Positions 1-64,000 of a stretch of 64,000 nucleotides of DNA are shown piece by piece. Where the stretch lies: the NCBI RefSeq assembly GCF_000739615.1, contig NZ_BATP01000056.1, positions 124,001 to 188,000 of the forward strand. Reading direction: 5' to 3'. Position 1 is the first letter of the stretch; every line of letters starts with the position of its first letter. Source of the DNA: Haloferula sp. BvORR071 (lineage in GTDB: Bacteria; Verrucomicrobiota; Verrucomicrobiia; Verrucomicrobiales; Akkermansiaceae). A model generated the notes under the pieces. It saw only the letters and a list, made by a program, of their open reading frames with translations, did no database searches and had not been told where the DNA came from. Made by a program: the position numbers and the translations under genes.

Positions 1-747
1 TGCGATCTCCATGCAGAAGATGGCGGCGAACAAGGTCCAGAAGATCCAGGCACGCGCCACTGTAGGGCGGCTTCCAATCGCCAGTCCGCCGAAGAGCGCT
101 CCCATCGCGCCAGCGGCCGTGGCGAAGTTCCGCATCACGGAAAACAGGCGGTCCACGCCCGGCACGATTTGATAGAGGATGCCGGACCGCGTGCTGAGGT
201 GGAAGCCAAGGCAGAGCGTGAGAAGCAGCAGTGAAATGCCGAGGCAGCGATCCAGCGCCCGGCTGCCGGCTGCCACCACCAGATTTGCCCGCGAGGGTCG
301 CGATATCGCTGAACTCCTGCCGACAAGCCATCCGCCCAGGCAGAACAGGAGGAAGGAGCCCGTGGCCATCGCCGAGGTCATGACGATGTCCACCTTCACG
401 AACTTGAGTCCGGGGTGGTTGATAATCAGCGGTAATCCGTAAACGATGGCCTGCTGCAGGATGAAGACAGGGAGCAGGGGAAGCCCATGATCTCGGGCGC
501 TGGTCCAGCAGTACAGGCTGAGGATCGCAGGAATCGCGATGATCAAGAACGGAACCACGTATTCGGGCTTGGTCACTACCAGGCGCGCAGCGGCAGCGAT
601 CCCCAGAATGAGTAGCGCCACGATGCTCGCCCGGAAGGCTGCAGCCGAACGGGACGAGAGAATCCCGTAGTCGATCTCCAGGATGCCCGCCTTGGCACGC
701 GGGGTGGACTTTGCCCGGGTGGCTCTCATGGTGCGAACGGCTCTCAT
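1..747 (-). CDS. Polytopic membrane protein, O-antigen polymerase/ligase-like (partial, runs off left edge)
   Basis: An open frame without stops runs from an ATG at 747 to the window edge, giving 249 codons. The ATG overlaps the stop of the upstream glycosyltransferase gene as ATGA. After a basic N-terminus of about 35 residues there are several hydrophobic stretches, including AAFRASIVALLILGIAAAA, VVPFLIIAIPAILSLYC and GSFLLFCLGGWLVG, separated by short polar loops. That layout fits a multi-spanning inner-membrane protein. In a polysaccharide locus the usual candidates are a Wzy-type polymerase, an O-antigen ligase or another membrane transferase. No family-defining loop is visible because the 3' part lies outside the window. 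A second ATG at 729 is an alternative start. The assignment to polymerase or ligase is inferred from context. Confidence 0.7.
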   Translation of the reverse strand, partial: MRAVRTMRATRAKSTPRAKAGILEIDYGILSSRSAAAFRASIVALLILGIAAAARLVVTKPEYVVPFLIIAIPAILSLYCWTSARDHGLPLLPVFILQQAIVYGLPLIINHPGLKFVKVDIVMTSAMATGSFLLFCLGGWLVGRSSAISRPSRANLVVAAGSRALDRCLGISLLLLTLCLGFHLSTRSGILYQIVPGVDRLFSVMRNFATAAGAMGALFGGLAIGSRPTVARAWIFWTLFAAIFCMEIA

Positions 748-2087
748 GCGGTGGCAGTTTCCCGCGCTTCACGGGTGAGGCAGCGGTGAAGGAACTCGGC
801 GAGCAAGCCGGCCTGATGCCGGGCGGTGTGCGCGGCGAAGGCTTCCTGGTTGAGCGGGACCTGGCGCAGGGTGCCGTCGGGATTCATGGCTTCGGCCGCC
901 ACGCGGGCGCCGATGTCTTCCGGGGTGTCATGGTTGTGGAAGGGGATAACCACTCCGCCACCGGTCTTGCGGATCAGCGATACCACGGAGCTCTCTTCGT
1001 GGAAGACGGTGAGCAGCGGTTTCCCGGCGAGGAGATAGGGATAGATCTTCGAGGCGGTGTAGCCCGGGTCGTCGGAGCCGGGCACGATCAGGGCATCGGC
1101 ATCCAGCAGGCAGCGCAGCGTCTGCGAGTAGGGGATGCGGTCGGTGTGCTCCTTTACCATCTCCTGCAGCCCATACCGGGTGGCGATGGGTTCGATGGTC
1201 TTCTCGCCCTTCCCCTGGCTCGCGTAGGAGGTGCCGATGAAATGGAGCCGGAGACGCTGCAGCGCCGGGTGGCGATCTTTGAGCCGCGCGAGTGCCGAGA
1301 AGATCCCGGAGACCGCCAGAACCATGTCCTCTCCACCACGCCCGATGTAGACCCAGTGTTGCAAGCCATCGGCGGGATCGAAGACCTGCTGGCGGATAGC
1401 AGAATGGCGGACGCGCTCGAGATCGACGCTGTCTCCGGGGAAGGGCAACACGATCGAGGGCAGGGAGCTGTCGGGCTCTTTGTTCCCATGGTCAGAGAGC
1501 CAGGGGTAGCGGGCGCGGAGCTGCTCGGGGTAGGCGGGCGAGACGCTGGTAATGCCGGAGCAGGCGCCGAGCACCGAAGGCTCCTGCCTGCCGGCGAACC
1601 AACTGGAAACGGCGTACTTCAGCTTGCCGCCGGGTGGAGTGACGCCGGGATTGTTCCGGTAGTAGTCACTCACCCAGGGGTCCTGGTAGTCCATGGCGAA
1701 GGCCACGCCATGGCGCTTCTTCCACTCGGGTCCCAGCACATGGATGCCGAACTGGGTGGTGGAAAAATAGACCAGATCGAAGCGCCCGCCTTCTAACAAT
1801 TCATGGCCCTTCCGGCGGATCGCTGACATGGCGCGGAAGGTCAGCGTGCCCAGCCCGGGGATGCGTCTCCATTCCAAACCGAGCGCGCGCACGCGGTGAA
1901 CAGGCACATCGCCCGGCAATCCTTCTTCGAGCCACGGATCCTTCGGTGCGGCCACCTGATCGGCCTCGACGCAAAGGACCTCCGCCGCGATGCCATGGCT
2001 GGCGAGGTGCGGCAGCAGCATCCTCACGCGATGCATGTCCGCCGCATTCGAAGGCGGGAAGTGGGGGGAGATGATGAGGATTCTCAT
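744..2087 (-). CDS. Glycosyltransferase, GT4-like (GT-B fold)
   Basis: This 447-residue protein begins MRILIISPHFPPSNAADMHRV, the N-terminal Rossmann strand plus acceptor loop typical of GT4 enzymes. The C-terminal donor domain carries ALIVPGSDDPGYTASKIYPYLLAGKPLL, a degenerate form of the family E-x7-E region. It would move a sugar from an activated donor onto a growing glycan at the cytoplasmic face of the membrane. Donor and linkage cannot be read from sequence. The gene overlaps the membrane-protein gene downstream by 4 bp and follows the next glycosyltransferase by 27 bp, so it belongs to the same transcription unit. A TGTTAGA word occurs inside it at 1792-1798. Confidence 0.85.
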   Translation of the reverse strand: MRILIISPHFPPSNAADMHRVRMLLPHLASHGIAAEVLCVEADQVAAPKDPWLEEGLPGDVPVHRVRALGLEWRRIPGLGTLTFRAMSAIRRKGHELLEGGRFDLVYFSTTQFGIHVLGPEWKKRHGVAFAMDYQDPWVSDYYRNNPGVTPPGGKLKYAVSSWFAGRQEPSVLGACSGITSVSPAYPEQLRARYPWLSDHGNKEPDSSLPSIVLPFPGDSVDLERVRHSAIRQQVFDPADGLQHWVYIGRGGEDMVLAVSGIFSALARLKDRHPALQRLRLHFIGTSYASQGKGEKTIEPIATRYGLQEMVKEHTDRIPYSQTLRCLLDADALIVPGSDDPGYTASKIYPYLLAGKPLLTVFHEESSVVSLIRKTGGGVVIPFHNHDTPEDIGARVAAEAMNPDGTLRQVPLNQEAFAAHTARHQAGLLAEFLHRCLTREARETATA

Positions 2088-2114
2088 CGGCGAATAGAAA
2101 GCGGGATCCAGTGC

Positions 2115-3155
2115 TCAGCTGTCGATGCTGTCCCGGTAGAGTTGCAGGTAGCGGTCCGCGACTTTGGCGGCAGTGAAATGAGCGTCCACATGCTGGCGGC
2201 ATTTCAGGCGGTCGATCTCACCCAGGCGCTGGACGGCTGCGACGCCTTCCTCGGAATTGGCGATGTGGAAGCCATGCACGCCGTGCTCCACGATCTCGGG
2301 CACCGCGCCGCGCGGGGTGGAGATCACCGGGGTGCCACAGGCCAGCGCCTCGGCGAAGACGATGCCAAAGGGCTCGTCCCACTCGATCGGCACCACCATC
2401 GCGGCGGCCTTGCCCAAAAGCTCGTTCTTCTGTGCGTCATCGACGGTGCCGACGTATTCGATGCCGTCCTTCCCGAGGTGCGGCGCGATCTCGCGATCCC
2501 AGTAGCCCTCGGCGCTGCCACTTTCCACGCGATTGCCCGCGATCAGCAGGCGGCGTCCACTGGCCTTCGCGATGGCGATGGCATTGTGGCAGCCCTTGAT
2601 CGGTTCCAAGCGGCTGAGGAATACCAACGGTGCGTCATCGGGCACGGAGGCGACGAAATCGAGGCGCTCGGGATCAATGAAGTTCGGGATGGCCGTCCAT
2701 GTGCCACCACCGCGCTGGCGGCCTTTCTCGCCGAGTTGTTCGCTGCACGCGCTGAATTGAAGCCGCTTCCCATGGAGCCGCCGGGAAAGCTCGACCGTCC
2801 GGCCCGTGGGCTCGCGCTGGTAGGACATCACCATCGGGAAGCGCCTGGCGCTTGCCGCCAGTGGCAGAAGCCACAGCAGGCGTGAGAAGCTGTGAAGGAG
2901 GTCCGGCTTGAACTTCGCCACCGCCTGCTGGAGTGCGATGGCATTGCGGAAGGAATCGCCGCGGGAGGTACTGGTCAGCCCGGGCCAAGCATGGAAGAAA
3001 TCCGCGGCGACCGTGGAATCGCGATGGGCGATGAGCCCGACCTCATGGCCACGGCTTCGGAATTCGTCGACCAATGAAGCGATGACCCGCTCGATGCCGC
3101 CATACAAGAGTGGCGGCACCGGCAGTTCGGCATCGGCGGTAAGGAGGATGCGCAT
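2115..3155 (-). CDS. Glycosyltransferase family 4
   Basis: The protein has 346 residues from the ATG at 3155. A TTG two codons further upstream is a less likely start. The N-terminus MRILLTADAELPVPPLLYGGIERVI carries the glycine-rich G-G-I-E-R loop of GT4 enzymes. The donor-binding part has EPFGIVFAEALACGTPVIS, a clean E-x7-E motif, followed by a PEIVEHGVHG segment. It is expected to act on a lipid-linked glycan in the cytoplasm. Its start lies 3 nt after the stop of the FkbM methyltransferase gene, so the two are probably translationally coupled. Confidence 0.9.
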   Translation of the reverse strand: MRILLTADAELPVPPLLYGGIERVIASLVDEFRSRGHEVGLIAHRDSTVAADFFHAWPGLTSTSRGDSFRNAIALQQAVAKFKPDLLHSFSRLLWLLPLAASARRFPMVMSYQREPTGRTVELSRRLHGKRLQFSACSEQLGEKGRQRGGGTWTAIPNFIDPERLDFVASVPDDAPLVFLSRLEPIKGCHNAIAIAKASGRRLLIAGNRVESGSAEGYWDREIAPHLGKDGIEYVGTVDDAQKNELLGKAAAMVVPIEWDEPFGIVFAEALACGTPVISTPRGAVPEIVEHGVHGFHIANSEEGVAAVQRLGEIDRLKCRQHVDAHFTAAKVADRYLQLYRDSIDS

Positions 3156-3157
3156 GG

Positions 3158-3862
3158 TCAATCCCAGGAAGTCGATTCGAGGAGCTTGGAATCGTTGCGC
3201 ACGTAGAGGACGTCCATCTGCCAGAGCGCACCATCCCGCGGGCGGTAGTACTGCGGCACCAGGTCGTAGAGGGTGAAGCCCTTTTCCGCCATGTAGAGTT
3301 GCACCTCATGGAAGACCGGCACGGGTCCGATGCGGATGACCGAAACCTCGAGCAGTAGCACCTCGAATCTCCGGATTGCTTCCCCCGCGCCGTCCAAGGC
3401 TTTCAGTTCGTTCCCTTGCAGATCGAGTTTGACGAAGTCGGGATGGAAGCCGGGCCGTTCGGCGAGCAAGGAGTCGAGGCGCCGGAGGCTGACAAGAGTG
3501 CCTTCATCGGAATCCACGATTCTCGAGTTGGTGGCTTCATTCAGGAATCGAATGTCGCCATCCCGGTCACCCAAGGCGCACTCCAGGGGCTCGGACCCGG
3601 GGACCGTGCCTGCAAGGGTCCGAAGGATCTGCTGCTCGCTGGCCTGAGGCTCCACGATCAATGCCGGCACCGGCCAGACTTCCCATGCCGATTTCACCCA
3701 TTCGCCGCGGAAGGCTCCGCCATCGATGATTCCGCGTGGTGTGAAGCCCGCGCGCTTGAGATTCGCCAGGCGTGCCGGAATGTCCTGCACCGCGAACATC
3801 CGGCGCTTCCATTGCTGGCGGGTTTCGTGGGGGATCAGTTCTTTGAGGGAGGATAGGTTCAT
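3158..3862 (-). CDS. FkbM-family methyltransferase
   Basis: This 234-residue protein has the SAM-binding motif I region IIDGGAFRGEW, an acidic loop at VEPQ, and the late motif KLDLQGNELKALDG that matches the FkbM consensus (K-x-D-x-x-G-x-E). FkbM enzymes transfer methyl groups from S-adenosylmethionine, often to sugar hydroxyls of glycans or glycolipids. Its ATG overlaps the TGA of the upstream glycosyltransferase gene as ATGA. It is one of three FkbM genes in this locus, which suggests a polysaccharide with several O-methyl groups. The exact acceptor is unknown. Confidence 0.87.
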   Translation of the reverse strand: MNLSSLKELIPHETRQQWKRRMFAVQDIPARLANLKRAGFTPRGIIDGGAFRGEWVKSAWEVWPVPALIVEPQASEQQILRTLAGTVPGSEPLECALGDRDGDIRFLNEATNSRIVDSDEGTLVSLRRLDSLLAERPGFHPDFVKLDLQGNELKALDGAGEAIRRFEVLLLEVSVIRIGPVPVFHEVQLYMAEKGFTLYDLVPQYYRPRDGALWQMDVLYVRNDSKLLESTSWD

Positions 3863-5079
3863 TTGACGGAAAGGGTATTGGCAACGAGCTCAAGCAGCTT
3901 CCGCTTCTCGATATCCCAGTTGAAGCGTTCGCGCCCGAGTTGGATTGCATGCCTGCGTGCCTCAAGCTGCCGGTCCGGTGAGTCGAGCCAGGCGGCCAGG
4001 GCGGCGGAGGACTCGCTGGGCTTTGTTAGATCAATCAGCATGGCGGCTTGATCCAGCTCGCCGGCGAGTTCTTCCTGCGCGAGCGTCTTGCTCAAGATCA
4101 CCGGAATGCCGGCGAGCAGGAAGGTGAAGGCTTTGTTGGTAAGGCAAATGTCGCGGTTCAGCGGCTGGCGCTTTTCAAGTGCCAGGCCGGCGGTGTAGCC
4201 GGTGGCATGAGGTGCCATGGTGGCAGGGGCATCCGGAGGCAGAAGGCGGACTTCCACTTGGCCGCCACGGGCAAGCGATTCGAGGGCCGTGCGGTAGTCT
4301 TCCGCCACATGTCCGCGGAGATCCAGGCGGACGGGCCGTGCGAGCGAGCGCAGGATGCCGATCATCTCCTCCAGGCCGCGGCCGGGCCCCACCGTCTGCG
4401 AGAACCAGTAGAAGGATGGAGGCTCGGGAGATGGCTCCGGGCTGCCTGCTTCTTCGAGCGGGAAGACGTTGAGCAGCGTGGTTGGCTTGACGCCGTAGGT
4501 CTCGTGATAGGCCTTCGCGATCAGCGGAGAGGCCGCGCTGAGGTATTGGCACTTTTCCAGGAATCTCGATTCGATCTTGTGGGCGAGCTTGTTGCTCACG
4601 GCACCCGGGCCGCTTGCCTCGCTCTCACCGGAGTGGAAGTCCTCGGCGTCGAAGGCACAGAGGCTGCCATGACGTGCTGCGGCCGCGACTACGACGGGCA
4701 GGGCCGGCAGACAGTGCCCGATATAGAGGTCCGCCTTGTGGCGGAGGGCGGCGCTGCGCAGCCCGGTAAACAAGGGGTGCGATGCCCGGCACTGCACCTC
4801 GGTGCCACCTGCACCCTTCTTGAAAAGCGAGTAGGCGAGCTTTTGCTCTGCTCTCCAGCGCAGCCCGCGCGCGCGGCTGCCAAAGAGCGAAATCTTCTGT
4901 GAGGTCCACTTGGCCTTCGCCAGGACATCGGCATCGCGGGGAATCGCGGGCGCATAGGTCTCGCCATAGATCACGTGGACGCGGTGGCCCGCCTCGGCGA
5001 GGGCGTCGGCCTCCTTGACCAGGCGCGGGTTTGAGCCCAGGTGACCGGGACTGACCAAGCAGATGGAAAGTTTCTCCAT
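3859..5079 (-). CDS. Glycosyltransferase (GT-B fold, GT4-like)
   Basis: The start was placed at the ATG at 5079 (MEKLSICLVSPGHLGSNPRLVKEA), giving 406 residues. The longer open frame upstream lacks family character and overlaps the preceding gene. The N-terminal domain is a GT-B acceptor half with SPGHLGSNPRLVKEADAL. The C-terminal half has FYWFSQTVGPGRGLEEMIGIL and NRDICLTNKAFTFLLAGIPVI, which corresponds to the donor-nucleotide region. The canonical E-x7-E is not obvious, so it may be a divergent family. It starts 11 nt after the stop of the next gene and ends in an ATGA overlap with the FkbM gene. Confidence 0.8.
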   Translation of the reverse strand: MEKLSICLVSPGHLGSNPRLVKEADALAEAGHRVHVIYGETYAPAIPRDADVLAKAKWTSQKISLFGSRARGLRWRAEQKLAYSLFKKGAGGTEVQCRASHPLFTGLRSAALRHKADLYIGHCLPALPVVVAAAARHGSLCAFDAEDFHSGESEASGPGAVSNKLAHKIESRFLEKCQYLSAASPLIAKAYHETYGVKPTTLLNVFPLEEAGSPEPSPEPPSFYWFSQTVGPGRGLEEMIGILRSLARPVRLDLRGHVAEDYRTALESLARGGQVEVRLLPPDAPATMAPHATGYTAGLALEKRQPLNRDICLTNKAFTFLLAGIPVILSKTLAQEELAGELDQAAMLIDLTKPSESSAALAAWLDSPDRQLEARRHAIQLGRERFNWDIEKRKLLELVANTLSVK

Positions 5080-5090
5080 GCGGGTGCTGC

Positions 5091-6338
5091 TTATTTCGCG
5101 AGTAGTCCACCAACCGCCTTGGCGATCTCCCGGCGGTAGTCTGCCCACTGCCAGTCGCGCGCGGTCGCTTGGGCGATTTGCCGCATTTCAGGGAGCCGCT
5201 TCCTTTCTTCAATCACCTTCGATAGTCCGGCGGTGAGCGCCGCAGCATCCGCAGGTGGGATCAGCCAGCCGTTCTCGCCCTCGCGGACCAGGTCGGCGGC
5301 GCCGGCGCGTGGTGTGGTGAGCACCGGCATGCCTTGGGCGAAGGCCTCGTTTACGACAAGGCCGAAGCCGTCGCAGAGCGTCGGGAAAACCAGCAGGTCG
5401 CCCTCTCTCATCTTCTGGAAGAGTTCGCTGCGCGGAATGCTGCCCATCAGCCGGATCTGGGCTGGCAGGTTCTTCAGCAGGGCATCGGGAAGGGTCACCG
5501 CACCATAGACATCCAGGGTGAAGGCCTTCGCTTCCGCGGCGGGCATCGCCCGGATGGCATCGATCAAGTAGTGGGCGCCTTTCCGGACCGAGAAGGTGCC
5601 GGCCCAAAGGAAGCGGAGCACTTCGTTGCCGGTGTCCTCCGTGCAGGGGTGGGTGATTGGCGGTGCACCGTAGGGAACCACGGCCACCTTCTTCTCGCTC
5701 CACCCGGCTGCCGTCCACGAGTTCGCGGTGAAGTTCGAGTTCGCCACGATCAGGTCGGAGAGTTCCCACTCCTGGTGCCGGCGTTCGGTGCGCTCGGCAT
5801 GATGCTCCACCGTCAACTGACGGTAAGGGGTCGCGAGTTCCGGGAAGCGCTCGAACTCGGGCGCGAGGAGGTCTTCCACGAACTGGTGCTCGGGTGATGG
5901 CAGGTCGTAGGCGGTGCGCATCCCCTTCCGCTTGGCGGCTCCGAACATGGCCAGCGAGCCATACTCGTAGCCATACAGCACGCCGGATCCATTCAAGCGG
6001 TCCGCCACCCAGTGATCGAAGCCCTCAAGCGCCCAGTGGAAGATGCGATCGTCCATCACCGGGTCCTTGCTGACCTTGCCTGCCAGCATCCGGAAGGCTT
6101 CACGGAAGGGATAGGTCGCGACCTTGCTGCGATCGATCTCCGTGACGGCGCGACGTTTCAGGTTGGTCTCGAGATCGAAGCGGACCAAGCGTGACCCGGC
6201 CTTCGCCAGGCGTTGCCAGCTCTTCTCCGGCTGGTCCACCAGCGTGCAGTAAAAGGTGTCCAGCAGGCTGGCTTCATCCAACGCTCGGGCGACCTGCTGG
6301 GTGAAGGGTGCCGGGATGAGATGGGCGATCGAGATCAT
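5091..6338 (-). CDS. Glycosyltransferase family 4
   Basis: This 415-residue protein has a recognisable GT4 donor domain. AVVPYGAPPI marks the inter-domain junction, LRFLWAGTFSVRKGAHYLIDA is the first strand of the second Rossmann fold, and LVFPTLCDGFGLVVNEAF with PVLTTPRAGAADLV gives the C-terminal nucleotide-sugar pocket. The N-terminal acceptor domain is unusually long and polar, which may reflect a particular glycan acceptor. It acts in the cytoplasm on the polysaccharide assembled by this locus. The ATG at 6338 lies 30 nt after the stop of the upstream FkbM gene. Confidence 0.88.
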   Translation of the reverse strand: MISIAHLIPAPFTQQVARALDEASLLDTFYCTLVDQPEKSWQRLAKAGSRLVRFDLETNLKRRAVTEIDRSKVATYPFREAFRMLAGKVSKDPVMDDRIFHWALEGFDHWVADRLNGSGVLYGYEYGSLAMFGAAKRKGMRTAYDLPSPEHQFVEDLLAPEFERFPELATPYRQLTVEHHAERTERRHQEWELSDLIVANSNFTANSWTAAGWSEKKVAVVPYGAPPITHPCTEDTGNEVLRFLWAGTFSVRKGAHYLIDAIRAMPAAEAKAFTLDVYGAVTLPDALLKNLPAQIRLMGSIPRSELFQKMREGDLLVFPTLCDGFGLVVNEAFAQGMPVLTTPRAGAADLVREGENGWLIPPADAAALTAGLSKVIEERKRLPEMRQIAQATARDWQWADYRREIAKAVGGLLAK

Positions 6339-6368
6339 GATCGGAATAGGGGGGGGAAGGCAGCAGCC

Positions 6369-7241
6369 TCAGAGCGAACACCCCAGTAGCTCGGCCAAGT
6401 CGCCGCGCCCGGTGGGCAAGGCCAGGTAGTTGCAGAGGTGGGTGTGGGGATAGTGATCCTGCAGGACGGCAGGCGTGAGATTACCATCGCCGCCGATGTG
6501 GAAGATCCGCATGTCCTTCAGCCGCGAGAAGCGTTCGATGATCTTGCGTCCCGGAACGGTTTCATCCCCGTGGACTTGGTCGAGCACTTCGAAGATCCAG
6601 GCGGTCTTGCCATTTGCCAGCAGGCTGCCGGCACCATCCAGCAGAGCCATCTCGTGGCCCTCCACATCGATCTTGATCAGATCCGGCGTCGCTGAGCCGG
6701 AGGACTTCAGCCAGCTGTCCAGGGTGACGCTGTGAACCGTGGTGGCGCGGAATCCGGAAGAAACCGCATTGTCGACAATCACATGGCCAATGGTCCCGTG
6801 CGCCTTCAATGGCACGGCGAAGGAGACGCTCCCGTCGTGATCGCCCACGGCATCGCTGTGAAGCCGGATATTGGAGATGCCGTTCATTCTCTTGTGGAGT
6901 TCGATCCGCCGCTGGCAATCGGAGCTGGGCTCGAAAGCGTGGATCTCGGTCCGGCCTCCGGACAGGAGGGACAAGGCGATGGAATACAATCCGTGGTGAG
7001 CGCCGATGTCCCAGAAGCAGGAGAGCTTGTCCTTCAGCTTCGCCAGGAGATTGATCTCACCCACGTCCCATCCGTGCAGCTTGAAGTCGAACGCGTGGCT
7101 ATCAGGTGCGATGGAGGGCAGCACGCAGCTCCACCAGAACTTCAGATCCTTTCCGCCTTGGGACAGGGGGAGATAGTAGTGGGCGGGGAAGTATGGAAGC
7201 TTGTGCATCCAGAACCGGACCCTGGTGTTGAGGCTGGGCAT
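6369..7241 (-). CDS. FkbM-family methyltransferase
   Basis: The start is taken at the ATG at 7241 (MPSLNTRVRFWMHKLPYF), giving 290 residues. The open frame extends upstream, but only into the neighbouring exostosin gene. Motif I is CFWDIGAHHGLYSIAL, the acidic loop is HAFEPSSD, and the late motif KIDVEGHEMALLDGAG is classical FkbM. The N-terminal 60 residues carry aromatic and hydrophobic residues (YFPAHYYLPLSQGG) that could bind glycan or membrane. The product probably O-methylates a sugar of the surface polysaccharide. It is the second of three FkbM genes here. Confidence 0.88.
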   Translation of the reverse strand: MPSLNTRVRFWMHKLPYFPAHYYLPLSQGGKDLKFWWSCVLPSIAPDSHAFDFKLHGWDVGEINLLAKLKDKLSCFWDIGAHHGLYSIALSLLSGGRTEIHAFEPSSDCQRRIELHKRMNGISNIRLHSDAVGDHDGSVSFAVPLKAHGTIGHVIVDNAVSSGFRATTVHSVTLDSWLKSSGSATPDLIKIDVEGHEMALLDGAGSLLANGKTAWIFEVLDQVHGDETVPGRKIIERFSRLKDMRIFHIGGDGNLTPAVLQDHYPHTHLCNYLALPTGRGDLAELLGCSL

Positions 7242-7273
7242 GATGGGGGATTGTTTGGGAGGTGAATGCCAGT

Positions 7274-8323
7274 TCAGGTGAGCTGGCGTTTGAGGGCGGA
7301 AGTGAAGGTGGAGCGATCTGCCAGTTTCCGGCAGGTCCTTTCGACATAGGCGGCCATTGCTTCGAAATTGCAGTAGCGCTCGTGGAAATCCTTGAGGAGT
7401 TCTTCCCGGCCGCTCGCCCAGCGGCGGCTTTCGTCGGATTGCAGCCAATCCCGGAGTTCGTCCAATTCACTCTCGTGGCGGACGATGGCGAGCTCACTCC
7501 AATCCACCTCATCCTCGAAGGGCAGCGCCCGCTTGTCGGTCCAGATGTAGATCGGGATGGAGCCGAGGGAGATGGCTTCGTAGAGCCGGAAACTGGTCGG
7601 GCCGAGACCCCGGGGAGCAAGGCTGAAGGTGGACCCTCGCATCACGTTTTCCCAATCCGCGCCCTTGCCGAAGAACGCGACGTCCTTCAGCGCGTCGTGC
7701 ATCTTCCGCCGGACCCCGGAGACGTCGCTGAATCCATCCAGGTTTCCCATGAAGGAGACATGGTGCGATTTCTTTCCTGCCGTGTACTGGCGCTCGCGGC
7801 CGATCAGGGGCAGCGTGACGTCTCCCGTGCCGGAGCAGGCGAAGACACAGACGTTCTCCGGGAAAAGATGCCAGTCCCAGATCGGGAAGTCGTACATCCC
7901 GAGGATGGTGTAGTAGAGCCGTCCGTCATCCCGGATCGAGTCGAGGATTGCCTGCATCTCCTGATAGCGGCGGGCGAACTCACCCGGAGTGTAGCTGCCG
8001 GACTGGCACTGGAAAAAGAAGTGATCCCAAAAGATGGGCAGGTAGACCAGCGGGCGGTCCGCCGCGGACTTCCAATTGAGGAAGTAGTATTCCTCGAACC
8101 ATCCGCCTTTCTTTCCCGCATAGAAATAGGTCGGTGCGCGGAGCTTCCCGGGGATCGGATGGATGCCGTCGCCCGGGCCCTGCGACTTCCATGGCGACCT
8201 GAGCTCCTTGTAGTTCCGGTGCAGGAACTTCAGCGTGGTCTTGGCCGGATTCGACTTCAGCTTGCCCAGGAAGCCGCTGCGATAGTCCGCTGCCGCACGT
8301 TTGACTTCCGGGGTGAGGTTCAT
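7274..8323 (-). CDS. Exostosin-family (GT47-like) glycosyltransferase
   Basis: The protein has 349 residues from the ATG at 8323 (MNLTPEVKRAAADY). Exostosin-like features are the aromatic run LVYLPIFWDHFFFQCQSG, the segment KKSHHVSFMGNLDGFSDVSGVRRKM, and the conserved C-terminal block STFSLAPRGLGPTSFRLYEAIS followed by GSIPIYIWTDKRALPFEDEVDW. That last block forms the nucleotide-sugar pocket in this family. Bacterial members are found in capsule and exopolysaccharide loci. The donor cannot be told from sequence. It lies 44 nt downstream of a GT2 gene and 32 nt upstream of an FkbM gene. Confidence 0.83.
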   Translation of the reverse strand: MNLTPEVKRAAADYRSGFLGKLKSNPAKTTLKFLHRNYKELRSPWKSQGPGDGIHPIPGKLRAPTYFYAGKKGGWFEEYYFLNWKSAADRPLVYLPIFWDHFFFQCQSGSYTPGEFARRYQEMQAILDSIRDDGRLYYTILGMYDFPIWDWHLFPENVCVFACSGTGDVTLPLIGRERQYTAGKKSHHVSFMGNLDGFSDVSGVRRKMHDALKDVAFFGKGADWENVMRGSTFSLAPRGLGPTSFRLYEAISLGSIPIYIWTDKRALPFEDEVDWSELAIVRHESELDELRDWLQSDESRRWASGREELLKDFHERYCNFEAMAAYVERTCRKLADRSTFTSALKRQLT

Positions 8324-8367
8324 GGTTCGGGGAGAGGTCCTGGCCTCGCGGGGAGGCCGGGAAAGAT

Positions 8368-9318
8368 TTACGCGGGGCGAGCGGATACGAGATTTTGCAC
8401 ACGGCGTGCGGCCTTCCAACCGATCAGGCGGCGCAGTTTCAGGAAGCGCGGCGGACCGTCCGGGGAAAGATCGCTGCCACCCAGTTCGGCCACGCGCTTC
8501 GCGATGGCGGCGCGCAGGTCCGCGTGCTCCGGATAGTAGGTGTAGATGAAGTCCTGCAACATGTTCGCGCAAGCGACGCGTGCCGCTTGGTCGCTGCGCC
8601 TGGCGATGAGGTGGCCGGTACCGCGCAGCAGGGAATGATAGGCGCTCTCCACGGCCTTGCGGCTCTTCCGGCCGCTCAAGCTGCCATCGAGCCCGGAGCG
8701 ATAAAGCAGGGTGGCGCCCGGTGTGAAGAGGATCTCTTCCGCACGGCACAGCACCCTGCAGAAGAACTCGAAATCATCGATCAAAGAGAGTTCCTCATCC
8801 CAGCCTCCACTCGCCTCATAGACCGCGCGCGGGATCAAGAACATCCCGGGCTGCATCATCGGGCGCGCATCGCGGAGCGCTTCGACCAGCCAATCGCCGG
8901 CATCCATGTCGCGCCGCACGCTCTGGCGATCTTCACGGAAGGTCGCGGGATCGTCGTGATAAAAGCGGCCCCACTCCGAGATCGCAATCGCATCACGGCG
9001 ACCCGCAAGGCGCTCCATTTGCAGCTCGATGTGCCGCGGTGAAAGCAGGTCATCGGCGTCGAAGAACTTGATATAATCACCCGTGGCCGCGGCGGCGGCG
9101 CGGTTGCGTGCTTTTGAGGCGCTGCCCAGCCGCTCATGAATCACCCGCACTCCCTTCGGGACGTAGCCATCGAGGATCGCTCCGGAATCATCCGTCGATC
9201 CATCGTTCACCACAATGATCTCAATGCTGCTCCAAGTCTGGGCCAGCACGGAATCCAGCGCCGCCGCGACATAGGCCGCGGCATTGTGGCAGGGCATGCA
9301 AATGGAAACCTTGCTCAT
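8368..9318 (-). CDS. Glycosyltransferase family 2
   Basis: The ATG at 9318 begins MSKVSICMPCHNAAAYVAAALDSVL, a standard GT2 N-terminus. The protein has 316 residues. The GT-A nucleotide-binding motif IIVVNDGSTDDSG and the metal-binding KFFDADDLL (D-x-D) are intact. The block GGWDEELSLIDDFEFFCRVL carries the E-D/D-D-F catalytic-base region. It would add one sugar from a nucleotide donor with inversion. The ATG overlaps the TGA of the upstream gene. The open frame continues beyond this start into the neighbour's sequence, but that extension has no family similarity. Confidence 0.9.
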   Translation of the reverse strand: MSKVSICMPCHNAAAYVAAALDSVLAQTWSSIEIIVVNDGSTDDSGAILDGYVPKGVRVIHERLGSASKARNRAAAAATGDYIKFFDADDLLSPRHIELQMERLAGRRDAIAISEWGRFYHDDPATFREDRQSVRRDMDAGDWLVEALRDARPMMQPGMFLIPRAVYEASGGWDEELSLIDDFEFFCRVLCRAEEILFTPGATLLYRSGLDGSLSGRKSRKAVESAYHSLLRGTGHLIARRSDQAARVACANMLQDFIYTYYPEHADLRAAIAKRVAELGGSDLSPDGPPRFLKLRRLIGWKAARRVQNLVSARPA

Positions 9319-10283
9319 CTCGTGCGCATCGCCAGTTTCCACGCTTGGCCGAAGTACCACGGCTTGCTGTCCGCGACGTAGTGCTGGAGCGCTCCTTCGC
9401 CCCGGCCGACCTGCTCTTGGGTGGGGAATGTAATATAATTGCCGCGCGGCATCACCACCGGCGCCTGGCGCGCTGCCAACATCGCTACGAGCGCCTGCTC
9501 CAGATAGTAGCTGGTCCCTTCGGCTTCGAGCAGCGAGCGGCACCAAAACTCGATCTCCTCCCAATCCAGCTCCTCGCTCTTCAAGCCGCAGATGCCGACA
9601 TTCAATAGCGGCGGAATCGGCGCACCGGCCAAGCGCTCCATCAGCGGGCGCGAGTATCCATAAGACTCCTCGCAATCGGTCATCAGACACGGTGAGAAGC
9701 TCTCCGCGGATCCTCCCTCGCGATCATCCCACCATTGCAAGAGCTCCACCGGCCGGCGGAAGAAAAGCATATCGGAGTCCAGCACCAGCTTCACGCCAGT
9801 CGAGCCCACGTGGATATCGGTCAGTTTCCGGATATTGACGTAGTCGACCCACCGCTGCCGCAGGATCGGGAAGCGGGACGCCGGAAGCCCGGACTCGATG
9901 CCCGCCCGCACACTCTCCTTGCGCAGCGTGATCCCGGCAGGAAACAGCCGACGCAGCGCTTCGACATGGGCTTCTTCCAAGCTGCCGTCGTCGATCAGAT
10001 TGAGCGTGATGGCGCGCCCGGATTGCACCGCGAGCGTCCACGCGCAGAAGGCCGTCTGATACCAGAAGCGCCGCCCTGTTAGAAACCACACCGCGAGCGG
10101 GGCCCCGTCACCGTCGGGCGAAGGGACCGGTAAGGTATGCGCCGCGCTTTCCATCTCCCGGGCCCAGGAATCGCAGAGGAAATAAGCCTGGGGACCCCAG
10201 CGGCGGAAGCGTGCCCACTGGGCGCGGGGGCGGCGGTAGAGGACGGTTTTCGCGTCGCTCAGCTTTTGGCGGATGGCATGCAT
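9315..10283 (-). CDS. Putative GT-A nucleotide-sugar transferase with DxD motif
   Basis: This 322-residue protein starts at the ATG at 10283 (MHAIRQKLSDAKTVLYRRP). It contains AVWFLTGRRFWYQTAFCAWTL, then ITLNLIDDGSLEEAHVEALRRL, and a clear metal-binding LVLDSDMLFFRRP (D-S-D) in the position expected for a GT-A enzyme. The later LLNVGICGLKSEELDW resembles the GT8/glycogenin-like N-x-G motif. It is probably a retaining sugar transferase, but the family number is uncertain. The 4-bp overlap with the downstream GT2 gene shows it is part of the same operon. A TGTTAGA word lies in its coding sequence at 10077-10083. Confidence 0.72.
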   Translation of the reverse strand: MHAIRQKLSDAKTVLYRRPRAQWARFRRWGPQAYFLCDSWAREMESAAHTLPVPSPDGDGAPLAVWFLTGRRFWYQTAFCAWTLAVQSGRAITLNLIDDGSLEEAHVEALRRLFPAGITLRKESVRAGIESGLPASRFPILRQRWVDYVNIRKLTDIHVGSTGVKLVLDSDMLFFRRPVELLQWWDDREGGSAESFSPCLMTDCEESYGYSRPLMERLAGAPIPPLLNVGICGLKSEELDWEEIEFWCRSLLEAEGTSYYLEQALVAMLAARQAPVVMPRGNYITFPTQEQVGRGEGALQHYVADSKPWYFGQAWKLAMRTR

Positions 10284-10344
10284 GGGGGACTGCCGGTGAA
10301 AAAAAATGGGGCTGCTACAGGATTGATCTCTTCGCTGTCGTACT

Positions 10345-11277
10345 TCAGCGGGTGGCGTTGCCAAGCTCGGCTCGTCCCTCGAATTGGCCGACGGCGGACT
10401 GCCAGAGGACCTTCTCCGCGGGGCCTCGCCACGCCTTGCAACGCATCCATGCCTTGGCCGCGCGCAGTGGAATGCTCTCCTTGCGGATGCTCGGCCACGG
10501 GCGAATGCCATGAATATCCAGCACCCGGATGAAGTCGCGGAAGCTCACGCGTGCGATGCGGCAGAGGTAGTCCAGGGTCAGCCTTGCGGGCGGGATCAGA
10601 TGAATCAGCTCGAGCTTCGGCAAGTAAGCCAGATCCCAGCCACCTCGCAGCGCGGTTAGATTGATATCGTTGTCTTCTCCCGAGGTCAGCGACTTGCCCT
10701 TGCGGCCCAGTGCCTGACGCTTGGGATCCACTTGCACCGCTTCCGCCCAGGGCAGGATTGCCTGCTTGCGGATCATCATGCCGGCACCGATCGGCGAGGC
10801 GGCGGGATACTCGGGGCTCTGCGGATTCCAGCGCGAAAGGATCGTCTCCTCGCCCAGATCGCGGCAGCCCAGCGGCGCGATCCCCGGTTGAAACCAATGC
10901 GGTGGCGTGTCCTGATACTCGGCGATCGACTTCCCTCCGGCGACGCCGAGTTGCGGATGTCCGTCGAATGCCGCCTTGGCCTCTTTCAGATACTCCGCTG
11001 CCAGCAGGTTGTCGTCGTCCACCCACACCAGCAGGCCGTCCTCCGCTTCCCGGATCGCCCGCAGCCGCGCATGAGTGAGACCGAGTTGCGGCTCGCGGAC
11101 GATTCTGCCCGCGGGATGCCAGCTCACCAAGGCATCATCGAGCGGCGTGTTGCTCGCGTTATCGATGATCAGCAGCCGCCACTCCGCGCTCGGCAGACTC
11201 TGCAAGCGCAGTGCGCCGAGAGTCCGCTGCAGGAACTCCGGCTTCGGATTGTGGGTGGGAATGATGACCGTGATCAT
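10345..11277 (-). CDS. Glycosyltransferase family 2
   Basis: The 310-residue product begins MITVIIPTHNPKPEFLQRTLGAL, the GT2 N-terminal strand and loop. Nucleotide-binding LLIIDNASNTPLDDAL and the metal site LVWVDDDNLLAAEYL are intact. Further on, GEDNDINLTALRGGWDLAYLPKLELIHLIPPARLTLDYL matches the catalytic-base and late helices of GT2 enzymes. No transmembrane segment is evident, so it is expected to act at the cytoplasmic face. It is separated by 61 nt from the next gene downstream and by 33 nt from the GT4 gene upstream. Confidence 0.9.
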   Translation of the reverse strand: MITVIIPTHNPKPEFLQRTLGALRLQSLPSAEWRLLIIDNASNTPLDDALVSWHPAGRIVREPQLGLTHARLRAIREAEDGLLVWVDDDNLLAAEYLKEAKAAFDGHPQLGVAGGKSIAEYQDTPPHWFQPGIAPLGCRDLGEETILSRWNPQSPEYPAASPIGAGMMIRKQAILPWAEAVQVDPKRQALGRKGKSLTSGEDNDINLTALRGGWDLAYLPKLELIHLIPPARLTLDYLCRIARVSFRDFIRVLDIHGIRPWPSIRKESIPLRAAKAWMRCKAWRGPAEKVLWQSAVGQFEGRAELGNATR

Positions 11278-11310
11278 CGGGAGACTTGGGTGCGGGCGGG
11301 AAAGGGTGGG

Positions 11311-12561
11311 TTAGATCGCGGCGGCATGAGACTCTTGCCTCCGGCTGCTCCGGAGCTTGCTGTGGGCGATCGCGCGCCGGTAGCTCGCCTCTTGGCGGGA
11401 CAGCACTTGTGCGGGACTCAGAAGCTCCAGGATTCGGGCCCGTCCTCCGATCGCCAGGCTTCGCGCCAGCGCTGGATCCGCTGCCAATTTCAGAATCGCA
11501 CGGCTGATGGCGGCGGGATCGCGGGGCGGCACCAGCAGCCCGGACTTCCCGGCTTCGATGATGTCCGCCATGCCGCCGGAAGCGGAGCCGATCACGGTCC
11601 TTCCGGCCGCCATCGCCTCGGGACAGACCAGGCCGAAGCTCTCCCAGCGGCTTGGTAGGACCACTGCGTCGCAGCGGCCGAGTTCGGCGTGCAGATCAGT
11701 CCGCTTCACCGGACCGGTGAATTCGATCTGACCCAGATGCCGGTGGCAGACCTTCCGGATCCAGCTCTCCATGTCGGTCCCCTTGTAGGGCCAACTCGGG
11801 CCAATGAAGCGGAAGCGCAGATGCGGTGCTTCCTTGAGGATCGCCGGGATCGCCTCGGCGAGTTCCGGCACTCCCTTGCGCGCCTCCAGTCGGCCGAGAA
11901 AGCCGATCACGCCGACGCGGTCGGGAAAGGGCAGCTCCAGGAGCGCCGGCTCCGGAGCGACCGGCAGCGGGAAGAATGAAACCCGGGCCGGATCCAGCGA
12001 CCATGCCTGGATCAGCCTGTCCCCGATCGAGTGGCTCGGCGCGGCGACCTCGTCTGCCGAGCGGGTGAAGCGGCATTCCATGTCGAGCTCCGGCACGTAG
12101 GCGGGAGCTTTGAGCGTCGCCCATCGTCCGCGTGCCAGGGCACCCAGGGAAAATCTCGTCCGTTGTGCCAGGGAGAGCGGCTCATAGCCGGTCTCTGCCA
12201 CCAGATAGCTCGGAGTGTGCAGCTTCACCACCAGCGGCAGCTGCGGAAACGCCTCCGCGATTCCCGCGCCCTCGGCACCGATCTCCGGGCTCTCCAGTAC
12301 GTCGAAGGGCTTGACCCGCTGCCTTTGGCGGAAGCTATCCACGATCAGGTTCCGGAATTCATCGCGGTTGGCAGCTTGGAAGCGGTGGACCTTGATCCCG
12401 TGCGCCGTGGCAGCTTCCTCCTGCTTCGGATCACCGGCGGCGAATACCTCCACATCCCAGCCAGCCGCGCTCATCATCAGGGACGCCTGCCAAGCGTAAG
12501 TGCCGATCCCGCCGATCGCTACCGCCGGAGGAAACTCGAAACTGACAAGCGCCACACGCAT
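11311..12561 (-). CDS. Glycosyltransferase family 4
   Basis: This 416-residue protein opens with MRVALVSFEFPPAVAIGGIGTYAWQ, which contains the G-G-I-G-T-Y acceptor loop of GT4. The second Rossmann domain has VGVIGFLGRLEARKGVPELAEAI, then LPSRWESFGLVCPEAMAAGRTVI (E-x7-E) and MADIIEAGKSGLLVPPRDPAAI. These are textbook retaining GT4 features. The stop codon TAA lies within a GTTAGA word at 11310-11315. It lies between two GT2 genes with spacers of about 35 nt, so co-transcription is likely. Confidence 0.92.
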   Translation of the reverse strand: MRVALVSFEFPPAVAIGGIGTYAWQASLMMSAAGWDVEVFAAGDPKQEEAATAHGIKVHRFQAANRDEFRNLIVDSFRQRQRVKPFDVLESPEIGAEGAGIAEAFPQLPLVVKLHTPSYLVAETGYEPLSLAQRTRFSLGALARGRWATLKAPAYVPELDMECRFTRSADEVAAPSHSIGDRLIQAWSLDPARVSFFPLPVAPEPALLELPFPDRVGVIGFLGRLEARKGVPELAEAIPAILKEAPHLRFRFIGPSWPYKGTDMESWIRKVCHRHLGQIEFTGPVKRTDLHAELGRCDAVVLPSRWESFGLVCPEAMAAGRTVIGSASGGMADIIEAGKSGLLVPPRDPAAISRAILKLAADPALARSLAIGGRARILELLSPAQVLSRQEASYRRAIAHSKLRSSRRQESHAAAI

Positions 12562-12596
12562 TCGTCTTCAGTCCAGATTGGGGAGAGCCGCAGACC

Positions 12597-13499
12597 TTAT
12601 CGCGGCAAGCCGGATGGCCCGGGAAAGATTCCGATCTGCTTGACCACGGCCTTGAGGAAATGGGGTTCGAAGACCGCGGAGCTCGTGCTCTTCACCGCTT
12701 CGGAGAGGCACTGGCGGCTCAGCTTGCGGTTCCTCAGGAACATCGCCGCGTTGCCCGCCTTGGCGGCCTGGCCCGCCACGTCCCGCAGCGCGATCTTCTT
12801 CAAGCGCTTGTCATGGCCCAGCCGCAGATGGATCGCGCGCCGGTACTCCGCAAAGATCTCCGCACCGACCAGTGAGGTCTTCGACTCGCCCTGCCGGCGG
12901 TGAATGCCGATGTCACCCTCGACCAGCACCGGCTTCGCGATGTTGAAAAAGCGCATCCACAGGTCGAAGTCCATGCACAGATGGAGGTCCGCCACCAGCG
13001 GGCCTGCCTGTTCCCACATCGCGCGATTCCAGAAGACCGCGGGCTGCATCAGATAGTTCCGGCTCCAGTGCAGGATCCCGGCCAGCTCGTCATGCTTGCC
13101 ATGCTCCGGTCGCCAGTGGCCGAATTCCTCTCCTTCTTCACCGATGATCTGGCAGCCGCCGACCGCCCACGCCGGTCCCTTGCAATCGCCCAGCGCTGCT
13201 TGCATCCTTGCCGCAGCTCCGGGGGCCAGGCCGTCGTCGGAGTTGATCCAGCAGAGGATGTCGCCCTTGGCGCGGGTCATCCCGGAGTTGATCGCGTTGC
13301 TCTGGCCACCATCGCGCCCGCTGGTCCAGTAGTCCGGCGGGACACTCGCAGTGGCGATGATATTCGCACTGCCGTCCGTGCTGCCACCATCAAACACGAG
13401 GTGCTCGATCACTGCCGATTCTCTCTGCGAAGCGATACTTTGCAGGGCGAAGGGGAGGAACGCTTCCTGATTGTAGCTGGGTGTGACGATGCTGATCAT
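12597..13499 (-). CDS. Glycosyltransferase family 2
   Basis: The product has 300 residues and begins MISIVTPSYNQEAFLPFALQSI. It has VFDGGSTDGSANII, the variant of the GT2 nucleotide motif in which D-G-G-S replaces D-D-G-S, and the metal-binding ILCWINSDDGLAPGA. The segment ADLHLCMDFDLWMRFF supplies the D-x-D-L-W catalytic block, and VLVEGDIGIHRRQGESKT is the late loop of the same subfamily. These signatures match the GT2 group common in bacterial exopolysaccharide loci. Its substrate is unknown. Confidence 0.9.
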   Translation of the reverse strand: MISIVTPSYNQEAFLPFALQSIASQRESAVIEHLVFDGGSTDGSANIIATASVPPDYWTSGRDGGQSNAINSGMTRAKGDILCWINSDDGLAPGAAARMQAALGDCKGPAWAVGGCQIIGEEGEEFGHWRPEHGKHDELAGILHWSRNYLMQPAVFWNRAMWEQAGPLVADLHLCMDFDLWMRFFNIAKPVLVEGDIGIHRRQGESKTSLVGAEIFAEYRRAIHLRLGHDKRLKKIALRDVAGQAAKAGNAAMFLRNRKLSRQCLSEAVKSTSSAVFEPHFLKAVVKQIGIFPGPSGLPR

Positions 13500-13536
13500 T
13501 CTGGTGTTGGATACCGGGCTTTGAAGCGGCCCTGAA

Positions 13537-14391
13537 CTAGTGTCGGGCCTGTCCCTTGATCAGGCTGGAGTGGACATACCAGTCGTCGAAATCGGAGATC
13601 GATTCAAAGACCCGGACGAAGCCATTGGCTGTGAGCAGGTCGAATATCCCCTGGCGCTTTTCCGTGTAGTTGTGTTCGCAAGTGATCACCGAGAAGTGCC
13701 ACTTGTTGAAATCGGTTTCCCTGAGGATCTCCAGCTCGCTGCCTTCCGTGTCGATCGATAGGTAGTCGATTTGGCTCGGGGCGTTCGCGCTGGAGAGAAG
13801 ATCGTTCAGCGATACGGTCTCCACTTCGTAGGAGATCCCGGCGCTTCTCGTTTGCGAGTGATGGTCGGTATCGTTGAAGTCCGCGATCGTGGACAACTCC
13901 GCCTCGTCGGCTTCGGTGAATTGGAGGCGGTCTCCCGACCGCACCCAGACGCACCTGGAATCAATGTGGCAGTTGCGATTCTTCGCCAGGTCTTTCTGCC
14001 ACCTGCGGCATGGCTCGGCAAGGAGGCCCTTCCAGCCGAAGCGCTTTTCCAAGAGGTGGGTATTGCTCAATCGGCGCCCATCCGTTGCGCCAAACTCTAC
14101 GAAGAAACCGTTGGTCTTGTAGTTCAGTCGGGACAGGACGAACAGGTCCTGTGCGATCTGGGATGTGGACTCGGCCGAGATTTCGGAAATGTCGCAATGG
14201 GGTTCCTGAAGCAGTTCCGAGGAAAGCTTGGAGAGGCTCGACAGAAAGAGGCACCTCTCGTCCATGAAAGTCGTCTTCTCCTCCAGGTTCCGGATCGTTT
14301 GGTGCAAGTCCTTGGTCGTGGATACCCGTGACAATTCGAGATCGAAATTGATCAGAAACCCTTTGATGGCACTTTTGATGAGCGCTTTCAT
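13537..14391 (-). CDS. FkbM-family methyltransferase, low-GC
   Basis: This 284-residue protein has the FkbM core FFVEFGATDGRRLSNTHLLE (SAM motif I), LLAEPCRRW, and YLSIDTEGSELEIL (late motif). An N-terminal extension of about 85 residues is predicted helical. Hand counts of sample lines give about 52-53% GC here, against about 63% in neighbours, and about 37% in the line at its start, so this part was probably acquired separately. Its ATG overlaps the stop of the Wzt-like ATPase gene as ATGA. Terminal methylation of O-antigen is known to be read by the C-terminal domain of some Wzt proteins. A similar pairing is possible here and is inference. Confidence 0.87.
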   Translation of the reverse strand: MKALIKSAIKGFLINFDLELSRVSTTKDLHQTIRNLEEKTTFMDERCLFLSSLSKLSSELLQEPHCDISEISAESTSQIAQDLFVLSRLNYKTNGFFVEFGATDGRRLSNTHLLEKRFGWKGLLAEPCRRWQKDLAKNRNCHIDSRCVWVRSGDRLQFTEADEAELSTIADFNDTDHHSQTRSAGISYEVETVSLNDLLSSANAPSQIDYLSIDTEGSELEILRETDFNKWHFSVITCEHNYTEKRQGIFDLLTANGFVRVFESISDFDDWYVHSSLIKGQARH

Positions 14392-15659
14392 TTTAGCATT
14401 GGTGTGGCGATTTCTACCCGGGACTCTAGCAGCATTGGTCCCCGATACATGGCAGGGTACGGGGAGTATGGAGCCGCTGAGTCTTCTTCGGTGATTTGGA
14501 GGTGCGCCAGGTTGCGGATGTCTTGCTTGTGGTATGAGGTGCCCAGGTAGAGCCCGATCGAGTATCTGCCTGCAATCAGGGGCAGGCTTTCGACTTTCCC
14601 GTGGATGGTAACTTGTTCGCCCGCTTTGATGCCCAGTCCGTAGGTCTCTTTCCGCGTGTCGATGGTGGCGACGCGGATGTCGAATTGATCCACTACGAAC
14701 AGGGCCAGGTCCTGGAGGTGAAGGTTCTGCTTTCCGGAGAGGATGAGTTCAAATTCAAGCGACCCGCCGGATGCTACTTTCGTCGCGGACAAGTTGAGGA
14801 CCGGGGCATCGATGCCTTGGGTCTGGAGCTCGCGAAGGCCTTCCGGAGGCGCCAGCATGTTCGCCTTGTTTTGCGCATAGAGCGCCAAGGCACCATCGAT
14901 GCTGCCTTGGTACTCGCACTTCCCTGCCTTCAGTAGAATCGCTGAAGAGCACAGGGATTTGATGGCGGTCATATTGTGGCTCACAAACAGGACGGTGCGG
15001 CCATTCCGGGCGACATCCTGCATCTTCCCCAAACACTTCTTCTGGAAGTCGGCGTCGCCCACGGCAAGCACCTCGTCGAGAATGAGAATCTCCGGCTCAA
15101 GGTGGGCGGCCACGGCGAAGGCAAGTCGCACGTACATCCCGGAGGAGTAGCGCTTCACCGGCGTATCGAGGAATTTCTCCACGCCGGAGAAGTCCACGAT
15201 CTCATCGAACTTGCGGCGGATCTCGGCTTTGCTCATGCCGAGGATCGCACCGTTCAGGAAGATGTTCTCGCGGCCGCTCAGCTCGGGATGGAAACCGGTG
15301 CCGACTTCCAGCAGCGAGGCGACGCGGCCATCCAGCACCACGCGGCCGGCGCTGGGCTCGGTGATGCGGGAGAGGATCTTTAGCAGCGTGGACTTGCCGG
15401 CGCCGTTGCGGCCGATGATGCCGAGGACCTCGCCGCGCTTCACTTCGAAGGAGACATCCTTCAGCGCCCAGAATTCCTCGATCTCATCGCCCTGCACGAT
15501 CTGGCGGCCGCGGGCCATGTCCAGGGTCTTGCGGGCGAAGTTGCGGCTATGGCGGACCAAGGTGTCGCGCAGCGATTGGTAGCGCTCCTGCGGGCCTTCG
15601 TGGCCCACCAGGTAGCCCTTGGATAGCTTGTCGACGGAGATGACGACGTCGTTTGACAT
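14388..15659 (-). CDS. Polysaccharide ABC exporter ATP-binding protein (Wzt/TagH-like)
   Basis: The 423-residue protein has a complete ABC ATPase domain: Walker A GRNGAGKS (residues 83-90), the family signature YSSGMYVRLAFA (near 171), Walker B ILILDEVLAVGDADF (near 191) and the switch histidine in LFVSHNM. After residue 250 there is a C-terminal beta-rich domain of about 170 residues like the carbohydrate-binding domain of Wzt. Such domains select finished O-antigen chains for export. It partners with the permease encoded 50 nt upstream. GC falls from about 63% over the ATPase to about 55% over the C-terminal domain, which suggests domain replacement. Confidence 0.93.
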   Translation of the reverse strand: MSNDVVISVDKLSKGYLVGHEGPQERYQSLRDTLVRHSRNFARKTLDMARGRQIVQGDEIEEFWALKDVSFEVKRGEVLGIIGRNGAGKSTLLKILSRITEPSAGRVVLDGRVASLLEVGTGFHPELSGRENIFLNGAILGMSKAEIRRKFDEIVDFSGVEKFLDTPVKRYSSGMYVRLAFAVAAHLEPEILILDEVLAVGDADFQKKCLGKMQDVARNGRTVLFVSHNMTAIKSLCSSAILLKAGKCEYQGSIDGALALYAQNKANMLAPPEGLRELQTQGIDAPVLNLSATKVASGGSLEFELILSGKQNLHLQDLALFVVDQFDIRVATIDTRKETYGLGIKAGEQVTIHGKVESLPLIAGRYSIGLYLGTSYHKQDIRNLAHLQITEEDSAAPYSPYPAMYRGPMLLESRVEIATPMLK

Positions 15660-15709
15660 TCGGAGAGGGGAAGAGGGGGATTATGTAGGCTCCGGCAGCA
15701 GAGCTGCTG

Positions 15710-16528
15710 TTAGACGAGATCGGCGAAGGATTTTTCCATCCGGCGGAATTGGCGGATGCCCAGCCACAGGAAGAAGGCGGTGACGGCCATGCTGATGCCG
15801 AAGGAGCGGGGATCGAAGGCGGACTCACCGCCGAGCACGCACCAGCGGAAGCCGTCGATCACGCCCACCATCGGATTGAGCGAGTAGAGCAGGCGCCACT
15901 TCTCCGGGATCACGGTGCTGGAGAAGCCCACCGGTGAAATGTAGAGGCCGAACTGCACCATGAAGGGGATCACATAGCGGAAATCGCGGTACTTCACGTT
16001 CAGCGCCGTGATCCACAGCCCGGGCCCCAGCGAGCCGAGGAAGGCGAGCGCGACGAAGGCGGGCAGTAGCAGGATCTGCCAGCCGGGCACGTAGCGGTAC
16101 CAGATCATCATGCCGACCAGGATCACGAAGCTGATGAAGAAATCCACCAGCGCCACCACTACTGTCGCCGTCGGCACGATCAGTCGCGGGAAATATACCT
16201 TCGAAATCAGGTTCGAATTCGAGACCAGGGAATTCGAGGCGTCTGAGAGGGCGGTGGCGAAGAAGGTCCACGGCAGCATGCCCGCGAAGACCATCAGCGC
16301 ATAGGGCGCGCTTCCTTCCGTCGGCAGCTTCGCCACCATACCGAAGATGACCGTGAAAATGATCATCGACAGGAAGGGCCGGATCAATGCCCACGCCACA
16401 CCGATGATGGTCTGCTTGTAGCGTACGGAGAGGTCGCGCCATGCCAGGACCTGGAAGAGCTCCCTGTAGTGCCAGAGGTCCTGCCAGTAGTTCTTTTCGG
16501 CACGGCCGGGTTCGAGAATGGTTCGCAT
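15710..16528 (-). CDS. Polysaccharide ABC exporter permease (Wzm/TagG-like, ABC-2 type)
   Basis: This 272-residue protein has the ABC-2 polysaccharide exporter layout. The N-terminal amphipathic segment ends in LAWRDLSVRYKQTIIGVAWALIRP, a highly conserved motif of this family. About six hydrophobic spans follow, and LYISPVGFSSTVIPEKWRLLYSLNPMVG is the hallmark loop before the last span. It moves the undecaprenyl-linked polysaccharide across the inner membrane, powered by the adjacent ATPase. Its TAA stop lies within a TGTTAGA word (15708-15714). The gene lies 186 bp downstream of the GbsR/MarR-like regulator. Confidence 0.93.
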   Translation of the reverse strand: MRTILEPGRAEKNYWQDLWHYRELFQVLAWRDLSVRYKQTIIGVAWALIRPFLSMIIFTVIFGMVAKLPTEGSAPYALMVFAGMLPWTFFATALSDASNSLVSNSNLISKVYFPRLIVPTATVVVALVDFFISFVILVGMMIWYRYVPGWQILLLPAFVALAFLGSLGPGLWITALNVKYRDFRYVIPFMVQFGLYISPVGFSSTVIPEKWRLLYSLNPMVGVIDGFRWCVLGGESAFDPRSFGISMAVTAFFLWLGIRQFRRMEKSFADLV

Positions 16529-16714
16529 TGGGGGGGACGGGGTTTGCCCGTTTCAGATTTTCAAGCTGCCGCCCTTGGTCGATTTCCGGAGTTCTCCGGA
16601 AAAACCTTGGGCAGAGGCCGGGGGATGGAGGGGAGGGATCAGAGGCCGAACAAGTCGTTCTCGGACCGGGGAGAGAGGAAACGAAAAGCAGTGAGCGGAG
16701 ACCGGCTTGCGCCT

Positions 16715-17203
16715 TCAACGGCGCGAGCGCTCGAGGGCCGCGGAGGGAATGTTAGAGCGCAGGGCCTCATGCCAGGTGCGCAGGCTCTCCAGTCGCTCGG
16801 CGAGCAGCGGCGAGAGTTCTGACTCCGGTGCCGTGGTGGGCGAATCCAGGATCCGCTGGCCCGCTTCCACGCCGCTGACGAAGTTCTCCTGGATGAAGCC
16901 GGTGACCAGGCGCTTCAGCGAAAGCTCGGCGCGATAGAAGGTCCGGCGGTCGTCGGGCAGGATCACCACCTCCACGCCGCGGATCCGCTCCAGCAGCTTG
17001 AGGCCGGTGGATGCACTCGCCTTGCTGCAGCCGGATCGCTCGACCACCTCGGAGAAGCTCAGCGGCTCCTTCGAGAGATAGAGGAGATTGTAGATGAGGG
17101 CCACGGAGCGCGGAACGCCGATGGTGTCCGCCATCCGGCAAAAGTAGTATGCCAGCGACTCGCTCGCTTCGTGGTCTGCTTGAGTATGGAACTGGGTGGG
17201 CAT
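16715..17203 (-). CDS. GbsR/MarR-type winged-helix transcriptional regulator
   Basis: The 162-residue product has a winged-helix core: PRSVALIYNLLYLSKEPLSFSEVVERSGCSKASASTGLKLLERI is helix-turn-helix with the recognition helix at CSKASASTGLKLL, and VEVVILPDDRRTFYRAEL is the wing. This arrangement matches GbsR-type MarR relatives, which often act as repressors of the genes around them. It sits inside the polysaccharide operon between the tyrosine-kinase and permease genes, so control of polysaccharide export is a reasonable inference. The 111-bp gap upstream (17204-17314) may carry its own promoter. Confidence 0.82.
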   Translation of the reverse strand: MPTQFHTQADHEASESLAYYFCRMADTIGVPRSVALIYNLLYLSKEPLSFSEVVERSGCSKASASTGLKLLERIRGVEVVILPDDRRTFYRAELSLKRLVTGFIQENFVSGVEAGQRILDSPTTAPESELSPLLAERLESLRTWHEALRSNIPSAALERSRR

Positions 17204-17314
17204 GGCGATCGATAAGTTCAGTTGGTTCCCGTTGTTCTGCTAAGGTTGAACAGGTTCGGGCATGGTTCTTGTGCGATTAGTGGCGTGGCTTCCGCTGGAG
17301 TAGTGATGCGGAGC

Positions 17315-19489
17315 TCAGGAACTCCGGACCTTGCGGTTCTTCCGCTGCGTTCTGCCGCTGTCGCGGCCGTCTCCGCCGTAGCCATAGATGCCGTAGCTGC
17401 CATAGCCTCCCGAGCGGTCGGTACTATAGTAGCCGTAGGAAAAATTGTCGCCCATCAGGCGGCGCTTCTCGCGGTAGGCATTCACCACCACTCCGCTGAG
17501 TTGACTGCCATCCTCATTGAAGACCGTCAGCGCGCGCTCGAAGGCCTTCTTGCGGGTGTAATCCGCCCGCACCACCAGACACGCGTTCTGGACCAGCGGC
17601 AGGAGGATCCGGGTGTCCGGCACGGAGAGCAGCGGCGCGGTGTCCAGCACCACCACATCGAAGTTGCGGGCGGCCAGGACTAACAGTTCACGGATCTTCT
17701 GCGCGTCCATCAGTTCGCCGGGATTCGGCGCGCGGTTACCCGAAGCGACCAGGTGCAGGTTGGGCATCCCCGGCACTGGCACTGCCACCTCATGGAGGGG
17801 GACTTGGTTTGCCAGGAAATCGGTGAGCCCGCCGCCGGGGGGATTCCGGTCGCTGCCGAAGAACAGGTGGAGCGAGGGGCGGCGCAGGTCGAAGTCAATC
17901 AGCAGCGTGCGCTTCCCCTGGCTCGCCGCGGCGAGCGCGAAGTTCGCGGAGATCGATGACTTGCCCTCTCCCGGAAGCGCGCTGGTGAAGAGTGTCACCT
18001 TGCGCTTCGTTTCATCGCCCAAGAGCGACACCGAGGCGCGCAACACGCGGAACATCTCTGCATAAGTGGTGGACGAGACTCCGGGCCGGAACAGCAGCAT
18101 CTTGTCCCAGTTGGCCGAAGTTTCGAGCTCGGCACCCCCGATGAGCTTCTTCGCATCGCGGTCGGCACGCTTCAAGTCGGCCGGCTTGATTTCCGAGATC
18201 GCCGCCAGGATCGGCACCCCCGTTTCGGCGGTAACCTGGGCGACGGTGTGGTAGCGGTTGTCGAGCCTGCCGAGAAGCAGGGCCAAGCCGATTCCCAGCA
18301 TCAGTCCGCCCATCATGCCGGAAGTCTGGATCTTTTGCCGGTCCGGCCCTGAGGGCGGACCGGGAACGCGGGCCAGGCTGCTGGGCTCCACGATCACGTT
18401 GCGCGCGGTCTGGTCCAGGTCGAGGTCCTTGCGCTTCGATTCCATCGAATCCACGAGCTTCTTCGACCGGTCGATTTCGTTTTCCAGCTTGCTGGCGCGC
18501 GCCAGCAGGCTCTCCCTTGCAGTCAGCAGGTAGTTTTCAGGATCGGTGGTGGCGTCCGGGAGTTTCGCGTTCGCCCAGTATTCTTCATCCAGCTTCAGCT
18601 TTCGGGCCGCCTCGAAATCCTTGATGAAGCGTTCCTTGGCTTCGGCCAGCAGCTTGGTCGCCTCGATTAGCTTCGGGTGCTTTTCGCGGTAGCGGAGGGC
18701 GGCGGTGCTGAGAGCGCGTTCCTTGGCATCGAGTTCGCTGTGAAGCTCCAGGGTGCGCTTGTAGGTTGCCAGCACGGCGGTTGCCTCCTGTTCGTTCAGC
18801 TTCTCCTCCGTCGCTTTTACGGTCAGCAGTTCGATCGAGCCTCCCCGGCCTTCCTTGCTGGCCCCGCCGATGAACTGGAGGTAGACCTGCGCGATCTTGT
18901 TCGCAAGTTCCTTGGCCACCTCCGGATCGGTGTGGGTCACTGAGATATCCAGCAGCCGGGTGTAGCGGCGGGTGGAAACCTGCGTCCAGCTCCCGATCAT
19001 GCCCGCGAGCGCATTTTCGGCGGGCGCTTCCTTGTTGTTCGCGCTGGGAGGCGGATTACCGAGCTTCTGTTCCAGCCACTCCGGGAGCCACCTGACCGCT
19101 GGGGGAACCAAGCCCTGCATCTTGCGGATGTTTTCGTCGCTCGCGACCATATGCATCACCTCGAAGGTGCGGATCTGCTCCGCCACGGTGTTCATCCCTT
19201 CGGAGCCGGACATGTTGATTTCCTCCACTTGGGCCCGCAGCACGGGAGCCACGGTGTGCTTCACGAGCAGCGTGCAGGTGGCGGTGTACTGCTTCGGCTT
19301 CTTGGACAGGTAGTAGTGCGAGCTGCCCAGTCCCAGGATCACGAAGATCACGATCAAGTACCAGCGCCCCAGGACTTCGCGCATCGCTTGCTTCACTCCT
19401 TGCTGGGATCCGCCATGCGCGCCGGTGGACGCCGGATGGTCGCCGTCGTGGCCGCCGGGATCGGTATCGGAATGTGGGTTGAAGGCCAT
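17315..19489 (-). CDS. wzc: Polysaccharide co-polymerase / bacterial tyrosine autokinase (Wzc-like)
   Basis: This 724-residue protein has the two-part Wzc layout. A Wzz-like periplasmic domain lies between a first membrane span (RWYLIVIFVILGLGSSHYYL, near residue 43) and a second near residue 390. A cytoplasmic BY-kinase domain follows, with Walker A SALPGEGKSSISA (about 503-515), Walker A' TLLIDFDLRRPSLH and Walker B VVVLDTAPLLSV. The C-terminus has a tyrosine cluster (SYGYYSTDRSGGYGSYGIYGYGG), the usual autophosphorylation site. The periplasmic part contains long coiled-coil helices. It controls chain length and export together with the Wza-like protein encoded 63 nt upstream. Confidence 0.95.
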   Translation of the reverse strand: MAFNPHSDTDPGGHDGDHPASTGAHGGSQQGVKQAMREVLGRWYLIVIFVILGLGSSHYYLSKKPKQYTATCTLLVKHTVAPVLRAQVEEINMSGSEGMNTVAEQIRTFEVMHMVASDENIRKMQGLVPPAVRWLPEWLEQKLGNPPPSANNKEAPAENALAGMIGSWTQVSTRRYTRLLDISVTHTDPEVAKELANKIAQVYLQFIGGASKEGRGGSIELLTVKATEEKLNEQEATAVLATYKRTLELHSELDAKERALSTAALRYREKHPKLIEATKLLAEAKERFIKDFEAARKLKLDEEYWANAKLPDATTDPENYLLTARESLLARASKLENEIDRSKKLVDSMESKRKDLDLDQTARNVIVEPSSLARVPGPPSGPDRQKIQTSGMMGGLMLGIGLALLLGRLDNRYHTVAQVTAETGVPILAAISEIKPADLKRADRDAKKLIGGAELETSANWDKMLLFRPGVSSTTYAEMFRVLRASVSLLGDETKRKVTLFTSALPGEGKSSISANFALAAASQGKRTLLIDFDLRRPSLHLFFGSDRNPPGGGLTDFLANQVPLHEVAVPVPGMPNLHLVASGNRAPNPGELMDAQKIRELLVLAARNFDVVVLDTAPLLSVPDTRILLPLVQNACLVVRADYTRKKAFERALTVFNEDGSQLSGVVVNAYREKRRLMGDNFSYGYYSTDRSGGYGSYGIYGYGGDGRDSGRTQRKNRKVRSS

Positions 19490-19552
19490 GGGATGAAGGG
19501 GGAAAAAGTAAAAAGGGGGGAGGGTGAAGGAAAACGGGGTCCCGGGGGGAAC

Positions 19553-20353
19553 TCACCAAATGCGGTCGGGAACGATGATCATGTCGTTGGGGCGCAGCGG
19601 GTAGCTCTTGCTCCCTTTCTCGATCATTTCCTTGAGATTGATTTCGGTCACCTCTCCTTGGCGGTTGATCTTAACCTTCTTCGGATTGGCGAGTTCGGTG
19701 CAGTTGCCGGCTTGGGAGATGGCGTCGATGAGGGTCAGTCGGCCATTGGCGGGGAATGGTACCGCGCCGGGTCGGCGCACTTGACCGTTGACTTGGACCA
19801 CCTGGTCCGCAAAGGCGCTCCGTTTCACGGTGATCTGATCGCCGGGTTGGATCGGGACGGTGGCGTCCTTGGAGTAGGTGGCGCTACCACCGCCGGCGCT
19901 CGTCACGGTGACGCCCTGCGGGTCGGCATCGCGTGTCACTCCGCCGGCCATTGCCAGCGCTGCGGCCAGGTTCAGCTTGCCATTTGGAGGGAAGGGGAAT
20001 TGCCCGCCCCCGGTGACTGAACCAGTCACCGAGATGACATCCTGGGCGTAGGCTTCGATGGTGAGGGTCACCTTCGGGTCCACGAGGTAGTCCTTGTCGT
20101 ACAAGGCGCGGATCTTCTCGGTTGCCTCGGCAATGGAGAGCCCGGCAATCTTGACCGGGCCGACGAATTGCAGGACCACATCGCCGGATCTCATGATCTT
20201 CGCGGTGGCGTTCAAATCGGCCTCGTTGAAGACCTCCAGGCGGATGACGTCGTTGGCTCTGAGCGGGACATCGGAGGGCCCGGCAATGCTCTTGGTGGTG
20301 GTGAGGAACCAGCAGGCGAGCAGATAGACAGGAAGCAGGAGCAAAGTTCTCAT
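19553..20353 (-). CDS. wza: Polysaccharide export outer-membrane protein (Wza-like, Poly_export/SLBB)
   Basis: The start is placed at the ATG at 20353 (MRTLLLLPVYLLACWFLTTTKSIAG), which gives a signal peptide and a 266-residue protein. The Poly_export domain starts at PLRANDVIRLEVFNEADLNATAKI and contains VLQFVGPVKIAGLSIAEATEKI. Two SLBB-type segments follow: VISVTGSVTGGGQFPFPPNGKLNLAAALAMAGG and VVQVNGQVRRPGAVPFPANGRLTLIDAISQAGN. A lipobox-type cysteine is present in LLACW, but its context is not a strong lipobox, so lipidation is uncertain. It forms the export channel with the Wzc-like kinase encoded just downstream. Confidence 0.92.
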   Translation of the reverse strand: MRTLLLLPVYLLACWFLTTTKSIAGPSDVPLRANDVIRLEVFNEADLNATAKIMRSGDVVLQFVGPVKIAGLSIAEATEKIRALYDKDYLVDPKVTLTIEAYAQDVISVTGSVTGGGQFPFPPNGKLNLAAALAMAGGVTRDADPQGVTVTSAGGGSATYSKDATVPIQPGDQITVKRSAFADQVVQVNGQVRRPGAVPFPANGRLTLIDAISQAGNCTELANPKKVKINRQGEVTEINLKEMIEKGSKSYPLRPNDMIIVPDRIW

Positions 20354-20390
20354 GATCGCGGATGGTGTGGATTGGTTCGATGCAATGACC

Positions 20391-21503
20391 TCAGAAGCTG
20401 CTGGAGATCTGGAAGCCGAGCTGGTGGCCGCTCCAATCGCGCAGCGCATTCCCGGATTCCTGGCTCCACGAGTAGAAGATTGAAGCGTTCGCGCGGTTGG
20501 CGAAGATCGGCATTCCCAAGGATGTGTGGATGGAGAAGTAATCGGTCGAGCCCGGCCCGAACAGGCCGTTCGGCGAGGTCGAATCGTCCATCGAGTAGGT
20601 CATGTCGATGTCCCACAGGGCGCGCATGATCCGGCGGTTGTAGCCGACAGTCACGGAGGTGGTTTCCCGGTAGGAGCCGGTGGCGCTTCCGAGCGCCGAG
20701 CCGTCGGCAGTGGTGCCGTGATAGACCGTCAGGTTCATGCCCCAGATCTCGGACCAGCGGTAGGCCATGCCGAGTGAGCAGGAGAAGTCCGTGTCCGAGC
20801 CACCGGTTCCTCCCTGGTAGTCCACGAAGTCGAGACCAACCCTGCCATCAAACGAGATGCGGTTGCTGAGTTGGTACTGTGCCCGCAGCATCGGGCCGAT
20901 CGTCTCGCGGTCCGCCTGGTTGGATCCCTTTTCCAGCCGCCACGAAACCCCGGGACCGATGCGGATCAGGGGCGTCGCCTGCCACATCGCGGAGAGGTCG
21001 AAGTTGAGGTTCTCGCTCGTGCTCAGATTGCCTTGGTCCGGGTCGGACCACGAATAGCTGACGCCGCCGTCGATGGTGGTCCTGGGTCCCACCCGATAGG
21101 AGGCTCCCAGATGCGCGCCCATGTTCAGCGTCTCCACGAAGAGGCCGCCATAGTAGCGGTTGACGCCTTGTTCCTTGGAGCTGTCGATCGAAGCCGTGGC
21201 CGTGAGCGCTGCGCCCGAGTATTGGGCCTCCAGGGAGAACTGGTAGCCCAGGCCGTTGAAGTCGGAGTTCTCGAAGTACGTATTGTAGTTCAGCGCCGCC
21301 TGGCCAATGACCTTGAAGCGCGTTCCTTCGGTCCGGAAGCTGAGGGTGGGGGAGATGGTGAAGGTGACCTCATCCTCCTCGTTGGAGCTCGTTTGGAAGA
21401 AGTTCGAGTCGTAGACCAGCGAACCCGTCAAAACCCAAGTGCAGGCGCCGGGCAACTTCCTCCGCGCCGCCGATCGGGCCGGCCAGGAACGGATTCGGTG
21501 CAT
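20391..21503 (-). CDS. Outer-membrane beta-barrel protein, 3' portion of a frameshifted gene
   Basis: The frame encodes about 340 residues of alternating aromatic and polar strands, for example GSLVYDSNFFQTSSNEEDEV, FKVIGQAALNYNTYF and SVTVGYNRRIMRALWDIDMTYS. It ends in a C-terminal aromatic strand, HQLGFQISSSF, consistent with BAM-dependent assembly. The first 20 residues of this frame (MHRIRSWPARSAARRK) are out of character. The genuine N-terminus lies in another frame at 21858. Removing one T from the TTTT at 21430-21433 (minus-strand sense) joins the two as RLHLGLTGSLVYDSNFF. It is probably the outer-membrane partner of the export system. Whether the shift is an assembly error or a real mutation cannot be told here. 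Confidence 0.75.
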   Translation of the reverse strand: MHRIRSWPARSAARRKLPGACTWVLTGSLVYDSNFFQTSSNEEDEVTFTISPTLSFRTEGTRFKVIGQAALNYNTYFENSDFNGLGYQFSLEAQYSGAALTATASIDSSKEQGVNRYYGGLFVETLNMGAHLGASYRVGPRTTIDGGVSYSWSDPDQGNLSTSENLNFDLSAMWQATPLIRIGPGVSWRLEKGSNQADRETIGPMLRAQYQLSNRISFDGRVGLDFVDYQGGTGGSDTDFSCSLGMAYRWSEIWGMNLTVYHGTTADGSALGSATGSYRETTSVTVGYNRRIMRALWDIDMTYSMDDSTSPNGLFGPGSTDYFSIHTSLGMPIFANRANASIFYSWSQESGNALRDWSGHQLGFQISSSF

Positions 21504-21858
21504 TCGCGAACCCGCTGGGGGGCCTCACGACCGGTGCTTGGAGCTCTTTGACAGTGGTGACGCCTGTGCCCTGCTCCTCCAGCTCACCCGTCAGGCCCGG
21601 AACGTTGTCGGGTGGCGGCGGCGGCAGATCGGCCGCTGCGACCGGGTAATTGGCAGGGGGGGGGATGACCGGCGGCGGCAGCTCGCCCGGTGCCGGGTCG
21701 ATGACAGGGGCGGGCTCGCCTAGTGCCTGCGGATCGCTTGGCGCGCTCGCGTGGTCGTTGGCGGGACTTGCGGCCGGTGCCTCAAGATCTTGGGCCAGAC
21801 AGGGCGCCACAAGCAGGGCAGGGCAAAGGACAAGGATTTTGGAACGATGGGGGAACAT
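21370..21858 (-). CDS. N-terminal portion of the same frameshifted beta-barrel gene (signal peptide, proline-rich linker)
   Basis: The ATG at 21858 gives MFPHRSKILVLCPALLVAPCLAQDLEAPAAS, a good signal peptide with a likely cleavage at CLA/QD. A long proline/alanine-rich stretch follows (DPAPGELPPPVIPPPANYPVAAADLPPPPPDN), such as is often found between a signal peptide and a barrel. The frame continues to ANAPNPFLAGPIGGAEEVARRLHLGF, after which it loses sense and ends at 21370. The correct continuation is in the +1 frame and encodes the barrel. This is therefore the first part of the gene at the head of the polysaccharide operon, not an independent protein. Confidence 0.7.
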   Translation of the reverse strand: MFPHRSKILVLCPALLVAPCLAQDLEAPAASPANDHASAPSDPQALGEPAPVIDPAPGELPPPVIPPPANYPVAAADLPPPPPDNVPGLTGELEEQGTGVTTVKELQAPVVRPPSGFANAPNPFLAGPIGGAEEVARRLHLGFDGFAGLRLELLPNELQRGG

Positions 21859-22281
21859 GAGGGCAGCTGGGGGAAGTGGGTGGGTGATGATCAGAGACGG
21901 CTCTGATCAGGGCGGGCTATCCCGTGCAGGGAACCTGCGGGGGGATAGGCCGGCAGCTGTACGCGCAGCATCGTTCGCTATCATGACGAAAGGGGGGGCA
22001 ATTTCTGGGGGGCTGGGGGAGTCGGCGGCCAATCTGCAGAGAAGTCAGATCGGACGGTTTGGAACTACAGGAACGACATAGACCGAAGCAAACCAAAATC
22101 GGACATGCGCAAAAAAGGGGTTCCCTTACATAATATTTACACATCGTGCAAAATGCTTGAAAGGTCTCTGTAAGTGATTTGCCTTCAGTTGTTAACTGAG
22201 GCTGTAGGGGAATCCCTTATCCCAAAAGCAACCGCTGTGCCACCCTCGCGTAGATATCGCGTACTAGCCAAGGTTTAAGGG

Positions 22282-22310
22282 TTGACCCTGCAAATTTTGC
22301 AGGCTATTCC
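22282..22310 (+). promoter_or_regulatory. Candidate promoter with palindrome inside the spacer
   Basis: TTGACC (22282-22287) and TATTCC (22305-22310) are spaced by 17 bp. A palindrome of 8-bp arms, CCTGCAAA-T-TTTGCAGG (22287-22303), fills the spacer. This arrangement is typical of an operator that blocks or twists a promoter. As read, the promoter faces right, away from the polysaccharide operon, and no gene lies directly downstream on that strand. It could make a leader or antisense RNA, or the palindrome alone could serve the leftward operon. Sequence match only. Confidence 0.35.
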
Positions 22311-22504
22311 CTTGTAATTGAGGGAGATGGCGCAGGCGGGAGGGGATTTGGAAAAGTAACCAGTCCCCCAAGATGAGAATGTCCACTCGAAGAGATTTTT
22401 TTCCAAAAAATGCCCCCTAGTGGTCCCAGTTGTGAAGGTTATCTTAAATTGTCCTGCTGGTTCCGAACTTTGTGAATCGATCTAGGGTAGCTTGGGATTG
22501 TTCT

Positions 22505-22523
22505 CTAATAATCTGATTATTAG
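22505..22523. promoter_or_regulatory. Perfect inverted repeat, candidate operator
   Basis: CTAATAAT-CTG-ATTATTAG is a perfect 8-bp inverted repeat with a 3-nt spacer in an AT-rich setting. The size and symmetry suit a dimeric winged-helix regulator such as a MarR/GbsR-type protein, and one is encoded in the adjacent operon. It is about 650 bp upstream of the operon's first start codon. The link to that regulator is a guess. Confidence 0.4.
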
Positions 22524-22908
22524 TGTATTGTGGGCTTGGGTGCAAAGCTCCCAAACCGCCCGGCTCCAGAAGCTGCCGCCCTCACTCCCTTCTGAATCGG
22601 AATGAAATCATGATGTCAGGCGAATTATTCATTATTTCATCATTATGGTGACTTTTATGGTCGTGTCGCCGTCTCCAGTTGGACTCATGTCCTTAAACGA
22701 GAGGCTCGATCCCTACTAGCTTTGGAGGGGGCGGGCCTGATGTGCCCTGCTCATTCCGTTCTTATTTATCTTCTCCCGGATTGAGGCGGGCTCTTCCCGT
22801 AATGGCGTGGCCTAAACAAGGGGTTCCTTTTGTGTCCCTTTAAATTATTGGCTCAAAATTATCCTCTGATCGTTGACCATTGGTCCTGTTTCTCTCTTCG
22901 CGCCCCCA

Positions 22909-24060
22909 CTAACCCCGCCGTGCGCTGCGGTATTCCCCGGGCGATTGGCCGATGTGGCGGCGGAAGACCTGCGCAAAGTAGTTGGCGCTGGAGAAGCCGC
23001 ATTGCTCGGAGATTCGCGAGATGGTGGCGCTGGAGCTCTCGAGCATCCGGCAAGCGGCGGCGATGCGCGACTCGCGGAGTTCCTTGCCGGGGGTGGTGCC
23101 GGTGGTTTCGCGGAATTGCTTGTAGAAGGTCGAGCGGCCTTGGCGTGAGGCGCGGACCAGCTTGGAGGTGGTGAGGCCCTTGGTCGCCTGCGCGCGGATC
23201 AGGTCCACGGTGCGTGCGGTCGAGCGCGAGACCACGGCGGCCTGGCCGGTGGAGCCGCGGGCGGTGAGGGTGCAGCCTTGGATGCGGATCTCCAGCGGCG
23301 GCGGCGTGGCCCCGGGTGTTAGATGGCGCAGCATCGCTTCCATCGCCGCCTCGCCGATCTGTTCGCCGGTTGGGATCACGGTGGTGATGTGGGGGGTACA
23401 GGCCATGCACACGTCCGGGTCGTCGCAGCCGATGAGTTGGATGTCCTTAGGCACCCGCAGGCCGATCTTCTGGCAGACGCGGGAGAGGAAGGGGGCCACC
23501 TCACCGGTGAAGGTCAGCACGCCGGCGGGCTTGCGCAGGGAGCGCAGCCAATCGCCGGCCGCGCGCAGGACTGCGCCTTTCGGCTCGGAGCGCAGTTGGG
23601 CGGTGCTGATCGGCAGGGCCAGCACCGGCCCGCCGGGAACCGTTTGGTGGAAGAGTCCGGTGAGCACCTCCGCGCTGCTGCTGCGCCCGGCGACGAGCAG
23701 TGCGATGGTGCGTGCGCCGCGTGAAAGCAGGTGATCGCGGGAGACGCGCGCGACCTCCTGTGCGTTGCCCACCACCATGGTGTCGGCGATGCCAGCGGGC
23801 ATGCGGCAAGCGGCGACGAAGGGGATGCCGGAGAGCTTCTTGCGCAGTGTCACCAGGTCCTGCGCGTCGTCCATGCGCAGGATCACGCCGTGGGGCTTCC
23901 AGGCTAACAGCGGCTTGGTCACGGCCTCGCGGAAGTCGGCGGCCTGCGCATCGAAGCGCCGCAGGTTGAGCCGTGCCTCGGCGTCGGCCAGGCGGCACAG
24001 GCCGCTCAGCACCTGCTGGCTGCGCATCGCGGTGCTGTCCCAGATCAGTGCGACCCGCAT
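22909..24060 (-). CDS. XylR-type AraC-family transcriptional regulator
   Basis: The 383-residue protein from the ATG at 24060 has an N-terminal periplasmic-binding-like effector domain (MRVALIWDSTAMRSQQVLSGL to about residue 265, with IQLIGCDDPDVCMACTPHITTV). A C-terminal AraC DNA-binding domain follows, with two helix-turn-helix segments: LTTSKLVRASRQGRSTFYKQF and ATISRISEQCGFSSANYFAQVFRRHIGQSPGEYR. This is the XylR layout, usually a sugar-responsive activator. A GTG at 24093 would add a basic 11-residue N-terminus seen in related proteins and may be the real start. The gene is divergent from the secreted-protein operon that begins at 24333. Confidence 0.88.
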   Translation of the reverse strand: MRVALIWDSTAMRSQQVLSGLCRLADAEARLNLRRFDAQAADFREAVTKPLLAWKPHGVILRMDDAQDLVTLRKKLSGIPFVAACRMPAGIADTMVVGNAQEVARVSRDHLLSRGARTIALLVAGRSSSAEVLTGLFHQTVPGGPVLALPISTAQLRSEPKGAVLRAAGDWLRSLRKPAGVLTFTGEVAPFLSRVCQKIGLRVPKDIQLIGCDDPDVCMACTPHITTVIPTGEQIGEAAMEAMLRHLTPGATPPPLEIRIQGCTLTARGSTGQAAVVSRSTARTVDLIRAQATKGLTTSKLVRASRQGRSTFYKQFRETTGTTPGKELRESRIAAACRMLESSSATISRISEQCGFSSANYFAQVFRRHIGQSPGEYRSARRG

Positions 24061-24131
24061 GGGTTCCGCGCTGGTTCTCGGACGCTTCTTCACGCGGAGA
24101 ACCCTAGCCGGAACTACGGGGTTCCACGCAA

Positions 24132-24174
24132 CCGAAATGGACAAAATCTGTAGCCGATTTCGGACGAAACTGTA
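24132..24174. promoter_or_regulatory. Candidate XylR-type operator: direct repeat in divergent intergenic region
   Basis: GGACAAAATCTGTA (24139-24152) and GGACGAAACTGTA (24162-24174) form an imperfect direct repeat with starts 23 bp apart, about two helical turns. CCGAAAT (24132-24138) and ATTTCGG (24157-24163) also form an inverted pair across the first copy. AraC-type regulators, including XylR, usually bind tandem direct repeats, and the divergent gene encodes one. The repeat is about 160 bp upstream of the secreted-protein operon and about 75 bp upstream of the regulator start. Binding is inferred. Confidence 0.45.
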
Positions 24175-24332
24175 CGGACGGCGGATTGCCAGATTTCCTA
24201 GCTTCAACAACGACGGCGGGGATCTCGGTCTCCGGCCCTCAGCCGGCCTCCGGTCTCTCATTTCAACATCTCCAGAACCACCGGGAGTTCTCCTGCTTCC
24301 GGATCACCTCTCAAACTCTGCCCTCCGTCGAA

Positions 24333-27300
24333 ATGAAATCGAAACACATCGCCTTCCACGCCACGCTGGCCATTGCTTTCACTTCCGCCCATGCCGCCGA
24401 GCGCTGGTGGGATGGAGGCACGATCGATATCACCAACGGTGGTAACGGCTTCAGCAATGGCGGAGCGGGGACCTGGAATGCCAGCGTGCTCAACTGGGAT
24501 CAGGGCACGGCATCGTCCCACGGCATCTGGGACAATGGCGGCAGCGGAGTGGCGATCTTCGGCGGGGCCGGTGGCACCGTTACGCAGGGGAGTCCGATCA
24601 CGGTGAACCGCCTGGTCTTCGAGTACGGTGCGACCTATGTGATGGCGGATGCGGTGGGCAACTCGCTGACCTTCGCCGGTGACACGCCGTCGATCGTGGC
24701 GAAGGGTGGCGTCTCCTGGGGGACCACCAGCGTTGCTTCCAAGACGACCTTCGAAGGCACTGCCGGCCTGACAATCACGGGCGCGGCGGTGACGAGCGCG
24801 GGGGCGACGGCGGTGGTGCTCAATAGCGCGAGCGCCCACCCGTTGACCGGTGGCTTCACCTTCAAGAACGGCGTCACCTTCAATCCCAGCGTGCGCCTCT
24901 ACACGGGCACCACGGACCTGCTGAATCCGAACAACGCGCTGACCTTTGACGGCGGCCACTTCACCTTGTCCGGTTTCGCGGGCAAGACGATCGACCAGAC
25001 CTTGGGCAATGCCAGCTTCAATACCCTGGGGGCCGGCTCGCGCTTGTTCGTCACCACCTCCGGCAGCAATGCCAGCACCACTACCAAGCTGCACCTCGGC
25101 ACGATCAGCGGCAGCAACCTCACGACCAAGGCTGCGGGTGGCTTGCTCACTGGCTTGGGCTCGCCGCCCATCGCGGGCACGACCCACGCGATTACCACCA
25201 CCACCGCGCCGACCCAAGCCTCTAACAATACCTACGGCCCGCGGGTGATCTACACCATGGATGGCGGCGCGGCCAGCGGTGACTGGACCACCGCGACGGA
25301 TCTGGGCGGGGGAGTCTATCAGCTCGCTCCCTATGCGGGCTACACACCGATGGCGGATGACGGCACGGTCAATAATCTGGATGTGAGCCTTGCCAGCGAT
25401 CTCGTGTTCTTCGCGGACAACACCCGCGGCACGCTCAAGATCGCCAATAACGGCAAGATCAACATGGATGCCTTCATCCTCACGCTGAATCGCGGCGGCC
25501 TGATCACCTCCGGCAGTACCGCCACCACTGTCAGTGGCTTGGTGGGGGCCACCTGCCTCACTGCGGGTGCGGGCAGCAGCTACGAGCTGATCGTCCATCC
25601 CTACAATTCGGCAGGCACCACCATCTCCGCGGTGATCGGTGATAATCCAAACGGCACACTCTTCGACCCCATCGATGACATCCCGGTTTCGCTCACGATC
25701 AACAACCTGGCCAGCAATCCGCTGACCTTGAGCGGGCTCAATACCCACAGCGGAGTCACCACCATCAATGGCAGCTCCACCCTGGTGGATGGCAAGTCCT
25801 CGGTCATAGCCTTGTTCGACAAGAACAAGACGCCTGCGCCCAGCGAGGCGGATCCGGAGCCGCTGCGGGTGGCATCCGCCCTCGGCACAGCGGATAGCGT
25901 CACGCTCAATGGCGCGGTGATCCAGATCCTGGCCAGCGGTTCGGGCACGAGCAACCGCGACCTCAGTGTCAGCGGAAACTCGGGATTCTATGTGAAGGGC
26001 AACTACACCGAGACCCTGGCCGGGGTGATTTCCGGCACGGGCACCTTCAGCACGGATGGTGACTTCGGCGGCAGCAATGGTGGCACGGGCAATGTGGTGC
26101 TGGCGGGTGCCAATACCTTCTCCGGTGACTTTATCTTCCGCTCCGATGCCCGCTTCACCCTCGCGCACGCCGATGCAATGAAGAATGCCACGCTCGACCT
26201 GAGCGGGCAGCGGATCCTGGCCGACCTCAAGACCAACAACCTCTCCTACAACATCGGCGGGCTGCGCGGCAATGTGAGTGCCGAGCTCGGCACCGGTGGT
26301 GCGACCAAGACCGTGACAATCGGTGGCAATGGCCAGTCCAACACCTACGCCGGTGTTCTGTCCGGTGATTCCGGCCTGACCAAGACCGGCACGGGCACCC
26401 AGATTCTTCTCGGCGCAAATACCTACGGCAGCGTGGCCACGGGTTCCACAGTGGTGGCCGAAGGCTCCTTGAAGCTCGGCTCAGTGGGCAGCAGCATCAT
26501 CAACGGTACCGGAAGCTCGGGCCAGAAGACCATTACTGCGCTTTCCGGCACCGCCGGTCTGGTCGTGGGGCAGGCGGTCAGCGGCGGGAATGTCGGTGTG
26601 GGGGCGGTGATCACTTCGATCGATACCGCCACGCAGGTGACGGTGAACGTGGCCCACAGTGCCGCCTTCTCCGCTGTGCCGATCACCTTTGGTGCCGTCA
26701 ATGCGGCCATCGCCACCCCGGCGATCGAAGTGAAGACCGGTGCCACCTTGGATGTCGCCTCGCAGCCTGCGGCTTATGTCATCGCAGCCCCCCAGACCTT
26801 GGGCGGTGCGGGCAGTGTGGTCGGGCCTGTGAGTGTCAGCGGCAAGCTTTCCCCCGGCGTCGCCTCCTCCCCCGACGCCACGGTGCTGTTGCCGGACTTG
26901 GACAACAGCACCGCCACCCTCACGACCGGTGATGTGAGCTTCGCCGCGACCGGCGAATACAAGTGCACGCTGGGTGCCGCCGATAGCGACAAGCTCGCCG
27001 CCGCGAACCTCATCGTGGTCCCCGGTGCCAAGATCAGCTTCAGCGGCACGCCTGCTGCCGCGAGCTATCTGCTGGCCACCTATACCGGTGTCGCTCCGCT
27101 TCCCTTCGCGACTGATGCGAGCCTGCCGGCCGGTTACTCGCTGGACTACACCACACCGGGCCAGATCAAGCTGGTCGGCGGGGGCGGGGGCCCTGCTCCC
27201 TATGACACTTGGACCAGCGCGAAGGGTTTGTCCGGAACGGATGCCGCCGCGGCTGCCGATCCGGATCACGATGGCCTCAGCAATGCGATCGAGTTTGTGA

Positions 27301-27617
27301 TCGGTGGCGAGCCGAACCCGGCCAATGCCGGTGCGGAATCCAGCGCGCTGGCACCCACGATTACCACCACTGACACCCATCTCGTCTTCACGTTCCGCCG
27401 CACGGATACCGCGCTGACCCAGCCGGGCATCGCGATCACGGCGGCCTACAGCTCGAGCCTCGGTGGCTGGACCACCGCGCAGAACGGCGTGAATGGCGTG
27501 ACCATTGTGGTCACCGACGACGGCTTCGGCGCGGGCGTGGACAAGGTGGAGGTCTCGATCCCGAAGACACTGGCCAACGGCTCGCGGATCTTCGCCCGCC
27601 TCAACGCAAGCTTCTGA
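24333..27617 (+). CDS. Secreted autotransporter-associated beta-strand repeat protein
   Basis: The start at the ATG at 24333 gives a signal peptide, MKSKHIAFHATLAIAFTSAHA, and a 1094-residue protein. The body is low-complexity beta-solenoid sequence rich in Gly, Thr, Ser, Asn and Ala, with motifs of the beta-strand repeat family such as LTLSGLNTHSGVTTING, GNVVLAGANTFSGDF and SGLTKTGTGTQILLGANTYG. The C-terminal part has ADPDHDGLSNAIEFVIGG (near residue 976), the D-x-D-x-D-G tail common in Verrucomicrobiota. No translocator beta-barrel and no PEP-CTERM or sortase signal is visible, so how it crosses the outer membrane is unclear. It is the first gene of a five-gene operon. Confidence 0.88.
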   Translation: MKSKHIAFHATLAIAFTSAHAAERWWDGGTIDITNGGNGFSNGGAGTWNASVLNWDQGTASSHGIWDNGGSGVAIFGGAGGTVTQGSPITVNRLVFEYGATYVMADAVGNSLTFAGDTPSIVAKGGVSWGTTSVASKTTFEGTAGLTITGAAVTSAGATAVVLNSASAHPLTGGFTFKNGVTFNPSVRLYTGTTDLLNPNNALTFDGGHFTLSGFAGKTIDQTLGNASFNTLGAGSRLFVTTSGSNASTTTKLHLGTISGSNLTTKAAGGLLTGLGSPPIAGTTHAITTTTAPTQASNNTYGPRVIYTMDGGAASGDWTTATDLGGGVYQLAPYAGYTPMADDGTVNNLDVSLASDLVFFADNTRGTLKIANNGKINMDAFILTLNRGGLITSGSTATTVSGLVGATCLTAGAGSSYELIVHPYNSAGTTISAVIGDNPNGTLFDPIDDIPVSLTINNLASNPLTLSGLNTHSGVTTINGSSTLVDGKSSVIALFDKNKTPAPSEADPEPLRVASALGTADSVTLNGAVIQILASGSGTSNRDLSVSGNSGFYVKGNYTETLAGVISGTGTFSTDGDFGGSNGGTGNVVLAGANTFSGDFIFRSDARFTLAHADAMKNATLDLSGQRILADLKTNNLSYNIGGLRGNVSAELGTGGATKTVTIGGNGQSNTYAGVLSGDSGLTKTGTGTQILLGANTYGSVATGSTVVAEGSLKLGSVGSSIINGTGSSGQKTITALSGTAGLVVGQAVSGGNVGVGAVITSIDTATQVTVNVAHSAAFSAVPITFGAVNAAIATPAIEVKTGATLDVASQPAAYVIAAPQTLGGAGSVVGPVSVSGKLSPGVASSPDATVLLPDLDNSTATLTTGDVSFAATGEYKCTLGAADSDKLAAANLIVVPGAKISFSGTPAAASYLLATYTGVAPLPFATDASLPAGYSLDYTTPGQIKLVGGGGGPAPYDTWTSAKGLSGTDAAAAADPDHDGLSNAIEFVIGGEPNPANAGAESSALAPTITTTDTHLVFTFRRTDTALTQPGIAITAAYSSSLGGWTTAQNGVNGVTIVVTDDGFGAGVDKVEVSIPKTLANGSRIFARLNASF

Positions 27618-27651
27618 CCCTGAGATCAAGCAAGTGGATTCCCATCACTCG

Positions 27652-28737
27652 ATGAAAGCTTTACCCTTTTCGTTGTTCCTCGCCTACGCGCTCGCCTCGC
27701 CACTGGTGGCGAATGAACTGCCCGAGGATGTCACCGGCGCCCTCTATCAGAAGGCGAAAGCCCAGCCGCAGGAGCGCGCCGAGCGCATCCAGCTGAATGA
27801 GGCGATCCTGGCGGATGCCCGCAAGTGCCTGGCGGAGCATCCCGATGTCCCGCCATCGGCCGCCAGCCGGGACATTCTGGTGCGGCGCGTGATGCTGCCG
27901 GCCGCCATGCGGCTGAATCGCGATGAACCGGCTTCACCCGCGTATCGTGAGCAAATGCGCGAGCTGGCCACCGAGGTGGCCAGCTCGACGCTGACGGAAG
28001 GCCACCGCCTGGTGGAGGAGAAGGTGGCTGCTGCCAGCTTGCTGGCGGAGATGGAGATCTGGCCGGAGGCGGACCACGCCCCGCGCGAGGCGTCGGCCTC
28101 GATCCGCAAGCTCATCGAGCGCTTTCCGCTCAAGGCGGATGACAAGACCAGCGCCGCCTTCCATGGCCAGGCCTTGGTGTCGGCGACGCGGCTCGCGGTT
28201 GCGGCCAAGGAAAAGTCTCTGGCGGACGAGTTTTGCAAGGACATCGGTGGCTCCTATCTCAGCACCGCGGGTGCGTTGGATGTCCTGTCGGCTGCCGGGC
28301 ATCCGGCGAGTTTCGAGGGCGAGCTGAACACCCTCGATGGCAAGACCCTGCGCTTCCCCGAGGATACCAAGGGCAAGGTGGTGGTGCTCGACTTCTGGGC
28401 GACCTGGTGCGTGCCCTGTGTGGCCTCGCTGCCGCATGTCCGCGAGATCCACGAGAAGTTCAAGGATCGCGGGGTTCTGGTGGTCGGCGTGAGCTGTGAT
28501 ACGCCGATGGCGAAGGAAACGCCCGACGACAATCGCGCCAAGGTGGCCGCCTTCATCAAGGCCAAGGATCTGTCTTGGACCCAGACCTACTCCGGCATCT
28601 GGCCGAAGGTCGCGGAGAAGTACGGGGTGTCTAGTATCCCGACGGTATTCGTGCTCGGCAAAGATGGCCGTATCGTGTCCGCCGCCGCCCGCGGCCGTGA
28701 GGGCGAGCTGATCGAGCGCGCCCTGTCTGCTCCTTGA
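27652..28737 (+). CDS. TlpA-like thioredoxin-fold protein, secreted
   Basis: The ATG at 27652 gives a signal peptide (MKALPFSLFLAYALASPLVA) and a 361-residue protein. Residues 25-215 form a helical domain of unknown fold. The C-terminal TlpA/AhpC-like domain starts near LNTLDGKTLRFPEDTKGKVV and has the active site WCVPC at residues 252-256, the cis-proline loop SSIPTVFV, and the extra cysteine in VSCDTP. The product is expected to work as a disulfide reductase or isomerase outside the cytoplasm. It lies 34 nt after the beta-strand-repeat gene, so it may fold or protect its secreted neighbours. Confidence 0.9.
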   Translation: MKALPFSLFLAYALASPLVANELPEDVTGALYQKAKAQPQERAERIQLNEAILADARKCLAEHPDVPPSAASRDILVRRVMLPAAMRLNRDEPASPAYREQMRELATEVASSTLTEGHRLVEEKVAAASLLAEMEIWPEADHAPREASASIRKLIERFPLKADDKTSAAFHGQALVSATRLAVAAKEKSLADEFCKDIGGSYLSTAGALDVLSAAGHPASFEGELNTLDGKTLRFPEDTKGKVVVLDFWATWCVPCVASLPHVREIHEKFKDRGVLVVGVSCDTPMAKETPDDNRAKVAAFIKAKDLSWTQTYSGIWPKVAEKYGVSSIPTVFVLGKDGRIVSAAARGREGELIERALSAP

Positions 28738-28763
28738 ATTTTCCATTCTTCCTGTTGATCACC

Positions 28764-29483
28764 ATGACTTCCTTTTTCCGGACTTCCTTCCTCGCCATCT
28801 CCTCGATTGTCACGCTGCACGCCGCCGAGCCGGTGGCGGAGGCCGCGGGTATCGGTGCTTGGACCACCGACTACCCCGCGGCGGTGAAGGTCGCTGCCGA
28901 GCGCCGCCTGCCGATCTTCATCGAGTTCACCGGCTCCGATTGGTGCGGCTGGTGCCAGAAGATGGAGAAGGAGTGCCTGTCCAAGCCCGAGTTCCTGGAA
29001 GCCATGCGCACCCAGTGCGTGCTGGTGAGCGTGGACTTCCCGCACAAGACCCAGCTCCCGGTGGAGCTCAAGGAGCAGAACACCAAGCTCGCCGCCCAGT
29101 TCAAGAAGAGCGCCGGCTTCCCCGCCTATTACATTGTGGACAACGACGCGTCGCAGACGACCCGCTGGAGCTTCGGTGCGCATCCCAAGTATGGTGCCGA
29201 CCTCAAGCTGCTGATCTCCGACATCAAGGACTTCTGCGCCGGCTGCTCCGGGGTGGTGGAGCGGACGGCGGAGAAACTGCCGGAAGCGCAGGCGGCCGCC
29301 TATCGCAAGGCGGCTGCTGACTATGCCGCCAACCAACTGAAGGTGGTGGCATGGCTGGGGGAGGATCATCCCGATGCCAAGGCTGCCAAGGAGCAATTCG
29401 AGAGCGCGCTGAAGCAACTCGCCACCCTGAGGACGGCGATGGATGCGGCAGCCGCCGCGCCTGCGTCCACCTCCCAGCGCTGA
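28764..29483 (+). CDS. Thioredoxin-family protein with WCGWC active site, secreted
   Basis: The ATG at 28764 begins MTSFFRTSFLAISSIVTLHAAEP, a signal peptide. An upstream TTG at 28734 is less likely. The 239-residue protein has a thioredoxin domain like the DUF255/thioredoxin_7 group: PIFIEFTGSDWCGWCQKMEKE, with the redox motif W-C-G-W-C at residues 60-64, and FPAYYIVDN as the cis-proline region. A lysine- and alanine-rich helical tail of about 90 residues follows, including a further C-x-x-C (DFCAGCSG). It is 26 nt downstream of the TlpA-like gene, and the two form a redox pair inside the operon. Confidence 0.88.
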   Translation: MTSFFRTSFLAISSIVTLHAAEPVAEAAGIGAWTTDYPAAVKVAAERRLPIFIEFTGSDWCGWCQKMEKECLSKPEFLEAMRTQCVLVSVDFPHKTQLPVELKEQNTKLAAQFKKSAGFPAYYIVDNDASQTTRWSFGAHPKYGADLKLLISDIKDFCAGCSGVVERTAEKLPEAQAAAYRKAAADYAANQLKVVAWLGEDHPDAKAAKEQFESALKQLATLRTAMDAAAAAPASTSQR

Positions 29484-29510
29484 ATGGTTAGGTCTTGTTT
29501 TTTAGCATCC

Positions 29511-32500
29511 ATGGAATCGAAGTCTTTCTTCCCGGCCGCCCTCTTGTTGGGCTTGGCCTCCTTCCCCGTTCTCGCTGCCGACCGCTGGTGGGATGGCGGC
29601 ACCGCCGATATCGGCACGAATGGCGACGCCGCCAGTGCGGGCGGCGCGGGCACTTGGAATGCCAGCCTCAAGAACTGGGACCTGGGCAATGCCCTCTCGC
29701 ACGGGGCATGGGATAGTGCCGCTGGGGATACCGCCATTTTCGGCGGCTCCACCGCGGGCACGGTGACGCTTCCCGCCGGCCTCAGTGCCGGTGGGCTGGC
29801 GATCGTCAATAGCAGCGGAACTTACACGCTCAGCGGTTCCGCCGTCACCCTGACGGGCAGCTCCCCAGTGATCTCGGTGACGCGCTCCGGCACGATCTCA
29901 TCCAAGCTCAGCGGCAGTCCGGCCAATGGCGTGACCAAGACCGGCTCGGCTACCCTCACGCTCAATGGCACGGTCGCCAATGACTTCAGCGGCGGACTCA
30001 CGGTCCAGACCGGCACGGTAATCCTGAACCTCGGCAACATGGCGACAGCCACCGACCTGATCCCGGCCGGCAGCCCGCTCAGCCTCGGCAGTGGCATCCT
30101 CAGTGTGAGCGCCAAGTCCAGCGGCGTCTCCAGCCAGACGGTGAACGGACTGGTCTTGAACGGTGGCTCGGCTGCTGGCATCACCTTCACTTCCTCGGTC
30201 TCGGCGAGTAGCTCCCTCAATCTCGGCGGCATCACCCGCAATGCGAATGCGGTGCTCAATTTCACCCTGCCCGCGACCGGTAGCATCACCACCAGCGCCC
30301 CGAACAACGCCAGGGGCATCCTCGGCACCTGGGCGAGCACCGGCAGCAGCACAGGCCTGAAGTACGCTACCGTTAGTAGCAATGTGGTCGGCTCCTTAAC
30401 CGGCACTCCCGCTGCCGATGCTGCCGCGCTCAGTGACACCAGCGGCAATGGGAACTACGACCTGACCGCCGCCACGGGCAGCGTGCCCGCCAGCGTCGCG
30501 GTGAATACCATCCGCTATATCGGTGCCGTCGCGGGCACCACGGCCCCCGGTGCCAGCTTGTTTTCGGTCAATGGCCTGATGAATTCCGGCAGCGGTCTGT
30601 GGACGATCGGCAGCAATGACCTCAGCATCGGCGCGGAGCGCGAGCTGGTGATCCACCCCGGGGCCAGCGGCATCACCGTGAGCGGCGTGATCAAGGACAA
30701 CGCCGCCGGGGCTTCCGCCCTGACCATTGCCGGCAGCGCTGCCGTGGGCCTGAACACCGCCAATACCTACAGCGGCCCCACCACCATCCACGGGACTTCC
30801 GCCTATGCCGACAACGGTTCGACCGTAACGATCGCCAATACGCTCAAGGATGCCGGCATCGTCTCGGAGTTCGGCAAGGGCAGCGTCATCGCCCTGAGCG
30901 GCGCGGTGATCCAGATGACGCCGAACAATGCCAGCGGCACCTGCAACCGCGGCCTCATCCTCTCCGGCACCAGCGGCTTCTACCTCAAGAGCGTGCTGAC
31001 CCAGACGCTTGCCGGCTCGATCTCCGGCAGCGGCAACCTTTCAGTGGACAGCGACTTCGCCGGCACGGGCACCACCGGCAAGGGCAACCTCATCCTGGCG
31101 GGCGACAACAGCTTCACCGGCGATATTGCCTTCCAGAACGACGCCAAGATCACCCTGGCCCATGCCAATGCCCTCGCGAAGGCCACGCTGAATCTCAGCG
31201 GCACCCGCATCATGGCCGACCTCGCGAGCAACAATTTCGCCTATGTGATCGGGGCTTTGAAGGGCAGCGTGAACCTCAATCTCGGCACTGCCAAAGCCGG
31301 TGGTGGCAGCGGCATGGTGACCGTCGGCGGCAATCACCAGTCCGGCATCTACAGCGGCACCCTGTCAGGTGCCGCAGGCCTGACGAAGGCCGGCAATGGC
31401 ACCCTGAGCCTCAATCCCGCCACGCCTAACAGCTACGGCGGTGACACCCGGGTCGCGGGCGGCGTGCTCGCGGTCAATGGCAGCGCCCTGCCGGACAGCA
31501 CCAAGCTGGTGATCGACGGCGGCAAGGTCGCGCCCAGCGGGACCGAGACCGTGGACACCTTGTTCTTCGGCGCGCTGCAGCAAGCTGCGGGCACCTGGGG
31601 AGCCCCCGGCTCCGGCGCGGACCACATCGATGACAACCGCTTCAGCGGTAGCGCCGGCGTGGTGAAGGTCCAGCCCTGGTCGGTCAATGCAGCGCAACTG
31701 AACTTCGGCCAGGTGACGAATGGCGACACGATCGCGATGAGCGTCACTATCACCAATCTCGGCACCACCACCATCTCCGGCACGGCCGCGGTGGTGGAGC
31801 CACGTTTCTCCGTGACGGGTGGTGCGAGCTGGTCCGTGGGGGCAAATAGCTCGACCACCGTCACGGTGAGCTTCTCGCCGCTGGTCGATGGCGTCCAGAC
31901 CGGGACGCTCACCCTCACAGGTTCCGGCCTGACCCGTACGGTCGCGCTGGCCGGGGAGGGGATCCCGGCGAGCCAGCCGCTGGCCAACCAGATCCAGGAC
32001 TACGCCTTCAGCACCTTGCCCGGCATGGCTGCCCCGGCCTCATCCGCGGCGATCACGCTGAACGAGGGCGGCACGCTGACCCAATCCTTCAAGCCGCGCC
32101 GTGATGCCTTCCTCGGCCAGTTCGCCGCGCGCGACAGTGCCAATGTCCCGCTTTACTGCGAGCTGCGGTCGCTGAGCTTCAAGACCACGGCCTATCAGAC
32201 TTCGCCCTCCACGCTGCGCTTCGAGATCTTCCGCGTCCAGGATAATGGCAGCCGCCTCCTGCAGACTACCGAGGATCTCGACCAGACTTTGTTCGGTGAT
32301 ACCCCTTACCAGGTGACCTTCCAGACCCCTGCGGTGCTGGACTTCGATGCCAACTACGAGATGCGCCTCACGCTGGTGACCTGTGGTGAGCGTTCCTATG
32401 GCGGCGGACCCTCGATCAAGTTGTTCGCGCCTTCGAGCGGCTATGCCGATGGTGCGCTGGCCTCCGGCGGCGACCTCTGGTTCGATGGCCAAGGCAGCAC

Positions 32501-33818
32501 CGTGATTCCGGTCTATCCGGAACTGGTCGTCACGGCAGCAGCCGGCAACTGCTTCTTCTACGACGGCGACGTGGCCAACGCGAACTCGTCCAGCTACGAC
32601 AATTTGAAGGGCAAGTTGCTCGGCATCGGCGGTGCCGCCGAGAAGCTGGTCTTCAGCCATCCGGCCGAGTGGGGTCCGCTGTCCTTCAGCGTGGACAATA
32701 CCAGCTTCGCCACCGCCACGCCGGATGCACGCAGCGGTAACTCGGACAGCTGCCAGCTCTCCGGCGTGGCGGAAGGCAACGCCATGCTGTGGGTGAAGGC
32801 CGGCGGCACGGTGGTGGGTTACATGAAGCTGATGACCTTCCCGCAGCGCTGGATGCCGCTCTCCTACACCTACGTCCAGTATCCCGGTGAAAGCGACCAC
32901 GCGCTCAAGCACGCCTCCGCCGAGATCATGGCCTACATCTCCTCCCTGTATGCCAAGGCTAACATCGCCATCCAGTGGACGGACAACGGCATCATCACCC
33001 ACGAGTGGGATGAGAATGGCGACGGCAGCAGCTTCAACGACACCTACTCGGAGATCTGGTCGCCGATGACATCCGGTGCCCTGCCGAACCAGAGTTCGTA
33101 TTTCTCGAACGTCTTCATGCTGCGCTTCAACAAGGACGACAACTTCCTGGGCGGCACCAATGGCGGCGGGACCTCGATGGGCCTGGGCCCCGATGATTCG
33201 CCGCGCGGCGCCAATGTCCGCTGTCACCTGCTGCGTCCCGCCAGCCAGTTCGCCTCCACGCTGAGCCATGAAATCGGCCACAACCTCGGTCTCTATCACC
33301 AGACGGTCTCGAACAACCTGATGACCGTCGGGCGCGCCAAGGACGAGCTCTGGACCTGGCAGTGGACGACGATCCACAGCACGCTCAAGACCCTGCAGTA
33401 TCCCGCCGGCAATCCGGACGGCAATGCCAACGGGATCCTCGACGGCTGGGAGACCCAGATGTTCGGCGGCGCGAGCGCCGGTGCCAATCTGCCCGACGCC
33501 GACGCGGATGGCGATGGCATCAGCAACATCCTGGAATACGCCTTCGGAACCCATCCGCTGCAGCCGAATGCCAACCCGGTGTCCGTCAGCTTGGTGACCA
33601 TCGGGGCCAGCCGTCACCTGCAGGTCTCGGTGCCCAAGAATCCCGCCGCGATCAACCTGGGCTTCGCCGCGGAGCTTTCCCCGGAGCTCGGCACTTGGAC
33701 GGGCGCGGGGATCACCGTGGAGGAGAACAGCACCACGCGCTTCACCGCCCATGAGACCGCCCCGACCGGTTCGGTGAGGGCCCGCTTCATCCACGTGAAG
33801 GTCACTGTGAATCCATGA
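29511..33818 (+). CDS. Beta-strand-repeat protein fused to a metzincin zinc protease
   Basis: The ATG at 29511 gives a signal peptide (MESKSFFPAALLLGLASFPVLA) and 1435 residues. Residues 25-700 are beta-strand repeats homologous to the first operon gene (RWWDGGT, GAGTWNAS, NSYGGDTRVAGG). About 720-815 is a choice-of-anchor-D/ASH-like domain (LNFGQVTNGDTIAMSVTITN). A long beta region follows, then a reprolysin-like protease with HEIGHNLGLYH at 1253-1263 and a following Met-turn NNLMTVG. The C-terminal tail has DADGDGISNILEYAFG. Most of its cysteines are in the protease half and could form disulfides made by the two thioredoxins. It overlaps the next gene by 4 bp. Confidence 0.88.
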   Translation: MESKSFFPAALLLGLASFPVLAADRWWDGGTADIGTNGDAASAGGAGTWNASLKNWDLGNALSHGAWDSAAGDTAIFGGSTAGTVTLPAGLSAGGLAIVNSSGTYTLSGSAVTLTGSSPVISVTRSGTISSKLSGSPANGVTKTGSATLTLNGTVANDFSGGLTVQTGTVILNLGNMATATDLIPAGSPLSLGSGILSVSAKSSGVSSQTVNGLVLNGGSAAGITFTSSVSASSSLNLGGITRNANAVLNFTLPATGSITTSAPNNARGILGTWASTGSSTGLKYATVSSNVVGSLTGTPAADAAALSDTSGNGNYDLTAATGSVPASVAVNTIRYIGAVAGTTAPGASLFSVNGLMNSGSGLWTIGSNDLSIGAERELVIHPGASGITVSGVIKDNAAGASALTIAGSAAVGLNTANTYSGPTTIHGTSAYADNGSTVTIANTLKDAGIVSEFGKGSVIALSGAVIQMTPNNASGTCNRGLILSGTSGFYLKSVLTQTLAGSISGSGNLSVDSDFAGTGTTGKGNLILAGDNSFTGDIAFQNDAKITLAHANALAKATLNLSGTRIMADLASNNFAYVIGALKGSVNLNLGTAKAGGGSGMVTVGGNHQSGIYSGTLSGAAGLTKAGNGTLSLNPATPNSYGGDTRVAGGVLAVNGSALPDSTKLVIDGGKVAPSGTETVDTLFFGALQQAAGTWGAPGSGADHIDDNRFSGSAGVVKVQPWSVNAAQLNFGQVTNGDTIAMSVTITNLGTTTISGTAAVVEPRFSVTGGASWSVGANSSTTVTVSFSPLVDGVQTGTLTLTGSGLTRTVALAGEGIPASQPLANQIQDYAFSTLPGMAAPASSAAITLNEGGTLTQSFKPRRDAFLGQFAARDSANVPLYCELRSLSFKTTAYQTSPSTLRFEIFRVQDNGSRLLQTTEDLDQTLFGDTPYQVTFQTPAVLDFDANYEMRLTLVTCGERSYGGGPSIKLFAPSSGYADGALASGGDLWFDGQGSTVIPVYPELVVTAAAGNCFFYDGDVANANSSSYDNLKGKLLGIGGAAEKLVFSHPAEWGPLSFSVDNTSFATATPDARSGNSDSCQLSGVAEGNAMLWVKAGGTVVGYMKLMTFPQRWMPLSYTYVQYPGESDHALKHASAEIMAYISSLYAKANIAIQWTDNGIITHEWDENGDGSSFNDTYSEIWSPMTSGALPNQSSYFSNVFMLRFNKDDNFLGGTNGGGTSMGLGPDDSPRGANVRCHLLRPASQFASTLSHEIGHNLGLYHQTVSNNLMTVGRAKDELWTWQWTTIHSTLKTLQYPAGNPDGNANGILDGWETQMFGGASAGANLPDADADGDGISNILEYAFGTHPLQPNANPVSVSLVTIGASRHLQVSVPKNPAAINLGFAAELSPELGTWTGAGITVEENSTTRFTAHETAPTGSVRARFIHVKVTVNP

Positions 33819-34870
33819 TCATCGTGCGCCGCATTCTTGCTACTGGCTTTGCCGTAATTTCTGCGGGGCTTGCCGCGGCGGCCCCGGGCGATGCCTTCCG
33901 CGAGCTCGACAAGGACCAGGACGGCCGGATCTCGCTGGAGGAGTTCTACGTCACCGGGCCACCGCCCCTGCATCCACGCATGCGCCAGGTCTTCGAGTCC
34001 TTCGACCCGGAGCACCGCGGCAACCTGGGGGCCGAGGAGGTGGCCAAGGTGGTGGATGCCGTTCGCAGCCTCCAGCCGAAGCTCGATCCTGCGGTGGATG
34101 GGACCTTTGCTGATATCCCGCTGCAGGTGCATGCGAAGTCGAAGCGCGCTTTCGTGAAGGCCCGCGTCAATGGAGTGGAGGGCACTTTCCTGGTCGATAC
34201 CGGGACCAGTGATACGATCGTCGATGCTGGCTTTGCCCGCCGGGCGGGCATCGATTTCGTCGAGATCTGCATGACCATCACCGGCGGGAACTACGGCAAG
34301 AAAGGCGATGTCGTCTCCTTGGTGAAGCTGCCGCAGATGGAGATCGGCGGCATCCGCTTCCGCGACTTCCACGCGGTGATGCGCGACGAGAGCAAGAAGC
34401 GCTCGGACTTCGAGGGCCAGCTCGATGGTATCCTAGGCGCCAACCTGCTCTTCGCCAAGCCGCTGACCCTCGACTACAAGAACGCCCGTCTGAGCTTTAC
34501 CGAAGAGCGGAGCAAGCCAGCCGACTTCGAGTTCGATCTCCTGCCGGAATATCCCAAGGTCCCGGTCGTCGCCGCCCAGCTCGACGGCACCGACATTCGC
34601 CTGATGCTCGACTCCGGTGCCGTGATCGGGGACACCCTACTCATCAACGAACCTTATCACGAGGCGTTGCGGGCTCTCGCGGGAGACGCGAGCGCGAAGG
34701 ACTACCAGTCCAAGGAGCTGCGCGTGTCCGGCAAGCTGCTGACTTCGGACAAGCGCTGCCTGCTGCGGCCCTTCGAGCACTCCGTCATCGGCGCAGTGTT
34801 CTTTGCCAGCCATCGGATCACTGTCGATCGTCCTGCCGGAAAGATCCGCATTTGGGCGGAGCCGGAGTAG
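33815..34870 (+). CDS. Secreted EF-hand / retropepsin-like aspartic protease
   Basis: This 351-residue protein has a signal peptide (MIIVRRILATGFAVISAGLAAAA). A calcium-binding EF-hand loop, DKDQDGRISLEE (residues 32-43), and a weaker second one near SFDPEHRGNLGAEE follow. Two aspartic-protease half-domains come next: FLVDTGTSDTIVD with D-T-G at 128-130, and RLMLDSGAVIGDT with D-S-G at 266-268, plus LDGILGANLLF. Retropepsin-like proteins of this kind occur across bacteria with few known substrates. The ATG overlaps the stop of the metzincin gene, so the two proteases are translationally coupled and probably work on the same target or on each other. Confidence 0.85.
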   Translation: MIIVRRILATGFAVISAGLAAAAPGDAFRELDKDQDGRISLEEFYVTGPPPLHPRMRQVFESFDPEHRGNLGAEEVAKVVDAVRSLQPKLDPAVDGTFADIPLQVHAKSKRAFVKARVNGVEGTFLVDTGTSDTIVDAGFARRAGIDFVEICMTITGGNYGKKGDVVSLVKLPQMEIGGIRFRDFHAVMRDESKKRSDFEGQLDGILGANLLFAKPLTLDYKNARLSFTEERSKPADFEFDLLPEYPKVPVVAAQLDGTDIRLMLDSGAVIGDTLLINEPYHEALRALAGDASAKDYQSKELRVSGKLLTSDKRCLLRPFEHSVIGAVFFASHRITVDRPAGKIRIWAEPE

Positions 34871-35082
34871 TTTGGTGAGCGTCAACTTTCTATGAAGCTA
34901 CAACGCAGTGGTGAAATCATACACGCTACGTGCGTAGAAGGATACAAGCTGCCTTGTGCTACCTTGGCGGCGACTTGAGCGGGCATCGCTTGATTCCGTT
35001 CGCGGTACCATGGCGCGAACGTCCCAAGCGGTTCAGCCGGGAAACTCTGTCTCTGCCGACCACCGCCTATCCCTCCCATAAA

Positions 35083-35280
35083 ATGGATATCAATACCCGC
35101 CTGCAGGATGACCTGCCTCCGGACTCAGGATCCGACTCCGGCCGCTACGAGGCGGAAGCACCGCCGAGCACCCGTGTCCCCGTCCCGCGGCCAACCTCGA
35201 AGCTCACCAAGCCGTCTCCGGCATCGAAAAAGTCCTCACTCCGGACGCTCCGCATTCTCCGCGATCTGCTGGGAGACTGA
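35083..35280 (+). CDS. Small basic hypothetical protein
   Basis: A 65-residue frame starts at the ATG at 35083 (MDINTRLQDDLPPDSGSDSGRY) after an AT-richer leader. It has an acidic N-terminus, a proline/threonine-rich middle and a basic C-terminus (KKSSLRTLRILRDLLGD). No domain or signal peptide is seen. It ends 2 bp from the convergent ExoD-like gene. It looks coding because its codon use resembles its neighbours, but the support is modest. Confidence 0.5.
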   Translation: MDINTRLQDDLPPDSGSDSGRYEAEAPPSTRVPVPRPTSKLTKPSPASKKSSLRTLRILRDLLGD

Positions 35281-35282
35281 GG

Positions 35283-35897
35283 TCAAGTCAGCGCCACCAG
35301 CGCGATGCTCACTGTGGCCGCGGTGATCGCGAAGCCGATCAGGGTCATAAGCCCATCCCGCGCGACGAGCGAGATACCGTAGGCCAGCAGTGCTGCGCCC
35401 ACGCCGATGCCACTCAGTGGGATGAACTCCGTGAGCGGACCGCAGATCGCAAGCAGCAGGCACAGCGCCGCCACCACCCGGTTGGTCTTAGGGCCCGCGA
35501 AGGCTTCCAGGCGCTGGGTCACGAACTTGTCGATCCACTTCGCCGGTTTTCGGGTCCATTTGCTCCCGGCCATCTTGAGGATGCGCTTGCTTGAGACTTT
35601 CCTCCGTAGGAACCAGCCCGGCAGCCAGAATTGATCCCGGCCGCAGAGGATCTGCACGGATACCAGGCCGACGAAGAGTCCGCTCAGGGTCCCCACGCTC
35701 GGGATATCGCTGATCCCCGGCGCGGACATCACTGTGCCTGCCAGCAGGATCAGCGGGCCGAAGGAGCGGCGGCCGATCGCGTTCATCAGGTCGTCCACCG
35801 AGACCTCCTCGCCTTGCTCCGCCGCCTCCTTGAAACGATCGAGCAGCTCGCCCATGCTCTTGGGCGGCTGGGTCTTGGTTTTGGGTTCCTCCGGCAT
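35283..35897 (-). CDS. exoD: ExoD-family exopolysaccharide-associated membrane protein
   Basis: This 204-residue protein has the ExoD layout: an N-terminal cytoplasmic segment (MGELLDRFKEAAEQGEEVSVDDLMNAIGRRSFGPLILLAGTVM) followed by several membrane spans, with GISDIPSVGTLSGLFVGLVSVQILCGRDQFWLP and IPLSGIGVGAALLAYGISLVARDG matching the family's conserved P-x-x-P/G-rich loops. ExoD is known from rhizobia as a protein needed for normal exopolysaccharide and alkaline tolerance, with no defined biochemistry. It is distant from the polysaccharide locus here and stands alone. Confidence 0.85.
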   Translation of the reverse strand: MPEEPKTKTQPPKSMGELLDRFKEAAEQGEEVSVDDLMNAIGRRSFGPLILLAGTVMSAPGISDIPSVGTLSGLFVGLVSVQILCGRDQFWLPGWFLRRKVSSKRILKMAGSKWTRKPAKWIDKFVTQRLEAFAGPKTNRVVAALCLLLAICGPLTEFIPLSGIGVGAALLAYGISLVARDGLMTLIGFAITAATVSIALVALT

Positions 35898-36014
35898 CCG
35901 TCACGCTCGGACCGGTCTAACCGATTGCAAGCAGGGATCGGCGCAGCAAGGGCAGGGGAGGGGTCTCTCAATTTTCGCCTTGTGGCCGCCCTCCGCACCT
36001 GAGGTGCTAGTCCC

Positions 36015-38072
36015 ATGCACCGCCCGTCTGCATTTTCCTTCGCCTTCCTCCTGCCGGCCCTCCACCTCGCCGCCATTTGTCCTGTCTCCGCCGAGGCCGC
36101 TCCGGAGGCTCCGAGCCTCGCGGCCCAGCGCTTTGGCACTTGGGGCTTCGACCTCAGCGGTCGCAATCTGGACGTGAAGCCGGGCGATGACTTCTACGAG
36201 TTTGCCAATGGCAAGTTCGTCGAGCGCACCGAGATCCCGCCGGACCGCGTGCGGATCGGCAACTTCGATCAGCTGGGGATCCTTTCGGAAGAGCGCGTGC
36301 GCGGGATCCTGGAAGACGCGGTGAAGAATCCCAATCCGGCCACCGCGAAGATCGCTGCCTTCTACGCCGCGTACATGAATGAAGAGCGCGCCGCGAAGCT
36401 GGGCAGCCAGCCGCTCGAGCCCGAGCTCGCCGCGATCAAGGCCGCCGCCAACCACGCGGAGCTCGCCGGCTTCCTCGGCAAGCCGGATAGCCTGAGCCGC
36501 GGCTTGTTCGGCGTGGGCATCGGCGCGGACCCCAAGGATCCGGCCCGCTATGTCGTTTCCTCTTCCACCGGTGGCCTCGGCCTGCCGGACCGCAATTCCT
36601 ATCTCAAGCAGGAAGCCAGCTACGTGAAGACCCGTGAGGCTTATGAGGTCTATGCCGCCCGTCTGTTAGAGCTGGTTGGCTGGCCGGAGCCCGCGGCGCG
36701 CGCCAAGGAGATCATGGCTTTCGAGACCAAGCTCGCCGAGGCGAGCTGGGAGCGCGCCGAGATGCGCGACCGCGACAAGACCTACAACCCGATGAGCCCG
36801 GGCGAGCTCGCCGCGCTCGTGGAGGGCTACGATGTGCCGCGCATGTTGGAGGGAAGCGGTGTGGCCGGCGTGGGCAAGATCGTGGTCTCCGACAAGTCGG
36901 CCTTCCCGAAGAAGGCCAAGATATTCGCCGAGACTCCGCTGGAAACGCTCAAGGCCTGGGCTGCCTTCGGAGCTGCGGATTCCGCCGCGCCTTTTCTTTC
37001 TCCGCCCTTCGTCGATGCCAGTTTCGAGTTCCGTGGCAAGGTGCTGACCGGCCAGGTCGAGCCGCTTGCCCGCTGGAAGCGCGCCGTCGCCGCCACCAAC
37101 GACGCGCTTGGTGAGGAAGTCGGCAAGGCCTACGTGGCCAAGTATTTCCCGGCCGAGTCGAAGCGCCAGATGCTCGATCTTGTCGCCAATGTCCGCAAGG
37201 CCCTCGCCATCCGCATCGACAAGCTCGACTGGATGAATGCGGAGACCAAGAAGGCCGCGCAGGAGAAGCTCGCGAAGATCAGCGTGAAGATCGGCTATCC
37301 CGATGTCTTCCGCGACTACTCCGCCTACCAGGTGTCCGCGGAGGATCTGCTGGGCAACATCCGCGGCAGCGCCAGCTTCGGCTGGAAGCGCCGCCTGGAT
37401 CGCCTGAATGACCCGGTGGACCGCAATGAGTGGGGCATGCCGCCGCAGAAGGTGAATGCCTATTACAACTCGGTGATGAACGAGATCGTCTTCCCCGCCG
37501 CGATCCTCCAGCCGCCTTTCTTCGATCCCCAGGCGGATCCCGCGGTGAACTACGGCGGCATCGGCGGCGTGATCGGCCACGAGATCAGCCACGGCTTCGA
37601 CGACCAGGGCCGCAAGTCGGATGGCGACGGTGTGCTCCAGGACTGGTGGACACCGCAGGATGCGGAGACCTTCAAGCAGCGCGCGGACAAACTCGGCGCG
37701 CAGTATGAGTCGATCGAGATCCTCCCCGGGCAGCACATCAACGGCAAGCTGACCATGGGCGAGAACATCGGCGACATGGGCGGCATCACCCTCGGCCTGG
37801 AGGCTTACCGCGCCTCGCTCGGTGGCAAGCCCGCGCCGGAGATCGATGGCACCACCGGCGACCAGCGCGTCTTCCTCGGCTGGGCGCAGGTCTGGCGCCA
37901 GAAGATCCGCAAGGAAGCACTGCAGAAGCAGCTCGACAGCGACCCGCATTCTCCCGCCATCGCCCGCGTGAACCTGGTCCTGCGGAACATCGACGCTTGG
38001 TACGATGCCTTCAAGATCCAGCCCGGCGACAAGCTCTACGTGAAGCCTGAGGACCGCGTCCGGATCTGGTAA
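36015..38072 (+). CDS. M13-family zinc metallopeptidase (neprilysin/PepO-like), secreted
   Basis: The 685-residue protein has a signal peptide (MHRPSAFSFAFLLPALHLAAICPVSA) and the M13 catalytic core. The zinc motif HEISH is at residues 522-526 in VIGHEISHGFDDQG. The third ligand is in GENIGDMGGITLGL (glutamate 583). The substrate-binding NAYYNSVMNEIVFPAAILQPPFF is intact. The length matches bacterial M13 enzymes, which cut short peptides in the periplasm or outside. The gene is single and ends before a large hairpin. CTG TTA GAG, part of the TGTTAGA word, occurs in frame at 36663-36671. Confidence 0.95.
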   Translation: MHRPSAFSFAFLLPALHLAAICPVSAEAAPEAPSLAAQRFGTWGFDLSGRNLDVKPGDDFYEFANGKFVERTEIPPDRVRIGNFDQLGILSEERVRGILEDAVKNPNPATAKIAAFYAAYMNEERAAKLGSQPLEPELAAIKAAANHAELAGFLGKPDSLSRGLFGVGIGADPKDPARYVVSSSTGGLGLPDRNSYLKQEASYVKTREAYEVYAARLLELVGWPEPAARAKEIMAFETKLAEASWERAEMRDRDKTYNPMSPGELAALVEGYDVPRMLEGSGVAGVGKIVVSDKSAFPKKAKIFAETPLETLKAWAAFGAADSAAPFLSPPFVDASFEFRGKVLTGQVEPLARWKRAVAATNDALGEEVGKAYVAKYFPAESKRQMLDLVANVRKALAIRIDKLDWMNAETKKAAQEKLAKISVKIGYPDVFRDYSAYQVSAEDLLGNIRGSASFGWKRRLDRLNDPVDRNEWGMPPQKVNAYYNSVMNEIVFPAAILQPPFFDPQADPAVNYGGIGGVIGHEISHGFDDQGRKSDGDGVLQDWWTPQDAETFKQRADKLGAQYESIEILPGQHINGKLTMGENIGDMGGITLGLEAYRASLGGKPAPEIDGTTGDQRVFLGWAQVWRQKIRKEALQKQLDSDPHSPAIARVNLVLRNIDAWYDAFKIQPGDKLYVKPEDRVRIW

Positions 38073-38090
38073 GGACAAAAGGCCGACCGA

Positions 38091-38144
38091 GGGATTCACC
38101 CCAGCGTAGCGGAATGGCTGCGCCATTCCGGCTGGGCGAATCCC
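38091..38144. repeat. Large imperfect hairpin downstream of the M13 gene
   Basis: Three nested pairings stack in 54 nt: GGGATTC with GAATCCC, CCAGC with GCTGG, and CGGAATGGC with GCCATTCCG around a TGC loop. A four-base bulge (GTAG) lies on the left side. It starts 19 nt after the M13 stop. No run of T follows directly, so it is not a standard terminator, though it could protect the mRNA 3' end. It may belong with the palindromic repeats just downstream. Confidence 0.5.
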
Positions 38145-38189
38145 CGCCATTGAAGGCAGGTTTTCATCTCCTTCAACGTCCCCCTTTTT

Positions 38190-38364
38190 TGCGGCCCTAG
38201 CCGCTTTCGGAGTGCGCGCCAGAATCGCCGCTTTGAGTGCGCGCGCTCCCCGCCCAACGCCACACGAGTTCTAGGTCGGTCCACCCACTCCGAGAAGTTC
38301 TGCGGCGTGCAGCTTCCTAGAACTCGTAAGCTCGCCTCCGAGGACATCCCCCTCAAAGCGGCGA
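38190..38364. repeat. REP-like palindromic repeat cluster
   Basis: Two units of the form TGCG-N-CGCTTT stand in tandem: TGCG-N8-CGCTTT from 38190, then TGCG-N12-CGCTTT ending at 38235. Another TGCG follows. Inverted partners lie to the right: TCGCCGCTTTGAG (38225-38237) pairs perfectly with CTCAAAGCGGCGA (38352-38364), and inside that ACGAGTTCTAGG (38264-38275) pairs with CCTAGAACTCGT (38316-38327). The element fills the gap between the M13 and MFS genes. The same TGCG/CGCTTT frame occurs in the repeats at 43045-43158 and 59342-59656. Confidence 0.6.
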
Positions 38365-38403
38365 GGCCGAAACTTCAGCCCCCAAAGTGGAGCAAAGGCT
38401 TCC

Positions 38404-39726
38404 CTAGTGCCTCACCAGTTGCCCCTCCATATCCTCTAGCGCGGTGCCCTTGGTCTCCGGCACCATCGTCTTCACCCACAGAAGTTGCAGGCACATCATG
38501 AAGGCGAAAAACGCGAACACCGCGCCGGGATGGAAAGAGCCGACCATCTTCGGAAAGAAGGTTGTGAGCAGTGCCGCGAAGACCCAGTGCGTCGCGCTGC
38601 CCAGCGATTGGCCCATCGCACGGTGCTCGTTCGGGAAGATCTCCGAGATGAAGACCCAGATCACCGCCCCCTGGCCGATCGCGTGCGCCGCGATGAAGGC
38701 GAAGATAAACGCCGGCACGATGCTATAGTTCTGAGTGTAGAAGGCCCATGACACGACTCCCAACGAGAGGATGTAGCCGAAGGATCCGATGTAAAGCAGC
38801 GTGCGCCGACCCAGCCGGTCAATCAGCCACAGCCCGGCGAAAGTGAAGATCAGGTTCGTCACCCCGATGCCGATCGAAGTCAGCATGGCCGTCTTTTCCC
38901 CCAAGCCGGTCATCTCGAAAATCCGCGGAGCGAAGTAGAGGATCGCATTGATCCCGGAGAGCTGGTTGAAGAAGGCAATGAGGAAGGCGAGAATGATCGG
39001 AGTCCTCAGCCGCTTGGACCAGAAGGGACCACTGGGTGCACCATGCGCCGAGTGGCTGCTAATGCGATTGACCGTCGCTTCGATCTCCTCATCGGGCACA
39101 TCCGGCGAGATCTGCCGCAGCACTTCCTTTGCTTTGCTCCGGTCGTTCTTCTTGCTGATTAGCCAGCGCGGACTCTCCGGCAGGCTGAAGCAGAGCGCGG
39201 TGTAGATCACCGAGGGAAAGGCCATGACCCCCAGCATCCAGCGCCAGGCATTCTCGCCAGTGCCCGCCAATGCCCAATTCGAGAAGAAGGCGACCACAAT
39301 GCCGAAGACGATGTTGAACTGGAACATGCCCGCCAGGCGGCCGCGTTTGTCCGGCGGCGCGATTTCCGAAATGAACAAGGGCGAGGCCACGGTGGAAATG
39401 CCAACGCCCACTCCGCCCAAGAAGCGTGCAATGCTGAAAACGTAGACATCCTGCGCCAGCGCTGAGCCCACCGCAGACAGCAGATAGAGTATGCCGATCC
39501 AGAGCAGCGTTTTCTTGCGACCGAACTTATCCGTCGGCCAGCCACCGATCAGCGAGCCGAGCACCATCCCGTAAAGCGCGGAACCGATCGCGATGCCGTG
39601 AGCCATGTCCTCCAGTCCCCACAAATGCTGGATCTTCTTCTCCGCCCCCGAGATGACGACCGTATCGAAGCCGAACAAGAAGCCGGCGAGGGCGGACGTG
39701 ATCGTCCAGAAGAATAGTTTGTTCAT
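38404..39726 (-). CDS. Sugar porter of the major facilitator superfamily
   Basis: This 440-residue protein has twelve predicted membrane spans and sugar-porter signatures: FLFGFDTVVISGAE in helix 1, GGWPTDKFGRKKTLL as the R-x-G-R-R/K loop, PESPRWLISKKND after helix 6, FNQLSGINAILYFAPRIFE in helix 7 and VPETKGTALEDME at the end. The family imports hexoses or related sugars with protons. The gene lies 67 bp downstream of a PfkB-type kinase gene on the same strand, so the pair probably imports and phosphorylates a hexose, most simply fructose. Confidence 0.92.
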   Translation of the reverse strand: MNKLFFWTITSALAGFLFGFDTVVISGAEKKIQHLWGLEDMAHGIAIGSALYGMVLGSLIGGWPTDKFGRKKTLLWIGILYLLSAVGSALAQDVYVFSIARFLGGVGVGISTVASPLFISEIAPPDKRGRLAGMFQFNIVFGIVVAFFSNWALAGTGENAWRWMLGVMAFPSVIYTALCFSLPESPRWLISKKNDRSKAKEVLRQISPDVPDEEIEATVNRISSHSAHGAPSGPFWSKRLRTPIILAFLIAFFNQLSGINAILYFAPRIFEMTGLGEKTAMLTSIGIGVTNLIFTFAGLWLIDRLGRRTLLYIGSFGYILSLGVVSWAFYTQNYSIVPAFIFAFIAAHAIGQGAVIWVFISEIFPNEHRAMGQSLGSATHWVFAALLTTFFPKMVGSFHPGAVFAFFAFMMCLQLLWVKTMVPETKGTALEDMEGQLVRH

Positions 39727-39793
39727 GGGTTTCGGGAACTAGAGGGTCTTGGAGGCGGTTGGGATGGGTTTTACGGAGAAGAGAAGGCTGGCT

Positions 39794-40708
39794 TTACGCG
39801 GATCGCAGAGCTTGGTCGTTGCCCCACTGGAATCTCTCCCTCAACGCCTCCGGTATCGGCGGGATCGCGCCCACGCAGGAGCACACGTGCGCGGCCACTT
39901 CATTGGCAGTCGCGGCGATCCACTCGGTCGGCCAGCCTTGCAGCATTCCCAGCGTGGTCGCCGCGGTGAAGGAATCGCCCGCACCGATGGTGTCTTTCAC
40001 CGTCGCTGGCAGCCCCGCATGTTCGCACCAGTGTTGGCCGTCCCAGAGCAGACTGCCATCCGCCCCGCGGGTGTAGGCGATCATCCGCAATTGGTAGCGC
40101 TCTAACAGCGCCGCCAATTGCTCGCGCACACTGCCGCGCAAATTCAGCAGCTCCGCGATCGCTGGCAGCTCGCTGTCGCTCAGCTTCATCACATTCGCCA
40201 GCTCCAGCGAATCGTGGATCAGCTCGGCTGAATAAAAGCTCTGGCGCAAATTCACATCGAAGACCCGCAGCGCTGCCGCGGGTGTCGCTTGCAGGAGCTG
40301 CCGGATCGCCGTGCGCGAGGATGCCGTGCGCTGCCCCAGCGTGCCGAAGCACACCGCGCTCGCCGCCGCCATCAGCTCCAGCGCCGCCGCTTGCACCGGG
40401 ATGCCATCCCAGGCCACGCCCTCGCGGATCGTGAAACAGGGCTGGCCATCCATTCCCAGCTCCACATCCACCGTCCCCGTCGGCCGCGCCACATCCACCG
40501 CGATCCCGTCCGTCGCCACACCCAGCTCGCCCAGGCACTCCAGCAGCCGCCGCCCCAAATCATCCGCGCCGATGCTGCTGACGATTGCTCCCCGTGCGCC
40601 CAGCGCCTGCGCATGGCAGGCGAAATTGGCCGGCGCCCCGCCCATCCTCGGCCCTGCCGGCAGGATGTCCCATAGCAGTTCGCCAAGTCCGATGACGAGT
40701 GGTCTCAT
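39794..40708 (-). CDS. PfkB-family carbohydrate kinase (probable fructokinase)
   Basis: The start is taken at the ATG at 40708 (MRPLVIGLGELLWDILPAGPRMGGAPANFA), giving 304 residues. The N-terminal PfkB signature GGAPANFACHAQALG and the C-terminal signature DTIGAGDSFTAATTLGML, with the catalytic aspartate in GAGD, are intact. Substrate-facing residues in GELLWD and GGAPANFA resemble fructokinases rather than ribokinases. The product would be hexose phosphate for glycolysis. It shares an operon with the sugar porter. An 8-bp hairpin ends at the start codon. Confidence 0.88.
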   Translation of the reverse strand: MRPLVIGLGELLWDILPAGPRMGGAPANFACHAQALGARGAIVSSIGADDLGRRLLECLGELGVATDGIAVDVARPTGTVDVELGMDGQPCFTIREGVAWDGIPVQAAALELMAAASAVCFGTLGQRTASSRTAIRQLLQATPAAALRVFDVNLRQSFYSAELIHDSLELANVMKLSDSELPAIAELLNLRGSVREQLAALLERYQLRMIAYTRGADGSLLWDGQHWCEHAGLPATVKDTIGAGDSFTAATTLGMLQGWPTEWIAATANEVAAHVCSCVGAIPPIPEALRERFQWGNDQALRSA

Positions 40709-40953
40709 GTGGGTTTCAAAAAAGCGCAACCCACACTCCGGCGGAGAACCGGTGGGGCTTGGGTTGGGAATGAGCTTGGTTGCCCGTCCCCGGACCTGAG
40801 AACCCCTTTCCGGGGAATATGTAAGTTTTCGGTGATTACACATCTGGCAACCTGTAAACGCCCCCTCCTGCGAAGCGCCGTTTTTTGAGGGAGGTCTTCG
40901 CGCACACGCTTTGGGCTAGCAGCGGTGCCTCTCACTCTCTATCCCTGCCAGTT

Positions 40954-42420
40954 ATGGGCAAGGCCGCCATCCTCCTTATCAGCCACCTCGCTTGCATCGC
41001 CGCAGGTGGTGCTTGGATCCGCAGCAGTTCCGCCTCTGCAAGCGACGCCGCAGGCAACCCCGCTGCCGCTGCCAAATCCGGCGAGCGCATCCCGCGCCCT
41101 GCCAGCAGCACGGCCGCCGACGGCAGCGCGATGGTCGAGCGTGCGCTCAGCGCCGCCAAGCCCGGTCCGCTCGCGGCCGAGTCGCTTGCGAAACTCGCCG
41201 CCGCCTACGCCCCGGGTGACGGCGAGAAGGCCGTCCGCCGCCTCACTGAAGACGGCTTGAGCCGCCCGCCCTCCGGCGACGAATTCTCCGCCGCCTTTCT
41301 CGCCTGGTTCCGCGATGATCCGAAGGCCGCCCTCCTGTATGTCATCAAGCTTGAGGGCATGTCCGATGAGCTGCTGAAGCTGGCTCTCGCGGGAATTCCC
41401 TTGGAAGAGCATCTCAAGCTGGTCCTCGGACTGGGCCGAGACCAGCGGTGGGGACACCTCGGAGAACTCTTGGGCACCCGTCTTGCCACCCTTGCCCCTG
41501 ACGATGCGGCGACCTTTTACAGAAGCAATATTGCCGGGAGTGAAAATACCTTCGCCCTGCGCACCTTGGTGCGTGGCTGGCCGAACGATGCGGAAGGCTT
41601 CCTCAAATTTGCCCTTGCCGCAGGGGATGTGGAACTGATCCGCAGCTACCTTATAGGCTCCGGGTCCTCATTGCAGGGAAGCGCCCTCTTGACCTTGCTC
41701 GATTCCCGCAACGATCTTCCCGAGTCGATCCAGAAGCTCCTCGCCGAAGGCGGCGAACTCCGCGGCCACCTCTACCGCTACGCCGATCCCTCAGTGCCGC
41801 TCGACAAGCGCATCGCCGAGATGGCAAACCTTGAATGGCTCAAGGACGCCACGCCGGAAAAGCTCCGCGAGGGCGCGCTCAAGCAGATCTCCACCGTCGA
41901 CATCAATGAGCTGATGCGCAACGGCCCGGACTACCGCTACGCCTTCCGCCACGGCGCGATGACGGCGGACGAGATCCTGGCCGAGGTGAAGGCGAAGTTT
42001 CCCGAACTCGCCGCCGCTTCCGACTACGAGACCCGCGTCCGCGTCTTCAATGAACTCGCCTCCGAGGATGCCGAGGCCGCCTTTGCCCTGATTTCCAACC
42101 TGCCGCAGGAGGAACGTAACCTCGCGGTCATCCACCAGTCGCGCTGGACCTTCCGCGATACCAGCCCGGACGCCTTCTTCGCGATGATCAACCTCGCGCC
42201 CGGCCCGGATAGCAGCGATGCCGCCACCCAGCGCGCCGATGCTTGGCAGAACTACGGCAGCTCTGCCTATGGGAGGTATGGCGACTACTATGTTGATTGG
42301 GTCCGCGAGCTTCCGCCCGGCGTGAATCGCGATGCCGCCCGCGCCAGCCTCGCCGCCGCCGCCCGCCAGCGGAAGAACGACGCCCTCGCCAAGGAATTCG
42401 AAAAGCCTGCCAGCCGCTAA
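40954..42420 (+). CDS. Secreted or membrane-anchored hypothetical protein, helical
   Basis: The 488-residue protein starts at the ATG at 40954 (MGKAAILLISHLACIAAGGAWI), which forms one N-terminal hydrophobic anchor. A Ser/Ala-rich linker follows, and then about 400 residues that look like repeated helical pairs (AFLAWFRDDPKAALLYVIKLEG, ALRTLVRGWPNDAEGFLKFAL, EDAEAAFALISNLPQEERNLAV), similar in feel to TPR or HEAT arrays. Proteins of this type are frequent in Verrucomicrobiota and have no known function. The next gene, 11 bp downstream, has a similar N-terminus. Confidence 0.75.
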   Translation: MGKAAILLISHLACIAAGGAWIRSSSASASDAAGNPAAAAKSGERIPRPASSTAADGSAMVERALSAAKPGPLAAESLAKLAAAYAPGDGEKAVRRLTEDGLSRPPSGDEFSAAFLAWFRDDPKAALLYVIKLEGMSDELLKLALAGIPLEEHLKLVLGLGRDQRWGHLGELLGTRLATLAPDDAATFYRSNIAGSENTFALRTLVRGWPNDAEGFLKFALAAGDVELIRSYLIGSGSSLQGSALLTLLDSRNDLPESIQKLLAEGGELRGHLYRYADPSVPLDKRIAEMANLEWLKDATPEKLREGALKQISTVDINELMRNGPDYRYAFRHGAMTADEILAEVKAKFPELAAASDYETRVRVFNELASEDAEAAFALISNLPQEERNLAVIHQSRWTFRDTSPDAFFAMINLAPGPDSSDAATQRADAWQNYGSSAYGRYGDYYVDWVRELPPGVNRDAARASLAAAARQRKNDALAKEFEKPASR

Positions 42421-42431
42421 GTTCTGCTGAA

Positions 42432-43037
42432 ATGAGCCGCTCTCCCGCCCTCCGCTATGCGATCCTCGCCGGCAGCCACCTGCTGGCGCTTGTCATCGGC
42501 ATCCTCATCTTCCGCCGCGAGGTCCCCGCCGCGCCCGCCGCCACCGCGAAGGCGGAAACTCCCGCGGCTGCAGCTTCACCTTCCCATCCATCTAACAGCG
42601 CAGCGCCCACATCCGGCACTCCGCACGTCCGCGCCCCTCTCCGCAGCCAGGCCAGCGTTCACCAGGTTGCCTGGCGCGCCTTGGCCGACCAGGATCTCAC
42701 CCGCCCGGAGCGCATGAAGGCCAGCGCCGTCATCCTCCGCGAATGGATCGCCAGCGACTGGGAAGCTGCGCTCGATACCGTGATGCAGGAGACCCCGGAT
42801 GACTTTGAGCTGCTAGGCGAATTCCACGACCTCTTCGCCCGCGAGCCGGAGGAGATCTGGCCGCTGATCGAGTCGAAGCGCTACGGCGTGCTCTCCAAGT
42901 CGCTCCTCGGTCATTGGCAGAAGTCGCTGGCGCGACGTGATGAGGCCTCGCTCCGACAGCTCGCGGAGAGTCTTCCGGAGCCGGGGAAGGTGGCGGCGCT
43001 GGAGATCCTGGCTGGTAGGCAGCCGCGGGCGCAGTGA
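42432..43037 (+). CDS. Membrane-anchored hypothetical protein, related to upstream gene
   Basis: The 201-residue protein from the ATG at 42432 has an N-terminal anchor (YAILAGSHLLALVIGILIF) that resembles the AILLISHL anchor of the upstream protein. An Ala/Pro/Ser linker and a shorter helical domain (WRALADQDLTRPERMKASAVILREWIASDW, DDFELLGEFHDLFAREPEEIW) follow. It may be a shortened relative of its neighbour. A TCTAACA word lies in the linker at 42591-42597. It is followed by a palindromic repeat and then the sigma-factor gene. Confidence 0.75.
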   Translation: MSRSPALRYAILAGSHLLALVIGILIFRREVPAAPAATAKAETPAAAASPSHPSNSAAPTSGTPHVRAPLRSQASVHQVAWRALADQDLTRPERMKASAVILREWIASDWEAALDTVMQETPDDFELLGEFHDLFAREPEEIWPLIESKRYGVLSKSLLGHWQKSLARRDEASLRQLAESLPEPGKVAALEILAGRQPRAQ

Positions 43038-43044
43038 GGTATGA

Positions 43045-43158
43045 AGTGCGGCGGCACGACGCCGCTTTGGATTGGTGTGAACTCGCTTCCTTCCAATCCG
43101 TGACCGTCGACCGCAGCATCACCTTCCCGCAGCCAAAGCGGCGTCGTGCCGCCGCACT
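43045..43158. repeat. Inverted pair of REP-like repeats (26-bp perfect arms)
   Basis: The left arm at 43045-43070 and the right arm at 43133-43158 are perfect reverse complements over 26 bp. Each reads AGTGCG, a GCGGC/GCCGC stem-loop and CGCTTTGG. An inner pair, GGATTGG (43069-43075) and CCAATCC (43093-43099), extends the fold. The element fills the gap between the hypothetical gene and the sigma-factor gene. It matches the TGCG-N12-CGCTTT frame of the repeat at 38190-38364, so it looks like one member of a dispersed family. Confidence 0.72.
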
Positions 43159-43225
43159 CCACAAGGCGCCCCCTCAAAAATCTCCCATCCCCTAGACAAA
43201 ACTTCCCGCCCTGCGCGTCCTCCTC

Positions 43226-43750
43226 ATGATGGGCGGCGCGAAGCGCGGACTGACAGCGAAGGACCTGGAACGCATCCACGATGAGCACGTGGCGGCGATG
43301 TTCCGCTATGGCCTCACCCTGCTGCGCGATGAAGCGAGCGTCCGCGATCTCCTCCAGGACATCTTCCTGAAGCTCGCCCAAGGCCGTGCGGAGGCGATGA
43401 CCGCGGAATCCGAGAAGACCTATCTCCTCCGCATGGTTCATCACGGCGCGATCGACCGCATTCGCCGCGACAAAGTCCGCCGCGACCACGCCGAGGCGCA
43501 GCCTGCCGAGACGATCTTCGAAGCCTCCCCCGATCCCGACCGCGAGGCCTACCGTCAGCGCCTGGATGCCGCACTCGTCCAGCTCCCCCAGGAGCAGCGC
43601 GAGGTCGTCGTCCTCAAGCTCTGGGAAGACCGGACCTTCGATGAGATTTCCCACATCTGCTGCATCCCTCTCAACACCGCCTGCAGCCGCTACCGCTACG
43701 GCATAGACAAACTCCGGGCCCTCCTGCGTCCCGTGTATGAAGAGCTTTGA
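43226..43750 (+). CDS. ECF-type RNA polymerase sigma factor
   Basis: This 174-residue protein has the two sigma-70 domains of an ECF factor. Region 2 is HDEHVAAMFRYGLTLLRDEASVRDLLQDIFLKLAQ through YLLRMVHHGAIDRIRRDKVRRD, and region 4 is ALVQLPQEQREVVVLKLWEDRTFDEISHICCIPLNTACSRYRYGIDKLR. It directs RNA polymerase to a specific promoter set. The following gene overlaps its end by 14 bp and encodes a small one-span protein in the position of an anti-sigma factor. A REP-like repeat lies upstream. Confidence 0.92.
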   Translation: MMGGAKRGLTAKDLERIHDEHVAAMFRYGLTLLRDEASVRDLLQDIFLKLAQGRAEAMTAESEKTYLLRMVHHGAIDRIRRDKVRRDHAEAQPAETIFEASPDPDREAYRQRLDAALVQLPQEQREVVVLKLWEDRTFDEISHICCIPLNTACSRYRYGIDKLRALLRPVYEEL

Positions 43751-44039
43751 TCCCATGAACTCCGGCGAGGACTACAGCGAATTCGAAAACCAGCTCCGCG
43801 GCATGGCCCTGCGCCAGCCGCCGCCGGAGTGGAAGTCGCTGCTGTTCCCGCCGGTCCCGCCACCGCTGTTCCCGAAGCCGTTGCTCTTGGGTATCGCGGC
43901 CTGCTGGGTCGCCAGCCTCGGCGTCTTCCTCGCCACCCCGGAGCGGGAAGACCTGGGGCCGCCGATGCTGCCGCCACCGGCGGCAGAGCCGGAGATCATG
44001 GACAATGCTCTCGCCATCCGAATGGAGAACGAGCGATGA
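43737..44039 (+). CDS. Small single-span membrane protein, possible anti-sigma factor
   Basis: The 100-residue protein has a cytoplasmic N-terminus (MKSFDPMNSGEDYSEFENQLRGMALRQPPPEWKSLLF), one membrane span (PLLLGIAACWVASLGVFLA) and a short acidic tail outside. The gene overlaps the sigma gene by 14 bp and the next gene by 4 bp, so it is translationally coupled to both. The size, topology and location suit an anti-sigma factor. No zinc-binding H-x3-C-x2-C motif is present, so the role is inferred from context. Confidence 0.68.
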   Translation: MKSFDPMNSGEDYSEFENQLRGMALRQPPPEWKSLLFPPVPPPLFPKPLLLGIAACWVASLGVFLATPEREDLGPPMLPPPAAEPEIMDNALAIRMENER

Positions 44040-45490
44040 AACAACTCATACAGAAAAGATGGTTCCGCATCACGGTGCGGATTGCGGTTTGTGTCTTTAC
44101 CCTGCTGATGCTGGCCTACGTCATCATCAACTGGCGCGGATCGGTCGCGATGAAGCGGGCGGTCGCGGAAGCCCGCAGCGTCGGCCTGCCGCTCACCTTG
44201 GAGGAATTCACCATGGACATGCCGCCGGCGGAGCAGAACTTTGCCCGCCACGGCATTCTGAAGGAGTGGGAGGAGGCCTACTACAACCCGAACGACAAGT
44301 CCTATTCGCCTTCGGGTCCGCGCGGCATCTATGAATCTATGGGCGATCCTGTCATGGCCAAGGCTTGGCAGAAAAATCGCGGTAAACCGAGTAACCTCGA
44401 TTTCTCGCTGATGCCAGCCGGTAATCCCTATGGCCAGTCCGCCGCCAGCTTCCTCGAGGAGTATGATCGCCGCCACGGGGAAGCGCTGAAGAGCATCCAA
44501 TCTGGCCTCCATCTGCCGACAGTGCGCCGGCCTCTCGTGCCACCTCACTTTGCTGGCGCTGCCCAATGGTTCAGTCTCAATGAAGCCATGGGCCTGAATT
44601 CCCGGAAGATCCAGGATGGCCTGCATCTTCGCGCCGAAGCCGCCCTCGCCACCGGCGAATCCGGGAAAGCCGCCGAATCCATCGAGATTGGGGTCCGTCT
44701 CGCGGAATTCGTGGCATCGCGTGGCACCGCGGTTTCCGTGCTGATCGAGTTCGTCGGCTTGCGTGATATGTATCGGCCGCTCAAGACCGGAATCGATCGC
44801 CATCTCTGGAAGAAAGAGGACCTCGACCGGATTTCCGCAGCGCTAGGCCGTGTCGACCTGAAAAGCGACGTGCGTCGCGGCATCGAATCGGAGGTTCTCA
44901 TGATCCATGTCTGGGAAGGCTGGAAGGAAGACCGCCCGCGCTTCGGAGAAGAAGTCCGCAACCTCCTGCCTACCTCCGATTCCCAACGTCAGATCATCAC
45001 TTGGTTCGCAATCAAAACTCCCCGCTTGATGCCTGCTGGTTGGTTCGATTGGAATGCCGCGGACGTGATCCGGGAGGCCACGGCTGCGCGACAACTGGCG
45101 ACCCGCGACGGCGTTGTTTCCGCTTGGTGGGAGGCGGGCCGCCGCCAGCAGGAGATCAACCGGCAAGCGAGATCCCGGTCCGGATTGATCCCTGGCCTCA
45201 CCGCCGCCCCCAGCCTGCTCACTCTTGGCGCGAGGGCCTTGGTCGATCGCCAGCTTGCCCTAGTCGCCTGCGAGCTTGAGCGCTATTACCTCGCCCACGG
45301 TGCCTATCCCGCCAGCTTGGCGGAACTGCCCGCTGATCTCGTCACCGATCCGCTCCACGGTAGTCCCTTCCTCTACGCGGTGAAGGAGGGGAAGTTCTCC
45401 CTCTACTCCACCGGTCCCGATGGCAAGGACGACGGCGGCAATGTAGAAACCCTAACCTCGGTGATCGAGTGGAAGGATTGGCTGTGGTGA
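44036..45490 (+). CDS. Membrane-anchored hypothetical protein downstream of sigma and anti-sigma genes
   Basis: The ATG at 44036 begins MKQLIQKRWFRITVRIAVCVFTLLMLAYVIINW, one N-terminal membrane anchor, in a 484-residue protein. The outer part is mostly helical. The C-terminal segment LGARALVDRQLALVACELERYYLAHGAYPASLAELPADLVTDPLHGSPFLYAVKEGKFSLYSTGPDGKDDGG resembles the pseudopilin-like type II secretion GspG tail that occurs in many Verrucomicrobiota and Planctomycetota proteins. It may be the sensing or effector partner of the sigma factor. Its function is unknown. Confidence 0.75.
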   Translation: MKQLIQKRWFRITVRIAVCVFTLLMLAYVIINWRGSVAMKRAVAEARSVGLPLTLEEFTMDMPPAEQNFARHGILKEWEEAYYNPNDKSYSPSGPRGIYESMGDPVMAKAWQKNRGKPSNLDFSLMPAGNPYGQSAASFLEEYDRRHGEALKSIQSGLHLPTVRRPLVPPHFAGAAQWFSLNEAMGLNSRKIQDGLHLRAEAALATGESGKAAESIEIGVRLAEFVASRGTAVSVLIEFVGLRDMYRPLKTGIDRHLWKKEDLDRISAALGRVDLKSDVRRGIESEVLMIHVWEGWKEDRPRFGEEVRNLLPTSDSQRQIITWFAIKTPRLMPAGWFDWNAADVIREATAARQLATRDGVVSAWWEAGRRQQEINRQARSRSGLIPGLTAAPSLLTLGARALVDRQLALVACELERYYLAHGAYPASLAELPADLVTDPLHGSPFLYAVKEGKFSLYSTGPDGKDDGGNVETLTSVIEWKDWLW

Positions 45491-45507
45491 TCCGGGTGAA
45501 GAACAAA

Positions 45508-46038
45508 CTACGGCGTTTCCCGTAGCATCGCCACCACCCGTGTCGCCTGCTCCCCGGTGAGGCCATCCCGCAGGTCCGTAAACACACAGCGCTCTTCCTC
45601 GATCGCGCCGCCCATCCCTTCGCGGTCGTCATCGATCGCCACCCAGCGCTTCACTTCCGGATGCGCCTCCAGCCAAGCCCGTATCTCCACCCCGCGACGG
45701 GTCCGCATCGCCACTGAATCATCGCGCCGCGTGTCCGGTGTGCTGTCCAGGGTCAGCTCCGGCGGCAGGCCGTGCGCGGTCCATTGTTCGTGGAGCCGCG
45801 CCACGTGCTCCGGCAGCCGCCAGGTGGAGCTGAAGACGATCCGCAGCTCCGGCACCGCCCTGAGCACCTGCTTCAGCGCCTCCACACAGCGCGGCGTGAA
45901 GTGCGGCGACATCGACTCATCTTCCGGATAGGCGATAAGCACGCCATCGATGTCCAGAAACAGGATCGGACCGCGAATCGCCCGTGTGGCCATCCATGGC
46001 AGCGCCACCTTGCGGAATGTTCGTTCTCCTTCCGACAT
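45508..46038 (-). CDS. HAD-domain protein (Swiss-army-knife RNA-repair type HAD)
   Basis: The 176-residue protein has HAD motif I in PILFLDIDGVLIAYPEDE, motif II in RIVFSSTWRLPEH, and the late aspartates in RWVAIDDDREGM. There is no cap domain, which fits the small HAD group associated with RNA-repair and phage-like contexts as well as stand-alone phosphatases. Its substrate is unknown. It is convergent with the preceding membrane-protein gene, with 17 bp between the stops, and divergent from the gene at 46192. Confidence 0.82.
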   Translation of the reverse strand: MSEGERTFRKVALPWMATRAIRGPILFLDIDGVLIAYPEDESMSPHFTPRCVEALKQVLRAVPELRIVFSSTWRLPEHVARLHEQWTAHGLPPELTLDSTPDTRRDDSVAMRTRRGVEIRAWLEAHPEVKRWVAIDDDREGMGGAIEEERCVFTDLRDGLTGEQATRVVAMLRETP

Positions 46039-46191
46039 TTCCCGTCAGCTTAGGTCAAGAATCTTTCCCCGGTCGAGCCCGAAGCCAGCAAGCAGGCCCC
46101 CCGTCCGGGTAGGCGACAAAGCTTCCGCCATGGCAGACAAAAGGGCTGTCCTGCCGCCGATCGCGGTTATTGTTATAGGCCCGAACCGATC

Positions 46192-48834
46192 ATGAATCCT
46201 TCCCATCTTGGCCGCCTCCTGGCTCTCGCCACGGTGGCGTCCCCTGTCTGTGCACAGGAGCCCACGAGCATCCCCGTCGACTTGCCGGACTTCCACTGGC
46301 ATCTCACGGCGCGTCCTTGGCAGCCGGTGAATGCGCCGGAGTCCGTGCTGCTCGACCAGATGGAGAAGGCAATCCACGCGATGGCGCCGCTCCAGTATTG
46401 GAATGCGAATGATCCGAAGGACGTCAAGAACGGCTCGATCATCGATCCTTACGATAAGAAGGAGCTGCAGTATGCGACCCCGCTCTTCGCCTTCAATGTG
46501 GCGACGCTGATGACCAAGGGCCGCGCGCAGGATCTGCTCGAGCCGGGCTGCCGGGCGCTGGACCGCTGCACGCTCAACATCTCCACCGGCCCGGCGAATG
46601 ATTGGCACGGCGAGTTCTTCTGCGCGCCGATGGTGAAGGCGATCCGGATGTTCGAGGCGCTACGCAAGGATCATCCGGAGATCAGCGAGGAGCGGATCAA
46701 GACCTGGAAGTCGCGGATGACGGCCAAGCGCGAGGGCTTCATGAACATGAAGGTGAAGCAGAACTGGCGGACCTTCGCGATGAGGGGCGAGTGGCTGCGG
46801 CAGCAGGACGGCTACATCAGCGATGGGGTCACCTGGAACGAGGCAAACTGGACCCTGGCCAGCGAGGGCGGCCAGCGCGAGCGCTTCCGCCGCGATCTCG
46901 ACAAGTACGGGCTCAAGCCGCACTTCTTCCTCTACCACGACGATACCGCGGACCCGGAGACCTTCGCCTACAATGGCGCGACCACCGCGAACCTCTTGGA
47001 CATGCTGGAGAATGGCTACGACGGCGCCTCGGCGAAAGAGATGCGCGAGATCATCGGCCGGAATCTGCACGCGGCCCTGCTGATGCTCAGTGGCTCGGGC
47101 GAGGCCCCCGCCGGCGGCAGGACCGGCGAGCACATCTGGGACGACAGCATTTATGCGAATGCCTTCCAACTGATGGCGGAGCTGGCGCGGCGCGAGGGTA
47201 ACATGGAGCTCGCCGGGCAGTACCGCCATGCGGTGCAATTGCTGCTGAAGAGCCACGCGCGCTTCAAGCAGGAGAGCGGCTTGTTCTCGATCACCAAGAA
47301 CGCCTTCCATCCCAGCCTGAAGAATCGCTACGCGAGCTGGAGCGGAGTTGCGAATTATGAGGGCTTCACGTTGGCCTGCTGCTCGGAGACCCTGCTTGCG
47401 CAGAAGAACACGATCGAGGAGCTGCCGACACCGAACGAGATCGGCGGCTACGTCGCGACCCTGGATCCTTCATTCGCGAATGTCTTCCTCAATGCCGGTG
47501 GCATGCAGGCACAGATCTGCACCCGCGGGGAGACGGACAAGTATGGCGACGTGCAATGGCACACGCTGGGGATCACCCGCTTCAGTCGCAGCGGCTGGGA
47601 TGGCCGCCTGGGCCCCGGTGCAGGCCACGTGAAGCCGGACTTCAGCGATGGGCTGAGCTTCTCGCCGGTCTTCTTGGAAGACGGCAAGTGGAAGCGGGTC
47701 TGCCTGGAACCGAAGCGCTTTCAAGGCAGCTTCAAGGCGGAGTTCGTGCACCCGCTGCTGGTGCGCGGCACTTTCACCATCGCGCCGGTGGCCGGCCAGA
47801 GCGGGCCGAGCTTCGCGATGAAGATGACGCTGACGCCGGATGGTGCTCTCGTGGATACGGAGTGCCTCTCCGGCGCGAAGGACTTCGGGGTGATCTGGCC
47901 TCTGTTAGAGTTCGACGGGCGCAACGTGCTCGACAAGCAGGTGGGCAAGTCGATCGCCTCAACGGCTTATCCAGATTCATCGAAGGACGCGGTGGTAGTT
48001 CAGGCAGAGACTTATTCGTCCTCGAAGTTCACCTTGAAGGAGAGGCTCGGCTATCATGGCGAGGGCTACCTCAAGATCGGCGAGGCAGGGGATAAGGTGA
48101 CTTGGGGCTGCGGTGAGGGTCTGCTCTCGCAGGTCGGCTTCCGCTATGCCTTGGCCGGCGATGCCAAGACCACCCGGCGGGTGAAGCTGAAGGTGAATGG
48201 CTGGGCCCAGCCGGATCTGGTCTTCCTCAGCACCGGTGAGGCCGGCTGGCATGAACTCTATGTGCCGGTCCACCTCGATAGCGGGAAATTCAGCACGGTG
48301 GAGCTCGAGGCCACGGAGCCCGGGGACCTGTTGATCGATGAGGTGCGCTTCCAGCCGGAGAACATTTCCCCGGAGGAGATGGACCAGCAAAACTTCATCG
48401 CGCTGAAGCCGACCCACCAGATCGATGACAAGGCTCCCGCAGTGCGTGGTGGGTACGGGGACTTCCGCCCGCTGCGGGTGACGGATGCAGATGGCGGGCC
48501 CGTGGAGACCTTCGTGTATCCGCGCAAGACCGGCGATCCACAGGCGGAGGCGGTACGGTCGAGCTTCAAGAGGGAGGGAGGCGATTTCTCCTCAGTGCTC
48601 GGTCGAGTGCGGGGCACCCTCTATGTCGGCCGAACCTCAGCGGGCGGGGAAGGGAAGGGGATCGACCTCGATGGCGATGGCAAAGACGAGGCAAGCTTCG
48701 AACAGAACTGCCAGTTCATCCTGCAGTTGAAGGACGGCAAGGTGATCGCGGTGGAGACGGATCGCGAAGTGAAAGGCCGGATCGGCGGGAAGGAGATTTC
48801 CTTCGCTGCCTTCCGGCCAGTGCATATGGATTAG
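46192..48834 (+). CDS. Secreted polysaccharide-active protein: alpha-toroid plus CBM6/35-like domain
   Basis: The 880-residue protein has a signal peptide (MNPSHLGRLLALATVASPVCAQEP). Residues 35-420 are helical with aromatic and acidic clusters (DWHGEFFCAPMVKAIRMF, RTGEHIWDDSIYANAFQLMAEL) that suggest an alpha/alpha toroid, as in polysaccharide lyases and hydrolases. A beta-sandwich region follows to about 600. Residues 605-725 resemble a CBM6/CBM35 carbohydrate-binding module (VVVQAETYSSSKFTLKERLGYHGEGYLKI). A beta-rich tail of about 150 residues with DLDGDGKDEAS ends the protein. Family and substrate are not recognised. Confidence 0.8.
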   Translation: MNPSHLGRLLALATVASPVCAQEPTSIPVDLPDFHWHLTARPWQPVNAPESVLLDQMEKAIHAMAPLQYWNANDPKDVKNGSIIDPYDKKELQYATPLFAFNVATLMTKGRAQDLLEPGCRALDRCTLNISTGPANDWHGEFFCAPMVKAIRMFEALRKDHPEISEERIKTWKSRMTAKREGFMNMKVKQNWRTFAMRGEWLRQQDGYISDGVTWNEANWTLASEGGQRERFRRDLDKYGLKPHFFLYHDDTADPETFAYNGATTANLLDMLENGYDGASAKEMREIIGRNLHAALLMLSGSGEAPAGGRTGEHIWDDSIYANAFQLMAELARREGNMELAGQYRHAVQLLLKSHARFKQESGLFSITKNAFHPSLKNRYASWSGVANYEGFTLACCSETLLAQKNTIEELPTPNEIGGYVATLDPSFANVFLNAGGMQAQICTRGETDKYGDVQWHTLGITRFSRSGWDGRLGPGAGHVKPDFSDGLSFSPVFLEDGKWKRVCLEPKRFQGSFKAEFVHPLLVRGTFTIAPVAGQSGPSFAMKMTLTPDGALVDTECLSGAKDFGVIWPLLEFDGRNVLDKQVGKSIASTAYPDSSKDAVVVQAETYSSSKFTLKERLGYHGEGYLKIGEAGDKVTWGCGEGLLSQVGFRYALAGDAKTTRRVKLKVNGWAQPDLVFLSTGEAGWHELYVPVHLDSGKFSTVELEATEPGDLLIDEVRFQPENISPEEMDQQNFIALKPTHQIDDKAPAVRGGYGDFRPLRVTDADGGPVETFVYPRKTGDPQAEAVRSSFKREGGDFSSVLGRVRGTLYVGRTSAGGEGKGIDLDGDGKDEASFEQNCQFILQLKDGKVIAVETDREVKGRIGGKEISFAAFRPVHMD

Positions 48835-48977
48835 GGTAAAGCGTCTTGTTAGATCGGCTGCGACTGCATTCCGGCCTTGCTTCGCTGCCTCGCCCGGTCC
48901 CACCCGGCGCGGGCGGCTTTGCGCGCGGTGCCAGTCGAGTCGCGAGCCGCCTCTACCGGCTTTCCCTCCTGCCTTTA

Positions 48978-49007
48978 ATCCGTGCCCATCCGTGTCAATC
49001 CGTGGTT
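48978..49007. repeat. Three-unit imperfect 10-bp tandem repeat
   Basis: ATCCGTGCCC, ATCCGTGTCA and ATCCGTGGTT are three imperfect copies in a row within the 269-bp gap between the toroid and FecR/LamG genes. The gap also has an inverted pair AATTGCGC (49045-49052) and GCGCAATT (49084-49091) close to the end of the FecR/LamG gene, and a TGTTAGA word at 48847-48853. Nothing else is seen in this gap. Short repeats of this ATCCGTG type are often scattered in Verrucomicrobiota and Planctomycetota DNA, as far as I recall. Confidence 0.55.
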
Positions 49008-49103
49008 CCTCTTGCTTCCCGGCTTCGCATCACTTGAGACGCCAAATTGCGCGAAATCCCGGCTTGCGTGGACAAGCTGCGATGCGCAATTGCAGATCAC
49101 CCC

Positions 49104-50651
49104 TTACTTCGGCACCTCGTTCCGCTCCATCACTCCGCGGATCTCCGTGGGTGAGAGCGCCGCGCCGAAGATATACACCTCATCCACGCCGCCGCGGAAG
49201 AAACGCCCGTGCTGGATCGAGGGAGACTCAGGCCGATCGGTGATATTCCGGCCGATCCACACGCCGTGGCTGGCGTCCAGATCGGTATCGATCATGCGCA
49301 GCGTGCGGCGGCTGATCTGCTCCATCTTGCCATCGATGTAGGCGATCACATGCGTGCCGATGTCCGGGCGCGAGCCACCGAAGAGCACCGCCGCGACATG
49401 GTGCCACTTGCCATCGCGCAAGTCCGTGTTGCCCACCAGATAGCCGAAGTGGGTGCCCACCCGGATGCGGCCGACCGGCCCCTCTTCCTCCAGCGGATTG
49501 ATCGAGATTTGCCACACCCCGCCGGGTTTGGAGCTATCGAAGCGGCCCCAGGAGACGATCGCGAAGCCCTCGCGATTCGAGAGGTCTGCCGGTGCCTTCA
49601 CCCAGAAGCACACGGTGCGCGGCGCGCCGCCTTCGATGCCGGGGAAGCCGCTCTCCGCGAAGGCCGACTTGCCATCGAAGTCCAGGCCACCTTTGAAGCG
49701 GCCACCGGTCCATTCCGGTTCCTTGCCGCCTTGATCGGCCATCAGCTTCAGATCGAAGGGACCGCCGGGCATCCCGCGGGAGTCGGCCTTCGAGCTGTCA
49801 CCGCGGCCCTCGTCCATCGACCAGTGCACATAGGGTGCGGGAGTCTCCGCGCGCGGCGGCAGGGTGGTGTAGAAGGAGGCATCTTCCGTCGGTGCCGAGC
49901 CTAACAACAAAGTGTCGCCCTTCTTCACCGCCATGCTTTTGCTGCGATCTCCGGACTCGAGCGAGAGATCGCTGCCCATCGCCACAAACTCAAGGTCGGA
50001 TTGCTTGCTCATCGCGAGCGCGTAGTCCTTATCCGCGCGGACGAAGCCCTTTGCGGTGGTCACCGTGTATGGTCCCTCCTTCCCGCTGGTTCGCACCACC
50101 ATGCGGCCTTGGTTCAGGCGCGCCTCGTCAGCGGACAGCATCTCGAGATCCGCCGGACCTTCGACGATCATCGTGCTTCCCTTGGCGCCCTGGACTTCCA
50201 GTATCCCGGAGTCGAACTGAATCCGTGAGCCTGCCTTCAGGCCCGAGCCCTCTCGCAGCTTGCCGCCCTGCACCGTCTCCGCGCGAAGCACCGTGGCCAC
50301 CGGCCGCGTGGCGACGTAGAACCAGCCACTGGCAAAGATCGTGATGGCGGCCGCCGCGGCGCTGATCCCGCGGTTCCAGTGCCGCCGCCCTTGCAGGCGC
50401 TGACGCACGGCTCCCACGAAGTTCTCCTGCTCCTGCTCGCGCAGGAACTTCATCGTCTCGTGCACGCTGCGCTCGCGGGTGAATTCGTCCTCCGCGGCAA
50501 TGCCGAGCATGGCATCGATCGCGGCGAGATCGGCTAGGCACCGGGCCGCCTCAGGATTCATTTCGGCAACGGCGAGCGCACGGCGGATTTCTTCCTCCGT
50601 GCCATCGCCCGCCAGGATGCGGGCCAGGACTTCATCTTCCTTCTCCATCAT
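49104..50651 (-). CDS. FecR-like anti-sigma/LamG-domain membrane protein
   Basis: The 515-residue protein has a cytoplasmic helical N-terminus (ILAGDGTEEEIRRALAVAEMNPEAARCLADLAAID), a membrane span (GISAAAAAITIFASGWFYVAT near residue 95) and a FecR-like domain (RIQFDSGILEVQGAKGSTMIVEGPADLEMLS, YTVTTAKGFVRADKDYALA). A C-terminal LamG/concanavalin-like domain follows (PYVHWSMDEGRGDSSKADS, RTVCFWVKAPADLSNREGFAIVSWGRF, DGKWHHVAAVLFGG, VDEVYIFGAALSPTEI). It overlaps the sigma gene as ATGA. This pairing is frequent in Planctomycetota and Verrucomicrobiota, where it probably senses an envelope or glycan signal. Confidence 0.9.
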   Translation of the reverse strand: MMEKEDEVLARILAGDGTEEEIRRALAVAEMNPEAARCLADLAAIDAMLGIAAEDEFTRERSVHETMKFLREQEQENFVGAVRQRLQGRRHWNRGISAAAAAITIFASGWFYVATRPVATVLRAETVQGGKLREGSGLKAGSRIQFDSGILEVQGAKGSTMIVEGPADLEMLSADEARLNQGRMVVRTSGKEGPYTVTTAKGFVRADKDYALAMSKQSDLEFVAMGSDLSLESGDRSKSMAVKKGDTLLLGSAPTEDASFYTTLPPRAETPAPYVHWSMDEGRGDSSKADSRGMPGGPFDLKLMADQGGKEPEWTGGRFKGGLDFDGKSAFAESGFPGIEGGAPRTVCFWVKAPADLSNREGFAIVSWGRFDSSKPGGVWQISINPLEEEGPVGRIRVGTHFGYLVGNTDLRDGKWHHVAAVLFGGSRPDIGTHVIAYIDGKMEQISRRTLRMIDTDLDASHGVWIGRNITDRPESPSIQHGRFFRGGVDEVYIFGAALSPTEIRGVMERNEVPK

Positions 50652-51199
50652 CCCTCGGGAAGTTCCAGTTTACGGCGCACGCATTCCGCCAGCACTTCAC
50701 GCAGGCGGTGAAGCTGCATAGTCAGTGCGGAGTAGCCGCGGCCACTCTCCGCCGCCAGGTCACGCACGCTCTTGCCTTCCACATAGCGCTCGTTGAGCAG
50801 CGCCCTTGAAGGTCCTTCAATCCGTCGCAGGCAATCGGCCAGCGCATCCAGAGAACCACTGCTGACGGCGATCGTGCCAGCGTCTTGATCCAGCAGACGA
50901 CCCAGCTCCTCGCTGCCGCCCACGCATTCATCGCGGCGCTTGCGCACATGGTTGCGCAGGTGGTTCTTCGCGATCGTCTTCAGCCAGGGCTCCAGTTCGC
51001 CCTCACCGGTGAATTGGTGGATCTTGCGATAGGCCGTGAGGAAGGCCTCCTGCGCCAGGTCATCCGCCTCGCTCCAATCCGCCATCCGCGCCCGCAGATA
51101 GGCGCGCAGCCAGCCTTGGTGCCGGCGCACGATCGTGCTGAAGGCGTCCAGGTCGCCTTGGCAGCTTTTTTCCCACGCGATGCGGTCCTCAGGGTCCAT
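50648..51199 (-). CDS. ECF-type sigma factor (FecR/LamG-partnered)
   Basis: The 183-residue protein has sigma region 2 in FSTIVRRHQGWLRAYLRARMADWSEADDLAQEAFLTAYRKIHQF with the -10 recognition helix ELEPWLKTIAKNHLRNHVRKRRD. Region 4 is LADCLRRIEGPSRALLNERYVEGKSVRDLAAESGRGYSALTMQLHRLREVL. It transcribes a dedicated set of genes and is probably held by the coupled membrane protein. The short linker and the R-x-x-L-x-E-R-Y sequence are usual for Planctomycetota/Verrucomicrobiota ECF groups. Confidence 0.92.
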   Translation of the reverse strand: MDPEDRIAWEKSCQGDLDAFSTIVRRHQGWLRAYLRARMADWSEADDLAQEAFLTAYRKIHQFTGEGELEPWLKTIAKNHLRNHVRKRRDECVGGSEELGRLLDQDAGTIAVSSGSLDALADCLRRIEGPSRALLNERYVEGKSVRDLAAESGRGYSALTMQLHRLREVLAECVRRKLELPEG

Positions 51200-51258
51200 C
51201 GTTCCGCCCCACTATGTAGTGAGCTCACCGATGTCTCACAAAAAAAGCGCCGGCTCGC

Positions 51259-52428
51259 TCACCCCGCCTTCCACAAACTCTCCCCAGCCCCCACCTCCGT
51301 CGGTCTCGGCAAATAGGCCCCACAAGAATCCCGGATCACCAACCTCGGCGTCAGCGAAAGGTGACAAGCCGGCAGCGTCGGGTCCGACAAACGGTCCATC
51401 ATCGCCCGGAAGGCCGTCAGCGCAATCTCCCGGCAAGGCTGCTGCACGGTCGTCAGCGGCGGCGAGACCAGGGTCGCGAACTTCACATCATCGAAGCCCA
51501 CCACCCGCACATCCTCCGGCACCCGCACCTTCGCTTGGTGCAGCTCGCGCATGAGCGTCGCCGCAGTGTGATCATTGGCACACACGTAGGCCTCCGCCCG
51601 CGCCGGGCCCGTCAAGTTCCGCACGAACTTCTTGTCCTCAAAATCGCCGATGTGAATCCAGTTTGGCTCCGGCCGCACATTCCAGCGAGCCAGTGCCTCG
51701 CGCACTCCCGCCATGCGGGCTTCCACGGTGGGTGCCGAGTGGGGCCGCGCGACGAAATGGATCCGCGTGCAGCCCAGCTTCAAGAGATGCTCACCCAGCA
51801 GATAGCCGCCCGCCACATTGTCGATCCCCACCAGGTCGAAGTCACTGCGGTTCGGGAAGGGCACCAGATCGCGGTCTAACAGAACCACCGGGATCCCCGC
51901 CTCGCGCAGGGTTACCGCCATCTCGCGGTTCGCGGTTTCCTTCTCCTTCACCAGCTCGTGCGGCGCGAAGAAGACACCCGCCACACGGCGGTCGATGAAT
52001 TGCCCGCAGAGCTGCTCGGTCTGCTTCAGGCTCAGCTCGGGATCGAGCCGCGGCTGATCGGAGCCGCCCCACACCAGACCGTAGTCGTGCATCCGCGCCA
52101 GGCTCGCGATCTCGCCGCAGATCAGCTGGAAGATCTCGGTGTTCCCAAGGCCCGAGACCAGCAGCGCAAGCAGCTTGCTGGTGGCGGCCCCGCTCTTCAC
52201 CCCCTGCCGGACAAAAGACCCGGAACCCGCGCGCCGCTCCACCAGCCCCTCGTCCGAAAGCACCCGCAAGGCCCGCGCCACCGTCGGGCGCGATACCCCG
52301 AAGCGCCGTACCAGCTGCGCCTCGCTCGGCATCCGTCCCTCCGCACCATAGCGGCCGGCAAGGATTTCCTCGCGCAACTGCCGGGCGATCTCGGGAAAGC
52401 GGACAACGGAATTGGAAGACTCGTCCAT
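51259..52428 (-). CDS. GntR/LacI-hybrid transcriptional regulator
   Basis: This 389-residue protein has an N-terminal GntR winged helix (FPEIARQLREEILAGRYGAEGRMPSEAQLVRRFGVSRPTVARALRVLSDEGLVERRAGSGSFV) and a LacI/periplasmic-binding-type effector domain from about residue 85 (LLALLVSGLGNTEIFQLI, VLLDRDLVPF, VRVVGFDDVKFATLVSPPLTTVQQP). Hybrids of this kind usually repress sugar-use genes and release DNA on binding a sugar. It is divergent from the GH32 gene, with a suitable operator between them. The TCTAACA word at 51885-51891 is within the gene. Confidence 0.92.
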   Translation of the reverse strand: MDESSNSVVRFPEIARQLREEILAGRYGAEGRMPSEAQLVRRFGVSRPTVARALRVLSDEGLVERRAGSGSFVRQGVKSGAATSKLLALLVSGLGNTEIFQLICGEIASLARMHDYGLVWGGSDQPRLDPELSLKQTEQLCGQFIDRRVAGVFFAPHELVKEKETANREMAVTLREAGIPVVLLDRDLVPFPNRSDFDLVGIDNVAGGYLLGEHLLKLGCTRIHFVARPHSAPTVEARMAGVREALARWNVRPEPNWIHIGDFEDKKFVRNLTGPARAEAYVCANDHTAATLMRELHQAKVRVPEDVRVVGFDDVKFATLVSPPLTTVQQPCREIALTAFRAMMDRLSDPTLPACHLSLTPRLVIRDSCGAYLPRPTEVGAGESLWKAG

Positions 52429-52447
52429 GATCTTGGGTTCCCATCAG

Positions 52448-52532
52448 TGACAAGTTTGCCGCCTACACTGTCAACGAGCTTTGCAGGTCGCCTGCCTCCT
52501 GAAATTATCAGGCTAGTCCACTTGTCATGACA
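52448..52532 (+). promoter_or_regulatory. Promoter and candidate operator of the GH32 gene
   Basis: TTGCAG (52481-52486) and TTATCA (52505-52510), spaced by 18 bp, form a plausible promoter facing the GH32 gene. TGTCATGACA (52523-52532) is a perfect 10-bp palindrome just after the expected transcription start. It lies within ACTTGTCATGACA, which resembles GntR-type operators, and a matching half-site, TGACAAGT (52448-52455), lies upstream. Repression by the divergent GntR/LacI hybrid is the simplest reading. The site is predicted only. Confidence 0.5.
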
Positions 52533-52606
52533 GGAAAGGGCCGCTTCCGGGACAATCGACCTTCCGCGTCCGCGCCCTCTGGTCCCCATTGGAGTTCGCG
52601 AAACCC

Positions 52607-55501
52607 ATGAAAATCAAGCCCTGCGCCCTTTTCCTCGGCGCTCTGCTCAGCCTTGCCGCCACGGCGGAGCCTTATCGTCCCCAGTTCCACTTCACTCCGA
52701 AGCAGAACTGGATGAACGATCCGAACGGCTTGGTCTACTACGCCGGGGAGTACCATCTCTTTTACCAGGACAACCCCTTCGGCATCAACCACGGCAATAT
52801 GAGCTGGGGCCACGCGGTCAGCCGCGATCTGGTCCGCTGGGAGGAGCTCCCGGTGGCGATTCCGATGGCCGGCGGCGTGCAGATCTTCTCCGGCAGCGCA
52901 GTGGTCGATTGGAACAATTCCAGTGGCTTCGGCACCGGCAGCGAGCCACCGATGGTCGCGATCTACACCGGCGCGGGTGCCGTGCAGGACCAGCGCATCG
53001 CCTACAGCAACGACCGCGGCCGCACCTGGACGAACTACTCCGGCAATCCGGTGATCAATATCGGCAGTGGCGATTTCCGCGACCCGAAGGTCATCTGGCA
53101 TCCCGCCACCCAGCGTTGGGTGATGGTGGTCGCGCTGCCGGGCCAGCGGAAGATCCGCTTCTACACCTCGCCCGATCTCAAGGCCTGGACCTTGGCCAGC
53201 GAGTTCGGCCCCGCAGGCAGCGTCGCTGGTGCTTGGGAGTGCCCGGACTTCTTCCCGATGAAGGTCGAGGGCACGCAGAACAACAAATGGGTGCTCACGA
53301 ATAGCAACAGCTCCGGCGGCCCCGGCGGTGGCTCGGGCATCCAATATTTCACCGGCGACTTCGATGGCAGCACCTTCACCGCCGATCCCGCAGCACCGCT
53401 GCCGCCTTTGCCGAATGGCGTCCTGCTCGCGGATTTCGAAGGCGCGGACTACAGCGGCTGGACCGCGACCGGCACCTGCTTCGGCAGCGGGCCCGCCACT
53501 GGCACCTTGCCGAGCCAGCAACTCGTCAGCGGCTACCGCGGCAGCAAGCTGGTGAATACCTTCCTCAGCGACGATGGCAGCACTGGCACCCTGACTTCGC
53601 CAGCCTTCACCGTCACGAAGCCCTACCTGAACTTCCTCATCGGTGGCGGCAATCACCCGGGCCAGACCTGCATCAACCTCCGCGTGAATGGCACCATCGT
53701 CCGCACCGCCACCGGCGAGGACCGCGAGCGGCTGAACTGGCGGAACTGGGATCTAACAGAATTCTCCGGCCAGCAAGCGCTCATCGAGATCGTGGACAGC
53801 CACACCGGCGGCTGGGGACACGTGAATATCGACCACATCCTGATGGCCGATAGCATCGTCGCCCCGGAACCCGATCCCGCCCACTGGATCGACTTCGGCC
53901 CGGACCAATATGCCGGCGTCTCATGGTCGGATATTCCCGCGGCGGATGGCCGTCGTCTCTGGATCTCGTGGATGACCGATGTGAACTACGCGGGCACGAT
54001 ACCGACCAGCCCATGGCGCGGCAGCATGACCCTTCCGCGCGAGTTGGTCCTGCGCGACACGGCTGAGGGCCTGCGCATTGCGCAACTGCCCGTGGCGGAA
54101 CTCGAGAGCTGCCGCAGCAATCATCTCAGCTACGGCGAGGGCAGCTTCGCGCAACTGAATACCTGGCTCGCCGCGCAGCAGATCCCGCAACTCTTCGAGA
54201 TCGAACTGGAGCTGGAAGTCCCCGCGAATGAGATCGCCACCCTGAGCATCGGCGATGCGGCCGAGCACAGCGACATCACCTGGGACCGCCAGGCGGGGAA
54301 GCTATTGTTAGATCGACGCCAGTCCGGCTTGGTCAACTTCACGGGCGGCTTCGCGGCCGTCTTCAGCGCACCGCTGCAAGTCAGCGGCAATCGCCTCAAG
54401 CTGCGCGCCGTGATGGATGCCTCCGCGCTGGAAGTCTTCGGTGACGATGGCCTGGCCTGCCTGAGCTGCCTGGTCTTCCCCCAGACAGCGAACCGCGCCC
54501 TGTCCTTCACCGGACCATCGGGCGCGAAGCTGATCTCCTTCGATCTCTGGGAGATGGGCTCAGCCTTGCCGACGCCGTATTCGGATCCGCAGTTGCTCGG
54601 CCGCTGGAGCTTCGATGAAAGCACGCCCGGCACCTATGCGGAGGCCTCCGGCAGCTCGAGTGCAATGACCGTGATCAGCGGCCCCGCGCCCGCGGTCGCC
54701 CCCGGCGTCTCTGGGAATGCGATGGAGATCCGTAAGCTCGATCCCGGTGCCAATAGCGTGATGGGCGTCAATGCCGTCGCACCGCTGATGGCCGATAGCT
54801 TCTCGGTCTCCTATCACTTCAACCCGAAGGCGAATGACAACGCGAAGCTGCCGCAGCTCGGCTGGTCGAGTCCCGCCGGCCTCGCCTGGGGCTTCGAGAT
54901 CCTCGCCAATCGGACGATGAACTTCTACGTCTTCGACTCGGACTCCGCCAACGATGTCCAGTCGGTCGCGCAGCTACCCTTCGAGGCCTACAACGCCAGC
55001 GGTGGCAATGCCGATAATCTCGACAACGATCCTGCCTGGCACCATGTCGCCGCATCCTACGATGCCACCACCGGCAAGCTCACGCTGTGGCTCGATGGCG
55101 TGAAGTCGGAGAAGACCGGTACCGGCCTTGCCGGACGCCCGCGCTACGGCACTCCGGAGCAGGGCGGGGGACTGCGCAGCGGTGCCGGCCTCACGATCTA
55201 CGATGAGCTTCGTATTTACGGCGGCCTCCTGGATGATGACGACGTCATCGCCCTGCGCGGGAATCCCGCCTTGCCTCTGCCTGCCTCCGGCACCGGCTTG
55301 CCGCCCGGGCCCTCGCCTCTGCGAGTGACTCGCTCCGGCAACAGCAGCTTTGTCCACTGGCCCGCAGGGACCGGTTGCTCGCTGTGGAAGAGCCGCGACC
55401 TGCAACATTGGACCAAGGTCCCGAACAGCGAAGGTCTCTCCACCTACGGCAGCGTCATCTCCTCGGAGCCGCAATCATTTTTCCGTCTGGTTCCTCCCTG
55501 A
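52607..55501 (+). CDS. Secreted GH32 fructan/sucrose hydrolase with inserted domain and LamG tail
   Basis: The ATG at 52607 gives a signal peptide (MKIKPCALFLGALLSLAATAEP) and 964 residues. The GH32 catalytic triad is intact: the nucleophile D38 in NWMNDPNG, D159 in DFRDPK and the acid/base E211 in ECPD. Residues about 272-415 are an inserted beta-sandwich domain (LADFEGADYSGWTATGTCFG to HTGGWGHVNIDHIL) that interrupts the catalytic five-bladed propeller, as in some multi-domain levanases. The catalytic domain then continues, and a C-terminal LamG-like domain follows (LLGRWSFDESTPGTY near 665). It would release fructose outside the cell, matching the porter and fructokinase at 38404-40708. 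Confidence 0.92.
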   Translation: MKIKPCALFLGALLSLAATAEPYRPQFHFTPKQNWMNDPNGLVYYAGEYHLFYQDNPFGINHGNMSWGHAVSRDLVRWEELPVAIPMAGGVQIFSGSAVVDWNNSSGFGTGSEPPMVAIYTGAGAVQDQRIAYSNDRGRTWTNYSGNPVINIGSGDFRDPKVIWHPATQRWVMVVALPGQRKIRFYTSPDLKAWTLASEFGPAGSVAGAWECPDFFPMKVEGTQNNKWVLTNSNSSGGPGGGSGIQYFTGDFDGSTFTADPAAPLPPLPNGVLLADFEGADYSGWTATGTCFGSGPATGTLPSQQLVSGYRGSKLVNTFLSDDGSTGTLTSPAFTVTKPYLNFLIGGGNHPGQTCINLRVNGTIVRTATGEDRERLNWRNWDLTEFSGQQALIEIVDSHTGGWGHVNIDHILMADSIVAPEPDPAHWIDFGPDQYAGVSWSDIPAADGRRLWISWMTDVNYAGTIPTSPWRGSMTLPRELVLRDTAEGLRIAQLPVAELESCRSNHLSYGEGSFAQLNTWLAAQQIPQLFEIELELEVPANEIATLSIGDAAEHSDITWDRQAGKLLLDRRQSGLVNFTGGFAAVFSAPLQVSGNRLKLRAVMDASALEVFGDDGLACLSCLVFPQTANRALSFTGPSGAKLISFDLWEMGSALPTPYSDPQLLGRWSFDESTPGTYAEASGSSSAMTVISGPAPAVAPGVSGNAMEIRKLDPGANSVMGVNAVAPLMADSFSVSYHFNPKANDNAKLPQLGWSSPAGLAWGFEILANRTMNFYVFDSDSANDVQSVAQLPFEAYNASGGNADNLDNDPAWHHVAASYDATTGKLTLWLDGVKSEKTGTGLAGRPRYGTPEQGGGLRSGAGLTIYDELRIYGGLLDDDDVIALRGNPALPLPASGTGLPPGPSPLRVTRSGNSSFVHWPAGTGCSLWKSRDLQHWTKVPNSEGLSTYGSVISSEPQSFFRLVPP

Positions 55502-55517
55502 GGTAACCATGGGTCGG

Positions 55518-55550
55518 GCGTCCGGCGGTTTTGGGTATTCCGCCGGGCGC
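55518..55550 (+). terminator. Terminator-like stem-loop after the GH32 gene
   Basis: GCGTCCGGCGG (55518-55528) pairs with CCGCCGGGCGC (55540-55550) over 11 bp, with one G-U pair and an 11-nt loop, starting 17 nt after the stop codon. No long T run follows directly, although a run of six T lies about 25 nt further on, so termination may be weak. Confidence 0.45.
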
Positions 55551-55674
55551 TACTCCATCGATGGCAGGAGCAATTTTTTCCGTCCAAAGATGAGCTTCGG
55601 GTGATGCCCGTCCGAAGCTGATCGATTCCTGTCACATACGCGACCTTGCTGGACCCTTGGCTTGGGTTTACAAT

Positions 55675-55717
55675 TTGACAGCTCCCCGGGACCTGTCGTT
55701 TAGTGCATAAAATTGCA
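55675..55717 (+). promoter_or_regulatory. Promoter and palindromic operator upstream of the PQQ-dehydrogenase gene
   Basis: TTGACA (55675-55680) is followed after 18 bp by TTTAGT (55699-55704), a reasonable promoter. TGCATAAAATTGCA (55704-55717) is a 14-bp inverted repeat overlapping the transcription start. A near-identical 14-mer (13 of 14 positions) stands at 59781-59794 ahead of the next gene, so the same regulator may bind both. Confidence 0.5.
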
Positions 55718-55732
55718 TCACCTGAGCCGCGC

Positions 55733-58700
55733 ATGACTTCTCCTCGATTCTGGATCTTCCTCGGGCTGGCCCTCGCGAATTCCGCCTTGGCCGCACCACC
55801 CACCGGGGCCATCACCCGCCACGTCTGGACCGGCATTGGCGGGAGCGAGGTGCAGAATCTCACCAGCATCGCCGCCTTCCCTAACAGCCCCTCGCAGACC
55901 GGAACCTTGCCGAGCTTTCTCGCGCCACAGGACAGCGCGGACGACTATGGCCAGCGGGTTTTCGGCTGGGTGCATGCACCGGTCACGGGGAACTACCGCT
56001 TCTACATCCACTCGGATGACAGCAGCGAGCTCTGGCTGAGCACCAGCGAATCTCCCGACAACAAGCGCAAGGTCGCCATGGTCAATGGCTGGGGCCCGGC
56101 GGGCAATTGGACCAACTCGCCCGATCAGACCTCCGCGATCATCACACTCCAAGCAGGCCGCTACTATTACATCGAGGCCCTCCACAAGGAGGGTGGGGGA
56201 GGCGACAACCTCGGCGTCGGCTGGACCTATCCGGGCCAAGCGAGCATCACCTACACCCCCGGCTCAAACTTGAGCACCTGGCAGAATGTCGCGCCGATCC
56301 TCGCGAATGACAGCGCCTACGTCTACACCGGCTCCTCGACCTTGATCCGGGTGATGGACAATGACGTCGAACCCAACGGCAAAGCCGACTTCAATCTTGC
56401 CAGCATGGCGATCCAGACGCCCCCGACCCAGGGCACCGCGACCATCACCGCAAACAAGTCCATCCTCTACACCCACACCGGCAGCGGCACGGGCACGGAT
56501 ACTTTCACCTACCGTATCCAGGATCAGGCCGGTCTGATCTCCACCGCCACGGTCACGATGAACATCACTGACCAGATGCGCCTGCCGCTGAGCTCCGCGC
56601 GCATGCCCTCCGGTCCGCCGCCGCAGGCGCTCACGGCGATCAATGCCTTCCCTACATTGCCGGGTTTTGAGCAGCCGCTTGCGATCATCACCCCGCCTGG
56701 CGAGGCCAGCCGCATCTTCGTTGTTGAGAAAGGCGGCGACATCGAGGTGATCCCGAACATCAATTCGCCCGCGGTCAGCACTTTCCTGAATCTCGATGGC
56801 ATCGTGAACGGCCGCGGGACCGAAAGCTTCAAGACCGATGGCGAAGCCGGCCTGTTAGGCTTGGCCTTCCATCCTCAGTATGCGAGCAACCGCCGCTTCT
56901 TCGTTTACTACTCCGTGACCATCGGCGCGAACTTCTACCAGCGTCTCTCGGAGTTCGCCTGTTCCGCGGGCAATCCCAACGTCGCCGATCCCGCCTCGGA
57001 GAAGGTCCTGCTCCAGATGCTCGACGAGTGGGACAACCACAATGGCGGCTGCGTCCAATTCGGCAATGACGGCTACCTCTACGTCAGCTTCGGCGACGAG
57101 GGCGACCAGAACGATGCCGGCGCGAACTCTCAGAAGATCACCAAGGACTTCTGGTCCTCCATGATCCGCATCGACGTCAACGTGGATCCCGCCAACTACG
57201 GCGCAAATCCGAATCTCGCGCCTAACCCGCATCCGGCCATCGTGCTCGACCCGGTCTCGAACAACCCGCGCTACAAGGTCCCCGCGAACAATCCTTGGGT
57301 CGGCGCCACCAGTTTCAACGGCCAGCCCGTCACGCCCTCGCAGGTCCGCACCGAATTCTGGGCGGTGGGCCTGCGCAATCCTTGGCGCTTCTCCTTCGAT
57401 GCTCCGACCGGTGACCTCTGGTGCGGCGATGTCGGAGGCGGCAGTTGGGAGGAGATCAACAAGATCACCAAGGGCGGCAACTACGAGTGGGCCTACCGCG
57501 AGGGAATCACCGGCCAGGGCCCGCGCTGGAACGAACGCCCCGGCACATGGGCCGGTGGCAATCTTCCCATCTTCGCCTACGGCCATGGCTCCGGAACCCT
57601 GCAAGGAAACTCGGTCACCGGCGGCCTGATCTACCGCGGCACCCGCCTGCCCGCACTCACCGGCAAATACATCTTCGGCGATTACTCCTCCGGCAACATC
57701 TGGTCGATGGATCCCGCCATTGGCTCGGCCTCGGTGACGCGTCTCACCGGTGAAGGCGGCATCGCGGCATTCGGCACCGATCCTTCGAATGGCGATGTGC
57801 TGCTCGCCGATCTGGATGGGCAGGTCCGCCGCCTGGTCTCACAGGCGGTGGATACCGGCTTCCCGGCCACGCTCACGGATACCGGCTTGTTTGCCGATGT
57901 GGCCGCGCTCACTCCTGCATCCGGCCTCGTCGAGTATTCGGTGAACCTGCCCTTCTGGTCGGACAATGCCAAGAAGCGCCGCTGGTTCGGCATGCCCTCA
58001 CTCACGCCGAAGCTCGGCTTCAACCGCGAAGGCGCATGGACAACACCGGAGGGCACCATCTGGGTGAAGCACTTCGACATGGAGATGACCCGTGGCAATC
58101 CGGCGACCAACAAGCGCCTTGAGACCCGCGTGCTGGTGCGCAATGCGGAGGGCTCCTACGGCGTCTCCTACCGCTGGAATGCCGCCGGAACCGAGGCAAC
58201 CTTGGCCGCCGAAGCAGGCGAGGAATTCGATCTCAACATCAGCGTGAATGGCACCCCCACCACTCAACGCTGGCGCATCCCATCGCGCTCGGAGTGCATG
58301 AGCTGCCACACCCCGCAAGCCGGTCATTCGCTCTCCTTCCGCACCCGCCAGCTCAACCTGCCCGGAACCATCGGCTTGCAGAGTGGCAACCTCATCCAAC
58401 TGCTATCGGACGCCGGTTACCTCGATGGCTTGAACGCTTCCCCCGCGACCCTCGCGAAGCATCCCGCGGGCAATGACTCGGCTTACTCGCTCGAAGCCCG
58501 CGCTCGTGCTTGGCTGGACGTGAATTGCTCCTACTGCCACATGGCCGGCGGCACCGCTCCCGCGAATTTCGATGTCCGTGCCCAAGTGCCACTCTTCTCC
58601 ACCAATACCGTCGGCATCACCCCGACCAGCGGTGCACTCCACCCGGATGACAAGCTGATCTCACTCGGCCAGGAAGAGCGCAGCGTCCTGATTCACCGCG

Positions 58701-59176
58701 CCAGCGCCCGCAATGGCTACAGCCGCATGCCTCCGCTGGCCACCAGCGTGATCGATCCCGCGGGGGTACAACTTCTCAAGGACTGGATCGAGTCGATGAG
58801 CTCCAGCCGCCAGAGCCTCACCGCCTGGACTGCGGAAAAGCTCGGTGCTCTTCCTCCGGCCGACCAGATGGCAAATGCTGATCCCGATGGCGACGGCCGC
58901 AACAACCAGCAGGAATTCCTCGAGCATACCGATCCGCTCACCGCGGACCGCTCCAGCGCCCCCGGCGTCGCGCTGCAAAATGGCGACACCCTGCAACTTG
59001 AATTCCCCGCACTCCCCGGCCGCGGCCAGATCCTCCAAAGCTCGCCGAATCTCGCCGACTGGAGTGACTGGCCCTTCCCCGGAAACGACGGCCTCGAACG
59101 CTCCGGCCCATGGCAACTCTCCCTGCCCGCCACCGATGGCCAGCGCTTCTTCCGCGCCCGCATCGAGGAGCGGTAG
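55733..59176 (+). CDS. Secreted PA14 / PQQ-dependent sugar dehydrogenase / cytochrome c fusion
   Basis: The ATG at 55733 gives a signal peptide (MTSPRFWIFLGLALANSALAAPP) and 1147 residues. About 30-180 is a PA14-like carbohydrate-binding domain (YGQRVFGWVHAPVTGNYRFYIHSDDSSELWL). An Ig/cadherin-like stretch follows. About 310-705 is a glucose/sorbosone dehydrogenase-type beta-propeller (GLLGLAFHPQYASNRRFFVYYS, NHNGGCVQFGNDGYLYVSFGDEG, FWAVGLRNPWRFSFD). The C-terminal part has two c-type haem motifs, CMSCH (855-859) and CSYCH (932-936), and a NADPDGDGRNNQQEFLE tail. It could oxidise sugars outside the cell and pass electrons to its own haems. The exact substrate is unknown. Confidence 0.9.
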   Translation: MTSPRFWIFLGLALANSALAAPPTGAITRHVWTGIGGSEVQNLTSIAAFPNSPSQTGTLPSFLAPQDSADDYGQRVFGWVHAPVTGNYRFYIHSDDSSELWLSTSESPDNKRKVAMVNGWGPAGNWTNSPDQTSAIITLQAGRYYYIEALHKEGGGGDNLGVGWTYPGQASITYTPGSNLSTWQNVAPILANDSAYVYTGSSTLIRVMDNDVEPNGKADFNLASMAIQTPPTQGTATITANKSILYTHTGSGTGTDTFTYRIQDQAGLISTATVTMNITDQMRLPLSSARMPSGPPPQALTAINAFPTLPGFEQPLAIITPPGEASRIFVVEKGGDIEVIPNINSPAVSTFLNLDGIVNGRGTESFKTDGEAGLLGLAFHPQYASNRRFFVYYSVTIGANFYQRLSEFACSAGNPNVADPASEKVLLQMLDEWDNHNGGCVQFGNDGYLYVSFGDEGDQNDAGANSQKITKDFWSSMIRIDVNVDPANYGANPNLAPNPHPAIVLDPVSNNPRYKVPANNPWVGATSFNGQPVTPSQVRTEFWAVGLRNPWRFSFDAPTGDLWCGDVGGGSWEEINKITKGGNYEWAYREGITGQGPRWNERPGTWAGGNLPIFAYGHGSGTLQGNSVTGGLIYRGTRLPALTGKYIFGDYSSGNIWSMDPAIGSASVTRLTGEGGIAAFGTDPSNGDVLLADLDGQVRRLVSQAVDTGFPATLTDTGLFADVAALTPASGLVEYSVNLPFWSDNAKKRRWFGMPSLTPKLGFNREGAWTTPEGTIWVKHFDMEMTRGNPATNKRLETRVLVRNAEGSYGVSYRWNAAGTEATLAAEAGEEFDLNISVNGTPTTQRWRIPSRSECMSCHTPQAGHSLSFRTRQLNLPGTIGLQSGNLIQLLSDAGYLDGLNASPATLAKHPAGNDSAYSLEARARAWLDVNCSYCHMAGGTAPANFDVRAQVPLFSTNTVGITPTSGALHPDDKLISLGQEERSVLIHRASARNGYSRMPPLATSVIDPAGVQLLKDWIESMSSSRQSLTAWTAEKLGALPPADQMANADPDGDGRNNQQEFLEHTDPLTADRSSAPGVALQNGDTLQLEFPALPGRGQILQSSPNLADWSDWPFPGNDGLERSGPWQLSLPATDGQRFFRARIEER

Positions 59177-59220
59177 GGGAGGGGGCATCCTCTCCTTCTT
59201 GAGTGCGGCGGGAGCGACAG

Positions 59221-59729
59221 CACTGGGTGCGCCGGCTTTAGCCGGCACGAGTGGTCCCGTGGCCTCCCACCTAGTGAGGCCGACTTAAGTCCAGTGCCTT
59301 TAAGGGCTGGAGGGCTTGCCCTCAAAGGCGCGGCGCAGCCGCCTTGGACTGCGTTGTAGCCTGCTACCGCTTTCCGGCAGGCAACCCTGTTGCCGTGAAG
59401 CGACCGGTCAAGCCGTCCTCGCCCCATGCCCCCGGGCAAGACATCTCCTCACGGCTTGCCGCTTCGGTCCGCGCATGACCCCGACGACCACGAGTCTTGG
59501 GAAAAGCGATAACTCAAAGGCGCATCGCCACGCCCACCGGCAAGCCGTGAAACCACCACCCTCGCGGGGGCTCCGGGGTGAGGAAAGCCATCCCCGTGCC
59601 TCACGACAGCAAGGCTGTCTGCCGGAAAGCGGTAGCAGGCTACACGCAGTCCAAGGGCTTCGCCGCCACGGGAAGCCCACTCTGCGGCGAATCCTTAAAG
59701 TCATTGGACTAAAGTCGGCGCACCCAGTG
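59221..59729. repeat. 509-bp foldback element made of two diverged inverted copies
   Basis: The outer arms at 59221-59241 and 59709-59729 are reverse complements with one mismatch in 21 bp. The core arms at 59342-59380 and 59619-59656 match over 38-39 bp with a single indel. Other matches lie between, such as TCCAGTGCCTTTAAGG against TCCAATGACTTTAAGG and ACGGCTTGCCG (59451-59461) against CGGCAAGCCGT (59539-59549). Each core arm has an internal GTAGC-CT-GCTAC hairpin within a TGCG-N13/14-CGCTTT frame. The element fills the gap between two plus-strand genes and holds no credible gene. Confidence 0.65.
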
Positions 59730-59780
59730 GGCCCTCCGGTCGGCAATATTCTCATGGCAGAATCACCCTTGGAATTGATG

Positions 59781-59794
59781 TGCAATTTAATGCA
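59781..59794. promoter_or_regulatory. Inverted-repeat operator matching the one at 55704-55717
   Basis: TGCAATTTAATGCA is a 14-bp inverted repeat whose reverse complement, TGCATTAAATTGCA, differs from the site at 55704-55717 at one position. It lies about 80 bp upstream of the start at 59872. No convincing -35/-10 pair was found beside it. Confidence 0.45.
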
Positions 59795-59871
59795 ACAATC
59801 GCCTTGTCACATCCGTTTCCACCGTGGCACTCTTGCCTCGTAAACCAACCCGAACCCCGTCCGAATCCATC

Positions 59872-60408
59872 ATGAACCCAAGCAAACTCGTCCCTCTCCT
59901 CGCCCTCACCAGCCTGCTTTCACTCCCCACCTTCGCTGAGGAAACCGCCAAACCCACCGAAACCCCGAAAAAGGAAGAAGCTCCCAAGGCCCCGGAAACC
60001 GCTCCCGCTGCCGCCCTCGATTTCGGTGACTTCGGCTCCGCCACCCTCACCACCAAGGCCTGGGAGGCCCTCAATGCCGGCAAGCACGACGCCGTCGACG
60101 GCTACACCTCCAAGGTCGTGGAACTCTATGCAACCAAGGCCGATGAAATGCAGGCCGGCCTCACCGAGGCCGCCAGCGCCGACAAGGCCCACGACTACTG
60201 GGCGCTGAACGACGTCGGCACCTGCTACTTCATCCGCGCCCAGTCCAAGGAAGCCCGTGGCGATGCCAAGGGCGCGATCGCCTACTACAAGACCCTCAGC
60301 GAAAAGTATTCCTTCGCCCAGTGCTGGGACACCAAGGGCTGGTTCTGGAAGCCCGCCGATGCCGCGAAGTCGAAGCTGAAGAGCCTTGAGTTCGACTCCT
60401 TGAAGTGA
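59872..60408 (+). CDS. Secreted lysine/alanine-rich protein with TPR-like helices
   Basis: The 178-residue protein has a signal peptide (MNPSKLVPLLALTSLLSLPTFAEE) and then a Lys/Pro/Glu/Ala-rich linker. The helical body (AWEALNAGKHDAVDGYTSKVVELYATKADEMQ, DYWALNDVGTCYFIRAQSKEARGDAKGAIAYYKTLSEKYSFAQCWD) looks like two or three TPR-type helical pairs. Such domains bind other proteins. The candidate operator upstream is shared with the PQQ-dehydrogenase gene, so it may serve the same process. Confidence 0.78.
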   Translation: MNPSKLVPLLALTSLLSLPTFAEETAKPTETPKKEEAPKAPETAPAAALDFGDFGSATLTTKAWEALNAGKHDAVDGYTSKVVELYATKADEMQAGLTEAASADKAHDYWALNDVGTCYFIRAQSKEARGDAKGAIAYYKTLSEKYSFAQCWDTKGWFWKPADAAKSKLKSLEFDSLK

Positions 60409-60540
60409 GCAGACTAACAGACTAGAAAGAACCGGATTCCCATTCCCTTGCCCGTTCCCGCCACATGCCCGGCGGGGCGGGCTCTTCCCGCGATGGGCGC
60501 TCCCGACCAAGCGCCCCCGCGGTTCCCCTGCCTGATTTCC

Positions 60541-63500
60541 ATGCTCGTCCCCTCGTCCGAAGCTACCTCGCTGTCCTGCGACTTCCCGCCCGCCAACCGC
60601 TGGGCCTGTGAAGACGGCCAGGACTACGCCCTGATCGCGGGGCTGGAGGAAATGGCGCCCTTCTTCCTGAACATCGTCAGCCCGGATGATCACTGGATGT
60701 TCTTCGCCAGCAACGGCGCCCTGAGCGCTGGCCGCGGCACCGCCGACAACGCGCTCTTCCCCTACGATACGGCGGACAAGATCGGCGAGAGCTGGAACAG
60801 CACCGGCCCTTGGACCGCGGTCCTCGCCGGCGATGTCCTGTGGGAGCCCATGCGCCCCGGCACCTTGGCTGGCCCCGGCGTGACCCGCCGCCTGCGCAAG
60901 AACCTGACTGGCGATGAGGTCGTCTTCGAGGAAGAACACGCCGGCCTGAAACTACGTTTCTCGTACCGCTGGCAGTGCTCGGAGCGCTTCGGCTTCGTCC
61001 GCCGCGCCCGCTTGGAGAATCTTGGCGAGAAGCCCGTCGCCCTGCGCCTCGTCGATGGCCTCGATAATTTCCTGCCCGCTGGCGTCGACCAGCGGATGCA
61101 GAATCAATTCAGCTGCCTCGCGGATGCCTATAAGCTGAGCGAGCTGGAGGCAGGCGGCCGCTTGCTCGTCCACCGCCTCGCCGCCGGGATTATCGACCGC
61201 GCGATCCCGCTGGAGTGCCTTCTCGCCACCACCGTTTGGACCCACGGCCTCCCCGGCGCCCAGAGCTTCCTCTCCCGTCAGGAAGCGCAGGACTTCCTCC
61301 GCGGCCTCGAGCCGGAACCCGTGAACCTTTCCCGCGGCAGCCGCGGCGCTCTCTTCCTCGGTCGCGACTTCGAGCTCGCCCCTGGCCAGGCTGCGAATTG
61401 GCTGATGGTCGCGGAGCTGAAGCAATCGCAGGCCAAGGTCTCAGCCCTCCGTGAATTGCTCGGCGAGCCATCCAAGCTCGATCTCGAAGTCGCCGCCGAT
61501 GTCGCCCGCGGCCGCAAGCGCCTCCGCCGCCTCGTCGCCGCCGCGGATGGCATCCAGCAGGGTGCCGACCGCGATGCCACACTGCATCACTACCACAATA
61601 CCCTCGGCAATATCCTGCGCGGCGGCGTGCCACTTGATGGCTCGAAGATCCGCTCCCAGTCCTTCGCCGCCTACCTCGGCAAGCACAATGCCCCGCTGCG
61701 CGAGACCTTCCGTTCTTGGCTCAAGCAACTGCCGGAGCAATTGCCCCGCGGACGCTGGCTGGCAGAGGTTCGCGCCCTCGGCGATCCCGATCTTGAGCGC
61801 CTCGCGGTGGAATACCTGCCACTGGTGCTGAGCCGCCGCCACGGCGACCCCAGCCGCCCTTGGAACCGCTTCGCGATCCGCGTGAAGGATGAGTCCGGCG
61901 AGCCGGTCGAATACTTCGAGGGCAACTGGCGCGACATCTTCCAGAACTGGGAGGCCCTCGCCTGGAGCCATCCGGATCACCTCGCCGCCTTCATCACCAA
62001 GTTCGTCAACGCTTCCACTGTCGACGGCTTCAATCCCTATCGCATTTCCTCCGACGGCCTCGATTGGGAAGTGCCCGATCCCGAGGACCCCTGGTCTTCG
62101 ATTGGCTACTGGGGTGACCACCAGATCGTCTACCTGCTCAAGTTGCTGGAGACCCAGGCCGAAGTCCGGCCGGACTTCCTCGCCACGAATCTCGATCGCG
62201 CCCGCTACGTCTTCGCCGATGTTCCCTACCGCCTCTGCCCATGGGACCAGTTGTTGGAGGATCCGCGCCATACCGTCGGCTTCGACCGCGAGCGTCATGA
62301 CGAGTTGACTCGCCGCAAGGAGGCCATGGGCTCGGATGGCCTGCTGCTGCGCGATGCCAGCGGTGAGCTCTGCCGCGTCACTCTCGCCGAGAAGCTGCTG
62401 CTGCCCGCAGTGGTGAAGCTCGCGAACCTCGTGCCGGGCGGTGGCATCTGGATGAATACCCAGCGGCCTGAGTGGAACGATGCGAACAACGCGTTAGCCG
62501 GTTGCGGGCTCTCGGTCGTCACCGCCGGCTACCTGTTGCGTTACCTCGCTTTCTTGGAGAAGCATTTCTCTAACAGTCCCTCCCTGAAGATCTCCGCCCA
62601 CCTTGCGGAGCTGATCGGGACCTTGGGCAAGCTCTTTGCGGATCCCCGCTGGCTTCAGGAAGGCGAGCTCGATGCTTCAGCCCGCTTCAAGCTAGTCGCC
62701 GCTGCCGCTCAAGCTGCCGCTCGCCATCGCGCCGCCGTCTATGAGGACGGCCCCGGCGCGCCACAGCTTGTGGGCCGCGCCGCCATCCTCAGCTTCCTCC
62801 AGGCGGCCACCGCTGCACTGCGCTGTACCCTGCGCCAGAATCGCCGCGCGGATGGCCTCTACCACGCCTACAACATTCTCGAGATTGGTCGCTCCGGCCA
62901 AACCATGGACCTCGGTCGCCTTCCGGAAATGCTCGAAGGCCAGGTCGCCATCCTCAGCTCCGGCCTGCTCACACCGCAGGAGGCGGCAGACCTGTTAGAG
63001 GCTCTCCCCCAGAGCCAGCTTTTCTCCGCACGCCACCAGAGCTACCTGCTCTACCCGGATCGCACGCTTCCCGGCTTCCTCGACTACAATCGGATCAAAC
63101 CCTCCGTCGCGAAGTCGATTCCTACCCTCGCCGAGATGCTCGATCACGGCGACCACCGCATTCTGGTGCCGGATATCACCGGCGACTTCCGCTTCCATCC
63201 CGCGCTTACCAACGAATACGAACTCGCCGCGGCGCTCGATCGCATCGCGATGAAGGCGGACTTCGTCGACTCCGATCGCGAAGCCATCCGGGCCCTCTAC
63301 GAGCTAGTCTTCCACCACCGCGCCTTCACCGGCCGCAGCGGTGCCATGTTCGCCTATGAGGGCCTCGGCTGCATCTACTGGCACATGGTGGCGAAGCTCA
63401 TGCTCGCCGCGCAGGAGATTGCGCTCAAGGTCGCACGCCAGGGCGAACCGGATGCCTTGTCCTTCCGCCTCGCCGCCGCCTATTACTCGATCCAGCGCGG

Positions 63501-63942
63501 CCTCGGCTTCCGCAAGACGCCCCAGCAGTATGGTGCCTTCCCCGCGGAGGCTTACTCGCACAGCCCCGCGCATGCCGGTGCCCAGCAGCCCGGCCTCACC
63601 GGCTCGGTGAAGGAGGGCATCCTCTGCCGCCTCGGCGAGCTCGGCGTGAGCTTCGAGCAAGGCGGCCTCCGCTTCCGTCCCCATCTTCTGCGCGCCGCCG
63701 AATTTGCGACGGGCGAGTCCTGCGAGCGCTGCCTGCATTTCACCATCGCTGGCACGCCCATCGTCTATTTCTGCCGCGATTCGCTGAACGATGCCACGCT
63801 GACCCTGCGTTTTGACGATGGCACCGTGCAGACCATCGCTGGCTGCTTGTTGCCCCCGGCCCTCGCCGAGTCCATCATCCACCGTACCCGTCGCATTCAT
63901 GCGATCGAGGTGGAGGTCCCGGTCTCCTGGCTGCTGCATTGA
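60541..63942 (+). CDS. Large cytoplasmic glycosidase/phosphorylase-like protein of unknown family
   Basis: The 1133-residue protein from the ATG at 60541 has no signal peptide. The N-terminal 350 residues are beta-rich (LSCDFPPANRWACEDGQDYALIAGLEEMAPFFLNIVSPDDHWMFFASNG). The middle and C-terminal parts are helical with motifs such as YFEGNWRDIFQNWEALAWSHPD, GYWGDHQIVYLLKLLE and GGIWMNTQRPEWNDANNALAG. A beta-sandwich before an alpha/alpha toroid is the layout of GH94/GH15/GH63-type enzymes, and the paired acidic residues in GDHQ and EWND are suggestive of catalytic sites. It is an inferred carbohydrate-active enzyme, not an assigned family. The open frame reaches further upstream, but the first good ATG is at 60541. 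Confidence 0.75.
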   Translation: MLVPSSEATSLSCDFPPANRWACEDGQDYALIAGLEEMAPFFLNIVSPDDHWMFFASNGALSAGRGTADNALFPYDTADKIGESWNSTGPWTAVLAGDVLWEPMRPGTLAGPGVTRRLRKNLTGDEVVFEEEHAGLKLRFSYRWQCSERFGFVRRARLENLGEKPVALRLVDGLDNFLPAGVDQRMQNQFSCLADAYKLSELEAGGRLLVHRLAAGIIDRAIPLECLLATTVWTHGLPGAQSFLSRQEAQDFLRGLEPEPVNLSRGSRGALFLGRDFELAPGQAANWLMVAELKQSQAKVSALRELLGEPSKLDLEVAADVARGRKRLRRLVAAADGIQQGADRDATLHHYHNTLGNILRGGVPLDGSKIRSQSFAAYLGKHNAPLRETFRSWLKQLPEQLPRGRWLAEVRALGDPDLERLAVEYLPLVLSRRHGDPSRPWNRFAIRVKDESGEPVEYFEGNWRDIFQNWEALAWSHPDHLAAFITKFVNASTVDGFNPYRISSDGLDWEVPDPEDPWSSIGYWGDHQIVYLLKLLETQAEVRPDFLATNLDRARYVFADVPYRLCPWDQLLEDPRHTVGFDRERHDELTRRKEAMGSDGLLLRDASGELCRVTLAEKLLLPAVVKLANLVPGGGIWMNTQRPEWNDANNALAGCGLSVVTAGYLLRYLAFLEKHFSNSPSLKISAHLAELIGTLGKLFADPRWLQEGELDASARFKLVAAAAQAAARHRAAVYEDGPGAPQLVGRAAILSFLQAATAALRCTLRQNRRADGLYHAYNILEIGRSGQTMDLGRLPEMLEGQVAILSSGLLTPQEAADLLEALPQSQLFSARHQSYLLYPDRTLPGFLDYNRIKPSVAKSIPTLAEMLDHGDHRILVPDITGDFRFHPALTNEYELAAALDRIAMKADFVDSDREAIRALYELVFHHRAFTGRSGAMFAYEGLGCIYWHMVAKLMLAAQEIALKVARQGEPDALSFRLAAAYYSIQRGLGFRKTPQQYGAFPAEAYSHSPAHAGAQQPGLTGSVKEGILCRLGELGVSFEQGGLRFRPHLLRAAEFATGESCERCLHFTIAGTPIVYFCRDSLNDATLTLRFDDGTVQTIAGCLLPPALAESIIHRTRRIHAIEVEVPVSWLLH

Positions 63943-64000
63943 GCTTCCTGTCCGATAAATCCCAAAACCACGAACCCCTTGGACACATCCACCGCCAGAC

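Follow-up and report, generated by a model that had tools for sequence, protein, structure and literature searches.

The window analysed here is a 64,000-nucleotide stretch of the genome of Haloferula sp. BvORR071 (contig NZ_BATP01000056.1, positions 124,001 to 188,000), in which five genes, A to E, follow one another beside a divergent regulator gene. The features are given below in window coordinates; profile A1, to which several of them refer, represents the C-terminal domain common to A and D and was built from 11 members, with fragment L005 left out.

22909..24060, (-) strand: XylR-type regulator with a LacI-like sensor and an AraC-type HTH (Peripla_BP_3 77 bits, HTH_18 66.5 bits); internal Met at 24060
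24333..27617, (+) strand: gene A, 1094 aa, with signal peptide, beta-strand repeats and C-terminal domain (TIGR02601 30.0 bits)
27201..27614, (+) strand: C-terminal domain of A (profile A1 E=1.8e-29, A itself being among the profile's rows)
27652..28737, (+) strand: gene B, secreted TlpA/ResA-like thioredoxin (AhpC-TSA 68.3 bits; active site WCVPC at 28405-28419)
28764..29483, (+) strand: gene C, secreted Thioredoxin_7/DsbH-like protein (Thioredoxin_7 57.1 bits; WCGWC at 28941-28955 and a second CxxC)
29511..33818, (+) strand: gene D, 1435 aa, with signal peptide, beta-strand repeats, ASH domain, metzincin part and C-terminal domain (TIGR02601 34.6 bits, ASH 29.2 bits)
31662..31934, (+) strand: ASH domain of D, residues 718-808 (PF15780 E=1.1e-6)
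33267..33323, (+) strand: zinc site HEIGHNLGLYH and Met-turn of D (motif at residue 1253; adamalysin-type chains E=0.008)
33438..33815, (+) strand: C-terminal domain of D, a TSP3-like calcium loop followed by a predicted Ig-like sandwich (profile A1 E=5.8e-42, D being among the profile's rows; model pLDDT 74)
33815..34870, (+) strand: gene E, secreted EF-hand and aspartyl protease (PF13650 56.8 bits, EF-hand_7 36.4 bits; DTG at 34196-34204, DSG at 34610-34618)
58817..59173, (+) strand: another copy of the domain, at the C-terminus of an unrelated PA14/GSDH-type protein outside the cluster (profile A1 E=1.5e-29, contig 182817-183170; also an A1 row)

Genes A to E run in the same direction on the (+) strand, with spacers of 34, 26 and 27 bp and then a 4-bp overlap between D and E, and signal-peptide-like starts were recognized by eye on all five products. 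An earlier note on this DNA had described five codirectional secreted-type genes with these spacers and a divergent XylR-type regulator, and its description agrees with the coordinates and domain matches in every part. Gene D has a further in-frame ATG at 29484, but the signal peptide fits the start at 29511. The regulator frame is also open to an upstream start at 24261; position 24060 is the most likely start, which puts the starts of the two divergent genes about 270 bp apart. Promoter- and terminator-like sites were no more frequent than in shuffled sequence and none fell in the four A–E junctions, so that one transcript is plausible, with A to E read together. On its left, the cluster is adjoined by an exopolysaccharide locus on the opposite strand, encoding Poly_export/SLBB, a Wzc-like-looking ATPase, an ABC-2 transporter and glycosyltransferases. 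Base composition gave no sign of foreign origin (64.6% GC in the cluster versus 63.3% in the rest of the window), which was rejected on this ground.

Both A and D score above the cut-off of the TIGR02601 beta-strand repeat (30.0 and 34.6 bits versus 19.85), and they have a common C-terminal domain as well as a common N-terminus. They are members of a very large paralogue family and are probably secreted and surface-exposed. In their signal peptide, W-rich start and repeats, they resemble the autotransporter-associated repeat proteins of TIGR02601/PF12951, but they differ from these in having no C-terminal barrel and another terminal domain in its place. A domain scan detected no translocator barrel family in A or D at E<=1, which separates both from type V autotransporters; the earlier note had likewise seen no barrel, and both proteins end in the C-terminal domain instead.

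A GTDB scan with the N-terminal part of A and D returned 11 loci, with hits including Lysobacter, Bradyrhizobium and Achromobacter. Similar starts are thus found in other phyla, and the idea that this N-terminus is peculiar to A and D was rejected. No close orthologue was found among the 11 loci, in a scan that used two peptide patterns and may miss the nearest records. Since A is closer to its homologue in genome G077, with 45% identity, than to D, with 38%, a recent tandem duplication is not favoured as the origin of the A/D pair.

The reading of D as a fusion of beta-strand repeats with a metzincin, also put forward in the earlier note, holds: besides the repeat match, the HExxHxxGxxH motif is intact (HEIGHNLGLYH), and a Met-turn is present, with the Met 8 residues after the last His (residues 1253-1271). 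Its nearest solved relatives by sequence are adamalysin-type protease chains (PDB, E=0.008), while its Pfam metzincin scores lie below the cut-offs (M10 matrixin 19.9 versus 24 bits; Reprolysin_3 19.5 versus 22.4 bits). Judged from these sequence features, D is a candidate protease.

The remaining products also carry the domains and motifs attributed to them earlier, namely TlpA-like and WCGWC thioredoxins for B and C and an EF-hand/aspartyl protease for E. The thioredoxin domain of B, with WCVPC, is AhpC-TSA/TlpA-ResA-like, and C is Thioredoxin_7/DsbH-like, with CAGC as the second CxxC in addition to WCGWC. The two share fold and CxxC with TlpA/ResA thioredoxins and chlamydial-type DsbH, respectively, but the curated cut-offs are far above their scores (DsbH 80.9 versus 190; ResA 71.7 versus 170). 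E scores 56.8 bits against Asp_protease_2 (PF13650; cut-off 24.3) and carries DTG and DSG motifs at residues 128 and 266, which places it in clan AA, and it unites a canonical EF-hand with these two motifs in a single chain. A match to calcineurin B (E=3e-5) lies at its N-terminus, and a weak one to SIV protease (E=0.09) in its second half.

The tight spacing with its 4-bp overlap, the signal-like N-termini seen by eye in each of the five products and the two shared ends of A and D would suit a dedicated five-gene surface-layer system, in which B and C supply A and D with disulfides and the D metzincin and E mature them. We consider such a system very improbable. A contains two cysteines and D six, only one of which lies in the repeat part, and with so few cysteines a disulfide fibre built by the thioredoxins is unlikely. 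The suggestion that the thioredoxins make the disulfides of a fibre is accordingly not supported, and a disulfide-linked repeat fibre was rejected for proteins that are not cysteine-rich.

The distribution of the genes argues in the same direction. All relative-search counts for A to E include the own genome, and candidates were partly scored in the searches for A, B, C and D, which makes the match counts lower bounds and the absences weaker. The region of D that includes the metzincin (residues 781-1310) matched in one of 387 genomes of the phylum, its own, at E<=1e-8 with at most three candidates scored per genome. E matched in 14 of 97 genomes, with no close relative among them: outside its own copy, identity was at most 33%, and all matches lay within residues 101-272. 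B and C, on the other hand, are members of large families, with C-like proteins in at least 86 of the 97 genomes and B-like proteins at E<=1e-15 in at least 39 of them. A matched in at least 15 of the 97 genomes at E<=1e-25, with at most seven candidates scored in each, and for the most part in its C-terminal quarter. A single strong match along the full length came from genome G077, of the same order and another family, with 45% identity over residues 79-1091; homologues of B, C, D, E and the regulator were not found in the surrounding 19 kb.

Gene neighbourhoods gave a similar picture. A to D were not found within about 1.5 kb of 15 non-self E loci, nor were the other cluster genes found within about 1.5 kb of 19 C and 14 B match loci. 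A lone weak B match in locus L040 overlaps the C match itself. Within the own genome, the paralogues listed comprise at least four for C besides itself (a fifth was counted and is unlisted), one for B and one for E; each is either separated from every listed repeat gene by 8 kb or more or sits on a contig where none is listed, which speaks against a dedicated system. The same holds for the 15 repeat genes in regulator regions outside the window, only one of which has a homologue of B, C or E, in this case of B, no more than three genes away.

No search recovered a second copy of the set in relatives or in the own genome, within the limits of the candidates scored. The conserved co-occurrence of the five families, which the earlier note had proposed as a check, was therefore not found, and a conserved five-gene unit was rejected. 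The earlier note had named the scattering of homologues in related genomes as evidence against a functional unit; this is the pattern observed within the same limits, and no recurrence of the unit was found beyond the own genome. As far as searched, the five-gene set appears specific to this genome, and the cluster is probably a lineage-specific, co-transcribed set of secreted-protein genes rather than a conserved five-part machine. The absence of conservation of the set, together with the very common occurrence of repeat and C-terminal-domain proteins in the own genome, could also mean that unrelated secreted-protein genes became adjacent by chance and have no joint function. We regard a chance neighbourhood as unlikely, given five codirectional genes with spacers of at most 34 bp and one overlap, and four junctions without a terminator-like site.

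The C-terminal domain of A and D spans about 120 residues and comprises a Trp, a DxDxDG calcium-type loop, N..E(Y/F), a beta-rich part with conserved S..L..W and a final strand near F.R. At least 152 domain matches at E<=1e-3 were found in the own genome, with 150 of the 420 first candidates scored; the 150 matches listed correspond to 145 reading frames, and in 108 of these frames a match extends to model position 110 or beyond. Across the phylum, the domain was detected at E<=1e-6 in at least 98 of 194 genomes, with at most 22 candidates scored per genome; genus g3 includes both genomes with many copies and genomes with none. In all 64 near-full matches, no more than 10 residues separate the end of the match from the stop; this number includes A1 rows and loci chosen for such a match, and the other three of the 67 whose gene end is known are partial, a further eight of the 75 having been dropped because they were cut by the locus end. 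A signal-like N-terminus was present in 30 of 34 domain carriers, compared with 368 of 689 other proteins, under a loose rule that 53% of these others pass. From these searches, the domain appears to be very widespread, uncurated and strictly C-terminal. Strict C-terminal placement would also fit a surface- or glycan-binding module.

Known families describe the domain poorly. Pfam on the 11 members (E<=0.1) gave a 22-residue TSP3_bac loop in three of them and one F5_F8 match (E=0.048), and NCBIfam gave four weak families with a best E of 7e-5; both collections remained far under their cut-offs for the member shown. A structural model from eight rows contains six strands at a middling mean pLDDT of 74. 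Foldseek returned no match for it under E=0.001, the best being a weak Ig-like one (E 0.023), and in a VIA comparison nearly all related structures, with Z<=6.4, were Ig-type folds, which weakly suggests an Ig-like fold for the modelled domain. A literature search over titles and abstract starts, with most subscription literature outside its scope, retrieved no description of the domain, which may be known to specialists.

The relation of the domain to PEP-CTERM was followed through the repeat proteins of the own genome, where at least 58 repeat-bearing frames occur among the 150 matches listed (D among them, A not). A domain hit corresponds by contig and frame length to 42 of the 58, as read by eye and with some domain matches partial. 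Nine of the other 16 score with a wider domain profile (E<1e-3), four end in PEP-CTERM, and three were assigned to neither group, one of these apparently cut short. The wider profile also gave E<1e-3 near the C-termini of seven of 668 control proteins, which may be further members of the domain family. A PEP-CTERM tail was found in none of 36 domain carriers and in 23 of the 668 controls. At locus L225 of another genome, four consecutive repeat genes alternate between the two endings: PEP-CTERM, domain, PEP-CTERM, domain.

The literature treats PEP-CTERM as a sorting signal (PMC1569441, PMC4960237), with 65 PEP-CTERM proteins given for Verrucomicrobium spinosum (PMC1569441). Like PEP-CTERM/exosortase tags, which sister repeat proteins of the own genome use, the domain occurs in many copies per genome, at the extreme C-terminus, and on varied cargo with a signal peptide. 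It differs from them in its length of about 120 residues and its predicted folded state, and the C-termini of A and D have no PEP motif, membrane helix or basic tail. Since the domain takes the same slot as PEP-CTERM, the simplest reading would be that it does a similar job.

The C-terminal domains of type IX secretion (T9SS) are folded, Ig-like, C-terminal and present in many copies. The domain resembles them in all these respects, its own fold being a predicted one, and none of its 11 members matched a T9SS C-terminal domain model when scanned at E<=0.1 against Pfam and NCBIfam. SprA (PF14349) gave no match in the own genome (0/1), in a search whose positive control likewise had no match anywhere. 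We found no cognate translocon for the domain.

We tentatively propose, with less than even confidence, that the domain, found in A, D and about 145 frames, serves as a tag for the substrates of a so far undescribed sorting or secretion pathway in Verrucomicrobiota. Such a pathway would run parallel to PEP-CTERM/exosortase, replace the autotransporter barrel on beta-strand-repeat proteins and let sugar-responsive regulators swap surface proteins. If the domain is a sorting tag, A and D would need no barrel. A competing explanation is that it is a calcium-dependent carbohydrate- or matrix-binding module, which holds exported proteins at the surface and is no export signal; the TSP3_bac match in three of the 11 members, the hint of an Ig-like fold and the adjoining exopolysaccharide locus are consistent with this. 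Binding modules, however, usually occur internally and in tandem too, whereas 64 of 64 near-full matches of the domain are terminal, and its slot is taken in other repeat proteins by PEP-CTERM, a presumed sorting tag. We consider a pure binding role doubtful. More broadly, the domain may be a sorting or anchoring module, with a presumptive location at the surface and a presumptive sorting role in A and D. Should the sorting-tag reading be right, the domain would label an extensive surface proteome in a phylum with poorly known secretion routes, the route would become testable, and the five-gene cluster would be one local instance of it, not a new machine.

The divergent gene encodes a protein with Peripla_BP_3 and HTH_18/AraC domains, the same two as in XylR-type LacI/AraC hybrid regulators. 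Unlike these, it neighbours a surface-type protein gene and not a sugar catabolic operon. Among the 11 GTDB loci, a clear regulator homologue stands directly before the repeat gene in two (L102, L104), and a partial, weaker match occupies that position in two more (L103, L106). The own genome has 10 regulator matches at E<=1e-15, five of which (the window's included) adjoin a repeat gene bearing the C-terminal domain. In 17 congeners, 80 further regulator places were covered by 79 regions. Genes in the compared regions were called by a custom script, and the adjacency analysis used 85 of the 89 regions, as in four the script did not call the regulator; regions L124 and L131 overlap.

Repeat genes were enriched directly beside the regulator, at 11 of 170 places at +-1 compared with four of 415 at +-2 to 4 (p=4e-4), and so were C-terminal-domain genes (19 of 170 versus 10 of 415; p=3e-5). 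Adjacency of a repeat gene was more frequent in the own genome (5/10) than in the congeners, where it was modest (6/75; p=0.003); the excess in the own genome may reflect family expansion there. This excess of adjacency, together with the difference between the own genome and its congeners, indicates that the pairing of regulator and repeat gene is real, yet far from universal. The interpretation given in the earlier note, a surface fibre or glycan-harvest layer, stands in part: repeat proteins do lie beside a sugar-type regulator in a pairing that recurs, while the five-gene unit is not supported. Such a pairing points to a switching of surface proteins by sugars, and the cluster itself may be under sugar control.

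With somewhat better than even confidence, we explain the locus as a lineage-specific secreted set whose core is the XylR-type regulator beside large domain-bearing repeat proteins. The regulator would bind a sugar and turn on A, with B to E expressed by readthrough. A and D would enter the periplasm via Sec, and their repeats would fold as a long beta-solenoid stalk. The C-terminal domain, with its TSP3-like calcium-type loop and Ig-like sandwich, would occupy the position of the autotransporter barrel and direct or anchor the protein at the cell surface, so that D would display a metzincin on its own stalk. B, C and E would be periplasmic or secreted accessory proteins recruited to the locus. 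By reading, seven of the 11 regulator/repeat-gene pairs are divergent, three are in tandem and one is convergent.

The C-terminal domain, which spans about 120 residues and ends genes A and D of the five-gene cluster, was detected 1-8 times per genome, or not at all, in same-family genomes of 2-3 Mb from genus g3 of the phylum-wide search. Comparing genomes of this genus with and without the domain offers a ready-made way to look for genes that work with it. The domain also ends proteins of 200-212 residues on IMG/VR contigs (L111, L114, L115, L116, L117, L118 and L119); these are either phage-borne or encoded by host DNA within viral contigs.

Among the fetched loci, L225 (1-14385), from another genome, carries four consecutive large repeat genes. 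The first and third end in PEP-CTERM, the second and fourth in the C-terminal domain, and a small prepilin-like gene sits between the second and third. L129 (1603-12750) combines a XylR-type regulator with a gene for a repeat protein that has the C-terminal domain; neighbouring genes appear to encode uronate isomerase, GH43 and an MFS transporter.

To the left of the XylR-type regulator in the window, the minus strand carries a locus for making and exporting exopolysaccharide (744-21858).

A domain scan of 9 of its genes revealed Poly_export/SLBB, an ABC-2 transporter, glycosyltransferases and an FkbM methyltransferase; its ATPase is probably Wzc-like. Elsewhere in the window, open frames of 880 aa (46192-48834) and 1164 aa (60448-63942) gave no Pfam match at E<=0.001. 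The GH32 and laminin-G protein at 52589-55501 terminates in a stretch resembling a degenerate C-terminal domain, with E=0.06 only.
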